Shown: piece after piece, positions 1 through 64,000 of the stretch
Layout: every line of letters begins with the position of its first letter
Numbering within the stretch: the stretch's first letter is position 1
NCBI GenBank assembly: GCA_018902385.1
Contig: JABSSW010000010.1
Span: 844,573-908,572, forward strand
From: Physcia stellaris
Lineage: Eukaryota; Ascomycota; Lecanoromycetes; Caliciales; Physciaceae
Direction: 5' to 3'
Length of the DNA: 64,000 nt
Translations under genes and position numbers: made by a program
The notes under the pieces: model-generated
What the model was told of the DNA's origin: nothing
Database searches by the model: none
Seen by the model: only the letters and a program-made list of their open reading frames with translations

Positions 1-1560
1 TGGGCGCTGAACCTGGGTCACAACATTCGTTGGCGTTTTCCCAACATCTGTTCGTCCATCCGAAGAGCCTATTAGTACATGATGTACTCCGTACATACTG
101 GGCTTTCACTTCTTGACCATCTGCGTCATCCAATGAGCTTTGAACTCTATAATTGAGACGCAGTTGCGCCAGAAGCAAAGGACTAGCTAAAGGACGGAAT
201 TATGATCCCGTGGCCAGACTTCAATAGACTCTTCCTACAGTATCCTGAGATTCCTACTCCGCAAAAGCCAACATCATATTTTTAGCCTAGTATCAATACT
301 TCTTGTACAGGTGATAAGCCAGGGTAACTACGGGTCCACGGTTGTCTCGGTCTTAGCCGTGACTAACTGTATCCTCATAATCATGTCTGATTAGACTACG
401 AGTTGTGGAAGAACAAAGGATAAAACCATTTGACGATTTGTTGTCTCACCTCGTCAGACGTCCGGGATTGTTCCGCGGAGTCTGGAAAGATTAGTACCCA
501 TTTGGTAAGATTGCTCGAGGCCCGCCGACGCCAATGGAGCGAGATCCCGAGATCCCGAGTTCACCGGTTTGACGGTTCCGGGCGCTAATCTTAGAGCACA
601 GCCCACGGAACCTTCTCGCGGCTGGAGATTTTAGCCTTCTAATGCCTGGTGGCCTTTTGGTAGTTGGTACATACATGTACATACTTTACGTAGTTGGTAA
701 GGTAGATACCTAAAAGTAAGCTTGAATCTGAACTAGTTGTATTGTGCAATCACCTCTTGTGAAACCGTGCTGCTCAGCATTCAGCCTTTCTCGTCAGAGG
801 TCGACTCGGTGCCGTAAGATGAAAGCACCAGATTTAAACCCCCGAGTGCCCACATGGCCCAAATGTTTGCTAAGCTTACTCGACTGTACGCCTGATTATC
901 TCCCAACACTTGCCGGATAAGAGAGGATAACAAGAGATTGTGCTGAGATCGGATGCACGAGATGATGTGGTTTCGGGTTCCTGGGCGAGACCAGGATCGT
1001 GTTGTGGTAGTCTAGAAACCCAGCAGCCGCTGACGCTGTCAAGGTCTTGAAAATCTACAGACATTTCGGCCGTTTCTACATCGCATGGTTCGCGCAGATC
1101 GATGGGAAGACTCTCTCTCCAAGTGGACAACCAGGATTCAGAATGGCACACAATGGGTGCCTGTCAGTAGTCAAGGCGCACATATAAATTCACCGCACAA
1201 GGTAACACTGGCTTGGCTGGCACCGATTTTCTAACTGCAATTTGCGTTCTCGTACGCTTTTCCATAGATCGAAAGTGAAAATGGGGATTGCCTTATGCCA
1301 GACCACAAGATGACATCTCATGAGATACTGACGAAGAATCTCACGACAATTGCCCAACCTGTCAAGAAGGGCCGAGATCATTGCATAAGTAAGTGAGAAT
1401 ATTAGCTCAAAGTTTCTTGGTGCAGATATAACGCGACGACCGTTGCACAACAGAATCTACGCGTCTTCGGAATGCACGGTCCGAATGTGGTCTCAGTCAA
1501 TTGTCCGACTCGCCCTCTTTCCTTTCTCAGCATACTAGTACTTTGAGCGACAGGCGTACG
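1..1560. other. No supported gene; 5' flank of the kinase-like gene
   Basis: Only short open frames occur here, on both strands, and none shows a recognisable domain or signal peptide. Base composition is that of ordinary gene-segment DNA. It may hold the distal end of an upstream gene or the kinase-like gene's promoter, but I see no motif that proves either. Confidence 0.4.
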
Positions 1561-3029
1561 ATGAAGCACATTCCTCTCCGGTGCATGAGCGAGCAAGGTG
1601 AAGCTTCGGCGTTGGCCATAATGATCGCCTTCGACCCAGAATGGAAATCGGGGTCATTCAGTGTAAAGCGCTTAAGCGAGCTCAATAACATGAATACGGT
1701 GCGTCTGCGTTCTCTGCCATCTCACTCTGGAGAACTGACTATCATCGTCTGCCTAGTTGCTCAAGTTGGAGAGAAAGGCATCTGGGTACGTAATTTCGAA
1801 GTCTTCCCTTTTTATCAAGACAAGTCACAACAAGATCCACCCACGAGGTGTCTCGTGGCTCAACGCTTATTCAAGGATTGGGACTGCTAACCCTGAATCT
1901 GTAAATAGTCGCTTTGTAAGCGAAGGCGAGAAAGAAACAGTGCTTCTGCGAGCTTATGGCGCCGCCACTGAGATATGCATGGACCCGAATTTGGAAGCCC
2001 GTATTCCCGACCTCGTCGCCCAACACGACCTTGCTTCGCCTCCACTCGCATGTTTCGAAAACGGGCTTCTCCATCGATTCACTCAGAGCCGTGTCTGCAC
2101 TGCCAGAGATTTAGGTGTTGAAAGTGTCTGGCGTGCGGTAGCGGCAAAGTTGGGACGTGCACATACACTTCTGCCTTCGCATGGCACGAAGGCACGCAAC
2201 ATCTGGACTGTCTTACAGCAATTGGTAGATGCACTCCCAACGGATACTATGAGCGCGACTGCGACCAAGATAAGCCTAGGGAATGAGCTCCACAAAGCAC
2301 ATGCGGAGTTGCGGCAGTCGTATGGCGAACTTGATGCCAAGGTGAGTCTGGGAGTAGACGACCACGATACGTGACCTACAGCTTCGTAGCTACGAAAACG
2401 GCTGATCGGTTCTTTCCCCAGTCCGTATTGGGGCATTGCGATTTGTCCAGCGTCAATATTATCGTTCCTGAATGTCAAGATGTTCTCCAACACGAATTGG
2501 ACCGTGGAATCAACTTTATCGGCTACGAATTTGCCATGCTTTGCTCGGCATCGTTTGACATTGCGAATCATCTCTCTGAATGGGCAGGCTTCGAATGTGA
2601 CTACACGTTGCTCCCTACACGTGCTGTACGCCGTGCTTTCATTGAGCAGTATTTCCACAGCTTCAACGCCCAAAGTAGGACTTCGCCCAGCTCCTTTTCT
2701 AGGTCTCCTATTTCCTGTGGCTCGGCGCTTACCCGGGGTTGGAAATACTGACTGAATTCGCATTAGGATCTGAGAGACGTGCTCCACTTGCTGCATAGAC
2801 GGAGGCCTTGATGGATGAGGTCGACGCATATAGGGCGATTCCAGGCCTACTGTGGGGTTTGCATGCCTTATACAGGACCAAGAACGAGCATCTGGGCTTT
2901 GACTGGGCTTCCTACGCAGAGATTAGGTTGGAAGAGTTCTGGGCCTGGCGTCGCGAGGTGGACGGCTCGAGGGCAAGCAGCGGCCAGGGTATTCCTCTCA
3001 GAGAGCAGAGATGGGCACAAGAAGAATGA
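1561..3029 (+). CDS. Ethanolamine/choline kinase-like protein, five exons, possibly broken before the last exon
   Basis: Ethanolamine kinase phosphorylates ethanolamine with ATP, the first step of the CDP-ethanolamine route to phosphatidylethanolamine. Exons that splice in frame are 1561-1698, 1757-1785, 1909-2341 and 2422 to about 2675; the last begins about 2799 and ends at 3029. Family blocks in order are a VLLRAYG block, an FENGLLHRF block, the catalytic GHCDLSSVNI (Brenner-type HxDxxxxN), YEFAM..FDIANHLSEW with the metal-binding Asp region, an LPTRAVRRAFIEQY block, and a C-terminal EVDAYRAIPGLLWG block. The first three introns have canonical borders (gtgcgt, gtacgt, gtgagt donors). For the last one I find no GT donor in the phase required by the acceptor at 2797-2798, so either a non-canonical intron or a frameshift is present. 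The catalytic loop is slightly divergent (SSVN). It is best read as a diverged paralogue, expressed or recently dying. Confidence 0.62.
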
Positions 3030-4200
3030 CTTGAATCTTCCCGCAAGCGATTGCACTTGCACTCGCGCATAGCATGGGCAAGTACAAGACTCTCCAGCAC
3101 AACCGCTGACAGATGTCTTGCCTGTGCAGATTAAACTTTCTAAGGCTATCACGTAGGCCGAACTGTATGCCTTCCTTGCAGCGAAGCATAACAATATGCT
3201 GAGTCCAAACCTCCGCTATTGCTCTTATGAAGTTGGAAACAGTCGGCTCAAAACGATCTGCACCACTTCAAGCCAGATGATGCAATAGTCAGCATTCACG
3301 CTCTTAGGAGCACTTACGAGCAGTTCCGAGTTCCTCGAGAGCCATCCTTGAAGGCTTCATGTCCAAAAAGACAGAGTCACCCCTGGGCTACCATCATGTA
3401 AAACTGCCGCCCATCATTGACAGGCCGAATCACTTCGAAATTGGTCTTTCACCACCTTTAGCCTTTCACCTAGTCTCTCGATTACTTAAGGGTGATGTCT
3501 TATCTCTGTGAGGACGTACACTCCCTTCTCTACGTTCTGACAACGCTACCTGAAGATTTCAATCAAGTGTGAGCCTATGGTGGTATTGTACACTTTCGGA
3601 CGTGCAACAACTTTCGTTGCAAGACCTAATGGGTTTCATTCCTTGTTCCGCTGGTAGGATCGAGTTCAATATCAGATAGCATCATAGCGCCGTCTCACTT
3701 CACCAAAGTTAAGGAGCTCCTCTACCTCAGTCCTCTATGGTAGGTGGATGTTTTATATTTAAACAAATTCATAGCCTGGGCCTACATCACATGTTTAGCG
3801 AGAGGCTAACTTAGCTTACTACTTGGGTCGCACATATGTAGGGACCAAGCAAGCTGCATGATCTCTCGCCACACTATGCTCAAAAAGATACATAATATCT
3901 CTACAGCAGATAAGACTATAAAATAAAGCTTCAGGACATCTTTCCGATCACTTACAGTGTCATAACTAAACAACATCGGGACACGACGCTGTAGAGGCTC
4001 TTCTATACCAAGGTAAGACCGCCTTCACAGCTTTGTAGGACCTTGCTGATGTGTCAATTAGGGAGATTATAAACAGTATACTTTTATAGTTCTGATGGCT
4101 AGTCTATATTTCAATGAGATAGAACACTCTATTAATTAAAACGCATGCGATCTCACATAATGAGCATCTCCTCGCTATTTGATCTTATAAGCTTGCGGGA
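3030..4200. other. Intergenic, no supported gene
   Basis: About 1.2 kb between the 3' end of the kinase-like gene and the 3' end of the minus-strand CFEM gene. Open frames are short with no recognisable domain. A mildly AT-rich stretch near 3,880-4,140 may hold polyadenylation signals for either neighbour, but I see no decisive site. Confidence 0.4.
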
Positions 4201-5037
4201 TTACAGGAGCGTACCCAGTGCCCCCCCGAAAGCAGCCATCAACATCATCCATGACATTTTCTCAACCCCACTCGATCCTGCCCCACCAGTGAAAGGTGTT
4301 ACGCTCCCCGTCGGCCCCAGAGGCACAGTTCCGGCGGTCTGCGTCGCAACAGTTTGATTCGCGATGTCACTCGCATTGCCCGTACCGCCAACCGACTTGC
4401 AATACGCAAATGACAGCCACACAATAGTCTGAAGATCCGCCGGACTACAGGAGTTTTGTTCGCAAGCACCGAGCGCCGCGTTCAAAGGGCCATTGTTGCA
4501 GACACAGCTCGCGTTCGCTAGAGTTCCGCATCCGCTGGAGGGGATGTTCTGCACTTGGCACGCTGCTGCGCAGGGAGGCCAGTCGTTGGAGTTCGTCGCG
4601 TCTTTGCCTGAGACGGCGGCGGCGGCGGCAGCCGTAGCGGATGCGATTGCGGCGGTGACGCGGGAGGCCGAGAGGGTGCCGTTGGAGTAAAATGGACCGC
4701 AGAGTTGTTGCGAGAGGGTTTGGGTTGCGGTGAATTCAGTAGGCGAGCACGATACTGTTTGACAGCCGGCGGTGGCGGCACGGATGGCGGAGTCGCATAG
4801 GCAGGTCAGATTGTTGGCGGAGCTGGGCCCGCAGGGGTTGGACTAGAGGGGGACTGGATCAGAGAAAGAGGACTTGAGGTGGAGGAAAGTACAACTTACA
4901 ATTCCGTTTAAGACCTCAAAATTACACTGCGCTGCGCAGGACGGGTAACTGCCGAGGAGCGTTGGGTTCCCTAGGCCTGGACTTTGAGCCATGGCAAGCG
5001 CCAGAAAGAAAGGCAGGATCTTGATTATGGAATGCAT
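4201..5037 (-). CDS. GPI-anchored extracellular protein with two CFEM domains
   Basis: Two exons, 5037-4900 and 4842-4201, join in phase 0 across a 57-bp intron (donor gtaagt, acceptor ctag) to give 259 aa. Residues 1-17 form a signal peptide ending in ALAMA. Two eight-cysteine CFEM modules follow. The first runs from YPSCAAQC to QQLCGPF and the second from PPCAAACQ to SFAYCKS. Both keep the CLC or CVC pair and the spacing of the family, and an Ala-rich spacer lies between them. The C-terminus has a Thr/Gly/Ser stretch and then a hydrophobic tail (MSWMMLMAAFGG), as expected for a GPI attachment signal. CFEM proteins are wall or membrane proteins of fungi; some bind haem iron and some act in surface adhesion or plant interaction. 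I cannot tell which applies here. Start choice: the first ATG gives the signal peptide. Confidence 0.88.
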
Positions 5038-6740
5038 GTTGGATCAAGTAGCTGGTACGTATCACTTTGATGTTGATCTTACGCTGACTGATAAGGGAAC
5101 AGCGGATAGTAGCAAGTGGAAGCTATCAGAAGAAGACTCGCTGATTGATATAGCTGGGCCATGGCAGTGATTACATCTCCACCAAAGCAACCAAAAAAGC
5201 AGAATGATGAAAGAAGTGCCCCTCAGCGATGATCATGTTAGCGTACCTGCAGCAATTGCGGGGACGGCAACCATCGTCGAGCGCTTCCTCGGAGAGGCTC
5301 GTACCGATGAGAAAGTTTGAACAGAAACGGCGATCTTCATGCAGCTTGAATACATACGTCAAAGTCTAAATGGAGGTTGCAGCTTTTGGGCGGAACCCTC
5401 TACATCTGCGTTGTGTCGTCATAATTGATAGCTAGATCATCATCTTGCATCCTTTATGCATCTTCGCCGAGAGATCGAGGTACTAGTACGCACATGGAAA
5501 ACCTTTAGCCAGTCAATGAAGGACCGCTAGTATATCAGAAATGCAGCCCGTCGCCTCACTTTGATTGCAAGCAATGCTACCCCAGAATACATACTTTTCC
5601 ATATGCATCAATATCGATTTTCGAGGATGACCCTGTTGTGCGCACTCGAAGCTCGGTCAGATTTCCTGTTATTGCTGGCATACTTGTGGATGAGGTAATC
5701 AAAAAACCTTACTACTTTCCCAAGAGCCAGTGATGAGAACTAAGGACAACAGGAAGTACTCGAAACGGTCGCGAGAAAACAGCCAACCATTGAGTATAGA
5801 TGCATAACCAGTTTGCACTCTCCGCGAGCGTCCCTGGAAATGGGCTTGGTATCCGACAGTCGAGTGCACGGGATCTCCCGTGCTGCGTTAATGTCGTTCG
5901 ACTCTCCATGCAACTTGAAGCTCCCTAGCGGAGATACTTCCGGTCTTCCACGAGCAGCTCTATTGTCCATAGTATAAATTACCCTATTGTCTCTTCACTT
6001 TGGCAGCGCGACCTCGTTCCGGCCTCTTTGCTCTCGACTTTCCTCGGCCCACTGAGCCTTGCAGCGAAGTCACCGAAAGAGTCCGTGGAGAAGCCGGCCA
6101 CGGCAGTCACATGCGGCTAGAGAATGCCATGGGATTATGAACTTTCATAGATATTTTTTAACGTATTGGTATAGCAGTAGAAGAAGATGCAAACCTCAAC
6201 TGGCCATAAGCTGTCGCATAGATAGATAGTGGGAGTTGTTGGCGCTTGGAGACAGTCATTGGCCCGTATTTTACCCAGGGATGGAGGTTATGGGCGCCAG
6301 CGGGCCCAAGCTTTAATGAATAGAAGAAATAAAGACAATCCTTTGGTATCTCATCGGCGGGAGATGACTTCCTCCACTTGGTATGAATGGTTTTCTTGTT
6401 CTGGTTGACAGCCCAGAAGACTATTATCATGACAGAACAATACGAAAGAAATGACGACGAACGTAATTAGAGTGCAAGTCGGCTTATTGGCAGCCTTAAA
6501 CCACAACATGAAGAAGAAGAAGACGTAGTCCCCAGGAGCTCGACTTGAGTCCACCTTACGGTTTCGCAGGCGGTTGATTGTGATTAACACACTGCGTATA
6601 TACAACGCCTCCGACTGTCTCGTATATCAGCACAGTCCAGTCCCAACGCCGCGCTATCCGCAAATCAAAGTCCCAATTCCAGATCTTACGATTACCGAGT
6701 GTCTCTAGGGAGACCCTTCTAGTCGATTCGGCAAGGCCCA
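5038..6740. other. Intergenic, no supported gene
   Basis: About 1.7 kb upstream of the CFEM gene and downstream of the small secreted protein. Minus-strand open frames of 60-106 codons occur (for example 6556-6876), but they overlap the next gene's exon in another frame or show no domain. The first few hundred bases presumably hold the CFEM promoter. Confidence 0.4.
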
Positions 6741-7393
6741 TCAAGGAGCTGCTGGTGTGGACATGCCAGGTAGAACTGCGTTGACACTGACGTGCGGTTC
6801 TATCGTTCTGTTGGTAAAGGGAACTGTTGTCCATCGTGGCGTGGAGAAACGGCAACTTCCTTTGGTGCAGACCCACTCCGGATCACTGGTCGATATATTC
6901 AGTGTTCCTTCCCTTATGAATGTGACACCGCTTATGTGGAGCCTGGACTCAATGAGCAGAGGTTCTACAACCAATCGAGCCTTGCTTCTTACTCATGCTT
7001 GATATCTACTACGAAGTCTCCCGGTGGATGATATGACCGTAGCGTGGCCGTTTTATACCCATCAAACTCCAGCTTCTGGGTCAAGTTGACAGGGGGCTCT
7101 TCATTGTCTTGGGGATCCCACGTAAGCTGACATCCACCGTTTCGCCCATTGCCCGGGTCATTCAGGTAAAATTGAATGAAGCTGTCCTGCGCATTCTCGG
7201 CTCCACCAGGCACGGCATTCGCCTGCACTGCGAGTGGCTGATCATACGAGAAAAGATTGATAACATTGAAGTATTGGGTAGATGTGGGCATTGGTTTCCG
7301 GGCGAGCTCGCGGTCCACCATTCGATGTGCTCCTTGACCTGCTCGGACTCCCACTAAGCATGTCAAGAAGAGACACAAAACCTTGGATGCCAT
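6741..7393 (-). CDS. Small secreted protein, two exons, unknown function
   Basis: I start at the ATG at 7393 because it gives a clean signal peptide (MASKVLCLFLTCLVGVRA); an upstream in-frame ATG at 7444 would bury it. Exon 1 is 7393-6993 and exon 2 is 6942-6741, with donor GTAAGA and acceptor CCAG, giving 200 aa. A second acceptor 12 bp downstream also keeps frame. The mature part has no domain I can name. It contains FNVINLFSYDQPL, FIQFYLNDP, a Cys (GGCQLTW) and, in exon 2, DPEWVC and KGSCRF, with N-glycosylation sequons (NLT, NIS, NRT). The pattern of an N-terminal beta-rich segment plus a few cysteines resembles small secreted or effector-like proteins of plant-associated ascomycetes. That likeness is a judgement, not a family match. 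Confidence 0.6.
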
Positions 7394-8902
7394 GTTGACG
7401 CAACAATAGTCTCTGCGCACGGATAAAATCACGGGAAACGGCACAAAAGCAACGAGGTATTTGATGAGCTTGACGGGGCTTTACCAACGGCCAGAATGAC
7501 TTATGGAAAGCGAAGCAGATAAGAGTACCTTATATGAATCGGCGATCGAATTTACTATAATCTATTTGCAGCCAACGGAGGTTTTCTGATCTCGTAAGAC
7601 GTTAATCGAGGATCTTCTTACTGGTTAAAACTGCTCCCAGTGTTTCGACCTCAGCGGTTTTCTCGTAGTTCTGCGATTTGGGCGGAAGTGGCAGGGTGTT
7701 AAGCGCATCGCGGGTAGAGGTAGGGATACTCGTGCGGTGTCGCCTGTGCTCTCCCTCAGTAAGTACTACGTCAGGAAGTTGAAATACTCGCATGTCAATT
7801 TCACGGGCTGGCTGAAAATGCGCTGGAACCTCGAACCTTTGGACCTGTTGGAGTAAGAAGACTTCTTGTGGCCCGTGGGAGGATACATCAGTCAGTTTGA
7901 AAGAGGAATGGGCACTAACTTCTGCATGGCACGGGGGGCGGCTTGTGCTAGAGCCATACTCTACTCTGAGTATGCGCAGCCCAGGGCTTGAACTGCTACG
8001 GGAGTACGGAGATCCGCACCAAAAGTCCTGATGTGCGCTAAAGACAGGGGGTAATTGGGGGGCCTGAAGTAAGCACCTAGAGATGTTGTGGGGGTATGCC
8101 TAAGCTGCCAAAGGTGGGCTGCTGGGGGCAGCGGATGCTTTTCTAACCCTAAAATTTCAATAATCTTGGCACATCAGGACTTTTGGTGCGGGTCTCCGTA
8201 GGTACGTGGAAGCTCTGTCGTCTTACCACAGAAAAAGGTTCGAGGGCGGAAAAGCATGCCAAGGCTTTCGGGACGGATTGGAAACACGGATAAGTACTCC
8301 GTAAGTACTTATGTTTCGCCAACACGCTGCCCCTTCTACATTTCACCCGCCTCTGCCGCCTTGAAACACGCAGCCAGAGTGTGACCTTTCGTGGACTTGA
8401 CTCGGACCTGCATTACCGTCGCATAGACAGCCACACAATCACAATCGGCTTACTGGGCTTACGGCTCGGGGTTTCTGCTGTTTCACTTTGCGACTCGAGC
8501 GGGTCGACCAACTATGGGTCAGGGTAAGCTTACCATCGATTTCCTACCGCTCTCTTTCGTAATCCTCCTTCAAACAACCACACCGCCGAGCCGTGCAACT
8601 TGCTTCTTTCTCCCATTGGACCCCACCAAGCCCCGAGGGGCCACGGATCTACCTCGTGGACAGGGGGAAATCTCCGAATGGTTTCATCTCCAGATCCCAC
8701 CCTTCGAGAGCTGGTCGACGATGCGTAGAAACACTCATATTGCCCCCGTCTCCCCTCGGTTCGGTCTCGTACCTGCACGCTCTTTACAGGCCGAGAGATC
8801 CGATCCCGTGGAGGAGGTAGCAGAGAGGTATCGTCGCTCAATGCTCACTGGGTGCGCATGGGCATTCACTCCTGCTTCCCTCAACGGAAGCCCATTACCA
8901 TC
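7394..8902. other. Divergent intergenic region between two secreted-protein genes
   Basis: This 1.5-kb stretch separates the minus-strand small secreted protein from the plus-strand expansin-like gene, so it holds both promoters. Pyrimidine-rich runs lie before 8,903. Open frames at 8514-8906 run into the expansin start in other frames and look spurious. No recognisable gene or RNA. Confidence 0.4.
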
Positions 8903-10392
8903 ATGAGGTTCGCATTGCTCAGCTTTTGCCTTTGGGCCTGTGTCCACTCGAGCCCCACGCGAAGAGACACAGTCGCACTATGGGATGCGTGCGACTACCC
9001 ATCTATGGGCATCAATGGCCCTCTGCAGTGTGCGCAGGGCAGCGAATGCATCTGTAAAGATGCAAGTGAGTCCTTCTCGACCTTTTGTGGAGCGTTGTGC
9101 TTACAGCGACTGTCTACAGCATATTCGCAATGTCGCAAGCCAATCGACGGAGTTTGGAGTTACGATCCATCCTGGCAGTGTCAAAAGCCAGGTGACAGGC
9201 CGTCCGGAACGCTGGACTCTGTCTCAACCAATACCTCCAGCTTAACTTCCTCGGAGCCTAGTTCAAGCGATACCTCCAGCTCAGCCGGTTCCTCGGACGT
9301 TGGCTCAAGCGGCTCTTCACTTTCAGGCGGCCTATCCAACCTTGGGCAATCACCTGGGTCTGGCGATAGTAGCAGCGGAGGGGGAAGCAAGAAGAAGCCA
9401 GCTGCTAGCAGCTCATCAACTGCTCTTGCCGCAGCTCAAAGCACGGCTCCAAGTCCTGGCTCAAAGGCAGCTCCGGCCTTGGGTAGCATGCCAGCGAGTA
9501 ACGTGGCGGCGCCTGAAATGTACGCAAACGCCTCAGCTTCTGTAGGAGGTTGCTCGGGCCTAGCTGTCCCAGATGGTTGGGACGGCGTTGCCAGTACTTC
9601 GGTAACAAGCTCCTAGCACATGAGAGTCCATGTAGATTTCTAACGATCATTTCAGTATTATGGGTACATGGGCACCTCGTGCATGTGTGGAGATGGAAAC
9701 TTCGGCCAAGCATCATGGCAAGCAGTAAGTCGATTTCTCCCTTCGTCGTTTTCCTCGTGATTTCATTCGGAGTTCGAGGTACTTTGTGAGAACAGCAAGT
9801 GCCTCTTGCTACCTTTCAACCGTCTCCGCGATGGACGATACTTTTTTCATGTACCACATGTCCCGTGGAGGCCGAATCGCTGATGTTGATGATTAGAACA
9901 CTGGCGAATCCCTTGGCATTGGCCAAGGCATCTATTCTGGCGCAGTGAACCAAAAGCTCTTCGGCGGAACCTTGAACTCAGCTGGCCAGCCCGGCTGCGG
10001 TTCCAGTTGCGGTGTCTGCTATGAGCTCATGACCACGGGCGTTAATGCTTACAACAACGGCATTGCAGGCGGCTCGACCATTCAAATGATGGTTGTGGAT
10101 GCCTGCTACAACAACGCGGGAAAGCCGAATTGGTGTTCGAGCAACACCGACTCGGGCGAGGATGACTTTGGGTGCGGTGTTCATTTCGACATAGATACCG
10201 ATCCTACGCAGGGCAATATACCTGCAATTGGTCAGGATGGTACCACTTGGACGAGTAAGTGACCTTCTAATAGAATTCAGTGCAAGCCGCTAACCTCGCG
10301 TAGATGGCGGCCAAATAGTCTTGTACAGAAGGACGGCATGCCCGCCAGAAATGACTGATGCCTTTAACCAGGACTGTAAATCACATTGCTGA
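8903..10392 (+). CDS. Secreted CBM1 plus expansin/GH45-like (double-psi beta-barrel) protein
   Basis: Five exons (8903-9065, 9120-9601, 9656-9724, 9897-10254, 10304-10392) join in frame to 386 aa, all with canonical GT-AG borders. Residues 1-17 are a signal peptide. A small cellulose-binding module follows, including CAQGSECICKDATYSQC. Its cysteines and aromatic ending fit CBM1 only when the first 54-bp intron is removed. Next comes a long Ser/Thr/Gly/Ala linker. The C-terminal domain (from about residue 220) contains YYGYMGTSCMCGDG, GCGSSCGVCYEL, a VVDAC strand and GVHFDID, and ends near RRTACPP. This matches the double-psi barrel shared by expansins and GH45 enzymes. The protein probably loosens or cuts plant cellulose. 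I do not see the typical fungal GH45 YWDCC signature, so expansin-like or divergent GH45 remains open. Confidence 0.85.
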
Positions 10393-11350
10393 CACCCACT
10401 TATGGCTGAGCCAGGGTACATCTGTATATATTGTCTACTCCCAATCATAAAAAGATTTAATACTCAAGGCACAACATCATCTACTCGCTTTGACATAACA
10501 GAATCGCGATGTTACTCGCCGTAAGTTTAGGTATCACGTGTTAACTTGAAATTGGCCCTATGACCTTGCATAGTGCAAGTGTGCTAGACGAGCATAACCG
10601 GCGAAGCGCAGTAGGAAACTTCGACGATGCAGATCGTGTACAAGGCTTGGAACGAGTTGTACGGATGTTATGTAACTGACTCTTCATCCTCGGTCCACGT
10701 CCCACGATGGGTAAACGTGCTTTGAAACGGGGTCCCGGTGAACATTGCGGGTCCCCTCGCTCATGGGTAGGCTCTCTCTCCGATTATCGAGCTGGGTGAT
10801 GGCTTGCTTGACCAAGAAAGTCTTCACCATGGGGTGAGAAAAGCAAAATGTCTGATCCATGGAAGATAATGGAGTCCCTGGATGAGCTGGGAACATGGAG
10901 ATACGCAATGCTAAAATTGAAGAGCTGCAAAGCGTTCATCAGTGGTTATTGCGAACTCTAGTCCAAGGATATGGGAAATAGTAGGCCCCCCTCCAGTAGA
11001 AGACATAGATTGGTACCGTCACCACGAACGCATGACTCGCGAGGATGGTTGTGGGGGCATTCGAGCACGTACGTTGTGCCCGCTATATTATACTGGTGTG
11101 CTGTACATGGCGGCTAACCCTGCCAGAAGGTCACGGGAGAGCACGTTGCCGCCCGTTGCAGAAGCTGAGTAGGGAGCATGGCTTACTATTATGTAATCGA
11201 CAGTCCGCATGTAGATTGCATACTAAAACCTAAATGGCATAGTACATGGTGTTTAATTAGCAGACTACACGTGTTGGGATTGAAGGGGCCCACATTAGCT
11301 ATGGCGATGAGACGGAAAACGTTATCGGCGCGACCCAGTGCACACTGCGC
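10393..11350. other. Intergenic, no supported gene
   Basis: Contains only short frames without domains. It lies between the 3' end of the expansin-like gene and the 3' end of the minus-strand MFS pseudogene. Confidence 0.4.
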
Positions 11351-12713
11351 TCAGGGCCAAAAGTTGTCTAAGCAGATCTGAAAAGCCCGATGGTTTCTAA
11401 AGGACCATATCTTCCGTCCGATCTGCTGGTGCCGATAGATAGACCGGAAGAAAGAGAGTCGTGCTAGAATAAAGCCCAGGTCTGGCATTCTGAGTCGAAT
11501 TGAGGTACAGGTGTGACGGGCAGGACAAGAGAAAGTCGCCGATCGGAATGAAGGCAAGGCCGATGGCGATAATGCCAAGGTTATGATGCCTGTAGGTACT
11601 TTTGAAGGACTACAGGAATGTGGAAATCAAGACGTCCGAGAAACCGGACAACAAGGATCAACATGAGACAATAGTTTCGCGCAGGGAACATCTCGAACGG
11701 CTGAGTCCAGATCGCAGACCGCTCCTTGAAGCTTGCACAATCCTCCGTCAATTCATTGGGCCCCTCGAATTCGATATTCTCTTCGTTGGCTTTGAATCTC
11801 TTCTTAACGAGTCTGTCCATCACGATTGGTTAGCGTGTCTCGTGCACCAGGAGGAAGTGGCCATCCTGCACTACAACACCAAAGATCAACTGAACCCAGA
11901 AATACCAATGCCAATGGACAGCGTTGGTTGAAAGCACCAGCTTACCGGACCAATGCTAGTGCCCACTACCGAAGAGAGAACAGCATAAGCTAATGCGTAC
12001 TGCTGATTATGAGTCTCCCATTGATCAGCCACCCTACGATAGTAGGTCTACGGCGTCAGCATTGCATCCAAGGGGAGTTGAGATGAGTCTCAAACTGTTC
12101 AGATTTTGTACTCCTCTGGAAACATGTAGAGTAGGTCGTCACACCATATGGAAGAGTATACAGTATATAGACCGGCAATTGACTCGCATGCCCAGCGATA
12201 TGAAACCGCCCACAGATGAGGTGCCACCGAGGGCGCGGCATGGCGCGGCATACGACGATGGTTCTAATTGGCGGTGAGCGCACAAGGTATTTGCCATGGA
12301 TTGACCAGGCCCAGTGGAGTCTGCAAAATCCGCCAGGGCCCAAGATCCTAGCTCCATGGGTCCCAGGAGCTCGCAGCCAAAGGCTCAGAAGATCAGGAAG
12401 GTCATTTACCCTGTACGTGCCGCTTAGCCACTTAAACGGAATTCCTCCGGAGCGGATCAATCACATTCGGATAGAAGTTCATCGACATCCGAACAGGGTA
12501 GACAAAGGCAAGAATTGACTATTGCTTCCATTGAGAGAAGGTGTATCCCGGGTGTTCATAATTGTCATCTTCATTGCAGTCGACCCTGCCATCAAGTCGG
12601 AGTGCAGAAGTCTGTTTCTTGGGAGCTTCATTGGACGAGATGTGCCTGTCTTGGGTGAAGATGGGATCAGAAGCAGGACCAGGCAAGGGAGCTTCCTTTG
12701 AAGTACCCACCAT
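11351..12713 (-). pseudogene. Broken MFS drug-transporter-like gene
   Basis: Read on the minus strand, three frames together trace a fungal MFS multidrug transporter. From 12713 an N-terminal cytosolic segment leads to a QWKQ-stop-SILAFVYPVRMSMNF block (about 12,480-12,550), a typical pre-TM1/TM1 join in which the expected Trp is a TAG stop. Near 11,840-11,940 lies a WYFWVQLIFGVVVQ block, then NELTEDCASFKE and WTQPFEMFPARNY (about 11,680-11,760), which is the conserved central loop. Near 11,540-11,580 is GIIAIGLAFIPIGDFLL. Stops and frame changes separate these blocks, and the middle membrane segments (about 12,000-12,450) are scarcely recognisable. The protein cannot be full length, so I call it a pseudogene. 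It lies in ordinary-composition DNA, outside the AT-rich block. Confidence 0.68.
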
Positions 12714-13669
12714 GATTTACTGAATAGATGAGTACTTGGGGATGGTATTTATGGTGCTCGGGTTACAAGGCAGGCGTGACCACATTATAAATATATTATG
12801 CGTATACTCTACGTATATATATTCATTGAAGATGTAGGGGTGACTGACCGAACAAGGGAAAAGAAGGTGGAAAGATATCAGGTACTTATTGTTTGATAAC
12901 GTCAACGTCAACACTTGGCAACGCCAATTGGACAGAGCCAATAATGTCCAATATGCCTCAGAGAAATACACACGATGGTACTAATCGGCGACTGCTCGAA
13001 AGTCTGCTAGAAATTCTGCTCGAAAGTCGGCCATGGAGACAATTCACGTTTTCAATGCCTGTTAAACGTGAATCCATTCGCATCTGTGCATTCCCACCCC
13101 AAGGTCAGCGAAAATGGTAAATCGATGGAAAGGGACAATACTCGGCAGAGCTCGAGGAAAGCAGCGGAGGTTTTCTACTATCACAGAACGAAGCGAAACG
13201 CCCCTAGAATCAAGCTTCTACGATAGTACACCTTCCGGGCGGGATGGCACCACTAAGCTTCCTCAAATCTACTTGAAGCCCCTCCGAATTGGTAGGGGCG
13301 AGCCTGTCATTAAGCAGATCATGACGCGAGACCTGTGATTGCTGAGGCTAGAGTGTACTGTAGATGAATAGGCTGTGTGCCTTACTGCCCCGAGTCGACT
13401 CGGGCCATGCGCTTGGGGTGTATGCCTTGCGGAGTGAATTTGGACCTGAGAGTACGTACCTCCATGCGTTTGGGATATATCCACTCAGATATGTGCAGAT
13501 TTCGCAACTCAAATCGTAGTGTCTCCAATTCTTCGGCAAGGCGGATACTTGCAAACATTACAAGTAATGATATACGAGTCGTGATAGCAGTAGTCAAGTC
13601 TTGCCTACCAGGGAGAGTGGTTGCAATCGGTGGTGAAAATCAAGAAAGCAAGGTATTGAGGCTGCCAGA
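12714..13669. other. Intergenic, no supported gene
   Basis: No frame shows a domain. The stretch near 12,990-13,040 holds an imperfect direct repeat around CTGCTCGAAAGTC. It separates the MFS pseudogene start from the 3' end of the transcription factor. Confidence 0.35.
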
Positions 13670-15024
13670 TTATGGAACAGTATCATCAGATCCCCTCCCC
13701 ACATCTAGCATTTGCTGCGGCCAAATAAGAAGGCTGTGAACATCGCGGTCTGAATCAGAACACATTGCGATGATATCACGTATACCAGCTCGTCCCATAT
13801 CACCGACCCACCAAAGATCCTCCACCAGGATCATTAACATGAGCCAATGCGCATACACCGCAAGTGCAGGAGGGGATCCAACCACCAACATATCCACGAA
13901 GCCTCTTGGAATATCGGCTGGCCAGGTACAAATGGTTCGAAGCAGGCTCTGTAACTGTTGGGAGAAGATTTGCCCAGTGACTTGATACAGCAGATCGATC
14001 GCAGCGTCCAGGGTTTCAATCATTTGGTCTCCAATGGAACTCCATTTTGTGTGGAGTGTGGACCGTAAAGCGCCAAAGAACCATCGCCATGACCGTTGGA
14101 CGTAAAGAAAGCACAGATGGTTGCAGCCCATACCCGTCCTCGGGGTTACCTGGTGGTCGCAGAATTGAGGAGTCATGTCCTTCATAAACAACTCATCAAC
14201 AGGTCGACCAGCGTCAATAACTGCAACGTAGCTCGTCTTTACACCTCGCAGCAAGTGGAGCCAAGTCCAGGCGGCGGGGTCGGCAAGCGTTGTGCCGTTC
14301 TGACGATGAGTCCGGAGGAAGGCAAACGCGAGCACAGACAGCAACCTAGAGCAAGCCAGGATGGAGTCTTGATCTTGCGTGTTCAGCCCCTCTTGGAAAT
14401 CCTGCAACTTCTGCCGGCTCTCCCTGACGAAAGTCTTGCCGTGCGCTTCCGCTACTTGCAGGTAATTCTCACCCGGGTGATCAGGGGATAAGTCATGATG
14501 CAAGCATATTGCCGCAAGGGTAAGCATGCCCTGGTGAACTATGGGACAAGTGAGAGCGACGGCGGGGATGAGGGTCCGCCACAGATCTTCGCATAGGCCG
14601 CCTTCTGCAAATGTCTGCACGGTGTGTGTAAGATAGTGTTTTGCAAGCTCGGTGTCTCGAATGCCGCCAACATCTCGTAAAGCGGTCGTGCATAGAGCGT
14701 CCTTAGCCACCGGGTTTCGTGGGCTCTCGGGACTGTGAGTGTTTACGGCAGGTAAACCGGGCGGAGACAAACTGGCCCTCGGTCTTTCGAAGTAGCAACA
14801 CTCGTTTTTCTTGCGGTGACATCTTGTACAACGAGGTCGCCTTTCATCACACTTGTACAGCCGTCAAAACAATCGTTCTCGTTTAGAGAGCCCCGGCTAC
14901 TGACCTTGACCCGAGCCCTTTTACAGGTCGTGCAGCCTGACCTGACCTTGTTGTGCGGCCGTTTGATGCGCAAGGTAGGCATCTCGATATCTTCAATGAT
15001 AGATTCGCTCGTCATTGTCTTCAT
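13670..15024 (-). CDS. Zn2Cys6 binuclear-cluster transcription factor
   Basis: Two exons, 15024-14905 and 14851-13670, join in phase 0 across a 53-bp intron (donor GTCAGT) to give 433 aa. The intron splits the zinc cluster. Exon 1 supplies SGCTTCKRARVK, and exon 2 begins CDERRPRCTRC and continues HRKKNEC, completing CxxCx6Cx6CxxCx6C with one extra Cys after the last. The remaining 360 residues resemble the alpha-helical fungal activator domain (Fungal_trans_2 type), with DTELAKHYLTHT and hydrophobic helices near the middle. Such proteins bind CGG-containing DNA and regulate metabolism or secondary metabolism. No cluster genes lie beside it, so the target is unknown. The start at 15024 is the first in-frame ATG before the basic IKRPHNK segment. 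Confidence 0.87.
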
Positions 15025-15647
15025 CCAGGATCTTGTGTGCAGAAAACAGTCTATCTAGACAAGCAGCGTGCAGCGGACGATGTAAGCTTCCAGCACTGCA
15101 GAGCCTCCCTACTTGAGCATTTCCCAGCAATGGCCAGGAGCTGAGATTTGTCATGATCCCGAGTTGTTCCCAACAGTCCATCATCGATTGACCATTCAGC
15201 TTACTTTAAGATCGTGAGCATTACACCGCCCCACCGAAGGACTATGGAAAGAGGTACACCTGCATGAAAAGTGGCATGGCACTTGCATGAACCGTTCCCG
15301 GGATAGTGGGGTGGCGAAGGCGGTTAAGATTGGTCCGAAAAGCTTGGCGCCTTGGGCTTAGTCGATCCCTCCAATCACTCCTTCACCGCTTTGCACCCAT
15401 TTCCTCGGATACGTACCGTATCATCTGAGGTGAGCAAGTAAATACATGTAAGCAGCCTTTGTAGCCTCACCCCCAAGTGCGGAAGATGCACTCGAGGCCG
15501 GCATGGCTTGGAGGCTGAACGACGAACGAGAACGACGTCTCGTGCTAGTCGGCAGGCAACGTTGAACGCATATTTTAACCCGATCATTCCAAATATTGAT
15601 AGTATTCCTCATCGTCAAGCAACAGAAAGATTTGTCCATGAAGGATC
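15025..15647. other. Upstream region of the Zn2Cys6 gene, no other gene seen
   Basis: About 0.6 kb between the transcription factor start and the fragment at 15.65 kb. Open frames on both strands are short and featureless. It presumably contains the factor's promoter. Confidence 0.35.
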
Positions 15648-15860
15648 ATGACCAAGTCTTTCAATGGCGGTGCGAAGAGCCATGTGAGTGAGAGCTGGCG
15701 CGTTGTCAACAGACCCCAGCAACGCCAGAAATTCTACGAGAAGGCGATGGAGCTCTATATGATAGCGTGCACCAATTCAGGTTCGACATGCTTCGACACT
15801 GGCCGTGCGAAGACGCGATTTACCTCAAGCTAACCCATGCCCTGGCAAGGCGTAAGTTGA
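15648..15860 (+). pseudogene. Possible fragment of an unknown gene, frame-shifted
   Basis: A plus-strand frame reads HVSESWRVVNRPQQRQKFYE and then KAMELYMIAC, and breaks near 15,775. A second frame continues plausibly as QFRFDMLRHWPCEDAIYLK and then LTHALARR until about 15,855. The charged, aromatic-rich look of both parts suggests a real protein remnant or an unrecognised exon pair, but I know no family for it. It could be chance. Confidence 0.25.
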
Positions 15861-16155
15861 TTATTGAGTGTCCGCGTTTGATCCTTTGAGTCGATCCAGA
15901 GCACATTTTCCCGACCTTGGAATGCAACATCAGAATGGCTAATAACTTGACCCCCGTGACCGTTTTCTCGTGAGGCCATGGAAGTGACATGCCATGCTCT
16001 AAACAGCGTGCCAGGGGCTTTAGCGCCCTCCTGTCAGGGTATGGGATAGGTACATATGTATACGGAAGGCAAATTCTTCGAGCTACATGCCGCTATACTA
16101 TACGAAAAGAACAAAAAGGCCTCTGGAATGAGAAGACCACGCAAGATGGTACGTC

Positions 16156-19100
16156 TCACGTCAACCCCCCCTTATCAATACCCACGTTCGCCGCCTCCTT
16201 TTCCAGGTTGCTCAGAGCGGTCAACAGCTGCTGCGCGTGGCCACTCCCAGCATGACCCTGCAGGAACGTCTGCGCCTGCGCGATGCGCGCTGCGATCCAC
16301 GCTCGAGAGGTTGATGAGATTTTGTCGAGATAATCCCTGTGTCGATGTTAGTCTCTTGCTCATATAGGAAGCCATTTGCTCGTCAGTTTCGGCGCTGTTG
16401 TGGGTCGTGATGTAGCGAAGTGCACGCTTCTCGCGCCAGCAGTCTCCATCAACCCACATAGGCAATGCCGACTTTGGAGAGAGCCTCAAGAGTGTGAATT
16501 GAATAAGCTTTTCCGATGTTGTTCCCACATCCAACTTGAAGCCGACGATTATATGTGTAGATGGAGAACCAATGTTTCGCTGTGCATGACTTTGGCGCCG
16601 TGCTCTTACGTAGAGTATATTCATTTTGAAGAAAGTGAAAGCAGGGTAAAGCCATCGTGGTTTGTTTTTGAAGGCCGGAGCTTCAGGGTGGCTACGTGAG
16701 AGAATGGAGAAAGGTTTGACATACCTTATGAATTCATCCCAAAAGTCTACGAGCCGCACCTGCGCGTTTCCGTTCGCACCATTCCAGGTCGTTTCAGCGA
16801 GTTGCAGCTGGGTGCGTACATCGTTCGCCGTATCAACCATGCGGTCATGGACATTGGATATGCCGAGATAATTGAAGACGGCGATAGCCTAATATGTTGG
16901 TGTCAGCTTGGTAACACCAAGGTCTGGACCCGGCTATTAGTAAAAAAAAGAGGGAAAGAGGAGGCTTACGTCGCGAATCCACGAAACAGCTATCGCAGGC
17001 TCGTCATTCAAATTATCTGCGAATTCGGCGGCCGATACTGGATCGACCAACCTCCAAAACTGAACGGAGCATTCGTCAGCGTGTGGATAGAAGTGGGAGA
17101 TTGGGAGGGTATGGCTCACGGTGTTCTTGAAAGCGTTGATTGAGTTTTCTGTGATGACTAGATGGGCCTGATTGTTGGTTGACCCCATAGCTTCCATCAC
17201 ACGCTGCGCTGGTTGAGTGAACGCGCTTCCTCCAGGTTGGCTTGGCGGGTTGTTGATCAGTGGAGAAGTCCATGCAGTTTGGAAGAATGAACAGTCAATT
17301 GCCCCTGTGCTAGCTGTAGCTCCAGATGCTAGTTGTCCCGTTGTTGCGGCTTGCACGAATTGTCTAATTGTTTGGAGCTCCAGGATGTGTTCAGCTGTTA
17401 GCAAAGATTAGTAAATCGAGCAGCTTCGACGCAAAATTTGCACTACGAGTGATCCTAACCGCGTCCCACAGATCGACTGGTCCGGGGCTAAGCAATAACA
17501 AACAGAAGGACACCCTGCACTTACTTGCAAAATCTTGGAGCCTTGACGGAGGAGAAGTCTGGCCATCTACACTCGCGTCTCCACAATCATCGGCGTTGTT
17601 GAAGTTGAAATAGGCGTTCAATACACCATTCTGCCCTGGACGAAGACTCCCTACGGAAGGATACGGCTGAGACTGCCATGTGATTGACTGTGTCTGCCCG
17701 TTGATGGTGCATTGAATCGTGAAATCACGCCTAGCGCGCTTCCACAAAGCTGACAGCGACTGGCCCGTCTCAGACCCAGCTCGAGAAACATGGATAGCTC
17801 CACCAGCAGAGGAGACGGCTGCATTTCGACCTGTGATGGCAAGTGGACTGCGACGTTTTAAATCACCTCCTTCATATCCACAGTTCTGGTTGTAATAATC
17901 ACAGTAAGCATAGTTGCATACCTGTAGTAAAATCCGGAGTCAGCATTTCCACTCTCGGGTAGGCGTCAGATTATAAGACGAGGTGTATGACTCCAGAAAC
18001 AATGTGAAGGGAATAGAAAGAACCCCGAAAAGACCTACCGGACTCTCATCGTCACTACCGCCTCCATTTTTGAGGTTGTTGGGGCAGGTTAAAAGGCCTT
18101 TATTGACTGCAAAGAGGGCGCCAGGGTCGAAGTCAATTTCGTGGGGTCTTGGTCCACCAGGATGGTTATCATCGTCGCCAGGACTACCTGCGGCAAGTTG
18201 TTTGGCTCCAGGAGCTGGGCCTACTAATCGGCTGTCGTTCGCATCGTCATCCCAGGGGCCAATTGTAGAACTTGAACCTCCTTTGTATTCTAGATCCGCA
18301 ACTGCAGCGTCTGAGCCAATCGAGACCTGATACGAGCCATCCGGCTTGATCTCTGCAGCAGCGTAGGAATCAAAAGATCCGGTTATAGTAGCGTCAAACA
18401 GATCGCCGTCAGTGCCGTATTGTTCCATCTCGATCTCGAGCCCAACTTGTGGCCGCATGTCGATCTTGACACGGCCAGACGAACCATCTGTGATTTGACC
18501 GTTAATGCTATTGTCAACAGCATCAAGGTTCATATTGCCAGTCGGCTTCTCGACAGAGGAGGGGTAAACCTGTGTGAGATATCCGTTCGTCGCCGCGTGA
18601 TAGCCCATGCTGAAATTACCAGCAAGTTCGATATCAGCCGCAAAGCCGACTTGAGCCTGCAAGAAAGGGTTTATTGAGATTATTCCTGGGTGGTTGAAAG
18701 GGATTTTGGTAGCAGGGGTCCTGAGCAAGGGTTCTTCTTTGTAACCACTGAGGTCTAGGTTCCCATAGACGGACAAGTCATAATCCACGGTAAGGTCCAT
18801 CTGCGCATCCACGAAACTATAAGCTTCATCAATGTGGAAAGGCTGGATCGTGCCTTCGATTGAGAGGCCTGTACGTAAACGTGCTGACATAATACCCTCA
18901 ACTTGAAGGTCGAGAAACGCCTTAGAGCCCCCATTACAGTCTATGGCATTGGTGTATATGCTTTGCTTGATGGAAGATTGCAGTTCTGTAAAAAGATCGC
19001 TACCGCCTCGAACGGCTGTTATTCTCGATCCCCACGCGGAAGCTGAATTACTCCAGAATCGTTCCTCGAGGGACCGTTTGGCTTGCCCGGGAGAATCAAC

Positions 19101-22100
19101 CATTGTTGACCAGTAACCCGGAATGTTGGAATAATCGATGCGCAGATAAATTTCTCCACTGTCACGGCGAACAAGTCCGAAGTCGTAGTCGAAGGTCATC
19201 TCCAGCACCGTCGAATTCTTATAGCCCTTCGCTGCAGTTTCGCGCGGTAATGTCTGGTCTTTGGCAACCTCGACGCTGTGCGCCACAGCATAAGTGCCTG
19301 GACCACAACCACTGGGCATTTTCACCACGGTTCCAGCTACTCCCCCTTCCATGATGTTGTCGCAGTTCGAGCCATCTCCCGTCTGCGTGCAAACGAACCT
19401 TACGGTTTGCCTGTTTGCTGAGCGAACGTCGGCACAATTTATGAATTCCAGATGTGAACCGTCTCGCTTGTTCATACTAGTGACAGCCTGGGATGGCCCA
19501 TCGATTAAGACGAAACCGAACTCCTGCTGATCAGGATCACCATGGGAATGGTCCCCTCCTAGAAGCTGCAGGTCAAAGTTCACGTTGTCTTCCGCGGGAG
19601 GTTTCTCTGGGAAGATGTCTCCTAGGTCAACAGGAAGAAACGGCGGTTCACCTTCCGGGGAATTACCTAAGGGATTTGTCAAATTTCGGATGTGCGAAGG
19701 GGTTTCGGAGTGTAGACGTACAGCAACAAACCCTTTGACGACCCCATCTACACGCGGAGCTACTATCACCGTACGTGTCCCTGCCAAGCTCTATGTCGGT
19801 GTTTGAACATGTATTATCTGTAGGGTACGAGTCAGCATTTCGTAAGGTTAGTATTGAGCGAGCAGACCCACCTGCACAGTCGCCTTTCCCGATCCAGTGG
19901 CAGTTCTTGAACTTGGCAGGTTTAGGGCAGCAAAGGTTTCGGCGAGTCGGACTACATCGTGATCAGCTTGATGTGCTTCCAAGGTAAGAGAAGACCTACC
20001 CTGATCCTCCATATGGGTACGAGCAGATTTGGTAGTCGTTCTTCCAGGTAACTTCTTCAGTCCCATCCGGACAGTCTTTGCCACAGCCGGCAAGGTTACA
20101 TTGATTGATAAGGTCCTTCCAGTGACTGGATGCGCAACAGAAGATCTGGAATCCTGCAGTACAATGATGATTACTTCCGTCCCCGTCCTTTGCGGTCGTT
20201 ATGGAGACCTCGCCAGAATGGCATTGACCGTTGCACAGTCCGCCAGTTTCGCCGCCTCGCCAAACGCAGTTTTTCGGTGCTGCTGCTACTGGACAGCATA
20301 TCTCCTTTCGATGTTTAGCACCATCCTTGGCAAAACCAATACTAATCCAGCCCGCGCCACAGATATCTTTGATGATTTCTGGGTCGTATGAGTCGGTCAC
20401 AGTGCATTGATCGCCGTTTTTGCCGGACCAATCCTGCTTGACGGCTTTTGCGTTTTTCAACGGCGTTTGATCCGAGTTGGTGGAGTCGATCGACCTGCCA
20501 AGTAGACCCGAGAGCGCCGTGAATTTCTTGTCGTCAAGGTCGTTGGACCAGATCATCAAGCCTCCAAGCCTGAAGGTTTAGCTACTATCACAACGGGAGA
20601 ATTGAAAGGGAATCTTACCCGATACCGTTGGCCCAGTCAACTTTCTGTCCGAAGGTTGTTTTGTCGTCATATGAGACCCATTGATTTTGGTTGAACGTGA
20701 AGTAATTCACAGCAGCCTCTTCATCATGTGTCGGCGTAATGGGGCCATCATCACGTTTGATCTTGGCGGAGGTACCGGAGGACGATGAAGTGCCATTTAT
20801 GATATCCATAATCTCTAGATATTTCAGTCAGTCAAGTGCTTCAATTGCTTTGGCAGCCTCTTTACCCGATGGACTTACCAAAGTAACCCAAAATTCCACC
20901 TGTCGCTGTGCATGGACCTGGTTGAGCAGAGCCACCAAATGGGCAGCCAGGAGTGCCGCAGCTAGGATCTTTCAGCTCAAAAGATCTGCCGTAGAAGCCA
21001 GTCCCAAGAACGACCTGCCCAGGTGGGACATTATTGCGCCAGAGGAGCTCGACAGCAAGCTTGATCTCGGTAAGATTAGTATGGCCCTGAACTATACTCC
21101 CAATGGGATTATTGCGGTCCCAAAAGCCTAGAGATGAACATCACCACGCTGCTCGATCCCAGCGACTTGGGATTTGGAACCTTACCGTGGAGATCGTAGG
21201 ACATCAGATTCAGCCAGTCTGCATATTTCAACATATCTGGGAGATTAAACCATCGCAGGTACCAGTAGCTCGAAGGTATTGTGAAGGTCAATCCGTATTT
21301 CCGAGGGCTTGACTCGAATGTTTGGCGTAGGGTCTGAAGAAGCGCGACATAATTGTCCGTGTCTTCTTCTTTACCACCTCGGTCCGGAGCTGTCAATGAT
21401 TTCAGAGTCAGCATTTCCGAAGTCGGGTAAGCGTCAAGCCCTAGGACATAGCTTCAGAGCCATGAAGCTCGAGAGACATATTTTGGTCCCAAGGAGACAT
21501 TCAAAGATCAGGAAAAGGGAGTTCGAAAGTACGTACCTCCTGGATATTCCCTGTACAGAATTAATTCATTTCTTTTGTATGTGAATCTACGGGCTTGTAG
21601 TGGAACTTACCAGTCTAAGTCGATTCCGTCAAACCCATAGCGGTTCATAAAAGTCACACAATTATCTGCAAACGTCTGACGTTTCCCAGCATCTGCAGCT
21701 ATCTCCCCAAAGAGTCCTTGCGTCACTGTGTCATTATCTGAAAATGTCCATCCACCGATCGAGACGAAGACTTGCAGGTCTTCATTACCGCTTTTCAAAG
21801 TTTTGACATCAGCCGTGTCCTGGAACAGCTGAGCTGGAGTTTCAGCGTCCATCGTCGTGACTTGGTAGCTTCCGGGTTCGATGTATGCAAATGCGAAGTT
21901 GACATGGGTCAGCCCATCAACGGGTATACCGCCAGGGACCATTTCGTGACAAGATCGTCGGGCACTCCAGGCTTCATAGTATCCTATGACTTTTTTTCTA
22001 ACGTCCTGAGAGGACCCCCCCGCTGGTACCGATGGTGTACCACAATTGCTCTGACAATTGTCCCCACAGAAGTCCGCAGTGGTCCCGCAGAAACCGTATT

Positions 22101-22564
22101 GGGAGCAGCAGACGTTAAGGGGACAGGTCTTCCCAGGTTGCGCTGCATACTGACCACACTCAGCTGTGGCATCACAGTCCGATTGGCAGCCGTCGCCACA
22201 ATACGTATCACCTAGCGCACTGATCAACTCTCGCTATGCAAGTGCTCACCAAGATTATCTCACCGTAGCCACAATATCCACTCTTTCCGCAGCAGGCACC
22301 GTTGTGACATGGATTGTCCGCGCTGCAGGAATAGTCGTCTCGCCGCTGTAATGTCACATTTTCTTGAGTTTCTTGGATTTCTTGAAATATATCATGATCC
22401 ACGCTGCGCTCAGTGTGCAATGATAATGAAGTCTCGTGACCAGTACCAAATATTGCATACAGAAACCCCAATAACCCAACGATGCTTGTAATCAAGGCCA
22501 CGGAAAGGACAGGGCTACGAGAAGCCCTCTTGGAGCTTCCCGGTGCAGGAACGATGCGATTCAT
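16156..22564 (-). CDS. Large CBM18-GH18 chitinase, subgroup C (killer-toxin-like), 15 exons
   Basis: Hydrolyses chitin. Exons are 22564-22264, 22211-21611, 21550-21537, 21389-21186, 21127-20879, 20814-20619, 20569-20000, 19951-19872, 19817-19722, 19666-18039, 17921-17525, 17394-17120, 17059-16970, 16888-16725 and 16336-16156. They sum to 5,046 nt, or 1,681 aa, with phases closing at each GT-AG junction. A hydrophobic segment at residues 18-40 acts as a signal or anchor. Two hevein-like CBM18 modules lie at about 79-157. The GH18 domain starts at [10 protein letters not shown] (about 173), has catalytic DGIDLDWE (D295, D298, D300, E302), then LMSYD, and GLMIWS near 525. After it come Cys-rich repeats with [10 protein letters not shown], and a long C-terminal half like that of yeast-killer-toxin-type chitinases, ending in a helical segment. 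Subgroup C enzymes usually exceed 1,200 aa. The intron before the last exon is 387 bp, much longer than the others. Confidence 0.9.
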
Positions 22565-23398
22565 AAGTAGAGATACTATCTTACCTTAAAAATTTTGAGA
22601 AGAGGAGAGAAGAAGGCATAGATATCCAACGTCAGCCGCCTATAAAGATAGCGTACACGTCCAGACAATGACTACGCCTCGATCAGAAGATAACTCAGAT
22701 GTTGACACGGGAAGTAGCATGGGCGCATCAAGTACTGAGAGCCGCTCCGGATACAGAGGCTTTGCCCCCAAATCCTTCGAATTGCGAATTTAGTATTGCT
22801 TTGCACACCAGCGTGGTGCATCCTCAAATATACTTACCTTTGTCAATGGAGCCGGCAGAATTAGGGTGCCGTAGGAATCCATATGCGTGTAAAGCGTATA
22901 AGTCCAATGTAGAAGCGAGGTTTCAAGAGCCGATTCTCACACTCGATTGACAGCGCATAATTCCAACTCTCTCGTTTACCCGCCCCTTTGCCTGAAGATT
23001 GAGGCTCTGCAGGAACGGAGGCTTGGATCTTCAGCCTGTGCAGCTCGCTTAAACACGGAGGAGCTTAGTATACTGCCGACAGAAGTGATCCAGATCCTAC
23101 GTTAAGGACTTCGCAGGATTCCAGTAATTGTGCTGCACCGCCCATGCCAAAGCATGACTCTTGCGGAGCGAAGTACGGCTAAAGCTTATGTTGCGGATGT
23201 GAACATCGCTTGCGCAGGTAGACTTCATCGTTGTTGGTTGTCTGTGGTTTAGCCTCCTTCGACCCAGGCGTCAAAATCTTGTACTCATAACCCGAAGCTT
23301 CGCTTCATAATGGCATTGCCCGAGTAAATTCGCATACTTATCCTCCCTCTACGTTCATGAAGACCCGTCCTATGTACGCCACAAGACGAGGCAAGAAT
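22565..23398. promoter_or_regulatory. Shared divergent upstream region of the chitinase and LysM genes
   Basis: The two start codons point away from each other across about 830 bp with no convincing gene between, so both promoters lie here. I could not pick out a specific transcription factor site with confidence. Shared control is an inference from the arrangement and from the known pairing of subgroup C chitinase genes with LysM genes in other ascomycetes. Confidence 0.5.
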
Positions 23399-25335
23399 AT
23401 GTCGATGTTCGTGGTGACTTGGTGGACGACGAACCTTCTATTAGCTACAGCCCAAAAATTTCAGAATACCACTTTCAGTGTCGACTTCCCAGGCGTTTCT
23501 TCGGACTGCATTGAAGCACTCAACGCTTCGTTGAGTTGCAGTGATACACTGGGCACGATCTCCAATTCTTTGAGCAGTGATATCTTAGGATCCGCCAGTC
23601 CACTGAATTTGACAACAAGTGACCTCAGCAACCTTTGTTCTCAACAGTGTCTGGAGTCGCTGCAGAACTCTCGGGAAGAAGTCGCCTCAGTCTGTACGGG
23701 CTCAGGGGATGTGATTGTCGATGATGGCAATACCTACCCTGCAACCTACGTTATAGATCAGCTACTGTATAGCTACAATCAAACATGCCAGAACGACGGG
23801 TATTGTATCACCGAGATTTGACTAAGGAGACTACAAGCTAATTCAACATCGACAACAGCTCAAACAACGGAACTTTTTGCGTCACAGAATTCCAATCATG
23901 GATGTCTTCTAACACAGCTCTGACGCAGGAAATGGAATGTTCCGACTGCATGCTCGGTAGCCAGGTGATTGAATTGAACTCACCCTTTGGTTATCAGTCG
24001 GATCTAGCTTCGAATTTCAGCGCATCAACATCCAGTTGTGGGAAAAGCGGATATTCCATCAACACGCCGGCTCCGTACGTTGTCAAAAGTAACCTGACGC
24101 CGTCAGCAACCGCAAATCCTACTGCGTCGGCAGTTGCTTTTCGTAATGCGTCTTCAACAACTCAAGGTTGCAACGACCCGTACACAGTCAAGGACGGCGA
24201 TACCTGTAACTCAATAGCCATTGCTCACAACGTCTCCACATTCTCGCTTCTTTACGAAAATAACCTACAGGCCTACTGTCAAAGCTTCCCTGCTTCGGGC
24301 TCGGACATTTGTCTTCCTGCTCAATGCGACATCTATACAGTCCAGGCAAATCAGACGTGCTGGGATGTCGTCCAAGCTCAAGCATCAGGAATCACTCTTA
24401 CTCAAATACAAGCGTGGAACAACAATGTGAACCTCTTATGCGGTAATTTGGATGACTTGGTTGGATCTCAAATATGCGTTAGGTGAGTGAAGATTCCTTC
24501 ATGGTACGGATGTCTTATGAGAGGAGTTGATCGTTGATCGCGTTGCAGTCCGCCAGGTGATTCCTTGGACACGGACACGCCAAGTGCTTCAGGCACAGCA
24601 GCAGCAATGCCAGCTCCGACCAATGCAGATCCCAGCACAAGCCGCGAATGTGGACAATGGTATATTGTTCAAGCTGGAGGTACCTGCGCGAGTATCACGA
24701 TCCAGCCTGGCATATCTCTTGACGATTTCTATTCTCTCAATCCTGATGTGAATCACAGTTGTACGAACCTAGAAAAAGACGTAGCATACTGCGTGAAACC
24801 GGTCGGTGCCATCGCTACATACGGCAATTATAGTGGAAGTGCAGCTGGTGCAGCGGCCACGGATCCTTGCAAAGCTGCTTTTGCAGCAACTTCGTGCTTC
24901 AAGGACATCCAGAGTCTTCCTTCAGTCTCATTTCTTGGTAGAAGTGCAACCTATTCACGAGGTGCACAAGCAAAAACGAGTGGCCAAGCTGCCGCAGCGT
25001 TGTCGTCCGCGATGATCACCAGTCCAGTCAAAACCACAGCTTCAAGTACGTCGTCAGCAGCAGCGGTTACTACCAAAGCCATAAGGTCCACCTCAAAACC
25101 CGCAATGTCGACTTCAAAGCCCGCAACGCCGGTCTCCTCCCCGGAGGCACCAACCCAAACTGGCATCACATCGGACTGCTCTGAGTATTATGTCACACAC
25201 AGTGACGATTCTTGCCAGCTAATCGAAGACACTTATGGCATCACATTCCAGCAATTCTACTCGTGGAATCCTGCTGTGGGGGATAACTGCCAGACGCTGT
25301 TCGTGGATTATAGATACTGCGTCAAAAGCCCTTGA
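23399..25335 (+). CDS. Secreted multi-LysM chitin-binding protein
   Basis: Three exons (23399-23799, 23859-24482, 24549-25335) join in frame to 603 aa. I start at the ATG at 23399 because it opens a signal peptide (MSMFVVTWWTTNLLLATAQ); an in-frame ATG at 23357 would add 14 basic residues. An N-terminal Cys-containing region of about 230 residues (ending near CSDCMLG and the glycosylated region after it) is common to this family. Four LysM modules follow: YTVKDGDTCNSIA, YTVQANQTCWDVV, YIVQAGGTCASIT and, after a Ser/Thr-rich linker, YVTHSDDSCQLIE. Each has the Asn-rich second half. LysM proteins bind chitin oligomers; they protect fungal walls, modulate self-chitinase activity or hide chitin from plants. 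There is no enzyme domain. The gene is divergent from the chitinase, with which it probably works. Confidence 0.9.
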
Positions 25336-25615
25336 CGCGATTGAAAGGCTGCTATCTATTGTTGGATGTTTCTTTTCGTTCTAAGTGCAACATCGATCCT
25401 TTTGTACGAAGCCAGATGGCAACAGCTGTATGGACGGCTCAATCTCCTCGATTGCCTTGGACCAACAGCACAGTCTAGGGTAAGGAGACATTTTTCATGG
25501 CCTACTCTGGCAGATAGACTAGTCGGAACAGAGAAGATTCCCAGAATGTAATTCCATGCGATAGAGTACTTTTCTCTATTGTCGTTGTGGACTTGGCTTC
25601 GGCGAGCAGCCACGT
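25336..25615. other. Short convergent intergenic region
   Basis: The 3' ends of the LysM gene (+) and the small fungal protein (-) face each other across 280 bp. Open frames here are short and featureless. Confidence 0.4.
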
Positions 25616-26253
25616 CTAGTATTTCCTGAAGGTGACACCTTGGCCCGGATACCATGTCGCCATTCCCTCATCCAGAGCCAAGACATAAAGTCGAGGTAGC
25701 GCATATGCCGTAACCTTCATCTCCCCAGTGTAAGTCTCATTGTCGTAGCTTTCGTCGGGACTGTATTTCCTATCCACAGCTTTTAGAAACGCTGGCGATC
25801 GGCGGGGTCCGTCTCTCTCATCTTCCTCGGGAGATCGGGCAAGGATCGACTTCATGGACTCGTCGTCTACGATTAGGCAAATTTCGTAACGCGTTCCGAA
25901 ACCCTCACTTTTGTGCCAACTATTGCAAAGGTCATTGAAGCGCCTAATCTAGTTAGAGTCAGGATCCAAGGCGGATGAAATTGGGGACAAGTCCAATTGT
26001 GCTATTACCTTCGAATTTCTTGAGTGTCGGCGCCTCCTAGCTCAACGCTCTCCTGCACCACCCAGTCAAGCTTCTCAAGAGCCTTTTCTCCGTGCTCTTC
26101 CCTCTTCAATGACCGTTCAACGTGCGTGCGTACGCGTGCGAAAGTTTTATTCCACGCATCGTCATCTCCGTAAGTGCATCGATAGATCACATAGCCCCAA
26201 TTGGGCTCGTGCATGCTATCGATCCATTGTAAGATTGCCGATGTGGTGGACAT
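25616..26253 (-). CDS. Conserved fungal hypothetical protein, two exons
   Basis: Exons 26253-26009 and 25943-25616 join in phase (AG plus G gives Arg) across a 65-bp intron with donor GTAATA, yielding 190 aa. The N-terminal half has the pattern WGYVIYRCTYGDDDAWNK, which I recognise from a lineage-expanded family of uncharacterised fungal proteins, followed by LDWVVQE and a YEICLIVDDESM block in exon 2. There is no signal peptide or membrane segment, so it is likely intracellular. It is the last intact gene before the AT-rich block, whose edge lies about 0.45 kb upstream of its start. Function unknown. Confidence 0.75.
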
Positions 26254-26740
26254 AGCAGAAGACGGATGTATCGGTGAATACGTCTTTTTGGTTAAGGTGA
26301 GGTCAACTAGGGAAACCGGTTGAAATGACGGTGTTACTATATGGTAGCTGTCGACAGTCGGGTGGTTTGGCGTCTAGGCGTACGAATGGAAGAGAAGCGT
26401 TACGGCATCATAGTCGTTGACAAGATCGCAACAACAGATGTTTTGTACCACTGATAAAGAGAATCGTCCGGGACACGGACGTTGTCGTAAAGGAGAGACG
26501 TCTTTGATGAGAAGCTTACAGCTCAACCGCTCTACGAAATACCTCGATCACCGTAAAAATTATCGACTTGACATATGTGACAAGTTTATAAAACGATTGA
26601 ACATTAAGCGCATGCAAAAACCGATCGCATTAGAAGAATCCACCCGGTAACCGGACAAACCCAGTAACCGGACAGCCTAGAGTTGGTCTCGTAGCTTGTC
26701 ACCCTAACCCTAAAAAAAGACTCTCGAAAACCCTAAATTG
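26254..26740. other. Transition zone between gene segment and AT-rich block
   Basis: Contains two copies of GTAACCGGACA (26647-26657 and 26664-26674), then the telomere-type CCCTAACCCTAA near 26,702-26,713 and a further ACCCTAA near 26,731. Beyond about 26,735 the sequence turns AT-rich at once. It could be the worn end of a DNA transposon, a repaired break or a former subtelomeric joint. No gene. Confidence 0.5.
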
Positions 26741-27374
26741 TCCGATTACTAAATTTGTTCGATTGTCGAATGAATTTTCCTATTTGATAAATAAACAAAC
26801 ATTACAAATAACATGATTAAAATATATTCAATTGAATTTGTGTTAATTTTGTGTTCGATCGCATACGCATGATCAAAAATATAATTAATTTCGATAAAAA
26901 AATCAACAAAAAAACAATATATGAACGAAACAAAATGTTATTTAATGCAAATATTTTGCATATGTAATCAACAAATTTACAAAACAAAATTGTAACAAAA
27001 TAACAACGTGTATGTATTTCGCATATGTTGACAATTAATTCGAAAATTTTAATGTTTTTTTTATAAAATTAAATTTTTATATATTTTTAACACGTAAACA
27101 ACGTAAATCAATTAATATAATAAAATAAATATCGAAACAACAAAATTATTATCAAATTGTCGACATAAATATAATATATATTTAACATGAATTAAATAAA
27201 AATTAAAACATTGACGAAATAATTGTGCAATGCTATACAGAAATATAATATTATTACATAATTACACGAGAATATCGAAATGAAAAACAAATACATGAAA
27301 ATCTGTAAAAACATATGTAAAAAATTTGATTTCTTGAATGCGTCAAGACGAATTTCGATTTTAACATTCGATGT

Positions 27375-27573
27375 TGTTAAAAATTTGCAAATTAATTTGT
27401 CGATTATAAGACGAAAATTTGTCTGACGATTGTTAATGACGAAATTTGAAATAAAAACGTGTTTGTTGTTAAAAAACAAATCATTTGTCACATAACATTA
27501 CAATATATATTTCGAAACTTTTTCGAAAAATTAACAATCAAGTTTTTTACATTTTTTCACACATTGTTTTTGA
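27375..27573 (+). repeat. Probable 5' LTR of the plus-strand gypsy element
   Basis: Aligns without gaps to 38884-39082 over 199 bp, starting TGTTAAAAATTTGC. By hand I count 12 differences, all transitions: five at CpT/ApG, five at CpA/TpG, two at CpG. The 3' limit is where identity stops. Confidence 0.6.
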
Positions 27574-29670
27574 CAATTTGATAATATCATTTATTCACAT
27601 CAACGTTGTTTGCATCATTAATTGTAACAACATTATCAAAATTTTGTCAATTTTGCAATGCATTGTACGCAAATTTGTCAATTTTTTGAATTTTATTTTT
27701 TGTCGTTTTCGTTTTTTTGATATCGTTGATGTTGTAAATTTTACGTCAATTTTATTCATTTGATTGTGAAAAATTTTTATTTTATTTTATTTTATTTTTC
27801 GTTTTATCAGTTTTTCATTATCAATTTGTGAAAGATTTTTTTTGTTTATTGTACGAATCAACAAAAATTTTTTCACAACAAATCATTTGTAATTCATTTC
27901 GACGTCAATTTTCAACGAAATCATTCAATTTTCGTGATTCGTTTATGATTTTTTGCAAATCAATCACGTTTTTTGTTCGTTATTCGACGATATTAATCGA
28001 CGTACGATGAAAATTTTGATTGCTAAAATTTTCAAAATTCTCAAAATTCGAATCAGCGATTTTGTTTATTTATTTCAATGAATCAACGACGTCGTTTCGT
28101 TTTAAAACGTTTTGATTTAATTTCGTTTTGATATCGAACGCTTTTGCAATTTGAACGTTTTTCGAAATTTTCTGATCAAATTTTCAACTGTAATCAATTC
28201 AAAATTCAGTGATTCGATTTTTTTTTCGATTTTTCGATTGTTCAAATTAAAAACGTCAATTTTGTCAATTTCATCAATATCGTTTGATGTTTTTTGTTTC
28301 AAAAAAAATTTGACGCAATAACGTGTCGAAAATTCAAATTTTTAATTTCACATTTTCGTTTGTAACATTCAATTATTTATTTATTATCACGTTAAACACG
28401 TCGATCGATTTTGCGTTTAATTTCAATTCTGTCAATATTCGCAATATTTAAATCGAAAAAATCATTTACACACAATTCATTGATTTTGTTATGTTTGATC
28501 AAAAACAAAATCAAAATCAATTTCATTCAATTATTCAAACAATCATTACAACAACGATTATTGCAATTGTTAATCAAACATTTGTCGATTTTACAGCAAA
28601 ATTTTAACGTTTGCAACAAAATAACGTCGAAAACAACAATGAACGTGATGATTGACGTTTTTTTAATTTGAACTTTTCGAATGAAATTGAAATCAACGTT
28701 GATGACGATAAATCAATTCTGAAAAATTCAAAAAATATCGATTTTTTTGATTTTCGTCGTGAAAATAACAAAAATAAAAATGTCATTGTTAACGTTGATC
28801 GACATATTTATTATTAAAATGTATTCGTTTTCATCGATCGATTTAAAAATTTGAAAAAAAATTCATTTGATCACAAAATGCGTAAATTTGTTGTCGAATG
28901 TTTACGCGATAATGTTTTCATTTGACATTTATTGAAATTCAATGAAATTGAAAAAAATATGTTTCGTGATGCATCAATAAATCAATGATGTCGTGATTTG
29001 ATTCGTCAATTCAAAAAACGTAATTCGTAAATTTTCAAAAATTTACAAACAAAAAAATATATCATGCAAAACGTTCGCAATGATAAAACGTTTAAAATTT
29101 ACGTGCAAAACGTTATACGTCATTTTAAAATCGTCGAATTTAATTTTATTTACAATCATCTAATTATAACGTGAAATAATTTGAATTTTAATTTCAAAAT
29201 GCAAATATTTGAATCAATTACGATTATCATTTTTATTTCATTTTTCGATTCATTTGACGTCAAAATTAATATTTGACAAAAAATGATTGTTCATAAATTT
29301 ATTTAACATGTCAATTTTAATTTTGATCAAAATAAACAACGTCAAATCAATAAACAAATTCGTAAACGACAAAACGATTGTCAATAACAATTTGACGTTG
29401 ACGATTTTCAATTTTTTTATTTTTCGTATGAATATTGATTATTATCAAATTACAATTCATATCAATATCAGAATTCGACGTTTCAAAATAATGTTTATTA
29501 AAAATATCAGAAATTTCAATATCAATTTTCAAACGTATTTCAAAAAACATTTGTCGTTTTTGTTTTATCAATTGACAAACAATTTTTGCAATTGAGTTTC
29601 GAAAACGCGTTAAATTTCAAATTCAAAAATCAATTACAACGTCGATTGACAAACAATATCGAACAAAATA

Positions 29671-30162
29671 ATGATGACGAATTTAACAATCGTGACGACA
29701 AAATTAAAATTTTTGTTGTCGATTAAAATAACAACGAAAAAAAAATTGCGAAAAATTTTCACAACAAAAAAACATGAAAATTATTATATTGAAAACGAAA
29801 ATTTGAATTATTACAATTCGAATCAAAAAAATAAATTATTCGTCAATTTGATTACGTCAATAATAATAATCAAATCGTCGTTATTTCATTGTCGTCGATA
29901 TAAAAAGATTTTCACATTTAACAACGAATTACATCGTTATTTTCGTGTTGATTGTAATTTGATTTTTTCAAAAAAATCGAAATTTTTTAACGACGTCGAA
30001 ATTTATTTTGTCAAAAATGTCAATTTATTTACAATCGATATTACGAAAAAATCAACGAATTTAATTAGTCGAATATCGTCACGTTTGTTAAATTTACGAT
30101 TTCATTTATTTCGTTTGAATTTATTATTATTCGTTTTAACGTCGATTTGTCAACAGATATGA
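29671..30162 (+). pseudogene. gag-region remnant with a zinc-finger-like segment
   Basis: A 163-codon frame rich in Asn, Lys and Ile. Near its middle is FHCRRYKKIFTFNNELHRYF, which reads as a mutated C2H2-type finger (the second Cys has become Tyr), of the kind I associate with gag-pol of some fungal gypsy elements. A related finger occurs in the nested element at 32.95 kb. The original ORF extended beyond this frame on both sides. Confidence 0.5.
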
Positions 30163-30437
30163 ACACGAAATAGAAATTTCGTGATTGAAATTACGTCAAA
30201 GTCAAAATATCATTAATCGTAATCGCGACGTCAAAAAATGTGTGTTTGAATATCGATGTTATCGTTTCATTTATGAATCGAAATTTTTTCAAAACACAAA
30301 CATTCAATATTTTTATTCGTATCATAATTTCGTTATTTCAAATTCGTGATTCAAACATTAATCGATATAAAAACTGAAAATATGTCATATATGATATTCA
30401 CATGTTTGACACAAAAAATAATTAAAAAATTACGTCG

Positions 30438-30866
30438 TTGTTCAAACGCGAAATTTATTTCGTTAACAATTTGAAAATCAACATGTTTTTAAACAATGAT
30501 ATTATTGAATTCGAAAATTTCGTTATCGACATGATTAAAAAACACGCAATGATAAATAATATCGACATAATTATATCATTGAAAATACGTTTTTTCAAAT
30601 TGACGTTTCAACGATTTGTTTATTTCAAAAAAATTACAATTATTTCGTCATATGTCGAAATAATCGTCGTCATTCATCATGTTGATTTGTCGATTACAAA
30701 AAATTTCTTGTTTGAATCGAATGATAATTTCAATTTTATTTTGTATGCACATTTCGTTGACGCGTTTACGAAATCTATTGTTGTACGCAACGATAAAAAA
30801 TTTTCAATCATGATTTTTAAAAATTTTCGATTAAACAAAATATTTGAAATTGATTTTTTTCAATAA
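30438..30866 (+). pseudogene. gypsy protease-like segment
   Basis: A 142-codon frame whose order of motifs fits the retropepsin-like part of fungal gypsy polyproteins: FVNNLKINMFLNNDII (a relic of the LxGxD region), MIKKHAMI, and later LYAHFVDAFTKSIVVRN before an FRLNKIFEID block. All expected glycines are replaced, as for the rest of the block. Confidence 0.5.
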
Positions 30867-31699
30867 TTTTTATATCGATATCGACGACGAAAATGTCAAA
30901 AATTTCGTCGTTAAAAAATCAAAATTCATTCATCAAAATGATTAATTCAAAAAATTCATTTTCGTTTACGTTTTGATTTACGTCGTCGTCGTTGCAATCG
31001 ATAATAATTTTTCGATTATATTTATTACGTCATCGTCGTTAATCATTTTGTCACAAATTTTGATGTCAATTGTTAAATTGAGAAAAATTTTTACAATCAA
31101 AATCGATGATAACAATTTCGAAAATTTTTTTACAAACGTTTTTATTTCGTTGATCGAAATCGTTTTGTTTAACGACGTCATCGTTTATAATTTCGACGAA
31201 TTAAATTCATTCGTCAAAATTGTTGAAAAGTTTTTGACGTTTTGACAAAATATCGATTTTGTCGAAATGTCGAAAAAAAATTGAATGAAAAAATCATTGA
31301 AAAATGACTGAAAAAAACGTGTAACAAAAAAAACAAAAATGTATTTTTTGAATGCAAAAAACAAAAAATTGATAAACAAAATTTTCGACGATTTGCATCG
31401 CATTGATCGAATGTTTTAAATTAATTAATCAACGTTATTTTTTTATTTTTGCTTTTGCGTTTGAAAAAACGTTGACGACGAGAAAAAAAATCGTGTAATT
31501 ATAAACATCAAAAATATCAATGTCATAACACAATTTGACGCATATTCGTTATTATTGCAAACAAATATTATAATCGTAATGCGAAATTGCGATTACATAT
31601 CAATCATTGATTGTTCAATTTTTTTATTAATAACAAATTTATTCAAATGATCGATACAAATTTATTGTTATTAATCACAAAAATAAAAAAAAATTCAAC

Positions 31700-32053
31700 G
31701 TGATTGTCATGAATTACAAAAATTTATCGACGTACGTGCAACGTCAAATTGATCGATTGTTTTGCGAATATCGTCATTTTGTCAAAATTTACGTGAACGA
31801 TATCGTTGTATTTTTTCGCACGAAAATCGAACACGAAATTGATTTGCGCAAAATATTTTCAATATTAAACAAAAATAACATTTCGATCAAATTTATCAAA
31901 TTTTCTTTGAATTATTCATCAATTTCATTTTTCGATCAAAAAATTGATTTATTCGATTTAATCACGTTCGAAAAAAAACTTAAAACAATTGTCAAATTTC
32001 GATTTTTTCGCATTTTTCGACAATTCGAAACGTATTTTGATTTGATTGACTAA
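31700..32053 (+). pseudogene. Reverse transcriptase remnant of the plus-strand gypsy element
   Basis: Contains YVQRQIDRLFCEYRHFVKIY followed by VNDIVVF, where the catalytic YVDD box reads YVND (GGAC to GAAC, a GpG-context change). It continues HEIDLRKIFSILNKNNISIK, matching the palm/thumb region of Ty3/gypsy reverse transcriptases. The frame ends at a stop where a Trp codon is expected, about 10 bp before the nested element's target duplication. Confidence 0.75.
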
Positions 32054-32071
32054 TTACGTGATTATATTATT

Positions 32072-32267
32072 TGTTGAAAAGTACAGTCTTCGCAGAAAGA
32101 TAACCAAGAAGTCAATTGATATAATTTGACGAAAGAAAGACTAATGCGTTCTTGTTGAGACTAGCGCCTTGACACTCGCACACTTTTTGTGTTTTCACTT
32201 CATGTATGTTACAAGAACAACGAAATTCAGAGCAATAGAATGATAATCACCCATGATTCTTTCAATA
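32072..32267 (+). repeat. 5' LTR of the nested element
   Basis: 196 bp, TGTTGA to TCAATA, the same length as the 3' copy. It differs from it at 20 positions, all transitions and all at CpT/ApG or CpC/GpG. Interior sequence AGTTATGAAAATCG follows directly as the likely primer-binding area, which I cannot match to a tRNA. Confidence 0.9.
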
Positions 32268-32848
32268 AGTTATGAAAATCGAGTTAACAACTTTCGCTAC
32301 ATCTAATATCAGCTACAGCAGCATGACAGCGCATGTCAAAGCAAATAATAATTAATCGCACGCAATACAGCAATGTACACGCAACAATAATCAACTCAAT
32401 GAAGTATTCAATCTAATCAAATCAGAACGATCTAATTGCATCGAGCAATACTCAGTATCTTGATACAAGCATTCAGTACTATTCAGTACACTCTCAATTA
32501 CATCGATAACATCTATCTATCTATTTACGAATCCTTCGAAACAGTCAGCTTTCGAATTTCTTACGAATTCGTCATTTATCTATTTTACGATATCGAATCT
32601 ATCTTGCGAATTCGTTTACATATTACTCAATCAAAATGACGACTTCTATTTCTGCGAGTTTCGCATCAATCATCTCCGAATTCGCATCTGATTTTCTTTC
32701 TTGATCATCTCTTTTTTGCACTTGCATTTTTCCGAATGAATCAATAACGTATGATTTTCGATTTTTGTACGAACAACATCAAAAAAATCAAATCAGTCAA
32801 AAATGCGTCTGATTCATTCAAGTCAAAAAAATACAAGAAAGATATCTT

Positions 32849-33274
32849 GTGCGTAAGCACGAGTTGCAAATGAAGAACAAAATTAAGCAAAAAGCGAAAA
32901 AATTATTGAAACAACAGAAAGAAGCTCGTCTGATCAAGAAACGAACAGAAAAATATACGTGCAAGCGTTGCAAGCATTCGACCAAATTCGATAGCAACAT
33001 CAAGCTTCACGAGCATATTCGTATTCGGCATGCGAAAAAGTCGAAACAATCTGTTCAGCAATTTGTTGTTTCATCTGCTTTCGAATCGAAATTTTCTATT
33101 TCTTCTTTTTCGTCATCTCGATCGATAATCTTCTCAGTGCTCACGTCATCGAAATTTCCATCTCTCTCGATGTTCACATCAGAAATTGTACGCGAGCGTT
33201 CAGAGAGCACATTTTCTTTCGAAAACGCGTCAAAATTCTTGTCGATTGCAACATCACGAAAATCGATATTTTGA
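32849..33274 (+). pseudogene. C2H2 zinc-finger frame of the nested element
   Basis: A Lys/Gln-rich basic stretch (KNKIKQKAKKLLKQQKEAR) precedes a C2H2 finger: YTCKRCKHSTKFDSNIKLH, then EHIRIRH. A Ser/Phe-rich tail follows. The likely ATG (32803) is in another frame, and further fragments in other frames (to about 33,815, including CRHCQE) look like the continuation, so the ORF is broken. Such fingers occur in non-autonomous fungal LTR elements and may bind element nucleic acid, though that role is inferred. Comparable to the finger-like segment in the host element's gag. Confidence 0.6.
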
Positions 33275-34299
33275 ACAGAAATTGCCTCACGATCAATCGT
33301 TGCATCGAAGTTCTCTCGTCTCTCGATTGCGACACTCAAATCGGTGTGCAAATTCTCGAAGAATGCAAACGTTGTTTGTTCGTCTACTTCGTCTCGAATC
33401 TCTACATCATCGAGATTTTATCTCATCGTGAACGATTTGTTCCGCATGTTCGCTGAAAAGCCGAATTCATTTGACTTGCAACGACATCAAATGCGCTCGT
33501 TTTCTTCGCGCGACTTTGACAAATGCAATTTCGCAAACAAATGTGATTTCATACAAAGTCGCATTACGTCATACTTTTCATGCGATGATTTCATCTGCTT
33601 CGAAATCGATCAAATCCGAAGCATTTGCATCTACACATGTTCGCGAAAGTCTTTCGCGTCAATTTTCGATCTTTTCACGATCGATCTCATCTATTTCGTT
33701 TTTCTTTCGATTCTTTATAATCTCTCGCTCATTTTCTGTTTGCAGACATTGTCAAGAGCGTTCTGTCATCTATCGATCTATCGATTGAATCATGCCAAAT
33801 GTCTTCAAAGTTGAAAACAATGAGATATTCATGAGACAGCGCTATTGAAATTTCGCTCCTTTTCGTTTTACTTTGAAGGAGTATTGACTCCTCCTCGAGA
33901 GAATCACTACTTTGAGAAAGTTAACATGTTGTTTGTTTGTTGTTTTGCTCGCTTCTCGTCTCTATTAATCGTTGATCGATCGTGATCTGAAAAAACATAA
34001 AAGTTGTTGTTGTTTTAATGAATTCGATATTTCGTTTTTTTCGTTCTGTGATCTGAGAAAGCTAATTGTTGTATATTTTGTTTGTTTTGTTTCATTAATG
34101 TAAAAATGATTTATTTTCGATTGTGTTTGTTGTTTCGTCTTGATTTAACACGACTGATAATCGTTTCTATTCTTTATTATTTTTGAGACTTCAGTCGCTC
34201 GATAAATACGAAAAGAAAAAAGCGAGTACAGTCGTTAGAACGAACGAGCACAGTCGAGAGCAATACAATTTCCGAAAAATGTACTAATCAAGACGATTA

Positions 34300-34410
34300 C
34301 ATTCGCAGATAGTATCGCTTCGAGAAAGCGTATTATGAAGTCATTACATACTCGATGAAATCACATAGTATCGCTTCGAGAGAGCGTATTATGCAATCAT
34401 TACATTTCGA
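34300..34410 (+). repeat. Short tandem duplication inside the nested element
   Basis: A unit of about 53 bp containing AGTATCGCTTCGAGA and GCGTATTATG occurs twice in a row (about 34,313 and 34,366), with a few transitions between copies. Confidence 0.7.
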
Positions 34411-35009
34411 TTTTGCAAAGCAAAAACTCGATCAAGAAAAACAAATAGTGCTGAAAATATCTGATCTTTTCGCATACTAATCGACCTGATTCTCTGGCAA
34501 GTTTTGATCAGATCAGAAAAGCTCGATTCTGCATTCTTTGCATCGATGTATGTTCGCAATGCATGTCGCGCATTCGATGCACTTTCTTTCTTATCGATTT
34601 CTCGATTATCTGGCATATCTTATGAACTTTTTACAGTCAAATTGCATAGGTATCGACTCATTGATGTCGCAAGAAATATCTGAAAACTCTGAGATTCACA
34701 ATGATGCTATCAAATCATGATGTGATTCGCACTCTCGTCAATATCGCAAAATTCAAACAATTGATATTTGCTTCATGATGTATTTTTTATTCAATTCTAG
34801 ATATCGAATCTCATATCGATCCTTATCACATGAAGAAACGCAAAACGTTTTCAGTCACTCGATCGCACGTCTTACAAATCGATCTTACGTCATATCTGAA
34901 GTCAATAAGTCATGAAATCTCGATTCGTTCGTTTCTGCAATCTTCGCATCGATGCATGATCTCGATCAAAACATATCACGTTGAAAAAGCTTGTTCGAAA
35001 ACTTCAAGC

Positions 35010-35130
35010 AACGCATCGCTGAGAGAGTCACATCGCTGAAAGAGTCACATCGCTAAAAGAGCTTCAGAACTCATCGCTTTGAGAGAGCTTTAGATATCAG
35101 AATTTACATCGCTGAAAAAGCTTGCACGAA
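35010..35130 (+). repeat. Short tandem repeats near the nested element's 3' end
   Basis: Units of about 17 bp built on CATCGCTGAGAGAGTCA recur four to six times with transitions (CATCGCTGAAAGAG, CATCGCTAAAAGAG). They lie just before the 3' LTR. Confidence 0.65.
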
Positions 35131-35191
35131 AGCTTCAGACTGAGCTCGTTAAAATACTGAGCAGAAGACACAGACGAATGCTGTGAAAAAG

Positions 35192-35387
35192 TGTTGAGAA
35201 ATACAATCTTCGCAAAAAGATAATCAAGAAACCAGTTGATATAACTTGACGAAAAAAGAATTAATGCGTTTTTGTTGAAATTAGCGTCTTGACACTCGCA
35301 CACTTTTTGTGTTTTCACTTCATGTATGTTACAAGAACAACGAGATTCAGAGCAATAGAATGATAGTCACTCATGATTCTTTCAATA
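35192..35387 (+). repeat. 3' LTR of the nested element
   Basis: 196 bp, gapless partner of 32072-32267, followed by the TTATT target duplication. Of the 20 differences, some show the mutated base here and others in the 5' LTR, so both copies were hit independently. Confidence 0.9.
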
Positions 35388-35440
35388 TTATTCAGTATAT
35401 TGACATTTTCAAATCATTATAAAACAAAAAAACGAAATTT

Positions 35441-35722
35441 TTGCGTGACGAATTTATTGCAAAAAATGTTAAACGCGTTTATTTTTCGAAAACACGCGTA
35501 CAACATTTTACAACAAAAAAATTAATTTTATTCGATGTTTTGCAAATCGTTTTGACAAATTTTTTTTATTTAATATATTCGAATTTCAAACGTCAATTAT
35601 TCATCGATTTGAATAGTAACAAAAAATTTGATTTCGATATTATGTTGTATTATGTCAAGAAAACTTTTCACGAATCAAACAAATATTTTTTTCGTCACGT
35701 TATAAAGTCGATAATTTTTTAA
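35441..35722 (+). pseudogene. RNase H-region remnant of the plus-strand gypsy element
   Basis: Contains YFSKTRVQHFTTKKLILF and then KRQLFIDLNSNKKFDFDIML, matching the connection and start of the RNase H domain of fungal gypsy pol (the family has a D-S-K/E-F-G-F pattern; Gly is Asp here). It continues the reverse transcriptase frame broken by the nested element. Confidence 0.68.
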
Positions 35723-36209
35723 ATCGATTATTTATCGATGTCGAAACAAAATATTAATTTATTGAATTCGAAATTGCAAACAAAACATATTGTTGAAATT
35801 TCGTCAAACAAAACAATCATTTATATTAATTATGATTTTGCATTCGACATTGTTAATTAAATCACGATGACAACAATTTCGATCGACAAATTCAATTTAC
35901 GTTTTGTTCGTGTTTTAAATTACATTTAACGTTTCAATTTCGATATTTGACATAAATCAAACAAACAACACATTTTTTTGATGTTTTGTTACGTTTAATC
36001 AACGACAATATCAACGCGTCAATGATCAAAAACTTTAATGAAAATGAATTTAATATTTTGTTCACAATTTCATTAATCGAAATGAAAAAAGATTTTCGCA
36101 ATCGAATATTCGAAAATTACAAAACAAATTTAAATTGACAAAAAATCAATCAAATATTGAATGTTGACGACGAAAACGTCGCAAAATTGTTTTTCTATAA
36201 AAAAATGAT

Positions 36210-36437
36210 TTGATTTTTCGTTCAAATAATTTTATTATCGATAATTATGTTTACGAATCGCGTCGTTTTTGCATTTTTTATTTCGTTGTATTAAATATTT
36301 TGCGATTGATTTATAACAATGAACATGTCGATTACGTCAAATGTTTCGAAAAAATGTTCGTTTCATATTATATTCGCGATTTGTTTTGTTATTTGCATGA
36401 TTATTTGAAATATTGTTCGAAATATCAAATGTATTAA
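36210..36437 (+). pseudogene. Integrase zinc-binding (HHCC) remnant
   Basis: Reads NEHVDYVKCFEKMFVSYYIR, then LHDYLKYCSKYQMY. This fits the gypsy integrase HHCC domain ending in CxxC, where the last Cys has become Tyr. The integrase core follows to about 37.0 kb in several broken frames. Confidence 0.65.
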
Positions 36438-37108
36438 ATTTAAAAACACGCATCGTATGATTCATTACAATTTATATTAATTTCGTCGATTTCATTTCAT
36501 ACAATCATCATTGATTTTATTTTAATTTTATTTGTTTTTCGTGACGAATTGAATATTACGATATTTGTTATTTGCAAATTCACGAAACGATTTACGTTTA
36601 TTGTCGACAAAAAATTTTGATTTGTCGTTGCATGAAAAATCGCGTTAATCGACAAATTAAATATTGTTGATTAAAATATATCGAAAATTATAATTTCGAA
36701 TCGAAATCGCAAATTTCTGTTTGATATGTAAATAACAATTTTCAAACAATTCGAAATTCGTTTGTTTTATTCAATTGTATATCATTTTCAAATTGACGAT
36801 CAATTCGAACGAATTAATTAAATCATTAAAATTGTTTTTCGATTTTATTTGACGATAATAAAAAATTCAATTGAATAATTTGAAATATTGTTCAAATTGC
36901 AACGTCATTTTAACATTTTTCATTTTGTCATTATTCACAAAACATTCAATGAAACGTTTTACGAATTTATTTCGTTGCAATTTTTGAACATGTTTTGTTA
37001 ATTCGTTACATTTGATTTCATCGACGATTTGAAATTTTTTTTGCAATTGACAATCGAAAATTTTTCGCAAAAATTTCTTTCAATGCAATTATTCGTGTTC
37101 GTTTTAAA

Positions 37109-37342
37109 ATGATTGACGTCATTGTATTCGTTCAAATAATCAACAAATATTATTATGATCGCAAACATCAATATTTATTTATAAAAATTGACAATTATGT
37201 ATTGATTAAATTGCATCATGATTACAACATATCGACAATTGAAATTTTCGATAAAAAATTAAATCGACAATATATCGATTTTTTCAAAGTTTTTGAAAAA
37301 ATTGACAATTTGACATATCGATTGAAATTTTCGAATTATTGA
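37109..37342 (+). pseudogene. Integrase C-terminal remnant
   Basis: Contains YYYDRKHQYLFIKIDNYVLI, LHHDYNI, and FFKVFEKIDNLTYRLKF. It matches the post-core segment of fungal gypsy integrases (K-x-G-D-x-V pattern with Gly lost, then R-L-x-L-P). A stop follows at the expected P-x-x-W-R position. Confidence 0.68.
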
Positions 37343-37415
37343 CGTATACATTTTGTTTTATTTATAATTCAACAAGCAAATTCGAATTTTTTAAAAAGAA
37401 TTACTTTCGAAAAAT

Positions 37416-37778
37416 TCGAAGAATTGACAACAACATAATTTTTCAAGTCACATAATTATTGCGATAATGAATCGATTTTCGTTATTGTTGCAACGTTGAA
37501 TTGCGTTAATTTTATTCTACAATTTTGAATAAATAAATTAAAATAATACGTTGTTGTTGATTGCGATGCAAAATGTGCAACAATTACACGAACGCAAAAA
37601 TTTTGATGATTGAACGAAAAAAATTTGATAATTTATCGCATTGAAAATTTGAATTTTCAATTAATGAAAATTATCGAATTTAAAAAATACGAACACAAAA
37701 TTGATCAAAATTTTTTTCGATCGATCATTCGCGTTAAGCGATTTTAATGAACATTTTTTTATAGATTTTGTTTTATTG
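37416..37778 (+). repeat. Dispersed repeat R, copy 1
   Basis: About 360 bp after the integrase end. It contains TATTGCGATAATGAATCG, and later GCAAAATGTGCAACAATT. A direct copy begins about 954 bp downstream, and weaker copies occur near 44.2, 45.6 and 45.95 kb in the same orientation. Confidence 0.65.
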
Positions 37779-38369
37779 AAATTTGTTTTTTCATTAATAA
37801 ACGATTTTTTCAATCGTTCGCGTTCAAATCAATTAAATTTTGTTTTCGTTGAAAAAAACACGAATCGAATCAAATCATGAAAAATTGAAAAATTTATTAA
37901 CAAACGTCAAATCAAACGTCGAGACGATGAATATTTTGTCAAATAAAAAATTTGAAAATCACAATACGATGAATGACGAAATTTATCAAAATTCGACGAC
38001 GTTTAAAACTTTGTACAAAATTACGAAAACGTTTTACGTTTTACGATTTTTTTGTCAAATCGTTTGCAAAAGTTTTTCGTCATTTCGTCAATCAAAATTG
38101 TCATTTCGTCAAAGTTTTTCGATTTTAAAAAGTTTTTCGCAATCATTTCATTGATTAAAGATTTTTTTACAATTATTTTTTCAATGTTAACGTTTGTCAA
38201 TCAATCATTAACAAATCAACGATTCGCGATTGTCATTTCACGTAAATCGAACACGATATTTTCGTTAATTTTTAACATCGAAACATTTGTTTTGATTCGA
38301 AAATCAATTACAATCGAATTGATTATATTTTCAACAAAAAAATTCGAAATTTTTTTAAAAAAAATTTTC

Positions 38370-38731
38370 TCGAAGATTGACAACAATGTAATTTTTCAAG
38401 TCACATAACTATTGCGATAATAAATCGATTTTCGTTGTTGTTGCAACGTTGAATTGCATTAATTTTGTTTTACAACTTTGAATAAATAAATTAAAATAAT
38501 ACGTTGTTGTTGATTGCGATGCAAAATGTGCAACAATTGCACGAACGCAAAAATTTTGATGATTGAACGAAAAGAATTTGATAATTTATCGCATTGAAAA
38601 TTTGAATTTTCAATTGATAAAAGTTATCGACTTTAAATAATTCGAACGCAAAATTGATCAAAATGTTTTTCGATCGATTATTCGTCATTAAGCGAATATA
38701 TTGAACATTTTTTTATAAATAATGTTTTATT
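38370..38731 (+). repeat. Dispersed repeat R, copy 2
   Basis: Direct copy of 37416-37778 with transitions in mixed contexts and small indels. The two R copies bracket about 590 bp of broken frames inside the 3' part of the gypsy element. Confidence 0.65.
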
Positions 38732-38883
38732 ACGTCATTCATCGTTGCAATTGATATTTTGATACGACAATTTCATCGATTTCAATGATTAAAAAAAAAC
38801 TAAAAATATCAACACGAATATTGTTTGACATGATTAGAAAACATGATATCGAAACGATATCGTTTATTTTGATTGAAATAGAT

Positions 38884-39082
38884 TGTTAAAAATTTGCAAA
38901 TTAATTTGTTGATTATAAGACGAAAATTTGTTTGACGATTGTTAATGACGAAATTTGAAATGAAAACGTATTTGTCGTTGAAAAACAAATTATTTGTCAC
39001 ATAGCATTACAATATATATTTCGAAATTTTTTCGAAAAATTAACAATCAAATTTTTTACATTTTTTCATACATTGTTCTTGA
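38884..39082 (+). repeat. Probable 3' LTR of the plus-strand gypsy element
   Basis: Gapless 199-bp partner of 27375-27573. No convincing polypurine tract precedes it and no matching target duplication follows, so the LTR call rests on the pairing and on the gag-pol order between the copies. Confidence 0.58.
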
Positions 39083-40581
39083 TCAAAATGATAAAATAAC
39101 GATATTAATTCGATATTAATTTTGTCAAATGTTGAATTCGATATACGTTCGTTACATTATTTTTCGTTTTTTTTCAATTTCGTTTCGAAACGATCAATTG
39201 AATTTTTTTTTAACGACAAACGTTTTGCGTAATTTAAAATGCGTTGTTAAATGACGTTGAATTAAATGATTAATAAAATGAAAATGTAAATGAAAAATGT
39301 TGTGAAATCGATTTCGTTCGCGAAATCGATTTGTCAAAATATGTGAAATTATAAAATCGATTTACGATAAAATGAACAATTTGATTATATTAATAAAATT
39401 ATCGTAACAATGTTTAACGCATTGATATTTTCGCGTATACGAAAATCTGTGTATACATTGCATACGACAAAACACGAATATAATGAATATTTTGAAAAAA
39501 TAATCAATTTATACAATTCGTAAAAAATAATTTCGACGAACATTAATAAACAAACAATTGTGAACTCAATTTAACATGTTAATAATTTTAAAATTTTTTG
39601 CAACATCAAATTGATATTACGAAACGAACAATTTGATCGTGTCGACAAAATTTTTGTTATTAAAATTAACGCGTCGATATTATCGCATATACGACAATTA
39701 ATTCGTATATTGTATTCAACGAAATATGCATATATTAAATTTTTTGAAAAACAAATATTTTGAACAAATTTTACAAATAATTTCGCGTGTCATTAATAAA
39801 CAATTGAAAATTTTGTTGACGAATTTGTAAATATTCGAATTTTTTGACAATTTGTTGTTTATTCATATCATTGCATAACATGTTTTTTACATTATTTATT
39901 GTTCAATAAAATTTGACGACAATTTTTGAAAATATTTTTGACACGATTTAACTTTTCATGCGACGTAAATTTTGATCGTAAATAACGCAAAATAACATGA
40001 AAACAAAAAATCGAAACAAAAATTATTTGAATCAATTTGACAATGAATTGTAACGAATTTTTGTTAACGTTTTTTGATCGATTATAAACGATATTTATAA
40101 TTTAATTATTTCGTAAAACAAATTTCGTTATTTTTGAATTAATTTCGTGAAAAACATTCACGATGTTTTAAACATTTTGAAATTCGTCATCGTCGATATA
40201 ATATCAAATTCGATTATAAAAATTTCAATTCGATTATTTGCAACGATATTGAAAACGATAATAATAATATCGAAATTGCAATATATTATCGAATTTTTAT
40301 TCAAACATTTAATTCGCGATAATTGATTTTGAAAAATCGTTATGTTGTTTTTTCAACGAATTTTTAATTTTTTTTAACAATCAAAAATCAAAAATTGAAT
40401 GAATGTGCATATCGTCGAACAATTTCAATTTATAAACGAAAGTTTTTTTCTTGATTATTTTGTATAAATTCAATTTTTTGTTATCGAATTTGTTTGACGA
40501 ATGAATCGTTTTTATATAACGACGATTCAATTAAACATAATTTTTTATTTCAAAATTTATTGAAAAACGAAATTTGTTAAT

Positions 40582-43500
40582 TCAAACAATTATTTTTCGT
40601 TTTGTATCGACAACATTGATTTTGACGTATTCGATAATACGATTTTTTTTTTCGACAATGAATTTGTTTTGTTTAATCAACAAACGTTTTTTAATGATTT
40701 CGTAATCATTTAAATTTGATTCAAAAATCATTCGAAAATGATAATTTTTATTTAAAAAAAATGAAATAAACTCGATGATTATTAAAACATCGTTGTTGTT
40801 AACGAATTTCATGATATTTATTCAATCAATTTAATCGTTTTGACGATAATTGCAATACAAACGCAATCGAATTTCGATATTTTGATTCGTTTGTTTCATT
40901 TGATTATCGATTTCAAATTGAAAAACAATAAACAATATATATTTAATTTTTAATCGTTTACAGAAAATTTTTTAAACGCGATTAACGAATTGATCATCTC
41001 GATTTGAAATAATGAAAAAAAAATTCATAAATACGAAATACGTAATGTAACAATATTTTAACACAAATTTGAATTGTTAAATTATTGTCATCGATCACAC
41101 AAAAAACGTAATAACGATTTTTGATTAAACGATCGATAATAATACAAATAACATTGTTAATTTTGAAATCAAATAATTCAATTATGAAATTTATCGATAT
41201 ATCAATTTATCGTTGATTAAAAATCGACAATGAAATGAACAATTCGTGACGATTATCGTGTGAAAATTTCGATTGTTAACATTTGTGACAATTACGAATA
41301 AAACGTTTGATAAATAATTTTATATTAAATCAATAATAATAACGTTTAATGAATTTTTCAATACGATTCATGTTCGAATATGCACAAAAAAATTGATCGT
41401 GAACGTCACGAATTATTTTCATCATAAAATTTAATTGATTTGATATTCATAAATTTTCGTTTTTAAAAAAAATTTCGTTTCGATCGAAACAATTTTGCAA
41501 ATTTATTTTTTTGTTAATAATTTGTTTATCGATCAAAATTTGACGATAATTAATACAATTTTCGTTTTTTCGATTGATTTGTATGACGCGTTCGTACAAA
41601 TCGTTTTAAACGTCAATCGAATATAATTGCAATCGAAAAAATGACAACAAAATTTGTTTTTTATAAAATTCACGTTCGTCGTTTTCGACGAAACGAAATT
41701 CAAACATTTTAATCAAAATATTCGTTTTGACGTTTTTGATTTCGAATTGATATTGAATTTTAATATTGTAATTCGTTAAAATTTCGATTTAACGTATTTG
41801 ACGAAAAATGAATTTTTTGTTTATTATAAAAATTTTCAAATTTTTGTAATCGATATAAATTTCGATTAATTCGTCAATATTTTCGAATTCGAATTTTCAA
41901 TATTTCAAACATCGAATAATAATCAAAAAATTTTTATTATATATTTCGTAATTGCATTCGACAAAAATCATTTTTTTGTTAAAAAAAATTATCGAATGAA
42001 AAATTTCGTCGTCGTCGTATTGAAATAAAAAAAATAAATCAAAAAATTTCATTTAAAATCAAATAATGAAAAATAAATTTGAAAAATCGATTTTCAAAAT
42101 AAAATTTTACGATTGCGATCGTAATGTCGAAAAATTAAAATTTCGATTATTTGTTTTTTCAAAATTTCGAATGTTTCGTTAACGAAATCGATTTATTCGA
42201 AATCAATTTTTTTTAATCATTCGAATTAAAAATTTGATTAATTTCGAAAACGTTTTAATAAAACGTCGATAAAAATTGCAAAAATTCATAAACGTTTGCA
42301 TTTTTTTGATGTATGTTGAACGAATTCAATTGACGATGTTTTGAATATTTTTGAAATTTATACATAAATTTTTTGTCGATAATATGATTTTTGAAAATGA
42401 AATTTTTGTTTGAAAAAATTCGCATTTTTTGATATCGATTTGAAAATCAATTTTTTTCAATTTTTAAAAAATTTGAATAAAATGTCGTTCATGTTGTTTT
42501 CGAATTTTATTATAAATGAAAATATCATTCAAATACATTTGACAAAAATGATTAATATATTCAAATAACAAATTATTTATGTAATGTTGTCAATTGATCG
42601 AATTATTGATAAAATCGAAAAACAACATATAATATTTGTAAATGTTTAACGAACATATAAAAATAATAAAATTTTCGTTTTGTGAATTCATTCGAAATTT
42701 ATTGAAAATCGATATAATATTCAATTTGAACAAAAATTTACAATCGATAATTTTAACAAAAAAAATTTCGATCAACGAAATATAATAATTATTTCGCTTG
42801 ATTATAACGTTCAATTTTTGATAATTTACATACAAACGAAATTGTTCGTTCGATTTGACGACAAATAAAATAAATAAAACATAAAATGTTTTGTTTGAAT
42901 TGATAAATTTTTTGAAAATTATCGTGAAAATCATTTTAAAAAATCTCGAATTTTTTAAACGATAAAAAATAAATTAAATTTCGAAATAATTGATTCGAAT
43001 TTTTCGTCAATTTCGATTTTATGATCGTAAAATTTATAAAAAAACAATTTGTCGATTTTTTCGAATTGAATACATTTTCGAATTGTTTAAAAAATTCAAA
43101 AATTTTACGTTTTAATTTTTCGACGATTGTTTTTATGATTTTAAAATTTTTCTTGAAATTCAAATCAAAATCAATTTTTATTTTGATTAATTTTTTTTGA
43201 CGTTGTCAATAATTTCGTTCAATTTTTTCATAATCAACAAAAATATTTTGATTTTTTTTTAAAATTTCGTTAACGATTGAAAAATCATCGCGTTAATAAA
43301 AACGACATTTAACGATACATCAAAATCGAAATTTTGTTCGTTATTTTCAATTTCGAAAATTGTAATTTTGAATCGTCGATTAAATCGACGCGTAAATTTT
43401 TTAATTATGTTAAATTTTTTTATTAAAACGTTGATTAAATTCGATTTTTGAATTTCGCGTATGATTTTTGTTTTTCGTTCTTTTTTGAAAAATTTATTTA

Positions 43501-44038
43501 AAAAATAATTTTTGTTTATTTTTTTAATGACATATTTGAAATTTGAATTCAAATTTTTTTTATTGATTATTCATTTTTTTTCGAGTTTTTTACAATAAAA
43601 CGAAAAAAATTATTCGAGAAAATGTCGAAATTGATCGTTTTTGAAATATTTGATATTTTTGAACATTTGTCGACGAAAACGACGTCAAAAATCGTTTCGA
43701 CGATAACAAATAAAACGTTTTATTCGATTGTTTGTTCGAATTAAACAATTTTTGAAATATAAACAAACGTGATAACAAAAAAAACTTTAACGTGATCACA
43801 ATGATTTGAAATAAAATAACATTCGTCGTTAATCATATTGAAAATCATTTTGTGTTTGTTTATTCAAGATTTTTTTAAAATCAACGAATGTTATTTTATT
43901 TTGATGACAAATAAATTCGAAATTTTTTTTAAAAAAAACTTTGTCGAGATTTTTCAAAATTAAAATCAAATTTGATAAAATTGCGAAATCGTTTCGCATT
44001 TGTTTTGCGATTTTATCGATTTCGTATCTTAATAACAT
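40582..44038 (-). mobile_element. Second degenerate Ty3/gypsy element, minus strand
   Basis: Minus-strand fragments follow gypsy order. At 43829-44038 is a gag-like segment. At 42936-43163 lies FFKQFENVFNSKKSTNCFF, then LYPLS-like RNLIYFLSFKK, the linker before reverse transcriptase. At 42590-42934 reverse transcriptase reads FRLYVNYQKLNVIIKRNNYY, KLNIISIFNKFRM and YYMLFFDFINN (relics of RLCVDYRxLN and MPFGLxN). At 40582-40812 integrase core reads FISFFLNKNYHFRM, like the SPFxxxYGxxPR pattern. No LTRs were identified and the limits are uncertain. All glycines and prolines of these motifs are lost. Confidence 0.65.
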
Positions 44039-44219
44039 TTTGATTCAATAAATAAACTATACATTCGAAAATTTGTTTTGAAATACGAAATGAACATTAT
44101 TCAAAAAATCAAAAACATCGAAAATCGAACGAATATGCATTGAATTATCATGAATATCGCATAATTGTTTTGCAAACGTTGTTGAAAAATTGTTTTACAA
44201 ATATATTTTTAACATGATT

Positions 44220-44420
44220 TTTCAAATTTCAAAACTATTGCGATAATGAAACGATTTTTGTTATTTTGACAACGTTAAAATACGTTCATTTTGATTTACA
44301 TTTTTGATCAAATAAATGAAAATCATATTTGATTGTTGATTGATGTACAAATTGCAAATCAATTGCAACGACAAATTACATTTTTGATGATTGATCGTCA
44401 AATTGATTTTGAATTAATCA
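44220..44420 (+). repeat. Dispersed repeat R, diverged copy 3
   Basis: Shares CTATTGCGATAATGAA and a following GTTGATTG-rich segment with the copies at 37.4 and 38.4 kb. Confidence 0.5.
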
Positions 44421-45130
44421 AATCGAAAAAAAATGTCGCAAATTTGAAATAATTTGAAAAATTTCAATAATGTTAAACATGAAATTTGAATTGCAAAAAT
44501 TGCAATCATTTAAACACATTTTCGAAACATATTATGATTTTCGTTTGAATATAACGCAATAAAATTGCAAAATATATTTGTTTTGATATCGATCATTTTG
44601 AATATTATGTACATATGTTGATTTCTAGAAATTGCAATATGATTTTTTTTTCGCAAATTTTCAACAACGTTAATAAATTGAAATTATTTAATTGTTTTCG
44701 TTCAAAACGAAAATAAAAAACGATAATATTGATCAAATACGAACGTATTCTGTTCAAAAAAATCGAATTGATTGAAAACGTTTTCAATAATTTCGATTCA
44801 TACACGAATGATTTTTTGAAAAAATCGATCATGATTCATTTTTTGCGTTTTTTGAAACGTTTTAAAAATATTCAATTCGAATCATTTTGCATTTTTTTGT
44901 TGTTTTTTGATTCGATTTCAATAATCGCTCGATAATATTCGATTTGAAAACGAATTGCAATTTCAATTTTTTCGTCGTCGATATCGTGAAAAATCTGTTT
45001 ATAAAATTCATCGCAATATTTTGAATTGACGATGATTTTGAATAAATTTTTTTTTAATGATATTGTATCGAGTTTTGAAAATTCGATCGAAATTTATGAA
45101 TTTGAAAACATCAAAAATTGTATAAATCAA

Positions 45131-45478
45131 TCATGCAATTTTTGCAAATTTAATTTCAATTTGAACGTGTTCAATCAATCGTTTCGTTCGATTTTTTAAT
45201 TTTTCATTCAATGAAAAAACATCGAAAATGAAACGTCGAATTGAATAAATTATATTTTTGACGAAATCGAACAAATTGTCGATATATTGTTCGACATTAT
45301 GTTCGATAAAAAATTGTTTGTTGATTGAAATATTCATTTTTCGAACAAATGATTTCAATCGTCGATAAAAAATATATCGAATGCGAAAATCGAACAGTTG
45401 TTTTTGTTGTTTTTTGCGCGTTTTTCGTTTTTTCGCGTGTTTAAAAATTTGTTTTCGCGAATAAACATTGATACACAA
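45131..45478 (-). pseudogene. Unidentified repeat-derived frame
   Basis: 115 codons, with a very basic start (KHAKKRKTRKKQQKQ) and later Ile/Phe/Asn-rich text. It has the same Gly-, Pro- and Trp-free composition as the decayed elements. It may be gag of the minus-strand gypsy element or part of an unrelated repeat; not identified. Confidence 0.3.
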
Positions 45479-45525
45479 ATCGAAATCGAAAAAATCTTTT
45501 ATAACGAACGTGCAAATGTTGAAAA

Positions 45526-45565
45526 AATAAATAAATAAAATAAATAAATAAATAAATAAATAAAC
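45526..45565. repeat. AAAT microsatellite
   Basis: About ten AAAT units with one irregular unit. Confidence 0.85.
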
Positions 45566-45609
45566 AAATGAAATTTTGCGAAAAATTGATTATTTGACGA
45601 ATTTTTCAA

Positions 45610-46080
45610 CAAAACAAATAATTTACAAAAATCATAATTTTTTCGATAATGAAACGATTTTCGTCATTGTTGATACGTTGAAATGCGTTTGATTTGTTTT
45701 ATAATTTGAATTTCATGAATGAAAATTTTTTTGATTGATGTTTGATGTGCAAATTGCACAACAATTGTATAAATTCAAATCGTTTTGATGTTCGTGTTAA
45801 TTTCAAAATGCAATGATATATTTTTTGATTGAAAACGTGAATTAAATATTGATAAAAACATCGAATTTAACAAAAAATTTTGAAAAACGTCAAAATTTCG
45901 ATTTTGAAATTTGACGATTTGAAAATCGCAATATTTTTAAAACAAATAACATATTCAATACAATTCATTTTTGATTCATTGTTGCGACGTTAAAATACGT
46001 TCGATTAATTTTACAATTTCATTGTTTCATAAATATGTGTGCAAAGTGAAAAATTGTGATTGAAAATGCAATGAAAATTG
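45610..46080 (+). repeat. Dispersed repeat R, diverged copies 4 and 5
   Basis: Near 45,640 the text TTCGATAATGAAACGATT, and near 45,975 TTCATTGTTGCGACGTTAAA, open two further segments that follow the R pattern, including a GTGCAAATTGCACAACAATT-like part in the first. Relationship judged by eye. Confidence 0.4.
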
Positions 46081-46739
46081 ATGTTTTTGAATTTTTACGA
46101 TTGATGTCTCGATCGAGAAAAAACTTCTTGATAAGAAAAAACGAATTTTTTTTATAGAAAGTGTTTTATGAACAATGAAACGAAAATTTTTGAATAATTT
46201 TGTATCGTCATTTTGAACAATATTTGATGAATAATGAATTTGATTTTTGTTTTTTCGAAATTAATTTTTTTTTTGAATCAAAATAAAAATTTTGAACGTC
46301 GAAAAAATGTTTCATTGTTTATCGATTCGAAATCGAATCGATTTTGATCAAAACGTTTGAAACGTTTGAAATCAATTTTTAATTTCTTTGATCATTTTAC
46401 ATAATATTTGAATCGATTTCATGTTCGCAAAACATATTATCAAAAAATTTTAATCGATTTCGAACGCATAAAATTGATGCAATAATATATTTTATCGAAA
46501 AACGATATTTGATTTTTGCATCATTGTATTGTAAACATTACGAATTGAACATATATGAATTTATCGAAACATTTATTTCATTTCATATTATTTTTGCATT
46601 TTTTATTCGTTTTATTCAACATCATTTTTAATATTGTTATGAAAAAATAATGACATCGTTTATTTGTATCAATAACAATGTTTTCAATTTCTAATTAATT
46701 GCAAACAAATTTGACGAATTCAACAAATTGTTATTGTGT

Positions 46740-49700
46740 CACGCGCAATACGCGATTTTTTTTTGCGTTTTCGCAAACGACATATGTTGTGACATCATGA
46801 AAATACATTTGTCGAATTGTGTTAATGTCATATCAATATTCAAAAAACGAAAAATTGATAAAATAATATCGTGATCGTGTTGAAAATATTTGAACAATTT
46901 TGTAAAATCGAATGAATTTACATAACATTGAAAATCACGTTTAATCGTGATTCGTTTTTTGTTTGAAATTTCAAAATGAAAAAATACGACGATTTTTCAA
47001 TGATATGTCAATTGATATATTATAATTATGTTAATAATATACACAATTGATTTCGTTATTAACAATAAACGTATCAATGCGACAAAACGCGCAACGATAA
47101 CAAACGTCATTCACATTAACATTTTGTTATTTTGTTTTTCGTTTCAAACATTCATATCGCGATCGATGTAATTTGATTTAAAATTGATAATTAAAATCAT
47201 TTCAAAACGAAAATTCAATGAACAATTTGAATTCATTTTGTCATTTTTGATTCATTTTTTCATGTCGATAAATGTCATTTGATATTGAATATTGATCGAA
47301 TTGTTTCAAAATTTCAACATGAATGAAAAATTGAATGTTATTCGATATAATTTCGTCATTGACAAAATACGTTTTTTATTGATTATTGATTGATTCGCAA
47401 ATTTTAAAAACGTTGATTCGACGATTTGTAATTGATGTTTGATAATTTCATTAAATTGATTTAACAATGACGAAAATTTTGATGAAAATTTCACATTCAC
47501 ATTCACGTTCGTATGTGACAAAAATTGTTTGATGTGTTTGTCAAATCATGATGATTCGAAAACATGTCGAATTATTAATTTTGATAAAATATCGTTGAAA
47601 TTTTCGAACAAATTATCGATCAATTGACGATTGTGTTTGTACGACGAAAATTTTTTTTTGATTTGTTTTTCGATGTTGATATAAACGTTGTCGAATTTGA
47701 ACATAACAATTTTCATAATTGACGAACATTTCAAATTTTTTTAATTTGATTTAATACATACGTTTTTGATATTCATTTTGTGAAAATGATTTATCATGCG
47801 AAAAAGTGATAAATTTTGTTCATCGTTTGAACGACGATCAGAACGACGCTTCGAAAATGATTGAAAATGTGAACTTTTCATTTTGACGATGTGATTACAA
47901 TTTTGTTGAATTCGATTTATTATATCGAATTGATCGACATGTTTTTGTCGCACGAAATGCGTTTTGTCGACAATCGATATCGTCGAACATATTCAAAAAA
48001 TATTTTTATTTTGATTCGATTTATATTTTTTCAAATTTGAATATCATTCGTATTTTTTAAACAACAAATGAATTTGCACATGTTCGTCATACGATAATTT
48101 TGTAATGATAATCATGAATTTGAATAATTTTGTTTGAAAACGATCGCGAAAATATTTTTTTTGTTTTGCGTTTTTAAAACATAATTGTTGAATTTTTCGT
48201 TTCATATTAACGACGCATTTGAATCGAATTTTTCATTTGTTTTCAATTTGTTAAATATTTGTGTTCGAATATCAATCAATGATTTTTTCAATTCGACATT
48301 TTGTTTGAATTTTCGTCGTAAATTTTGTGAACGATTATGTAAAAATTCGAACGTTTGTCGTTTTCGTTTTTTTCGATAAATTGTTCAATGTTTTTTTTTC
48401 AATTTAATGTTATCGCGAAAATATTATGATCGACATGAATTCATCGACGAAATCGTATTTTTAAAAAAAATATTTGAAATCACACATACAAACGTGTTAT
48501 AATTTTTTTTTTATTGCACGATGATTTTCGTCATTTTTATCACGATAACGACGATTTGTCGATAAATCATTTCATTTTTTTTGCATTTTTGTATAGTTTG
48601 CGATCATATTTTTGTAATCAAAAAACATGACAAATTGTTCGACAATTTGAATTCAAATGATGTCAATTGAATGAAAAAAAATCATCAAATAAAATAAAAA
48701 CAAATTTTGTTCATATTCGATTTTTTTGCATTGATAACATCGTTTTTTTTTTCATTCATCATGAATAATCGCATTGTAAACATTGTCAAACATTGATATT
48801 GTTTTAATTTTTCGTTGAATTCAAATATTTCGATGCATAAATCATTTCGATTGTTTTTCGACAAATATTTGACGAAATTAACAATCGATTTTCACAATTC
48901 GTCATGTTCACAATTCGTCATCAATTCATTTTGATCAAATTTAAATTTCGTGATCAACAAATCGTGTATATATGTTGTTTGTCGTTGTAAACATATCGAT
49001 TCATTAACGCGTCGTCATTGTTTTCATCGATCGTATCATTTTTTTTTTTTCATTTTCGAATTATGATTTCGTTTCGTCGATTGTCATTCATGCAAACGCG
49101 TTTTGAATTTCAATCGACATGTTGAAAAAATTTGAAATCGAATGTATCATTATTTTTATTTTGAAAAACAACAATCGAAATGATTTGTCGAATCGAATCG
49201 TGATAATAATCGTTATCGTCGTTGATAATAATACAATATCGATTTGATTTTGATTTCGTTTTTGACGAACGCAAATTTTGATCAATTTTTGCAATTTTTG
49301 ATTTGTGTTTTTATTTTTATTTTTTTTTTTATTTTTATTTTTTTTATTGATAAAAAATTTGTTGTTATTTCGACAAATTTTCGCTCGATGAACGACGTTG
49401 AAAAAACGAATAAAAAAAAAATAAATCGTTATTAATTTTTAAAAACAACGAACATGTTCGAAATATCGATGATCGAAATTAATTAATTATGTGAATAAAT
49501 GTGAATTGAAAAAAAACGAAATACAAAAAATATTAATTTGAAAAAACGATAAATCGAATGCGATAAACGTAAAAAATTTATTGTGTATTTTTTCGTGATT
49601 TCGAATCGATAATAATTGAATGTTGAAATTCAAACGCGACAAAAAATTCAAACGCGACAAAAAAAAATAATTGACAATTTTCGTTCAATTTTCGTTGAAC

Positions 49701-50075
49701 AAATATTTGACGCAATTTGATCAAAAAAATGTATCGAATAAAAACAAACGTATTGTTGAAAATCACATTTGACGCATCAATTGTTAATTTGACGATCGAT
49801 ATGTTTTTTGCGTCGACATTAATTTTATTTGTTTTATCGCGAAAAAAAATCAAAAATATTGTTTTCGATATAAAAATCGTCGAAAATTCGAACGAAATGA
49901 AAATTGTCGAAAATCGAAACAACGATTCGACATTGAATTGAATAAATATTGTTTTCGATGTGAAAATTGTCGAAAATCGAAACGACGATTCGATATTGAA
50001 CAAAATAAACATTGTTTTCGATGTGAAAATTGTCAAAAATCGAAACGATGATTTGATATTGAATTGAATAAACAA
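46740..50075 (-). mobile_element. Unclassified repeat unit X, copy A
   Basis: Minus-strand frames here (for example 47306-47521, MSHTNVNVNVKFSSKFSSLL) recur at a near constant offset of about 4.34 kb in copy B. No reverse transcriptase, integrase or transposase motif was recognised. Frames include a His/Arg/Ser-rich part (47741-47953) and, at 49578-50075, a 21-residue tandem repeat. The class of element is unknown. Confidence 0.6.
49890..50075 (-). repeat. 63-bp minisatellite in unit X, copy A
   Basis: Around three repeats of a 63-bp unit containing TTTTCGATGTGAAAATTGTC; the length is a multiple of three, so the frame repeats a 21-residue unit built on SFRFSTIFTSKTIFIQFN. The equivalent place in copy B also repeats. 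Confidence 0.7.
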
Positions 50076-50514
50076 AAAAATTAAAAACGATTTTAAATTT
50101 TTTTTCGATGTTGATTACATAAAAATAAATTAAAAAATTTGAATTTTATATGATTTTGAATCATTGCGACATATTTTTGTTCATTTGCGTTCGAAAAAAT
50201 ATCGCATGAAATTTTACGATACGTCAAAATGTTACAACGTATGTATTGTAATAACATCGAAAATTTGTTGATGTCGCGATCGCAATAATGTGTTCGATCA
50301 TCATGTTTTCGTCGATTTGTGATAAAAACATTCGTGATTTTTGTAATTTAAATTGATGTTGACGTTCGTTTTCATATTGTATTGTGATTGATATCATGAT
50401 TGTGATAAAAAAAATGCGATATTTATATTTAATAAAAATTCAAACACGATTGACAAAAAACGATATTAAAATGAAATGAAATTAATTCATAAAAATAAAA
50501 TTCATTCATATGTG

Positions 50515-50805
50515 AACATTCATTCATTCGAATTCATGTAATAATTCGTTCATTCGAATTCATGCATTTATTCATTCATTTAAATTCATGTAATAATTCA
50601 TTCATTCAAATTCATGTTTTTATTCATTCATTCGAATTCATGTAATAATTCGTTCATTCGAATTCATGCATTTATTCATTCATCGAAATTCATGTAATAA
50701 TTCATTCATTTATTTTTTATTCATTCATTCGAATTCATGCAATTATTTATTCATTCGAATTTTTTTGATTTCATGCAATCATTCATTTATTTGAATTCAT
50801 GTTAA
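50515..50805 (+). repeat. 26-bp-type minisatellite array 1
   Basis: About ten imperfect units built on ATTCATTCGAATTCATGYAA, forward orientation, lying between copies A and B of unit X. Confidence 0.8.
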
Positions 50806-51069
50806 TTCATACGAATCACGTGTTTTTATTGAAATTGAATGCAATAAATGTAATATTTCAAACATTTATCATATTGTTATTTTCGTTATTTTTTGTTTTT
50901 TCGTCATCATTTTTTGTTTTTTCGTTATCATTTTTTGTTTTTTTTCATCATTTTTTGTTTTCATCGTTGTCGTGACGAAATATTGTTTCAATTTCGACGT
51001 GTTGACAATAACAATTTCGATTTTAATCGTCGAACAAACGAATTTAACGATTTTAACAAATTTTTTTTG

Positions 51070-54000
51070 AATCACGCGTAACACGCGACATTTTTTTTGT
51101 TTTTTCGCAAACGACATATGTTGTGATTTCATCAATATGCATTTGTTCGTTTGCGTCAAAATCACATTTGTTTTTATCAAACGAAATGTTGAAATCAATG
51201 CATCACGATCGTGTTTTGAAAATTTCAATATTTTTGAAATTTTATGTGAATTCACGTAACGTTGAAAATCGCGTTTGATAAAAATTCGTTTTTTGTTCGA
51301 AATTTTTGAATGAAAAAAAACAACAAATTTTTTTTTGAAATGTTGATTGACATATTGTAATTATGTTAACAATAAATATGAATCGATACGATTATCAAAA
51401 ACAAACGTATTTGAACAACGAAAAACACAACAACAACAAATTCATTCAACATCAATAATTTTTCATTTTTTTTGTCATTTCAAACATTTAATACTTGATT
51501 TATGTATTTTAATTTAAAATTGATCGCGAATATTTTTTGAATGTGAAAATATAACGAACATTTCGAATTTATTTCGTCATTTTTAATTCAATTTTTCATG
51601 TTCGCGAAAATCATTTGATATTGCAAATTGATCGAATCGTTTCAAAATTTTAACATGAACGAGAAGCTGAATGCTATTCGATATAATCTTGTCATGAATA
51701 AAATACGTTTTTTGTTGATTATTGTCGAATCAGCAAATTTCTTGAATGTTGACTTTGCGATTTGTATTTGATTTCTGATGTTTTCATCAAATTTATTCAA
51801 CAATGACGAAAATTTCGAAAAAAAAATCATATTTATATCGATGTTTAAATGTGACAACGATTTTTTGATATTTTTGTCGAATCACGATGATTCGAATGTA
51901 TATCGTATCATCATTTTTGACAAAACATCGTTGAAATTTTGAAACAAATCATCGATCATTTGACGAATTTGTTTGTACGACGAAAATTTTTTTTTATTTG
52001 TTTTTCGAATTTCAGGTACGCGTTGTTAAGTTGAATCATAACGTTTTCATTTAATATCGTCAATTTTTTTTAATTTATTTCGCGTCATATTGCATAATTT
52101 TAAACATTGCAAAATTATCGAAAAATCGTTTGTCGAACGAGATTTCGATCAAAAATGCGTTTTTCACGTTGTAATTACAATTTTGTTGAATTTTTTAATT
52201 AAATCGTAATGATCGAAATTTTTGTTTCGTACAAAATGCGTTTCATTTACGATCGTTATGATCGAACACATTAATAAAATATTTTTGACGAATTTCAATT
52301 TATTCAATTTCGTTTCGAAATAATATTCGTGTTCGTTGAACATCAAATGAATTTGCACATGTTTATCATATAAATCGATCGTTGTGATTATTATAAATTT
52401 CGACGAATTCGATTAAAAATATTCGCGAACGTAATGATTTTTAATTGACGCATTCAAAACATATTTTTGAAATTTTTCATGTCAAATTAATGACGCGTTT
52501 GAATCGAAACGTTCATTTTCGTTCAATTGAATAAATATTGATGATCGAATATCGATCAATTTTTGTTTTCATTTCGAAATTTTGACGACATTTTTATCAT
52601 AAATTTCATGAACGATTATGAAAACATTCGATTGTTTGTTTTTTGCATTTTTATCGATAAATTTTTCAATGTTTTTTTTTTCAATTCAAAATCATTGTCG
52701 AAAACACGATAATCAATATTGATTCATTCACGAATTTGCATTTATAAAACAAATTAATAAAATCACACATGCATGTGTGTCACAAATTTTTTTTTTTATG
52801 CAATGATTTTCGTTTTTTGAATCACGATGACGATTTTTTTTCAACGATTGACGTCATTTTTTTTGAACATCGTTTTGATTTACGATCATGCTTTTGTACG
52901 TGAAAAACATGATTAATATTTTTACGATTTGAATTTCGACGATGTCAACTGAATGAAAAAAAATCATCAAATAAAATACAAACAAATTTTTTTCATTTCG
53001 AATTTTTTCGCATTGATAATTTCGTTTTTTTGTTTATTTAACATAAATCGCAACATCGTGAACATCGTCAATCATTGATATTAATAAATTTTTTTTTTGA
53101 ATTTTGATATTTTAATGCACGAATTGTTTCAAATGTTATTTGAATTGTATTTTACAAATCGAACGATTTACGTTCACAATTCGTCGTGTTCGCAATTTTT
53201 CATCAAAATTTTTTGATTGAATTTAAATTTCGTGATCAACAAATCGTGTACACATATTGTTTGTCGTTGTAAACATATTTATTCATTATCGTTTTTTCAT
53301 CGTTTTTTTCGTTTGATTTTTCATCATTTTCGTCATTTGCGTTCGTTTTGTCGATTGATTTTGATGCATGCGCGTTTTGAATTTTTGTCGACATGAAATG
53401 AAATTTTGATTCGATATCGACGACAAACGAAATTGATTCGAAATTGTCATTATTCGAAAAAGCATTTGAAATGAACGATGACACAAAATTATCGTTTGAG
53501 TTTTCGACAACATTACGATGTCGATTTCGTTTTTGATTTGACGAACGCAAATTTTTTGAAATGATTTGTGATTCATTGTCATAATTTTCGTTCGTGTCAA
53601 CATGATGATTTCGATTTCGTCTTGAAATTGACGAGCGCAAATTTTAATCAAACTTTGCGATCAATGAATTTTCAATTTCTGATTTGTGTTTTTTCAAAAA
53701 TATAGAACTTGTTGTTGCATCAATAAAATTTCGTTTGATGAACGACGTTGAGAAAACGAATGAAAAAAAAAATAAACGATTATTAACATGTTCAAAAACA
53801 ACGAACATGTTTGAAATAACGATAATTGATGTTAATTGATTATGTGAATAAATGTAAATTGAACAAAAACGAAATACAATAATTATTAATTTGAAAAAAC
53901 AACGAATTGAATACGATCGAAATTGCACGTTCATCGTATATTTTTTCGTAAAATCGAATCAATGATAATTGAACGTTGAAATTCAAACGCGATCAAAAAT

Positions 54001-54580
54001 TCAAACGCGACAAAAAAAAAAGTTGACAATTTTCGTTTAATTTTCGTTCAACAAGTATTTTACGCACTTCGATCAGAATGATGTATTTAATGAAAATCGA
54101 CACATTGTTGAAAATCACATTTGACGCGTTGTTTGTTAATTTATCGATAAAAATATATTCGACGTCGACATTTGTTTCATCAATTTCATCGTGAAAAAAT
54201 ATTAAAAATACGATTTTCGAAATGAAAATCGTTGATAATTTCAACAATGTGAAAATTGTCGCAAATCGAAACGACGATTCGAAATTGAATCGAATAAATG
54301 TTCGTTTTGATGTAAAAATTGTCGAAAATCGAAATCGCGATTTGTCAATAAAATAAATAAACGTCGATTTTGATGCAAACGTTATCGAAAATTGAAACGA
54401 CAATTCGTTATTGAATTGATCGTGCAAAAAAAATAAAAACGATTTTACAAACGTTTTTGATGTTAATTGTATGAAAACAAATGATAAAAATTGAATTTTT
54501 TTTGATTTTGAAACAATGTAACGCATTTTTGTGTTTTCACGTTTTACGACAAATCGAATGAAATCATAAAAAATTATCAA
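51070..54580 (-). mobile_element. Unclassified repeat unit X, copy B
   Basis: Direct copy of 46740-50075: CGCAAACGACATATGTTGTG at about 51,105 and 46,780; the frame at 51642-51857 (MSHLNIDINMIFFSKFSSLL) matches 47306-47521; 53993-54580 matches 49578-50075 with the 21-residue repeats. An acidic/Asn-rich frame lies at 53236-53640. Class unknown. The copies differ by many transitions and some indels. Confidence 0.6.
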
Positions 54581-55074
54581 ATGTCATTTTGTTTTTACGA
54601 AAATTTTATTTTATACGTGTTGAAAATGTTGACGTAAATCGTTATTTGTTTATGTTTTTGTCGCGATTTGCAATTTTTTCGTCGTTAAATTACAGTTGAA
54701 ATTATTCGTCGAAATTCACGTTTTGATGTAATCAATTATTTTTTCAAAGAAAATTGAAATAATATTTAAAATTTCGATCAATATTTTTTAAATTCATTGA
54801 TTGATTGATTTATTTCAATCGATCGACATTTTGATTAAAAATGAATGAAAAATAAAATAAACGATCGCGTGTTCGACAATTGTCGAAATAAATTTTGCAC
54901 GCGTATTCGTTCGAATTAATTTTTTTGATTTAATGTGTAATAACGCGTGTAAATTCATTTCGTTTTTAAAATATGAATTCATTTCAATATCAAAATTTTT
55001 TTGAATTTGATTCGCGAACACATTTTTTTGTGTTAAAATTACAAATTAATTAATTCACAAATTTATCATTCGTT

Positions 55075-55345
55075 ATTCATTCATTTGAATTTATGCAATC
55101 ATTCATTCGTACGAATTCATATAATTTTTCATTCATTCGAATTCATGCAATCATTTATTCATTTGAATTCATGCAATCATTTATTTATTCGAATTCATGC
55201 AATTATTCATTCGTACGATTTCATGCAATTTTTCATTTATTTGAATTTATATAATCATTTATTCATTCAAATTCATGTAATCATTCATTTCATTTTAAAT
55301 GATTTTTTTTTGAATCAACGTTTCATAATATTTGATTTTTGATAT
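55075..55345 (+). repeat. Minisatellite array 2 and left inverted repeat of the Plavaka-like element
   Basis: About eight units built on ATTCATTCGAATTCATGCAA (55,075-55,285) are followed by TTTTTTTTGAATCAACGTTTC and ATAATATTTGATTTTTGAT. The same series appears in reverse complement at about 63,374-63,597, so the two stretches form an inverted pair of roughly 220-270 bp around the transposase remnants. Confidence 0.68.
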
Positions 55346-58271
55346 TTTTGACGATTTTCGATCGTATTTTTTTGATTGTTCGAACATCGCTTTGAAAAAA
55401 ATTTGAATCGTGAAATTTTTGATAATTTTTTCATTCAAAAAAAAATTAATATATTTCACGTTTGACATTTTTTTAATGTTTAATACAACATGAATAATAT
55501 GCACAATGCTCGAAATGTTGTAAAAACGATAAGATTTTACATTCGATTTTTTGAATGTGTCGAACACGAAACGTTTTTTTATTTTCATCATATCGTGTAT
55601 ATCATCAATGACATTTTTGTTTCGCATACGTAACAAATCGATCAATATTTCAATGTATTTTTTTGACGAATTTTTTTGTATTACATTTTTCAAATTTTTC
55701 ACGATTAATATAAATTGTAATTGATCAATTTTTTTTTTTTTTCAAAAACGTCGATTGTTTTTTTGTCGATCGTTTTTGATTTTCATTTTTGAATTCACAC
55801 GTAATCACATCGTCGTTTTTCGCGTTTTTGTCAATTGAAAATCGTTCGACATGTATGAATCGTTAAACGATTCATGTCATGATCGTTAATATTTAATTTA
55901 AATCATGTTGTCAATTTTTCATGCATTTGAACAAAATAATGTTTTATTCACGAAACATTTTTTTTTTTGTTGTAATTGAATTTTGATACGATTCGAAACA
56001 ATTTTGTTTTGTTTTTTTTTTACGAATAAACAACGTTAAAATTTTTAATAAACATGAAATTTGAATTTGAATCGTTGTTGTTGACGCGTAACATCAATTT
56101 CGTGAATTACATTTCAATCGTTTGATGATTTTTTGTTCGTTTTTATCAATTATTCATTTTAATTGTTTCATGTTTTTGCATTTTGTCATTTTTGTTTGTC
56201 GTTTATTTTTCGATTTATTCATTAAATCAATTTTTTGAATTTCGACATGATCGTTTGCACGATTTTGTTTTCATAAATCGTAATCATCGACAATCAAAAC
56301 GTTTGTTCGACGTGTATTGTTTTGTAACATTTGTTTTTCGTAATTTTTTCGTTTGTTGAACAATTTTCACAAAATTTTCAAATGATTCGAATGAATCGTT
56401 TTTTCAATTTCGATGTTAAAATTTGTCAAAACATCGTATTTTCGAATGAAATGCGAATAATGAATTAAATTGTGCATTTTGAAAATATTGAAAAATCGTT
56501 TTTTCTGAAAAAACGCAACGCAATTTTTTTGACAATGTTAAAAACATTCAAATAATGTTGTATGTAATTCATAATTGTTTCGATATGCGAATGATATTGA
56601 ATTATCATTGTTATATTGATTATCATTTTAATGCAAAACAATATTTCGAATTGTGTTTTTTTTAAAAAAAAAATTATAACAAATATCATTTGACGCATAT
56701 TGTTTTTGAATTTTTTTTTTTGTCATTTTTTTGTATCATTATAAATTTTTCAAATAATAAAATTTTTGTATGATGAAACACGCGTTCATGTTTGATTCAA
56801 TTGTTTCGTTGTTTCGATTTGAATTCAAATCAATTTTTTTTTTCGTTTGCGTTGTTTTTTTTTGAATATTTTCGTCATGACGTTTGAAATTTGAAATATT
56901 CAATTTTTTACATACAAATTTGTCATTTTTTTTATCATTTGATGTAAAAAATTTGAAAACATTTTTTGATGCACATTGAACAAATGATGTTTTCAAACGA
57001 AATTATTGATCGATTTGATGTATTCATGACGATTTTGATCATTTTTTTTTTCATTTTTTTTGTCGTTGTTTTTTGATTTGATTTTTGTTAATTTGATAAT
57101 TACGCATAAATCAATATTCGTGTGAATGTAAATTTTCAAATTTTTTGTTTGATGTCATGCAAATCGAACAATGAAATTTGTTTTTGACGTTCGTGATTAA
57201 TGTTTGTTTCGAATAATCGATCGATACATTCATTAAAATTGAATAACATTTTTTAAATTTGTCGTTTGCGCATCGTATCGAAATTTCGAAAATCGCATAT
57301 TGTTTCAATGTTGATATAATAACAATGATCAATTTATCATCAATTTCGCAAAAAATTGTTAATTTACGACATAACATGATTTTCATAAATTTATGATAAA
57401 ATTTCGTTTTCATATTGTTTTCGTCAACAAATATCGAAATTAAATTCAATAAAATGACGTTTGATCGAAAACGTTGTTTTATGATCGCATCGTTCAAATT
57501 CGTTATAATCATATATATTGATCATAATTGTGACACGTCATTTATAACGTTCAATTTGAATTGATCATTTATCAATTTGATCGATATTATTGTCGTTTCG
57601 ATAAACAATTTTTTTTGCACGCGTTATCATCAATTTGTCGTGTGCATTTTTGTTTATATTCGAACATCGTCGTTAATCACGTGTGTTTCGTTCGACGTCG
57701 TAATTTCGTATTTACGAATAAATGCATATATTAAATTATTCGCAAAAAATTCGTGTTTTATGAAAAATTTCAATATTTTAATACAATCGCGATAATATAA
57801 TGAATATCGATTAATCGAAACATTTTCAATTTTCGATTTTATCAAAAAATTTTTTTTCATTCATTTATTGTTGTGTATGTCGTTGTTCAACGTGTTCAAC
57901 ATATTTTATCAATTAATATCATTTTTTAAATGTGCGTGTTTTTACATAAATTTTAATTTTTCGTCGATATAAAATTGATTTATCGTTTTTTTAATGCATA
58001 TATTATCGTTGAATTATTTAACAAATGCATATGCGCATGATAATTCGAAAAAATAATATAATTCATTTTCGATTAATGAATTTTTATTTTTTGAATTATA
58101 ATCAATTTTCAATGATTTTTCGATTTTGATATCGATTATATTTTTATAAATTATGATTTTGATAATCGAATTTTCGACAAAATTTTTAATTTTTTTTTCG
58201 ATAAAATTGTCAAAATTTGTATCGTTGATTATCGATTCGATATTGTCGAAACGATCAACATCGATTTTCAA
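55295..58271 (-). pseudogene. Plavaka-type (CACTA-like) transposase remnants
   Basis: Minus-strand frames run in the order expected of the Plavaka transposase. At 58014-58271 is an N-terminal ELYYFFELSCAYAFVK segment. At 57654-57860 lies YRDCIKILKFFIKHEFFAN then LIYAFIRKYEITTSNETHVI. At 57111-57512 lie ISTLKQYAIFEISIRCANDK, FKKCYSILMNVSIDYSKQTL, and a HCSICMT zinc-binding-like pair. At 56465-56698 is the QYHSHIETIMNYIQHYL helix. The frame at 55295-55702 may be the C-terminal part. Plavaka elements are fungal DNA transposons placed near CMC/CACTA elements. All copies of Gly, Pro and Trp have been lost and many stops intervene, so it is inactive. Family call is by pattern recall. Confidence 0.6.
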
Positions 58272-60014
58272 TATGTTTTTTTTGTTTGTTTGTTCATTTT
58301 GATAATTTTTTTACGAAAACGTGAATTTACAAATGAATGTTTTTTTATGATTTCGTTATTTGCGATCGATATTGATGTTGTTTGACATTTGCGCGAATAA
58401 ATTGAAAAAACGCGATTGTTTTTATCAACGTAAAAACAATTTCGACAATATCACATTTTCATTTGTTGATTCGAAATTGAAATGATTGAAAAAAAAAATC
58501 AAAAATTTATCATGATTTTCGTCGAAAAATTTTCGATGAAAACGAAAACGAAAAAAATAAAAAATTTGAAAAACGAAAATTTGACATTCAATTGAAATCA
58601 ATTATTCAATGATGAACGATAATTGAAATAACGATAATTACAATAACATTATTTGAACGATAAATATCATAAATAACATGAATTTTTTTCGTTCAATCGC
58701 ATTATTTTCAATCGAATAAAAATGTCGCAATTAAATATTTATTTCAATTTGTTTTCATTTTGTCGTTAATCGTGACATCACAAAATTGCGTTCACAAAAA
58801 AATGTTATAATTATCGTTTTATTCAAAACAAATTCGCGATTCAATGATTTACAATTGTGTGTGATTGATTCAAATATTTAATGTCAAATAACAACAAAAA
58901 ATCATCACAAAAAATATTATTTATCAAAAAAATTTTTCACATTTTTTATCACATTTATTTTTTCATAACAATTGTATTTATGACAATAATATTCGAATCG
59001 ATCGACGTGTTGTCACGAATTGTGATCACGAAAAAAATGTAATTCGAATTTGTTTGAACAACGATCGTTCGTTGATGTCATTTTCGAATTTGTTCACGTT
59101 TTTTTTTTTTCAATTTTTGTTTCAATTTTTGATACGAATTTCGATCGTTCAAAAATTGTCGCGACATGTGATTTTCATTTTTTTCATAACATTGACGATT
59201 TGAATTCGATGAAAAATATCGAAATACAAAATTTTTTTTTCGTCGTTATTGACAATTGATTCATGAATGATATTGAAAAAAAATAAAATCGTTTGACATT
59301 TGTATCGATCAATCAAAATTTGCATTCGAATTCGCAATTCGATCGATTTCGAAAAAACGTTCACACAAAAATAAAAAAAAAAAATGATTGACAAAAAAAT
59401 CATTGTCGACGAATCATTCATTTCGAATTGACATTGAATATCGTTCGTTTGTCGACAAATTCGCAAAATTGATGAAATCGTTGATAATCGATATGTCGAT
59501 AAATTTCGCGTCAAACATCGAATATATTTTGAAAAAAAACATCGAAAAGTTTCACGATCAAAAATTTCAAAAAAGACATTGAAATTGAATTAGAAAAATT
59601 GTCACAACACGAAAATTGAAAATAAAAATATTAATGAAATTGTGAATTGTAATGAAATTGTGAATTGATTGATATTTTTTAAAAATCAAAACATTTGAAA
59701 CATGTGATCGTTTTTATAACAAAATAACGAGTTTGCGAATCATCACGATGCGTCAAAACACGTTAATGATGCAAATGTTTCAAAAAAACAACAAATCATT
59801 TTTAACGTTAAACGATACGAACGTTAAATGAAATGAATTAAATCGAATCGAACACGTTAATGATCAAATTTTTTGTTTCATTTCAAATTTAATTTAGTTT
59901 TTTATTCGAATAAACACGTTTTTCGTTAATTTTTTTTGATTTTTTTCATTTTTTGTTTTCGATTGACGAAATGTGTTTCGTCGACAACGATGATTGCTGA
60001 ACACATCAATGCAA

Positions 60015-60325
60015 TATGATTGCATGAATTCAAAAATGAATGAATGATTGCATGAATTCAAAAATGAATGATTGCATGAATTCAAAAATGAATAAATGAT
60101 TGCATGAATTCAAATGAATGAATGATTGCATGAATTCAAAATGAATAAATGAATGAATTCAAATAAATGAAATTCATGAAAAATGAATGAATGATTGCAT
60201 GAATTCAAATGAATGAATGATTGCATGAATTCAAAAATGAATGAATGATTGCATGAATTCAAATGAATGAATGATTGCATGAATTCAAAAATGAATGAAT
60301 GATTGCATGAATTCAAATGATGAAC
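60015..60325 (-). repeat. Minisatellite array 3, inverted orientation
   Basis: About eleven units of GATTGCATGAATTCAAATGA type, the reverse complement of arrays 1 and 2. Some units carry an extra AAAAATG step. Confidence 0.82.
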
Positions 60326-60734
60326 ATTGTATTTTTTCAAAAAATATTGTTCGATGATAATTTTCTTGATCGAATTTTAATGTTTGTTTTCATAAATGTC
60401 AATAACAACATTGTTTTGTGTTTTCATCGTTTCAAAATTTTGAAACGATAAAAAATAATTTGTTCGTAAAATTCGAATGTAAAAATTTTTCGTTCGTTTG
60501 AAAATTTCAATTGAACGATAAAATTTGCGTTTCAAACAAAAAAAATCAAATTTTCGATGATGAAAATGAACAATTTAACAAATGTGAATGAATTTGAAAA
60601 AATTTCGAATCATTTTTCAACATTGCAAAATTTTTTTTGAATTCAAAAAAATTGAATTGATAATTTATTAAAAAACGATCAATGTTAAATTCGATTTTTG
60701 CAATTTCATTGATTTTTTTTGACATTGTTATTTT

Positions 60735-60955
60735 TTTGTCGCATGTTCATTCGTTTTGATATTTTGAGTTTCTTGATTTTTTTTGCATTTTTGTTTTTTT
60801 CGTCGCATTTTCATTCGTTTTTGTATTTTTTTTTTCATGCAATTTTGTTTTTTTCGTCGTATGTTTTTTCGTTTTGATGATTTTTTTTTTTTGCATTTTT
60901 GCTTTTTTCATCGCATTTTCATTCGTTTTTGTGTTTTTTTTTTTCGTCATCAAAA
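60735..60955 (-). repeat. Pyrimidine-rich tandem repeats (Lys-rich if translated)
   Basis: Three to four repeats of about 60 bp containing CGCATTTTCATTCGTTTTTG with T runs. In the minus-strand frame this gives a Lys/Thr/Asn/Met repeat. No function inferred. Confidence 0.6.
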
Positions 60956-61509
60956 AACAACGATTTCGAAATATTACGATTCAAATTTCAAAATTTCATC
61001 GAATGAATTGTATTTAACACGAATTGCATTTTTTATAAAACATTCATTAACAACAATAATCGATTATTTTGTTTTTGCAATGCACGTCGATGCAATTGTG
61101 TTTCATGAATTCGTTCATGAAAATCATTTTAAAATTTTTTTTTTTTTTATTTTTTTTTCTCGTTTTGAAATTGAAAAAAACATCGTTGTTCGATTTTTGC
61201 AAAAACGAATGCGCGACAAACATATATTTATTTATTCGTTCATTGTTTTTATTCGAAATTGTTTTCATCGCGAACATTTTGATTTTATTCAATTTTGTTT
61301 TTTTCGTTTTTCGAATTTCATTTCGAATCGTTTGATTTAACGTTTTTTTGCGTTTTGTTTCGTCATGATCATTGTCAATAAATCGAAACATTTTTTTGAT
61401 TATATGTTTCAAAGTCGTTTTTATCGTTTCAAAAAATTTCTCGATCATAAAAATCAGAAATTTCTTGAAAATTGTCTTTTTCGAGAAAATTTGACAAGAC
61501 ATGAAACTC

Positions 61510-61523
61510 AAAAAAAAAAGAAA

Positions 61524-61587
<64 letters not shown>

Positions 61588-61590
61588 AAA
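61510..61590. repeat. A-rich tract with AAAAAG units
   Basis: Four to five AAAAAG units run into about 35 unbroken A residues. It could be a simple repeat or the tail of a retroposed sequence; no target duplication was seen. Its length may be unreliable in assembly. Confidence 0.8.
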
Positions 61591-62184
61591 TATATATTTA
61601 TAATCTTAATATATGTCATTTAAATTTTTTATTTATTTAATTAATTAAATTCAAATTCATATTCATATGCGATTTTCATATTCAAAATAATGTTTTTTCG
61701 AACACGTTTTTTTAATGCGTTTGTGAAATTCGCATGATAATTGATTGATCAATAATGTAATGTTAAAACAATCGAAAAAATGAAAATTCAATGAAATTAA
61801 ATACGTCGTCAATTGATTTGATCGCGATCAAATAAATATGAACGATAAAAATTGATCGTCAAATTATGAAAAACGATGTTTTCGAAATGACGAAAAAATG
61901 ACGAAAAAAACAATGAAAAAATCATTTATCGTGTGAATCAAAATGAAATTTTCACAACTGAATATTGTCGAAATGTATTAAAACAAAAAAAAAAACAAAT
62001 ATTTGATATTCGATGAAAAAAAAACGAAATTCACAATGAAAAAAAAAAATTGAAATTGATCAAAAATCAATTCGTGAATCGAAATTCAAATTAATCACAA
62101 CAATTGACGAAACAAAATGAAAAAACATTCGCGATTAACGTGAAAAAAAAAACAAAACATACAATCAATCAAACGAATTTTTTG

Positions 62185-62922
62185 TTAAATGAAAACAGCA
62201 AACATCGATAGTTTTATCGTTAAAAATGTGTAAAAAAAAAAAATCGTGAAAACAATTATTTTGACGTGTTTTTGCGTGATACGAATCATTATTAACAATT
62301 CAATTGTCGCGACATCATATTGTTTGAATGTGTTGTTTTCATTTTGTGTTTTCGACAAAAATGTTCGAAATAATTCGAAATTTTTCGAACGAATGATTGA
62401 TTTGTGAAAATTGCGATAATTCATTCACAAAAATGATATCGTTTTCGATTGAAATAATCATTGAAAATATAAAATTACGTATTTGATGACGCGAAAAAAA
62501 ATATATATATATATACAAAATTGTGTCAATTTCGAAAAAATTGTTTGAATAAAACGTCGTCATTCAAATCAATTCGTGACGTGAAATTATTCGTGATCAA
62601 ATGTATTTTCGATTTGATTAATCGATTGAAAATTTGTTGATCATGCGCAAAAATTGAAAATGACGATTCATTCAAAAAAATTATTGAATTCAACGCTAAT
62701 AAATTTTTCAATACAAATTGAAAAAAATTTTGTTTTACGAAAAATGAAATAATCGTCAATGATTATTATATCAAAATTTTGATCGTGAAACACATTGCGA
62801 CGTTTATTGAAAAATGTAAACGACGAATGCGAACGACGACGTTTTAACGAATTGAATGATTGCGAATCATTTATTTCATGATTATTTTCGATTTCGTCAA
62901 CAAAATTGAAATTCAATTTCAA
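62185..62922 (-). pseudogene. Unidentified overlapping frames within the DNA-transposon region
   Basis: Four overlapping minus-strand frames of 74-84 codons, one with a basic patch (LKRRRSHSSFTFFNKRRNVF), look like pieces of one decayed ORF. They lie inside the inverted repeats at 55.1 and 63.4-63.6 kb and might be an accessory ORF of that element. No domain recognised. Confidence 0.3.
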
Positions 62923-63334
62923 TTTTTGAAATATGAATTGAAAATAACGTCAATAATTTTTGCGTTTGTTCAATCGAACAAATTGTTATTGATCGATTGA
63001 TGACATCGTTTGTTAAAATCAACATTTAAAAAATTTCAAATCAGTTTTTTCATCATAACGTCAACGATTATTTCATGATATTGTTGAAGAATTTCAACAA
63101 AATCACATAAATTTTGATATAGTTGAATACAACAATGCTTATCTTGCGAATGTTTTAATTTGATAAAACTTTTAATTGAAAATTTAATTAATATATAAAT
63201 ATACATACGTTCATTTAAGAATGCGATTTGAAAATAAAATCACGAACGAATTTCGAAATTTGATGCATTCATGTAACGCGATTTCTAAATTGAAATTTTT
63301 GATTCATGAAATAAAATCAATAATGATTCAATTG

Positions 63335-63597
63335 AACGAATGATTGCATGAATTCGAATGAACGAATGATTGAAATCAAAAATCAAACATTATGAAACAT
63401 TGATTCAAAAAAAAATCGACTAAAATGAAAAAATGATTACATGAATTCAAATGAATGAATGATCGCATGAAATCAAACGAATAAATAATCACATGAATTC
63501 GAATGAATAAATGATCACATGAATTCGAATGAATAAATGATTATATGAATTCGAATGAATGAATAATTGCATGAATTCGAACGAATGAATGATTGCA
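63335..63597 (-). repeat. Minisatellite array 4 and right inverted repeat
   Basis: Units of GAATGATTGCATGAATTCGA type, reverse complement to arrays 1 and 2. Within it, 63,374-63,425 is the reverse complement of the unique stretch at 55,290-55,345 with few differences. Confidence 0.7.
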
Positions 63598-63900
63598 TTT
63601 CAATTGATCAAATATTTGTGATCAAATATCAATCAAAAATTTTTTCAATACGAATTTTTGTTTCGATCGTTTGTCGAAAATTTCGTGCGCGACAATGTAA
63701 ACGTTCGATTGCACGTCATTTTCATTGTTTTTCATTAAACGTTCAATATTTTTTTTCATTTTCAATTATCGTTGAAAATATTATGATTATCATGCGATCG
63801 TTAATTAAATCATTTTTGTAAAAAAAATTATTCGAATTACACAAACACGTGTGTCAAAATTTTTTTTTATTGAATAATCGAATCATTGTAACGTGTATTG
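63598..63900 (-). mobile_element. Fragment of unit X (copy C)
   Basis: Aligns by eye to 48,235-48,520 and 52,515-52,800, for example the ATATCAATCAAAAATTTTTTC, GTCGAAAATTTCGTG and ACACGTGTGTCAAAATTTTT segments. It starts abruptly at the edge of array 4 and appears truncated. It may run past the window end. Confidence 0.5.
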
Positions 63901-64000
63901 TAAATATTCATCGAACGATTTTATTAAAACAACGAATCGTTATTGAAATTAACAATTTCATCAAAAAAAATGTCGAATTACGAAAAATTTTGAAATCGTA

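Follow-up and report, generated by a model that had tools for sequence, protein, structure and literature searches.

The window, the whole stretch of 64,000 nucleotides of Physcia stellaris DNA that was analysed, comprises a gene-rich half and an AT-rich block, and the latter contains an LTR element. Physcia stellaris is a lichen-forming ascomycete (Physciaceae, Caliciales, Lecanoromycetes). The features are as follows:

1..26500, no strand: gene-rich control half; CpC and CpT normal
26751..64000, no strand: AT-rich block; CpT at about 6-9% of expectation outside the element, CpA and CpG kept
28000..28999, no strand: AT-rich tile of the copy-number test, repeated
31634..32053, + strand: decayed reverse-transcriptase-like frame, still open (RVT_1, E 6e-4, below the Pfam cut-off)
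32067..32071, no strand: target-site duplication TTATT, left copy
32072..32267, + strand: 5′ LTR, 196 bp, TG...TA
32072..35387, + strand: LTR element, 3,316 bp, partly mutated; CpC at 0.13 and CpT at 0.89 of expectation
35192..35387, + strand: 3′ LTR, 196 bp, 20 transitions relative to the 5′ LTR
35388..35392, no strand: target-site duplication TTATT, right copy
42400..43600, no strand: second repeat family, serving as a separate check of the pattern; CpC absent in 6 of 6 loci read
50000..50999, no strand: AT-rich tile of the copy-number test, repeated

The 5-bp duplication flanking the element shows that both LTRs stem from a single insertion, and therefore their differences arose afterwards. 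In an ungapped alignment 20 of the 196 sites differed, every one by a transition, so that the coordinates, length and number of differences reported in the initial annotation were reproduced exactly. As had also been noted there, the changes affected both copies (13 and 7) and both strands (8 C/T, 12 G/A), and all 30 CpA and all 12 CpG sites were unchanged. In total, CpY had changed at 20 of 34 sites versus 0 of 42 for CpR (Fisher P = 1.3e-9). Of the dinucleotide split given earlier, 15 CpT and 5 CpC, the first number was confirmed, while the second consists of 4 CpC and one site at which the neighbour itself is C in one copy and T in the other. The 15:5 split is due to the few CpC sites that are left in this LTR pair (4 versus 28 CpT); per available site CpC, and not CpT, was the most mutable. 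Within the internal frame of the element a C2H2-finger-like stretch was seen by eye (32813-33274, + strand), which had no Pfam match above the cut-off. A Pfam search of two element frames yielded no reverse transcriptase match, and the element may be non-autonomous.

The preference was quantified with further copies from the genome. The assembly analysed here (43.97 Mb, 147 contigs) is smaller than the published one (46.57 Mb and 184 scaffolds according to the accessible part of PMC7513301), and thus some contigs may be absent. From 247 first-look candidates 40 LTR copies were scored, of which 30 were aligned and 10 were left out. The tally was limited to columns that had at least three C and at least 90% C+T, and 3 columns (88 cells) in which the neighbour was ambiguous were also left out. 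T was present in 79.5% of the CpC cells (544/684) and in 53.3% of the CpT cells (445/835), compared with 3.5% at CpA (29/828) and 3.9% at CpG (14/358). Minor-allele cells, among 5,864 cells, comprised 561 transitions versus 50 transversions. The copies ranged from nearly untouched to saturated, CpC being almost intact in L026 and L021, and in all 30 of them the CpC fraction was above the CpT fraction, with CpA and CpG at 0-0.17. CpA thus lay far below CpC and CpT and transversions were few, so that neither of the two outcomes named in the initial annotation as refuting it was observed. A CpA-type RIP as in Neurospora does not fit, and the pattern is best explained, as proposed there, by an RIP-like system whose preference is unusual. 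Deamination of methylated CpG, which had likewise been judged not to fit, does not agree with the data here either, because CpG is kept. The usual CA end of LTRs is TA family-wide (28 of 30 copies), and 28 of 30 copies start with TG.

Ten within-element LTR pairs could be formed from the 30 copies, and after omission of 5 sites with an unclear neighbour changes were counted at 35/51 CpC, 87/198 CpT, 18/22 sites with a variable Y, 17/286 CpA and 4/114 CpG. Both C/T and G/A changes occurred in all ten pairs, and five of the ten transversions fell into a single pair. An alignment of the internal part of the element (11 copies of 1.3 kb, 1,848 columns, 59-89% identity) was poor, and therefore the LTRs were used as the main evidence; the mutated fractions in this alignment were 0.593 at CpC, 0.451 at CpT, 0.183 at CpG and 0.087 at CpA, so that CpG looks less exempt there than in the LTRs. 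In the 12 least-mutated LTRs CpG had changed at 13/168 cells versus 3/307 for CpA. Flanking bases had effects that were below that of the +1 base, yet above nil: in the same 12 LTRs CpT was changed in 5/60 cases after T versus 19/95 after A, and CpCpC in 18/48 versus 66/119 for CpCpT. TpC before a purine was spared (TCA 9/208 in 7 columns, TCG 0/30 in one column), and CpC without a 5′ pyrimidine was mutated (ACC 159/210, GCC 114/147). Same-strand changes were not clustered in a strand-run analysis of the 11 internal copies (P 0.28-0.89).

For the second repeat family 40 of 282 first-look candidates were scored and six loci were read. In its saturated copies (L035-L040) residual C-to-T changes confined to one copy were about 2.6 times commoner at CpA (70/229) than at CpG (33/278).

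The loss of CpY extends far beyond the element. In 33.7 kb of positions 27001-64000 outside the element a single CC/GG remains (position 52015), compared with 3,064 in the gene-rich positions 1-26000. Relative to expectation, the AT-rich parts of the window had 0.00 of CpC, 0.06-0.09 of CpT, 1.34-1.38 of CpA and 3.8 of CpG. The edge of the block is sharp to about 250 bp, the CpC count of both strands falling from 23 in the 250-bp segment that begins at 26501 to 1 in the next one, which begins at 26751. In the gene-rich half, secreted chitin-binding/chitinase-like and LysM-like frames were recognized by eye at 21607-25335. The pattern was also present in a content-blind genome sample of 30 stretches at round coordinates (55 kb, divided into 110 tiles 500 bp long). 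Tiles with less than 30% GC (n=16) contained 1 CpC, 159 CpT, 970 CpA and 1,016 CpG, 5 tiles at 30-42% GC were intermediate (127 CpC), and 89 tiles with at least 42% GC looked normal; the pattern occurs on many contigs. All four mutated stretches tested, the two AT-rich tiles and the two element families, are repeated, and the one unmutated tile (18000-18999, gene-rich) matched itself alone. This small sample agrees with repeat-directed mutation.

The coding consequences of such a preference were determined by full conversion of 19 stop-to-stop frames from the gene-rich half (4,432 codons), some of which may not be genes. Conversion of CpT generated no stop codon, that of CpC 72, all via Trp TGG to TGA, and that of CpA 271. 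In positions 27001-64000, element included, 32 frames of at least 100 aa remain (4,339 residues), and these contain 0.05% Gly, 0.09% Pro and 0% Trp, versus 7.0%, 6.1% and 1.7%, respectively, in the frames of the gene-rich half (n=51). The same depletion of Gly and Pro was found in 24 public relatives of the frame at 31634-32053, which have 1 Gly, 2 Pro and 32 Trp in 3,885 residues; because they carry no species names and a word-based search favours look-alikes, they show occurrence in other public data, not breadth among species. A scan of viral contigs for relatives of this frame yielded 20 stretches with the pattern and no relative. DNA-transposon-like sequence is mutated, too: a Plavaka transposase-like fragment (57111-57521, − strand, Pfam E 7e-8) is open within CpC-free DNA. 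RIPper-type thresholds (product 1.1, substrate 0.75, composite >0, values from the accessible part of PMC6714961) were reached in 0 of 127 windows, including 0 of 68 with less than 30% GC. TpA/ApT was 0.43-0.50 in AT-rich DNA, and the TpA enrichment of canonical CpA-type RIP was thus lacking. Stop codons are therefore rarely created by the CpY preference, and the DNA in this window escapes the customary detection indices. DNA of this kind can go unnoticed by indices that rely on TpA and CpA, and since CpY conversion makes few stops, decayed frames tend to remain open and could be mistaken for genes during annotation.

A search for the methyltransferase genes that the initial annotation had suggested, including a divergent one of the RID type, was successful. 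Candidate methyltransferase genes that show no visible damage are present in the genome, where a DIM-2-like gene, a canonical RID (RIDb) and a divergent second RID (RIDa) were identified. In the DIM-2-like gene (L002) PF00145 and DUF7893 were above the cut-off and BAH was below it, and its 5′ end was unread. The reading frame of RIDb (contig C5) is open, with an annotated product of 932 aa that clusters among RIDs from other Lecanoromycetes. RIDb has kept the AHT loop after PCQ, as have most RIDs examined; this loop is common, not defining (His in 147/211, Gln in 33/211). RIDa (contig C6) clusters with the RIDs and is short like the non-extended ones, with 508 aa as spliced here; PCQ and E(E/Q)T motifs are present in its C5-methylase domain. 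In place of the usual AHT its loop reads PPCQSFSPAQSRKPVDFEDKQ, and PPCQSFSPAQVVKPEDFEDKQ in Heterodermia, the altered catalytic loop being shared by the relatives of RIDa. The gene and mutation data are both at hand for P. stellaris, while Heterodermia is known here by the gene alone.

Taken together, the repeats have very probably been hypermutated by a RIP-type, CpY-directed process with the order CpC > CpT >> CpA, CpG, to which we assign a probability of about 0.86. On both strands of repeated DNA, C would be converted to T wherever a pyrimidine follows, at CpC earlier than at CpT, with CpA and CpG nearly exempt. A dependence on the 3′ base with hardly any influence of the 5′ base would be expected from a C5-cytosine methyltransferase, and thus the mutator would be such an enzyme of the RID/DIM-2 kind, presumably active in the sexual cycle. 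The missing same-strand clustering counts against this reading, because a single-strand round of RIP could leave such clusters. Judged by its sequence, RIDa might be the enzyme and is the leading candidate, at slightly less than even odds; its remodelled loop after PCQ would then set the CpY preference. It is tentatively proposed, with more doubt than confidence, that in the Physciaceae a RID paralogue moved RIP from CpA to CpC and CpT via this loop, and that transposons are lost mainly by missense changes in Pro and Gly codons, not by stops. The CpA leak in the saturated copies is possibly a second, slower activity, perhaps of RIDb or DIM-2.

It is unlikely that the mutator is instead DIM-2, or that cytosines methylated by DIM-2 were slowly deaminated in heterochromatin. 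The genome does have a gene with the methyltransferase domain, in which BAH is matched weakly, and the methylation by Neurospora DIM-2 is mainly non-CG and prefers CpT, according to the accessible part of a 2026 review (PMC13297926); however, CpC is ahead of CpT in every LTR copy, and CpA and CpG in the LTRs are nearly untouched, yet DIM-2 methylates all CpN contexts (same source and part). A shifted preference of RIDb itself, with RIDa as a bystander, would agree with its open frame and its grouping with Lecanoromycetes RIDs, but is rather improbable in view of the retained AHT loop. Cladonia metacorallifera and Gyalolechia flavorubescens are also lichens. Both are RIP-positive by CpA-type indices in the accessible part of PMC7882544, which likewise speaks against a shifted RIDb, their RIDs being outside this comparison.

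Three further explanations were rejected as having hardly any probability. In a lichen exposed to the sun, UV light could have produced C-to-T changes at dipyrimidines. CpC and CpT are dipyrimidines, but so is the TpC that was spared before purines, while ACC and GCC were mutated, and the border of gene-rich DNA would not halt UV damage. Retroelements are among the affected DNA, as would be expected from an APOBEC-like deamination of their cDNA, but both strands are mutated, the context is 3′ and not 5′, and the Plavaka-like DNA transposon fragment lies inside a CpC-free block. An APOBEC_N search was empty and so were its controls, making it uninformative. An artefact of sequencing or base-calling at methylated cytosines could be suspected because Nanopore reads were used for the published assembly; about 30x Illumina also went into it (PMC7513301, accessible part), nearly intact CpC was read in L026 and L021, and the loss of Gly and Pro recurs in public metagenome proteins.

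The CpY-directed process works like RIP. As in N. crassa and most Pezizomycotina, C:G is changed to T:A on both strands of repeats, AT-rich blocks lie beside normal genes, and the genome has RID and DIM-2-like genes. The order is different, being CpA>CpT>CpG>CpC in N. crassa and CpA~CpG, then CpT>CpC in T. reesei (PMC5496416); this and the following comparisons refer to the accessible portions of the sources. CpT is a main target in P. stellaris as it is in several CpT-heavy RIP systems: CpT and CpA are combined in Botrytis, Sclerotinia and Magnaporthe, with CpT first in two of them and RID homologues present (PMC4352252), CpT outweighs CpA in the Tad1 copies of one N. crassa genome according to the RIPCAL authors (PMC2621366), it is dominant in aligned elements of RIP-capable control genomes (PMC7882544), and Anisogramma has RIP with a strong CpT component (PMC10998396). 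Unlike the systems of PMC4352252, PMC2621366 and PMC10998396, in which CpA is also mutated, P. stellaris spares CpA, and CpC leads. The C-to-T bias is shared with the CpG and TpCpG hypermutation of basidiomycetes (PMC4014442, PMC2621366), and the link to repeats with the Microbotryum Ty1 case, but CpG is at gene-like levels in P. stellaris. In Rhizoctonia solani AG8 CpC is the densest CpN SNP class by raw spacing (214 bp), uncorrected per site (PMC4014442). In contrast to MIP of Ascobolus immersus, where Masc1, the namesake of the RID subfamily, methylates without mutating (PMC13297926), the process in P. stellaris mutates.

A word search of the main text of the P. stellaris genome paper (PMC7513301) did not reveal "repeat-induced". 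The accessible portions of the open-access literature searched did not describe a preference in which CpC leads and CpA is spared, while CpT-dominated RIP has already been reported there. A survey of RIP in ascomycetes, reportedly published by Clutterbuck in 2011, could hold a related case. The strong CpT share is thus not new, and CpC leading with CpA spared is apparently a new form of RIP, for which we found no report. To our knowledge, it is not known how RID chooses its target cytosine. Purified RID had no detectable activity in vitro, according to the accessible part of the 2026 review (PMC13297926). A natural RIP-type system with reverse preference, together with a RID paralogue altered in a loop expected to contact DNA, makes the target choice of RID testable, and the outcome for transposons is predicted to differ from that of stop-making CpA conversion. 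In addition, several lichens of the Teloschistales have an additional, short RID-like protein (P0045, P0062, P0066, P0223, P0239, P0248). These proteins form a separate clade, which suggests more than one duplication of RID in the Lecanoromycetes.
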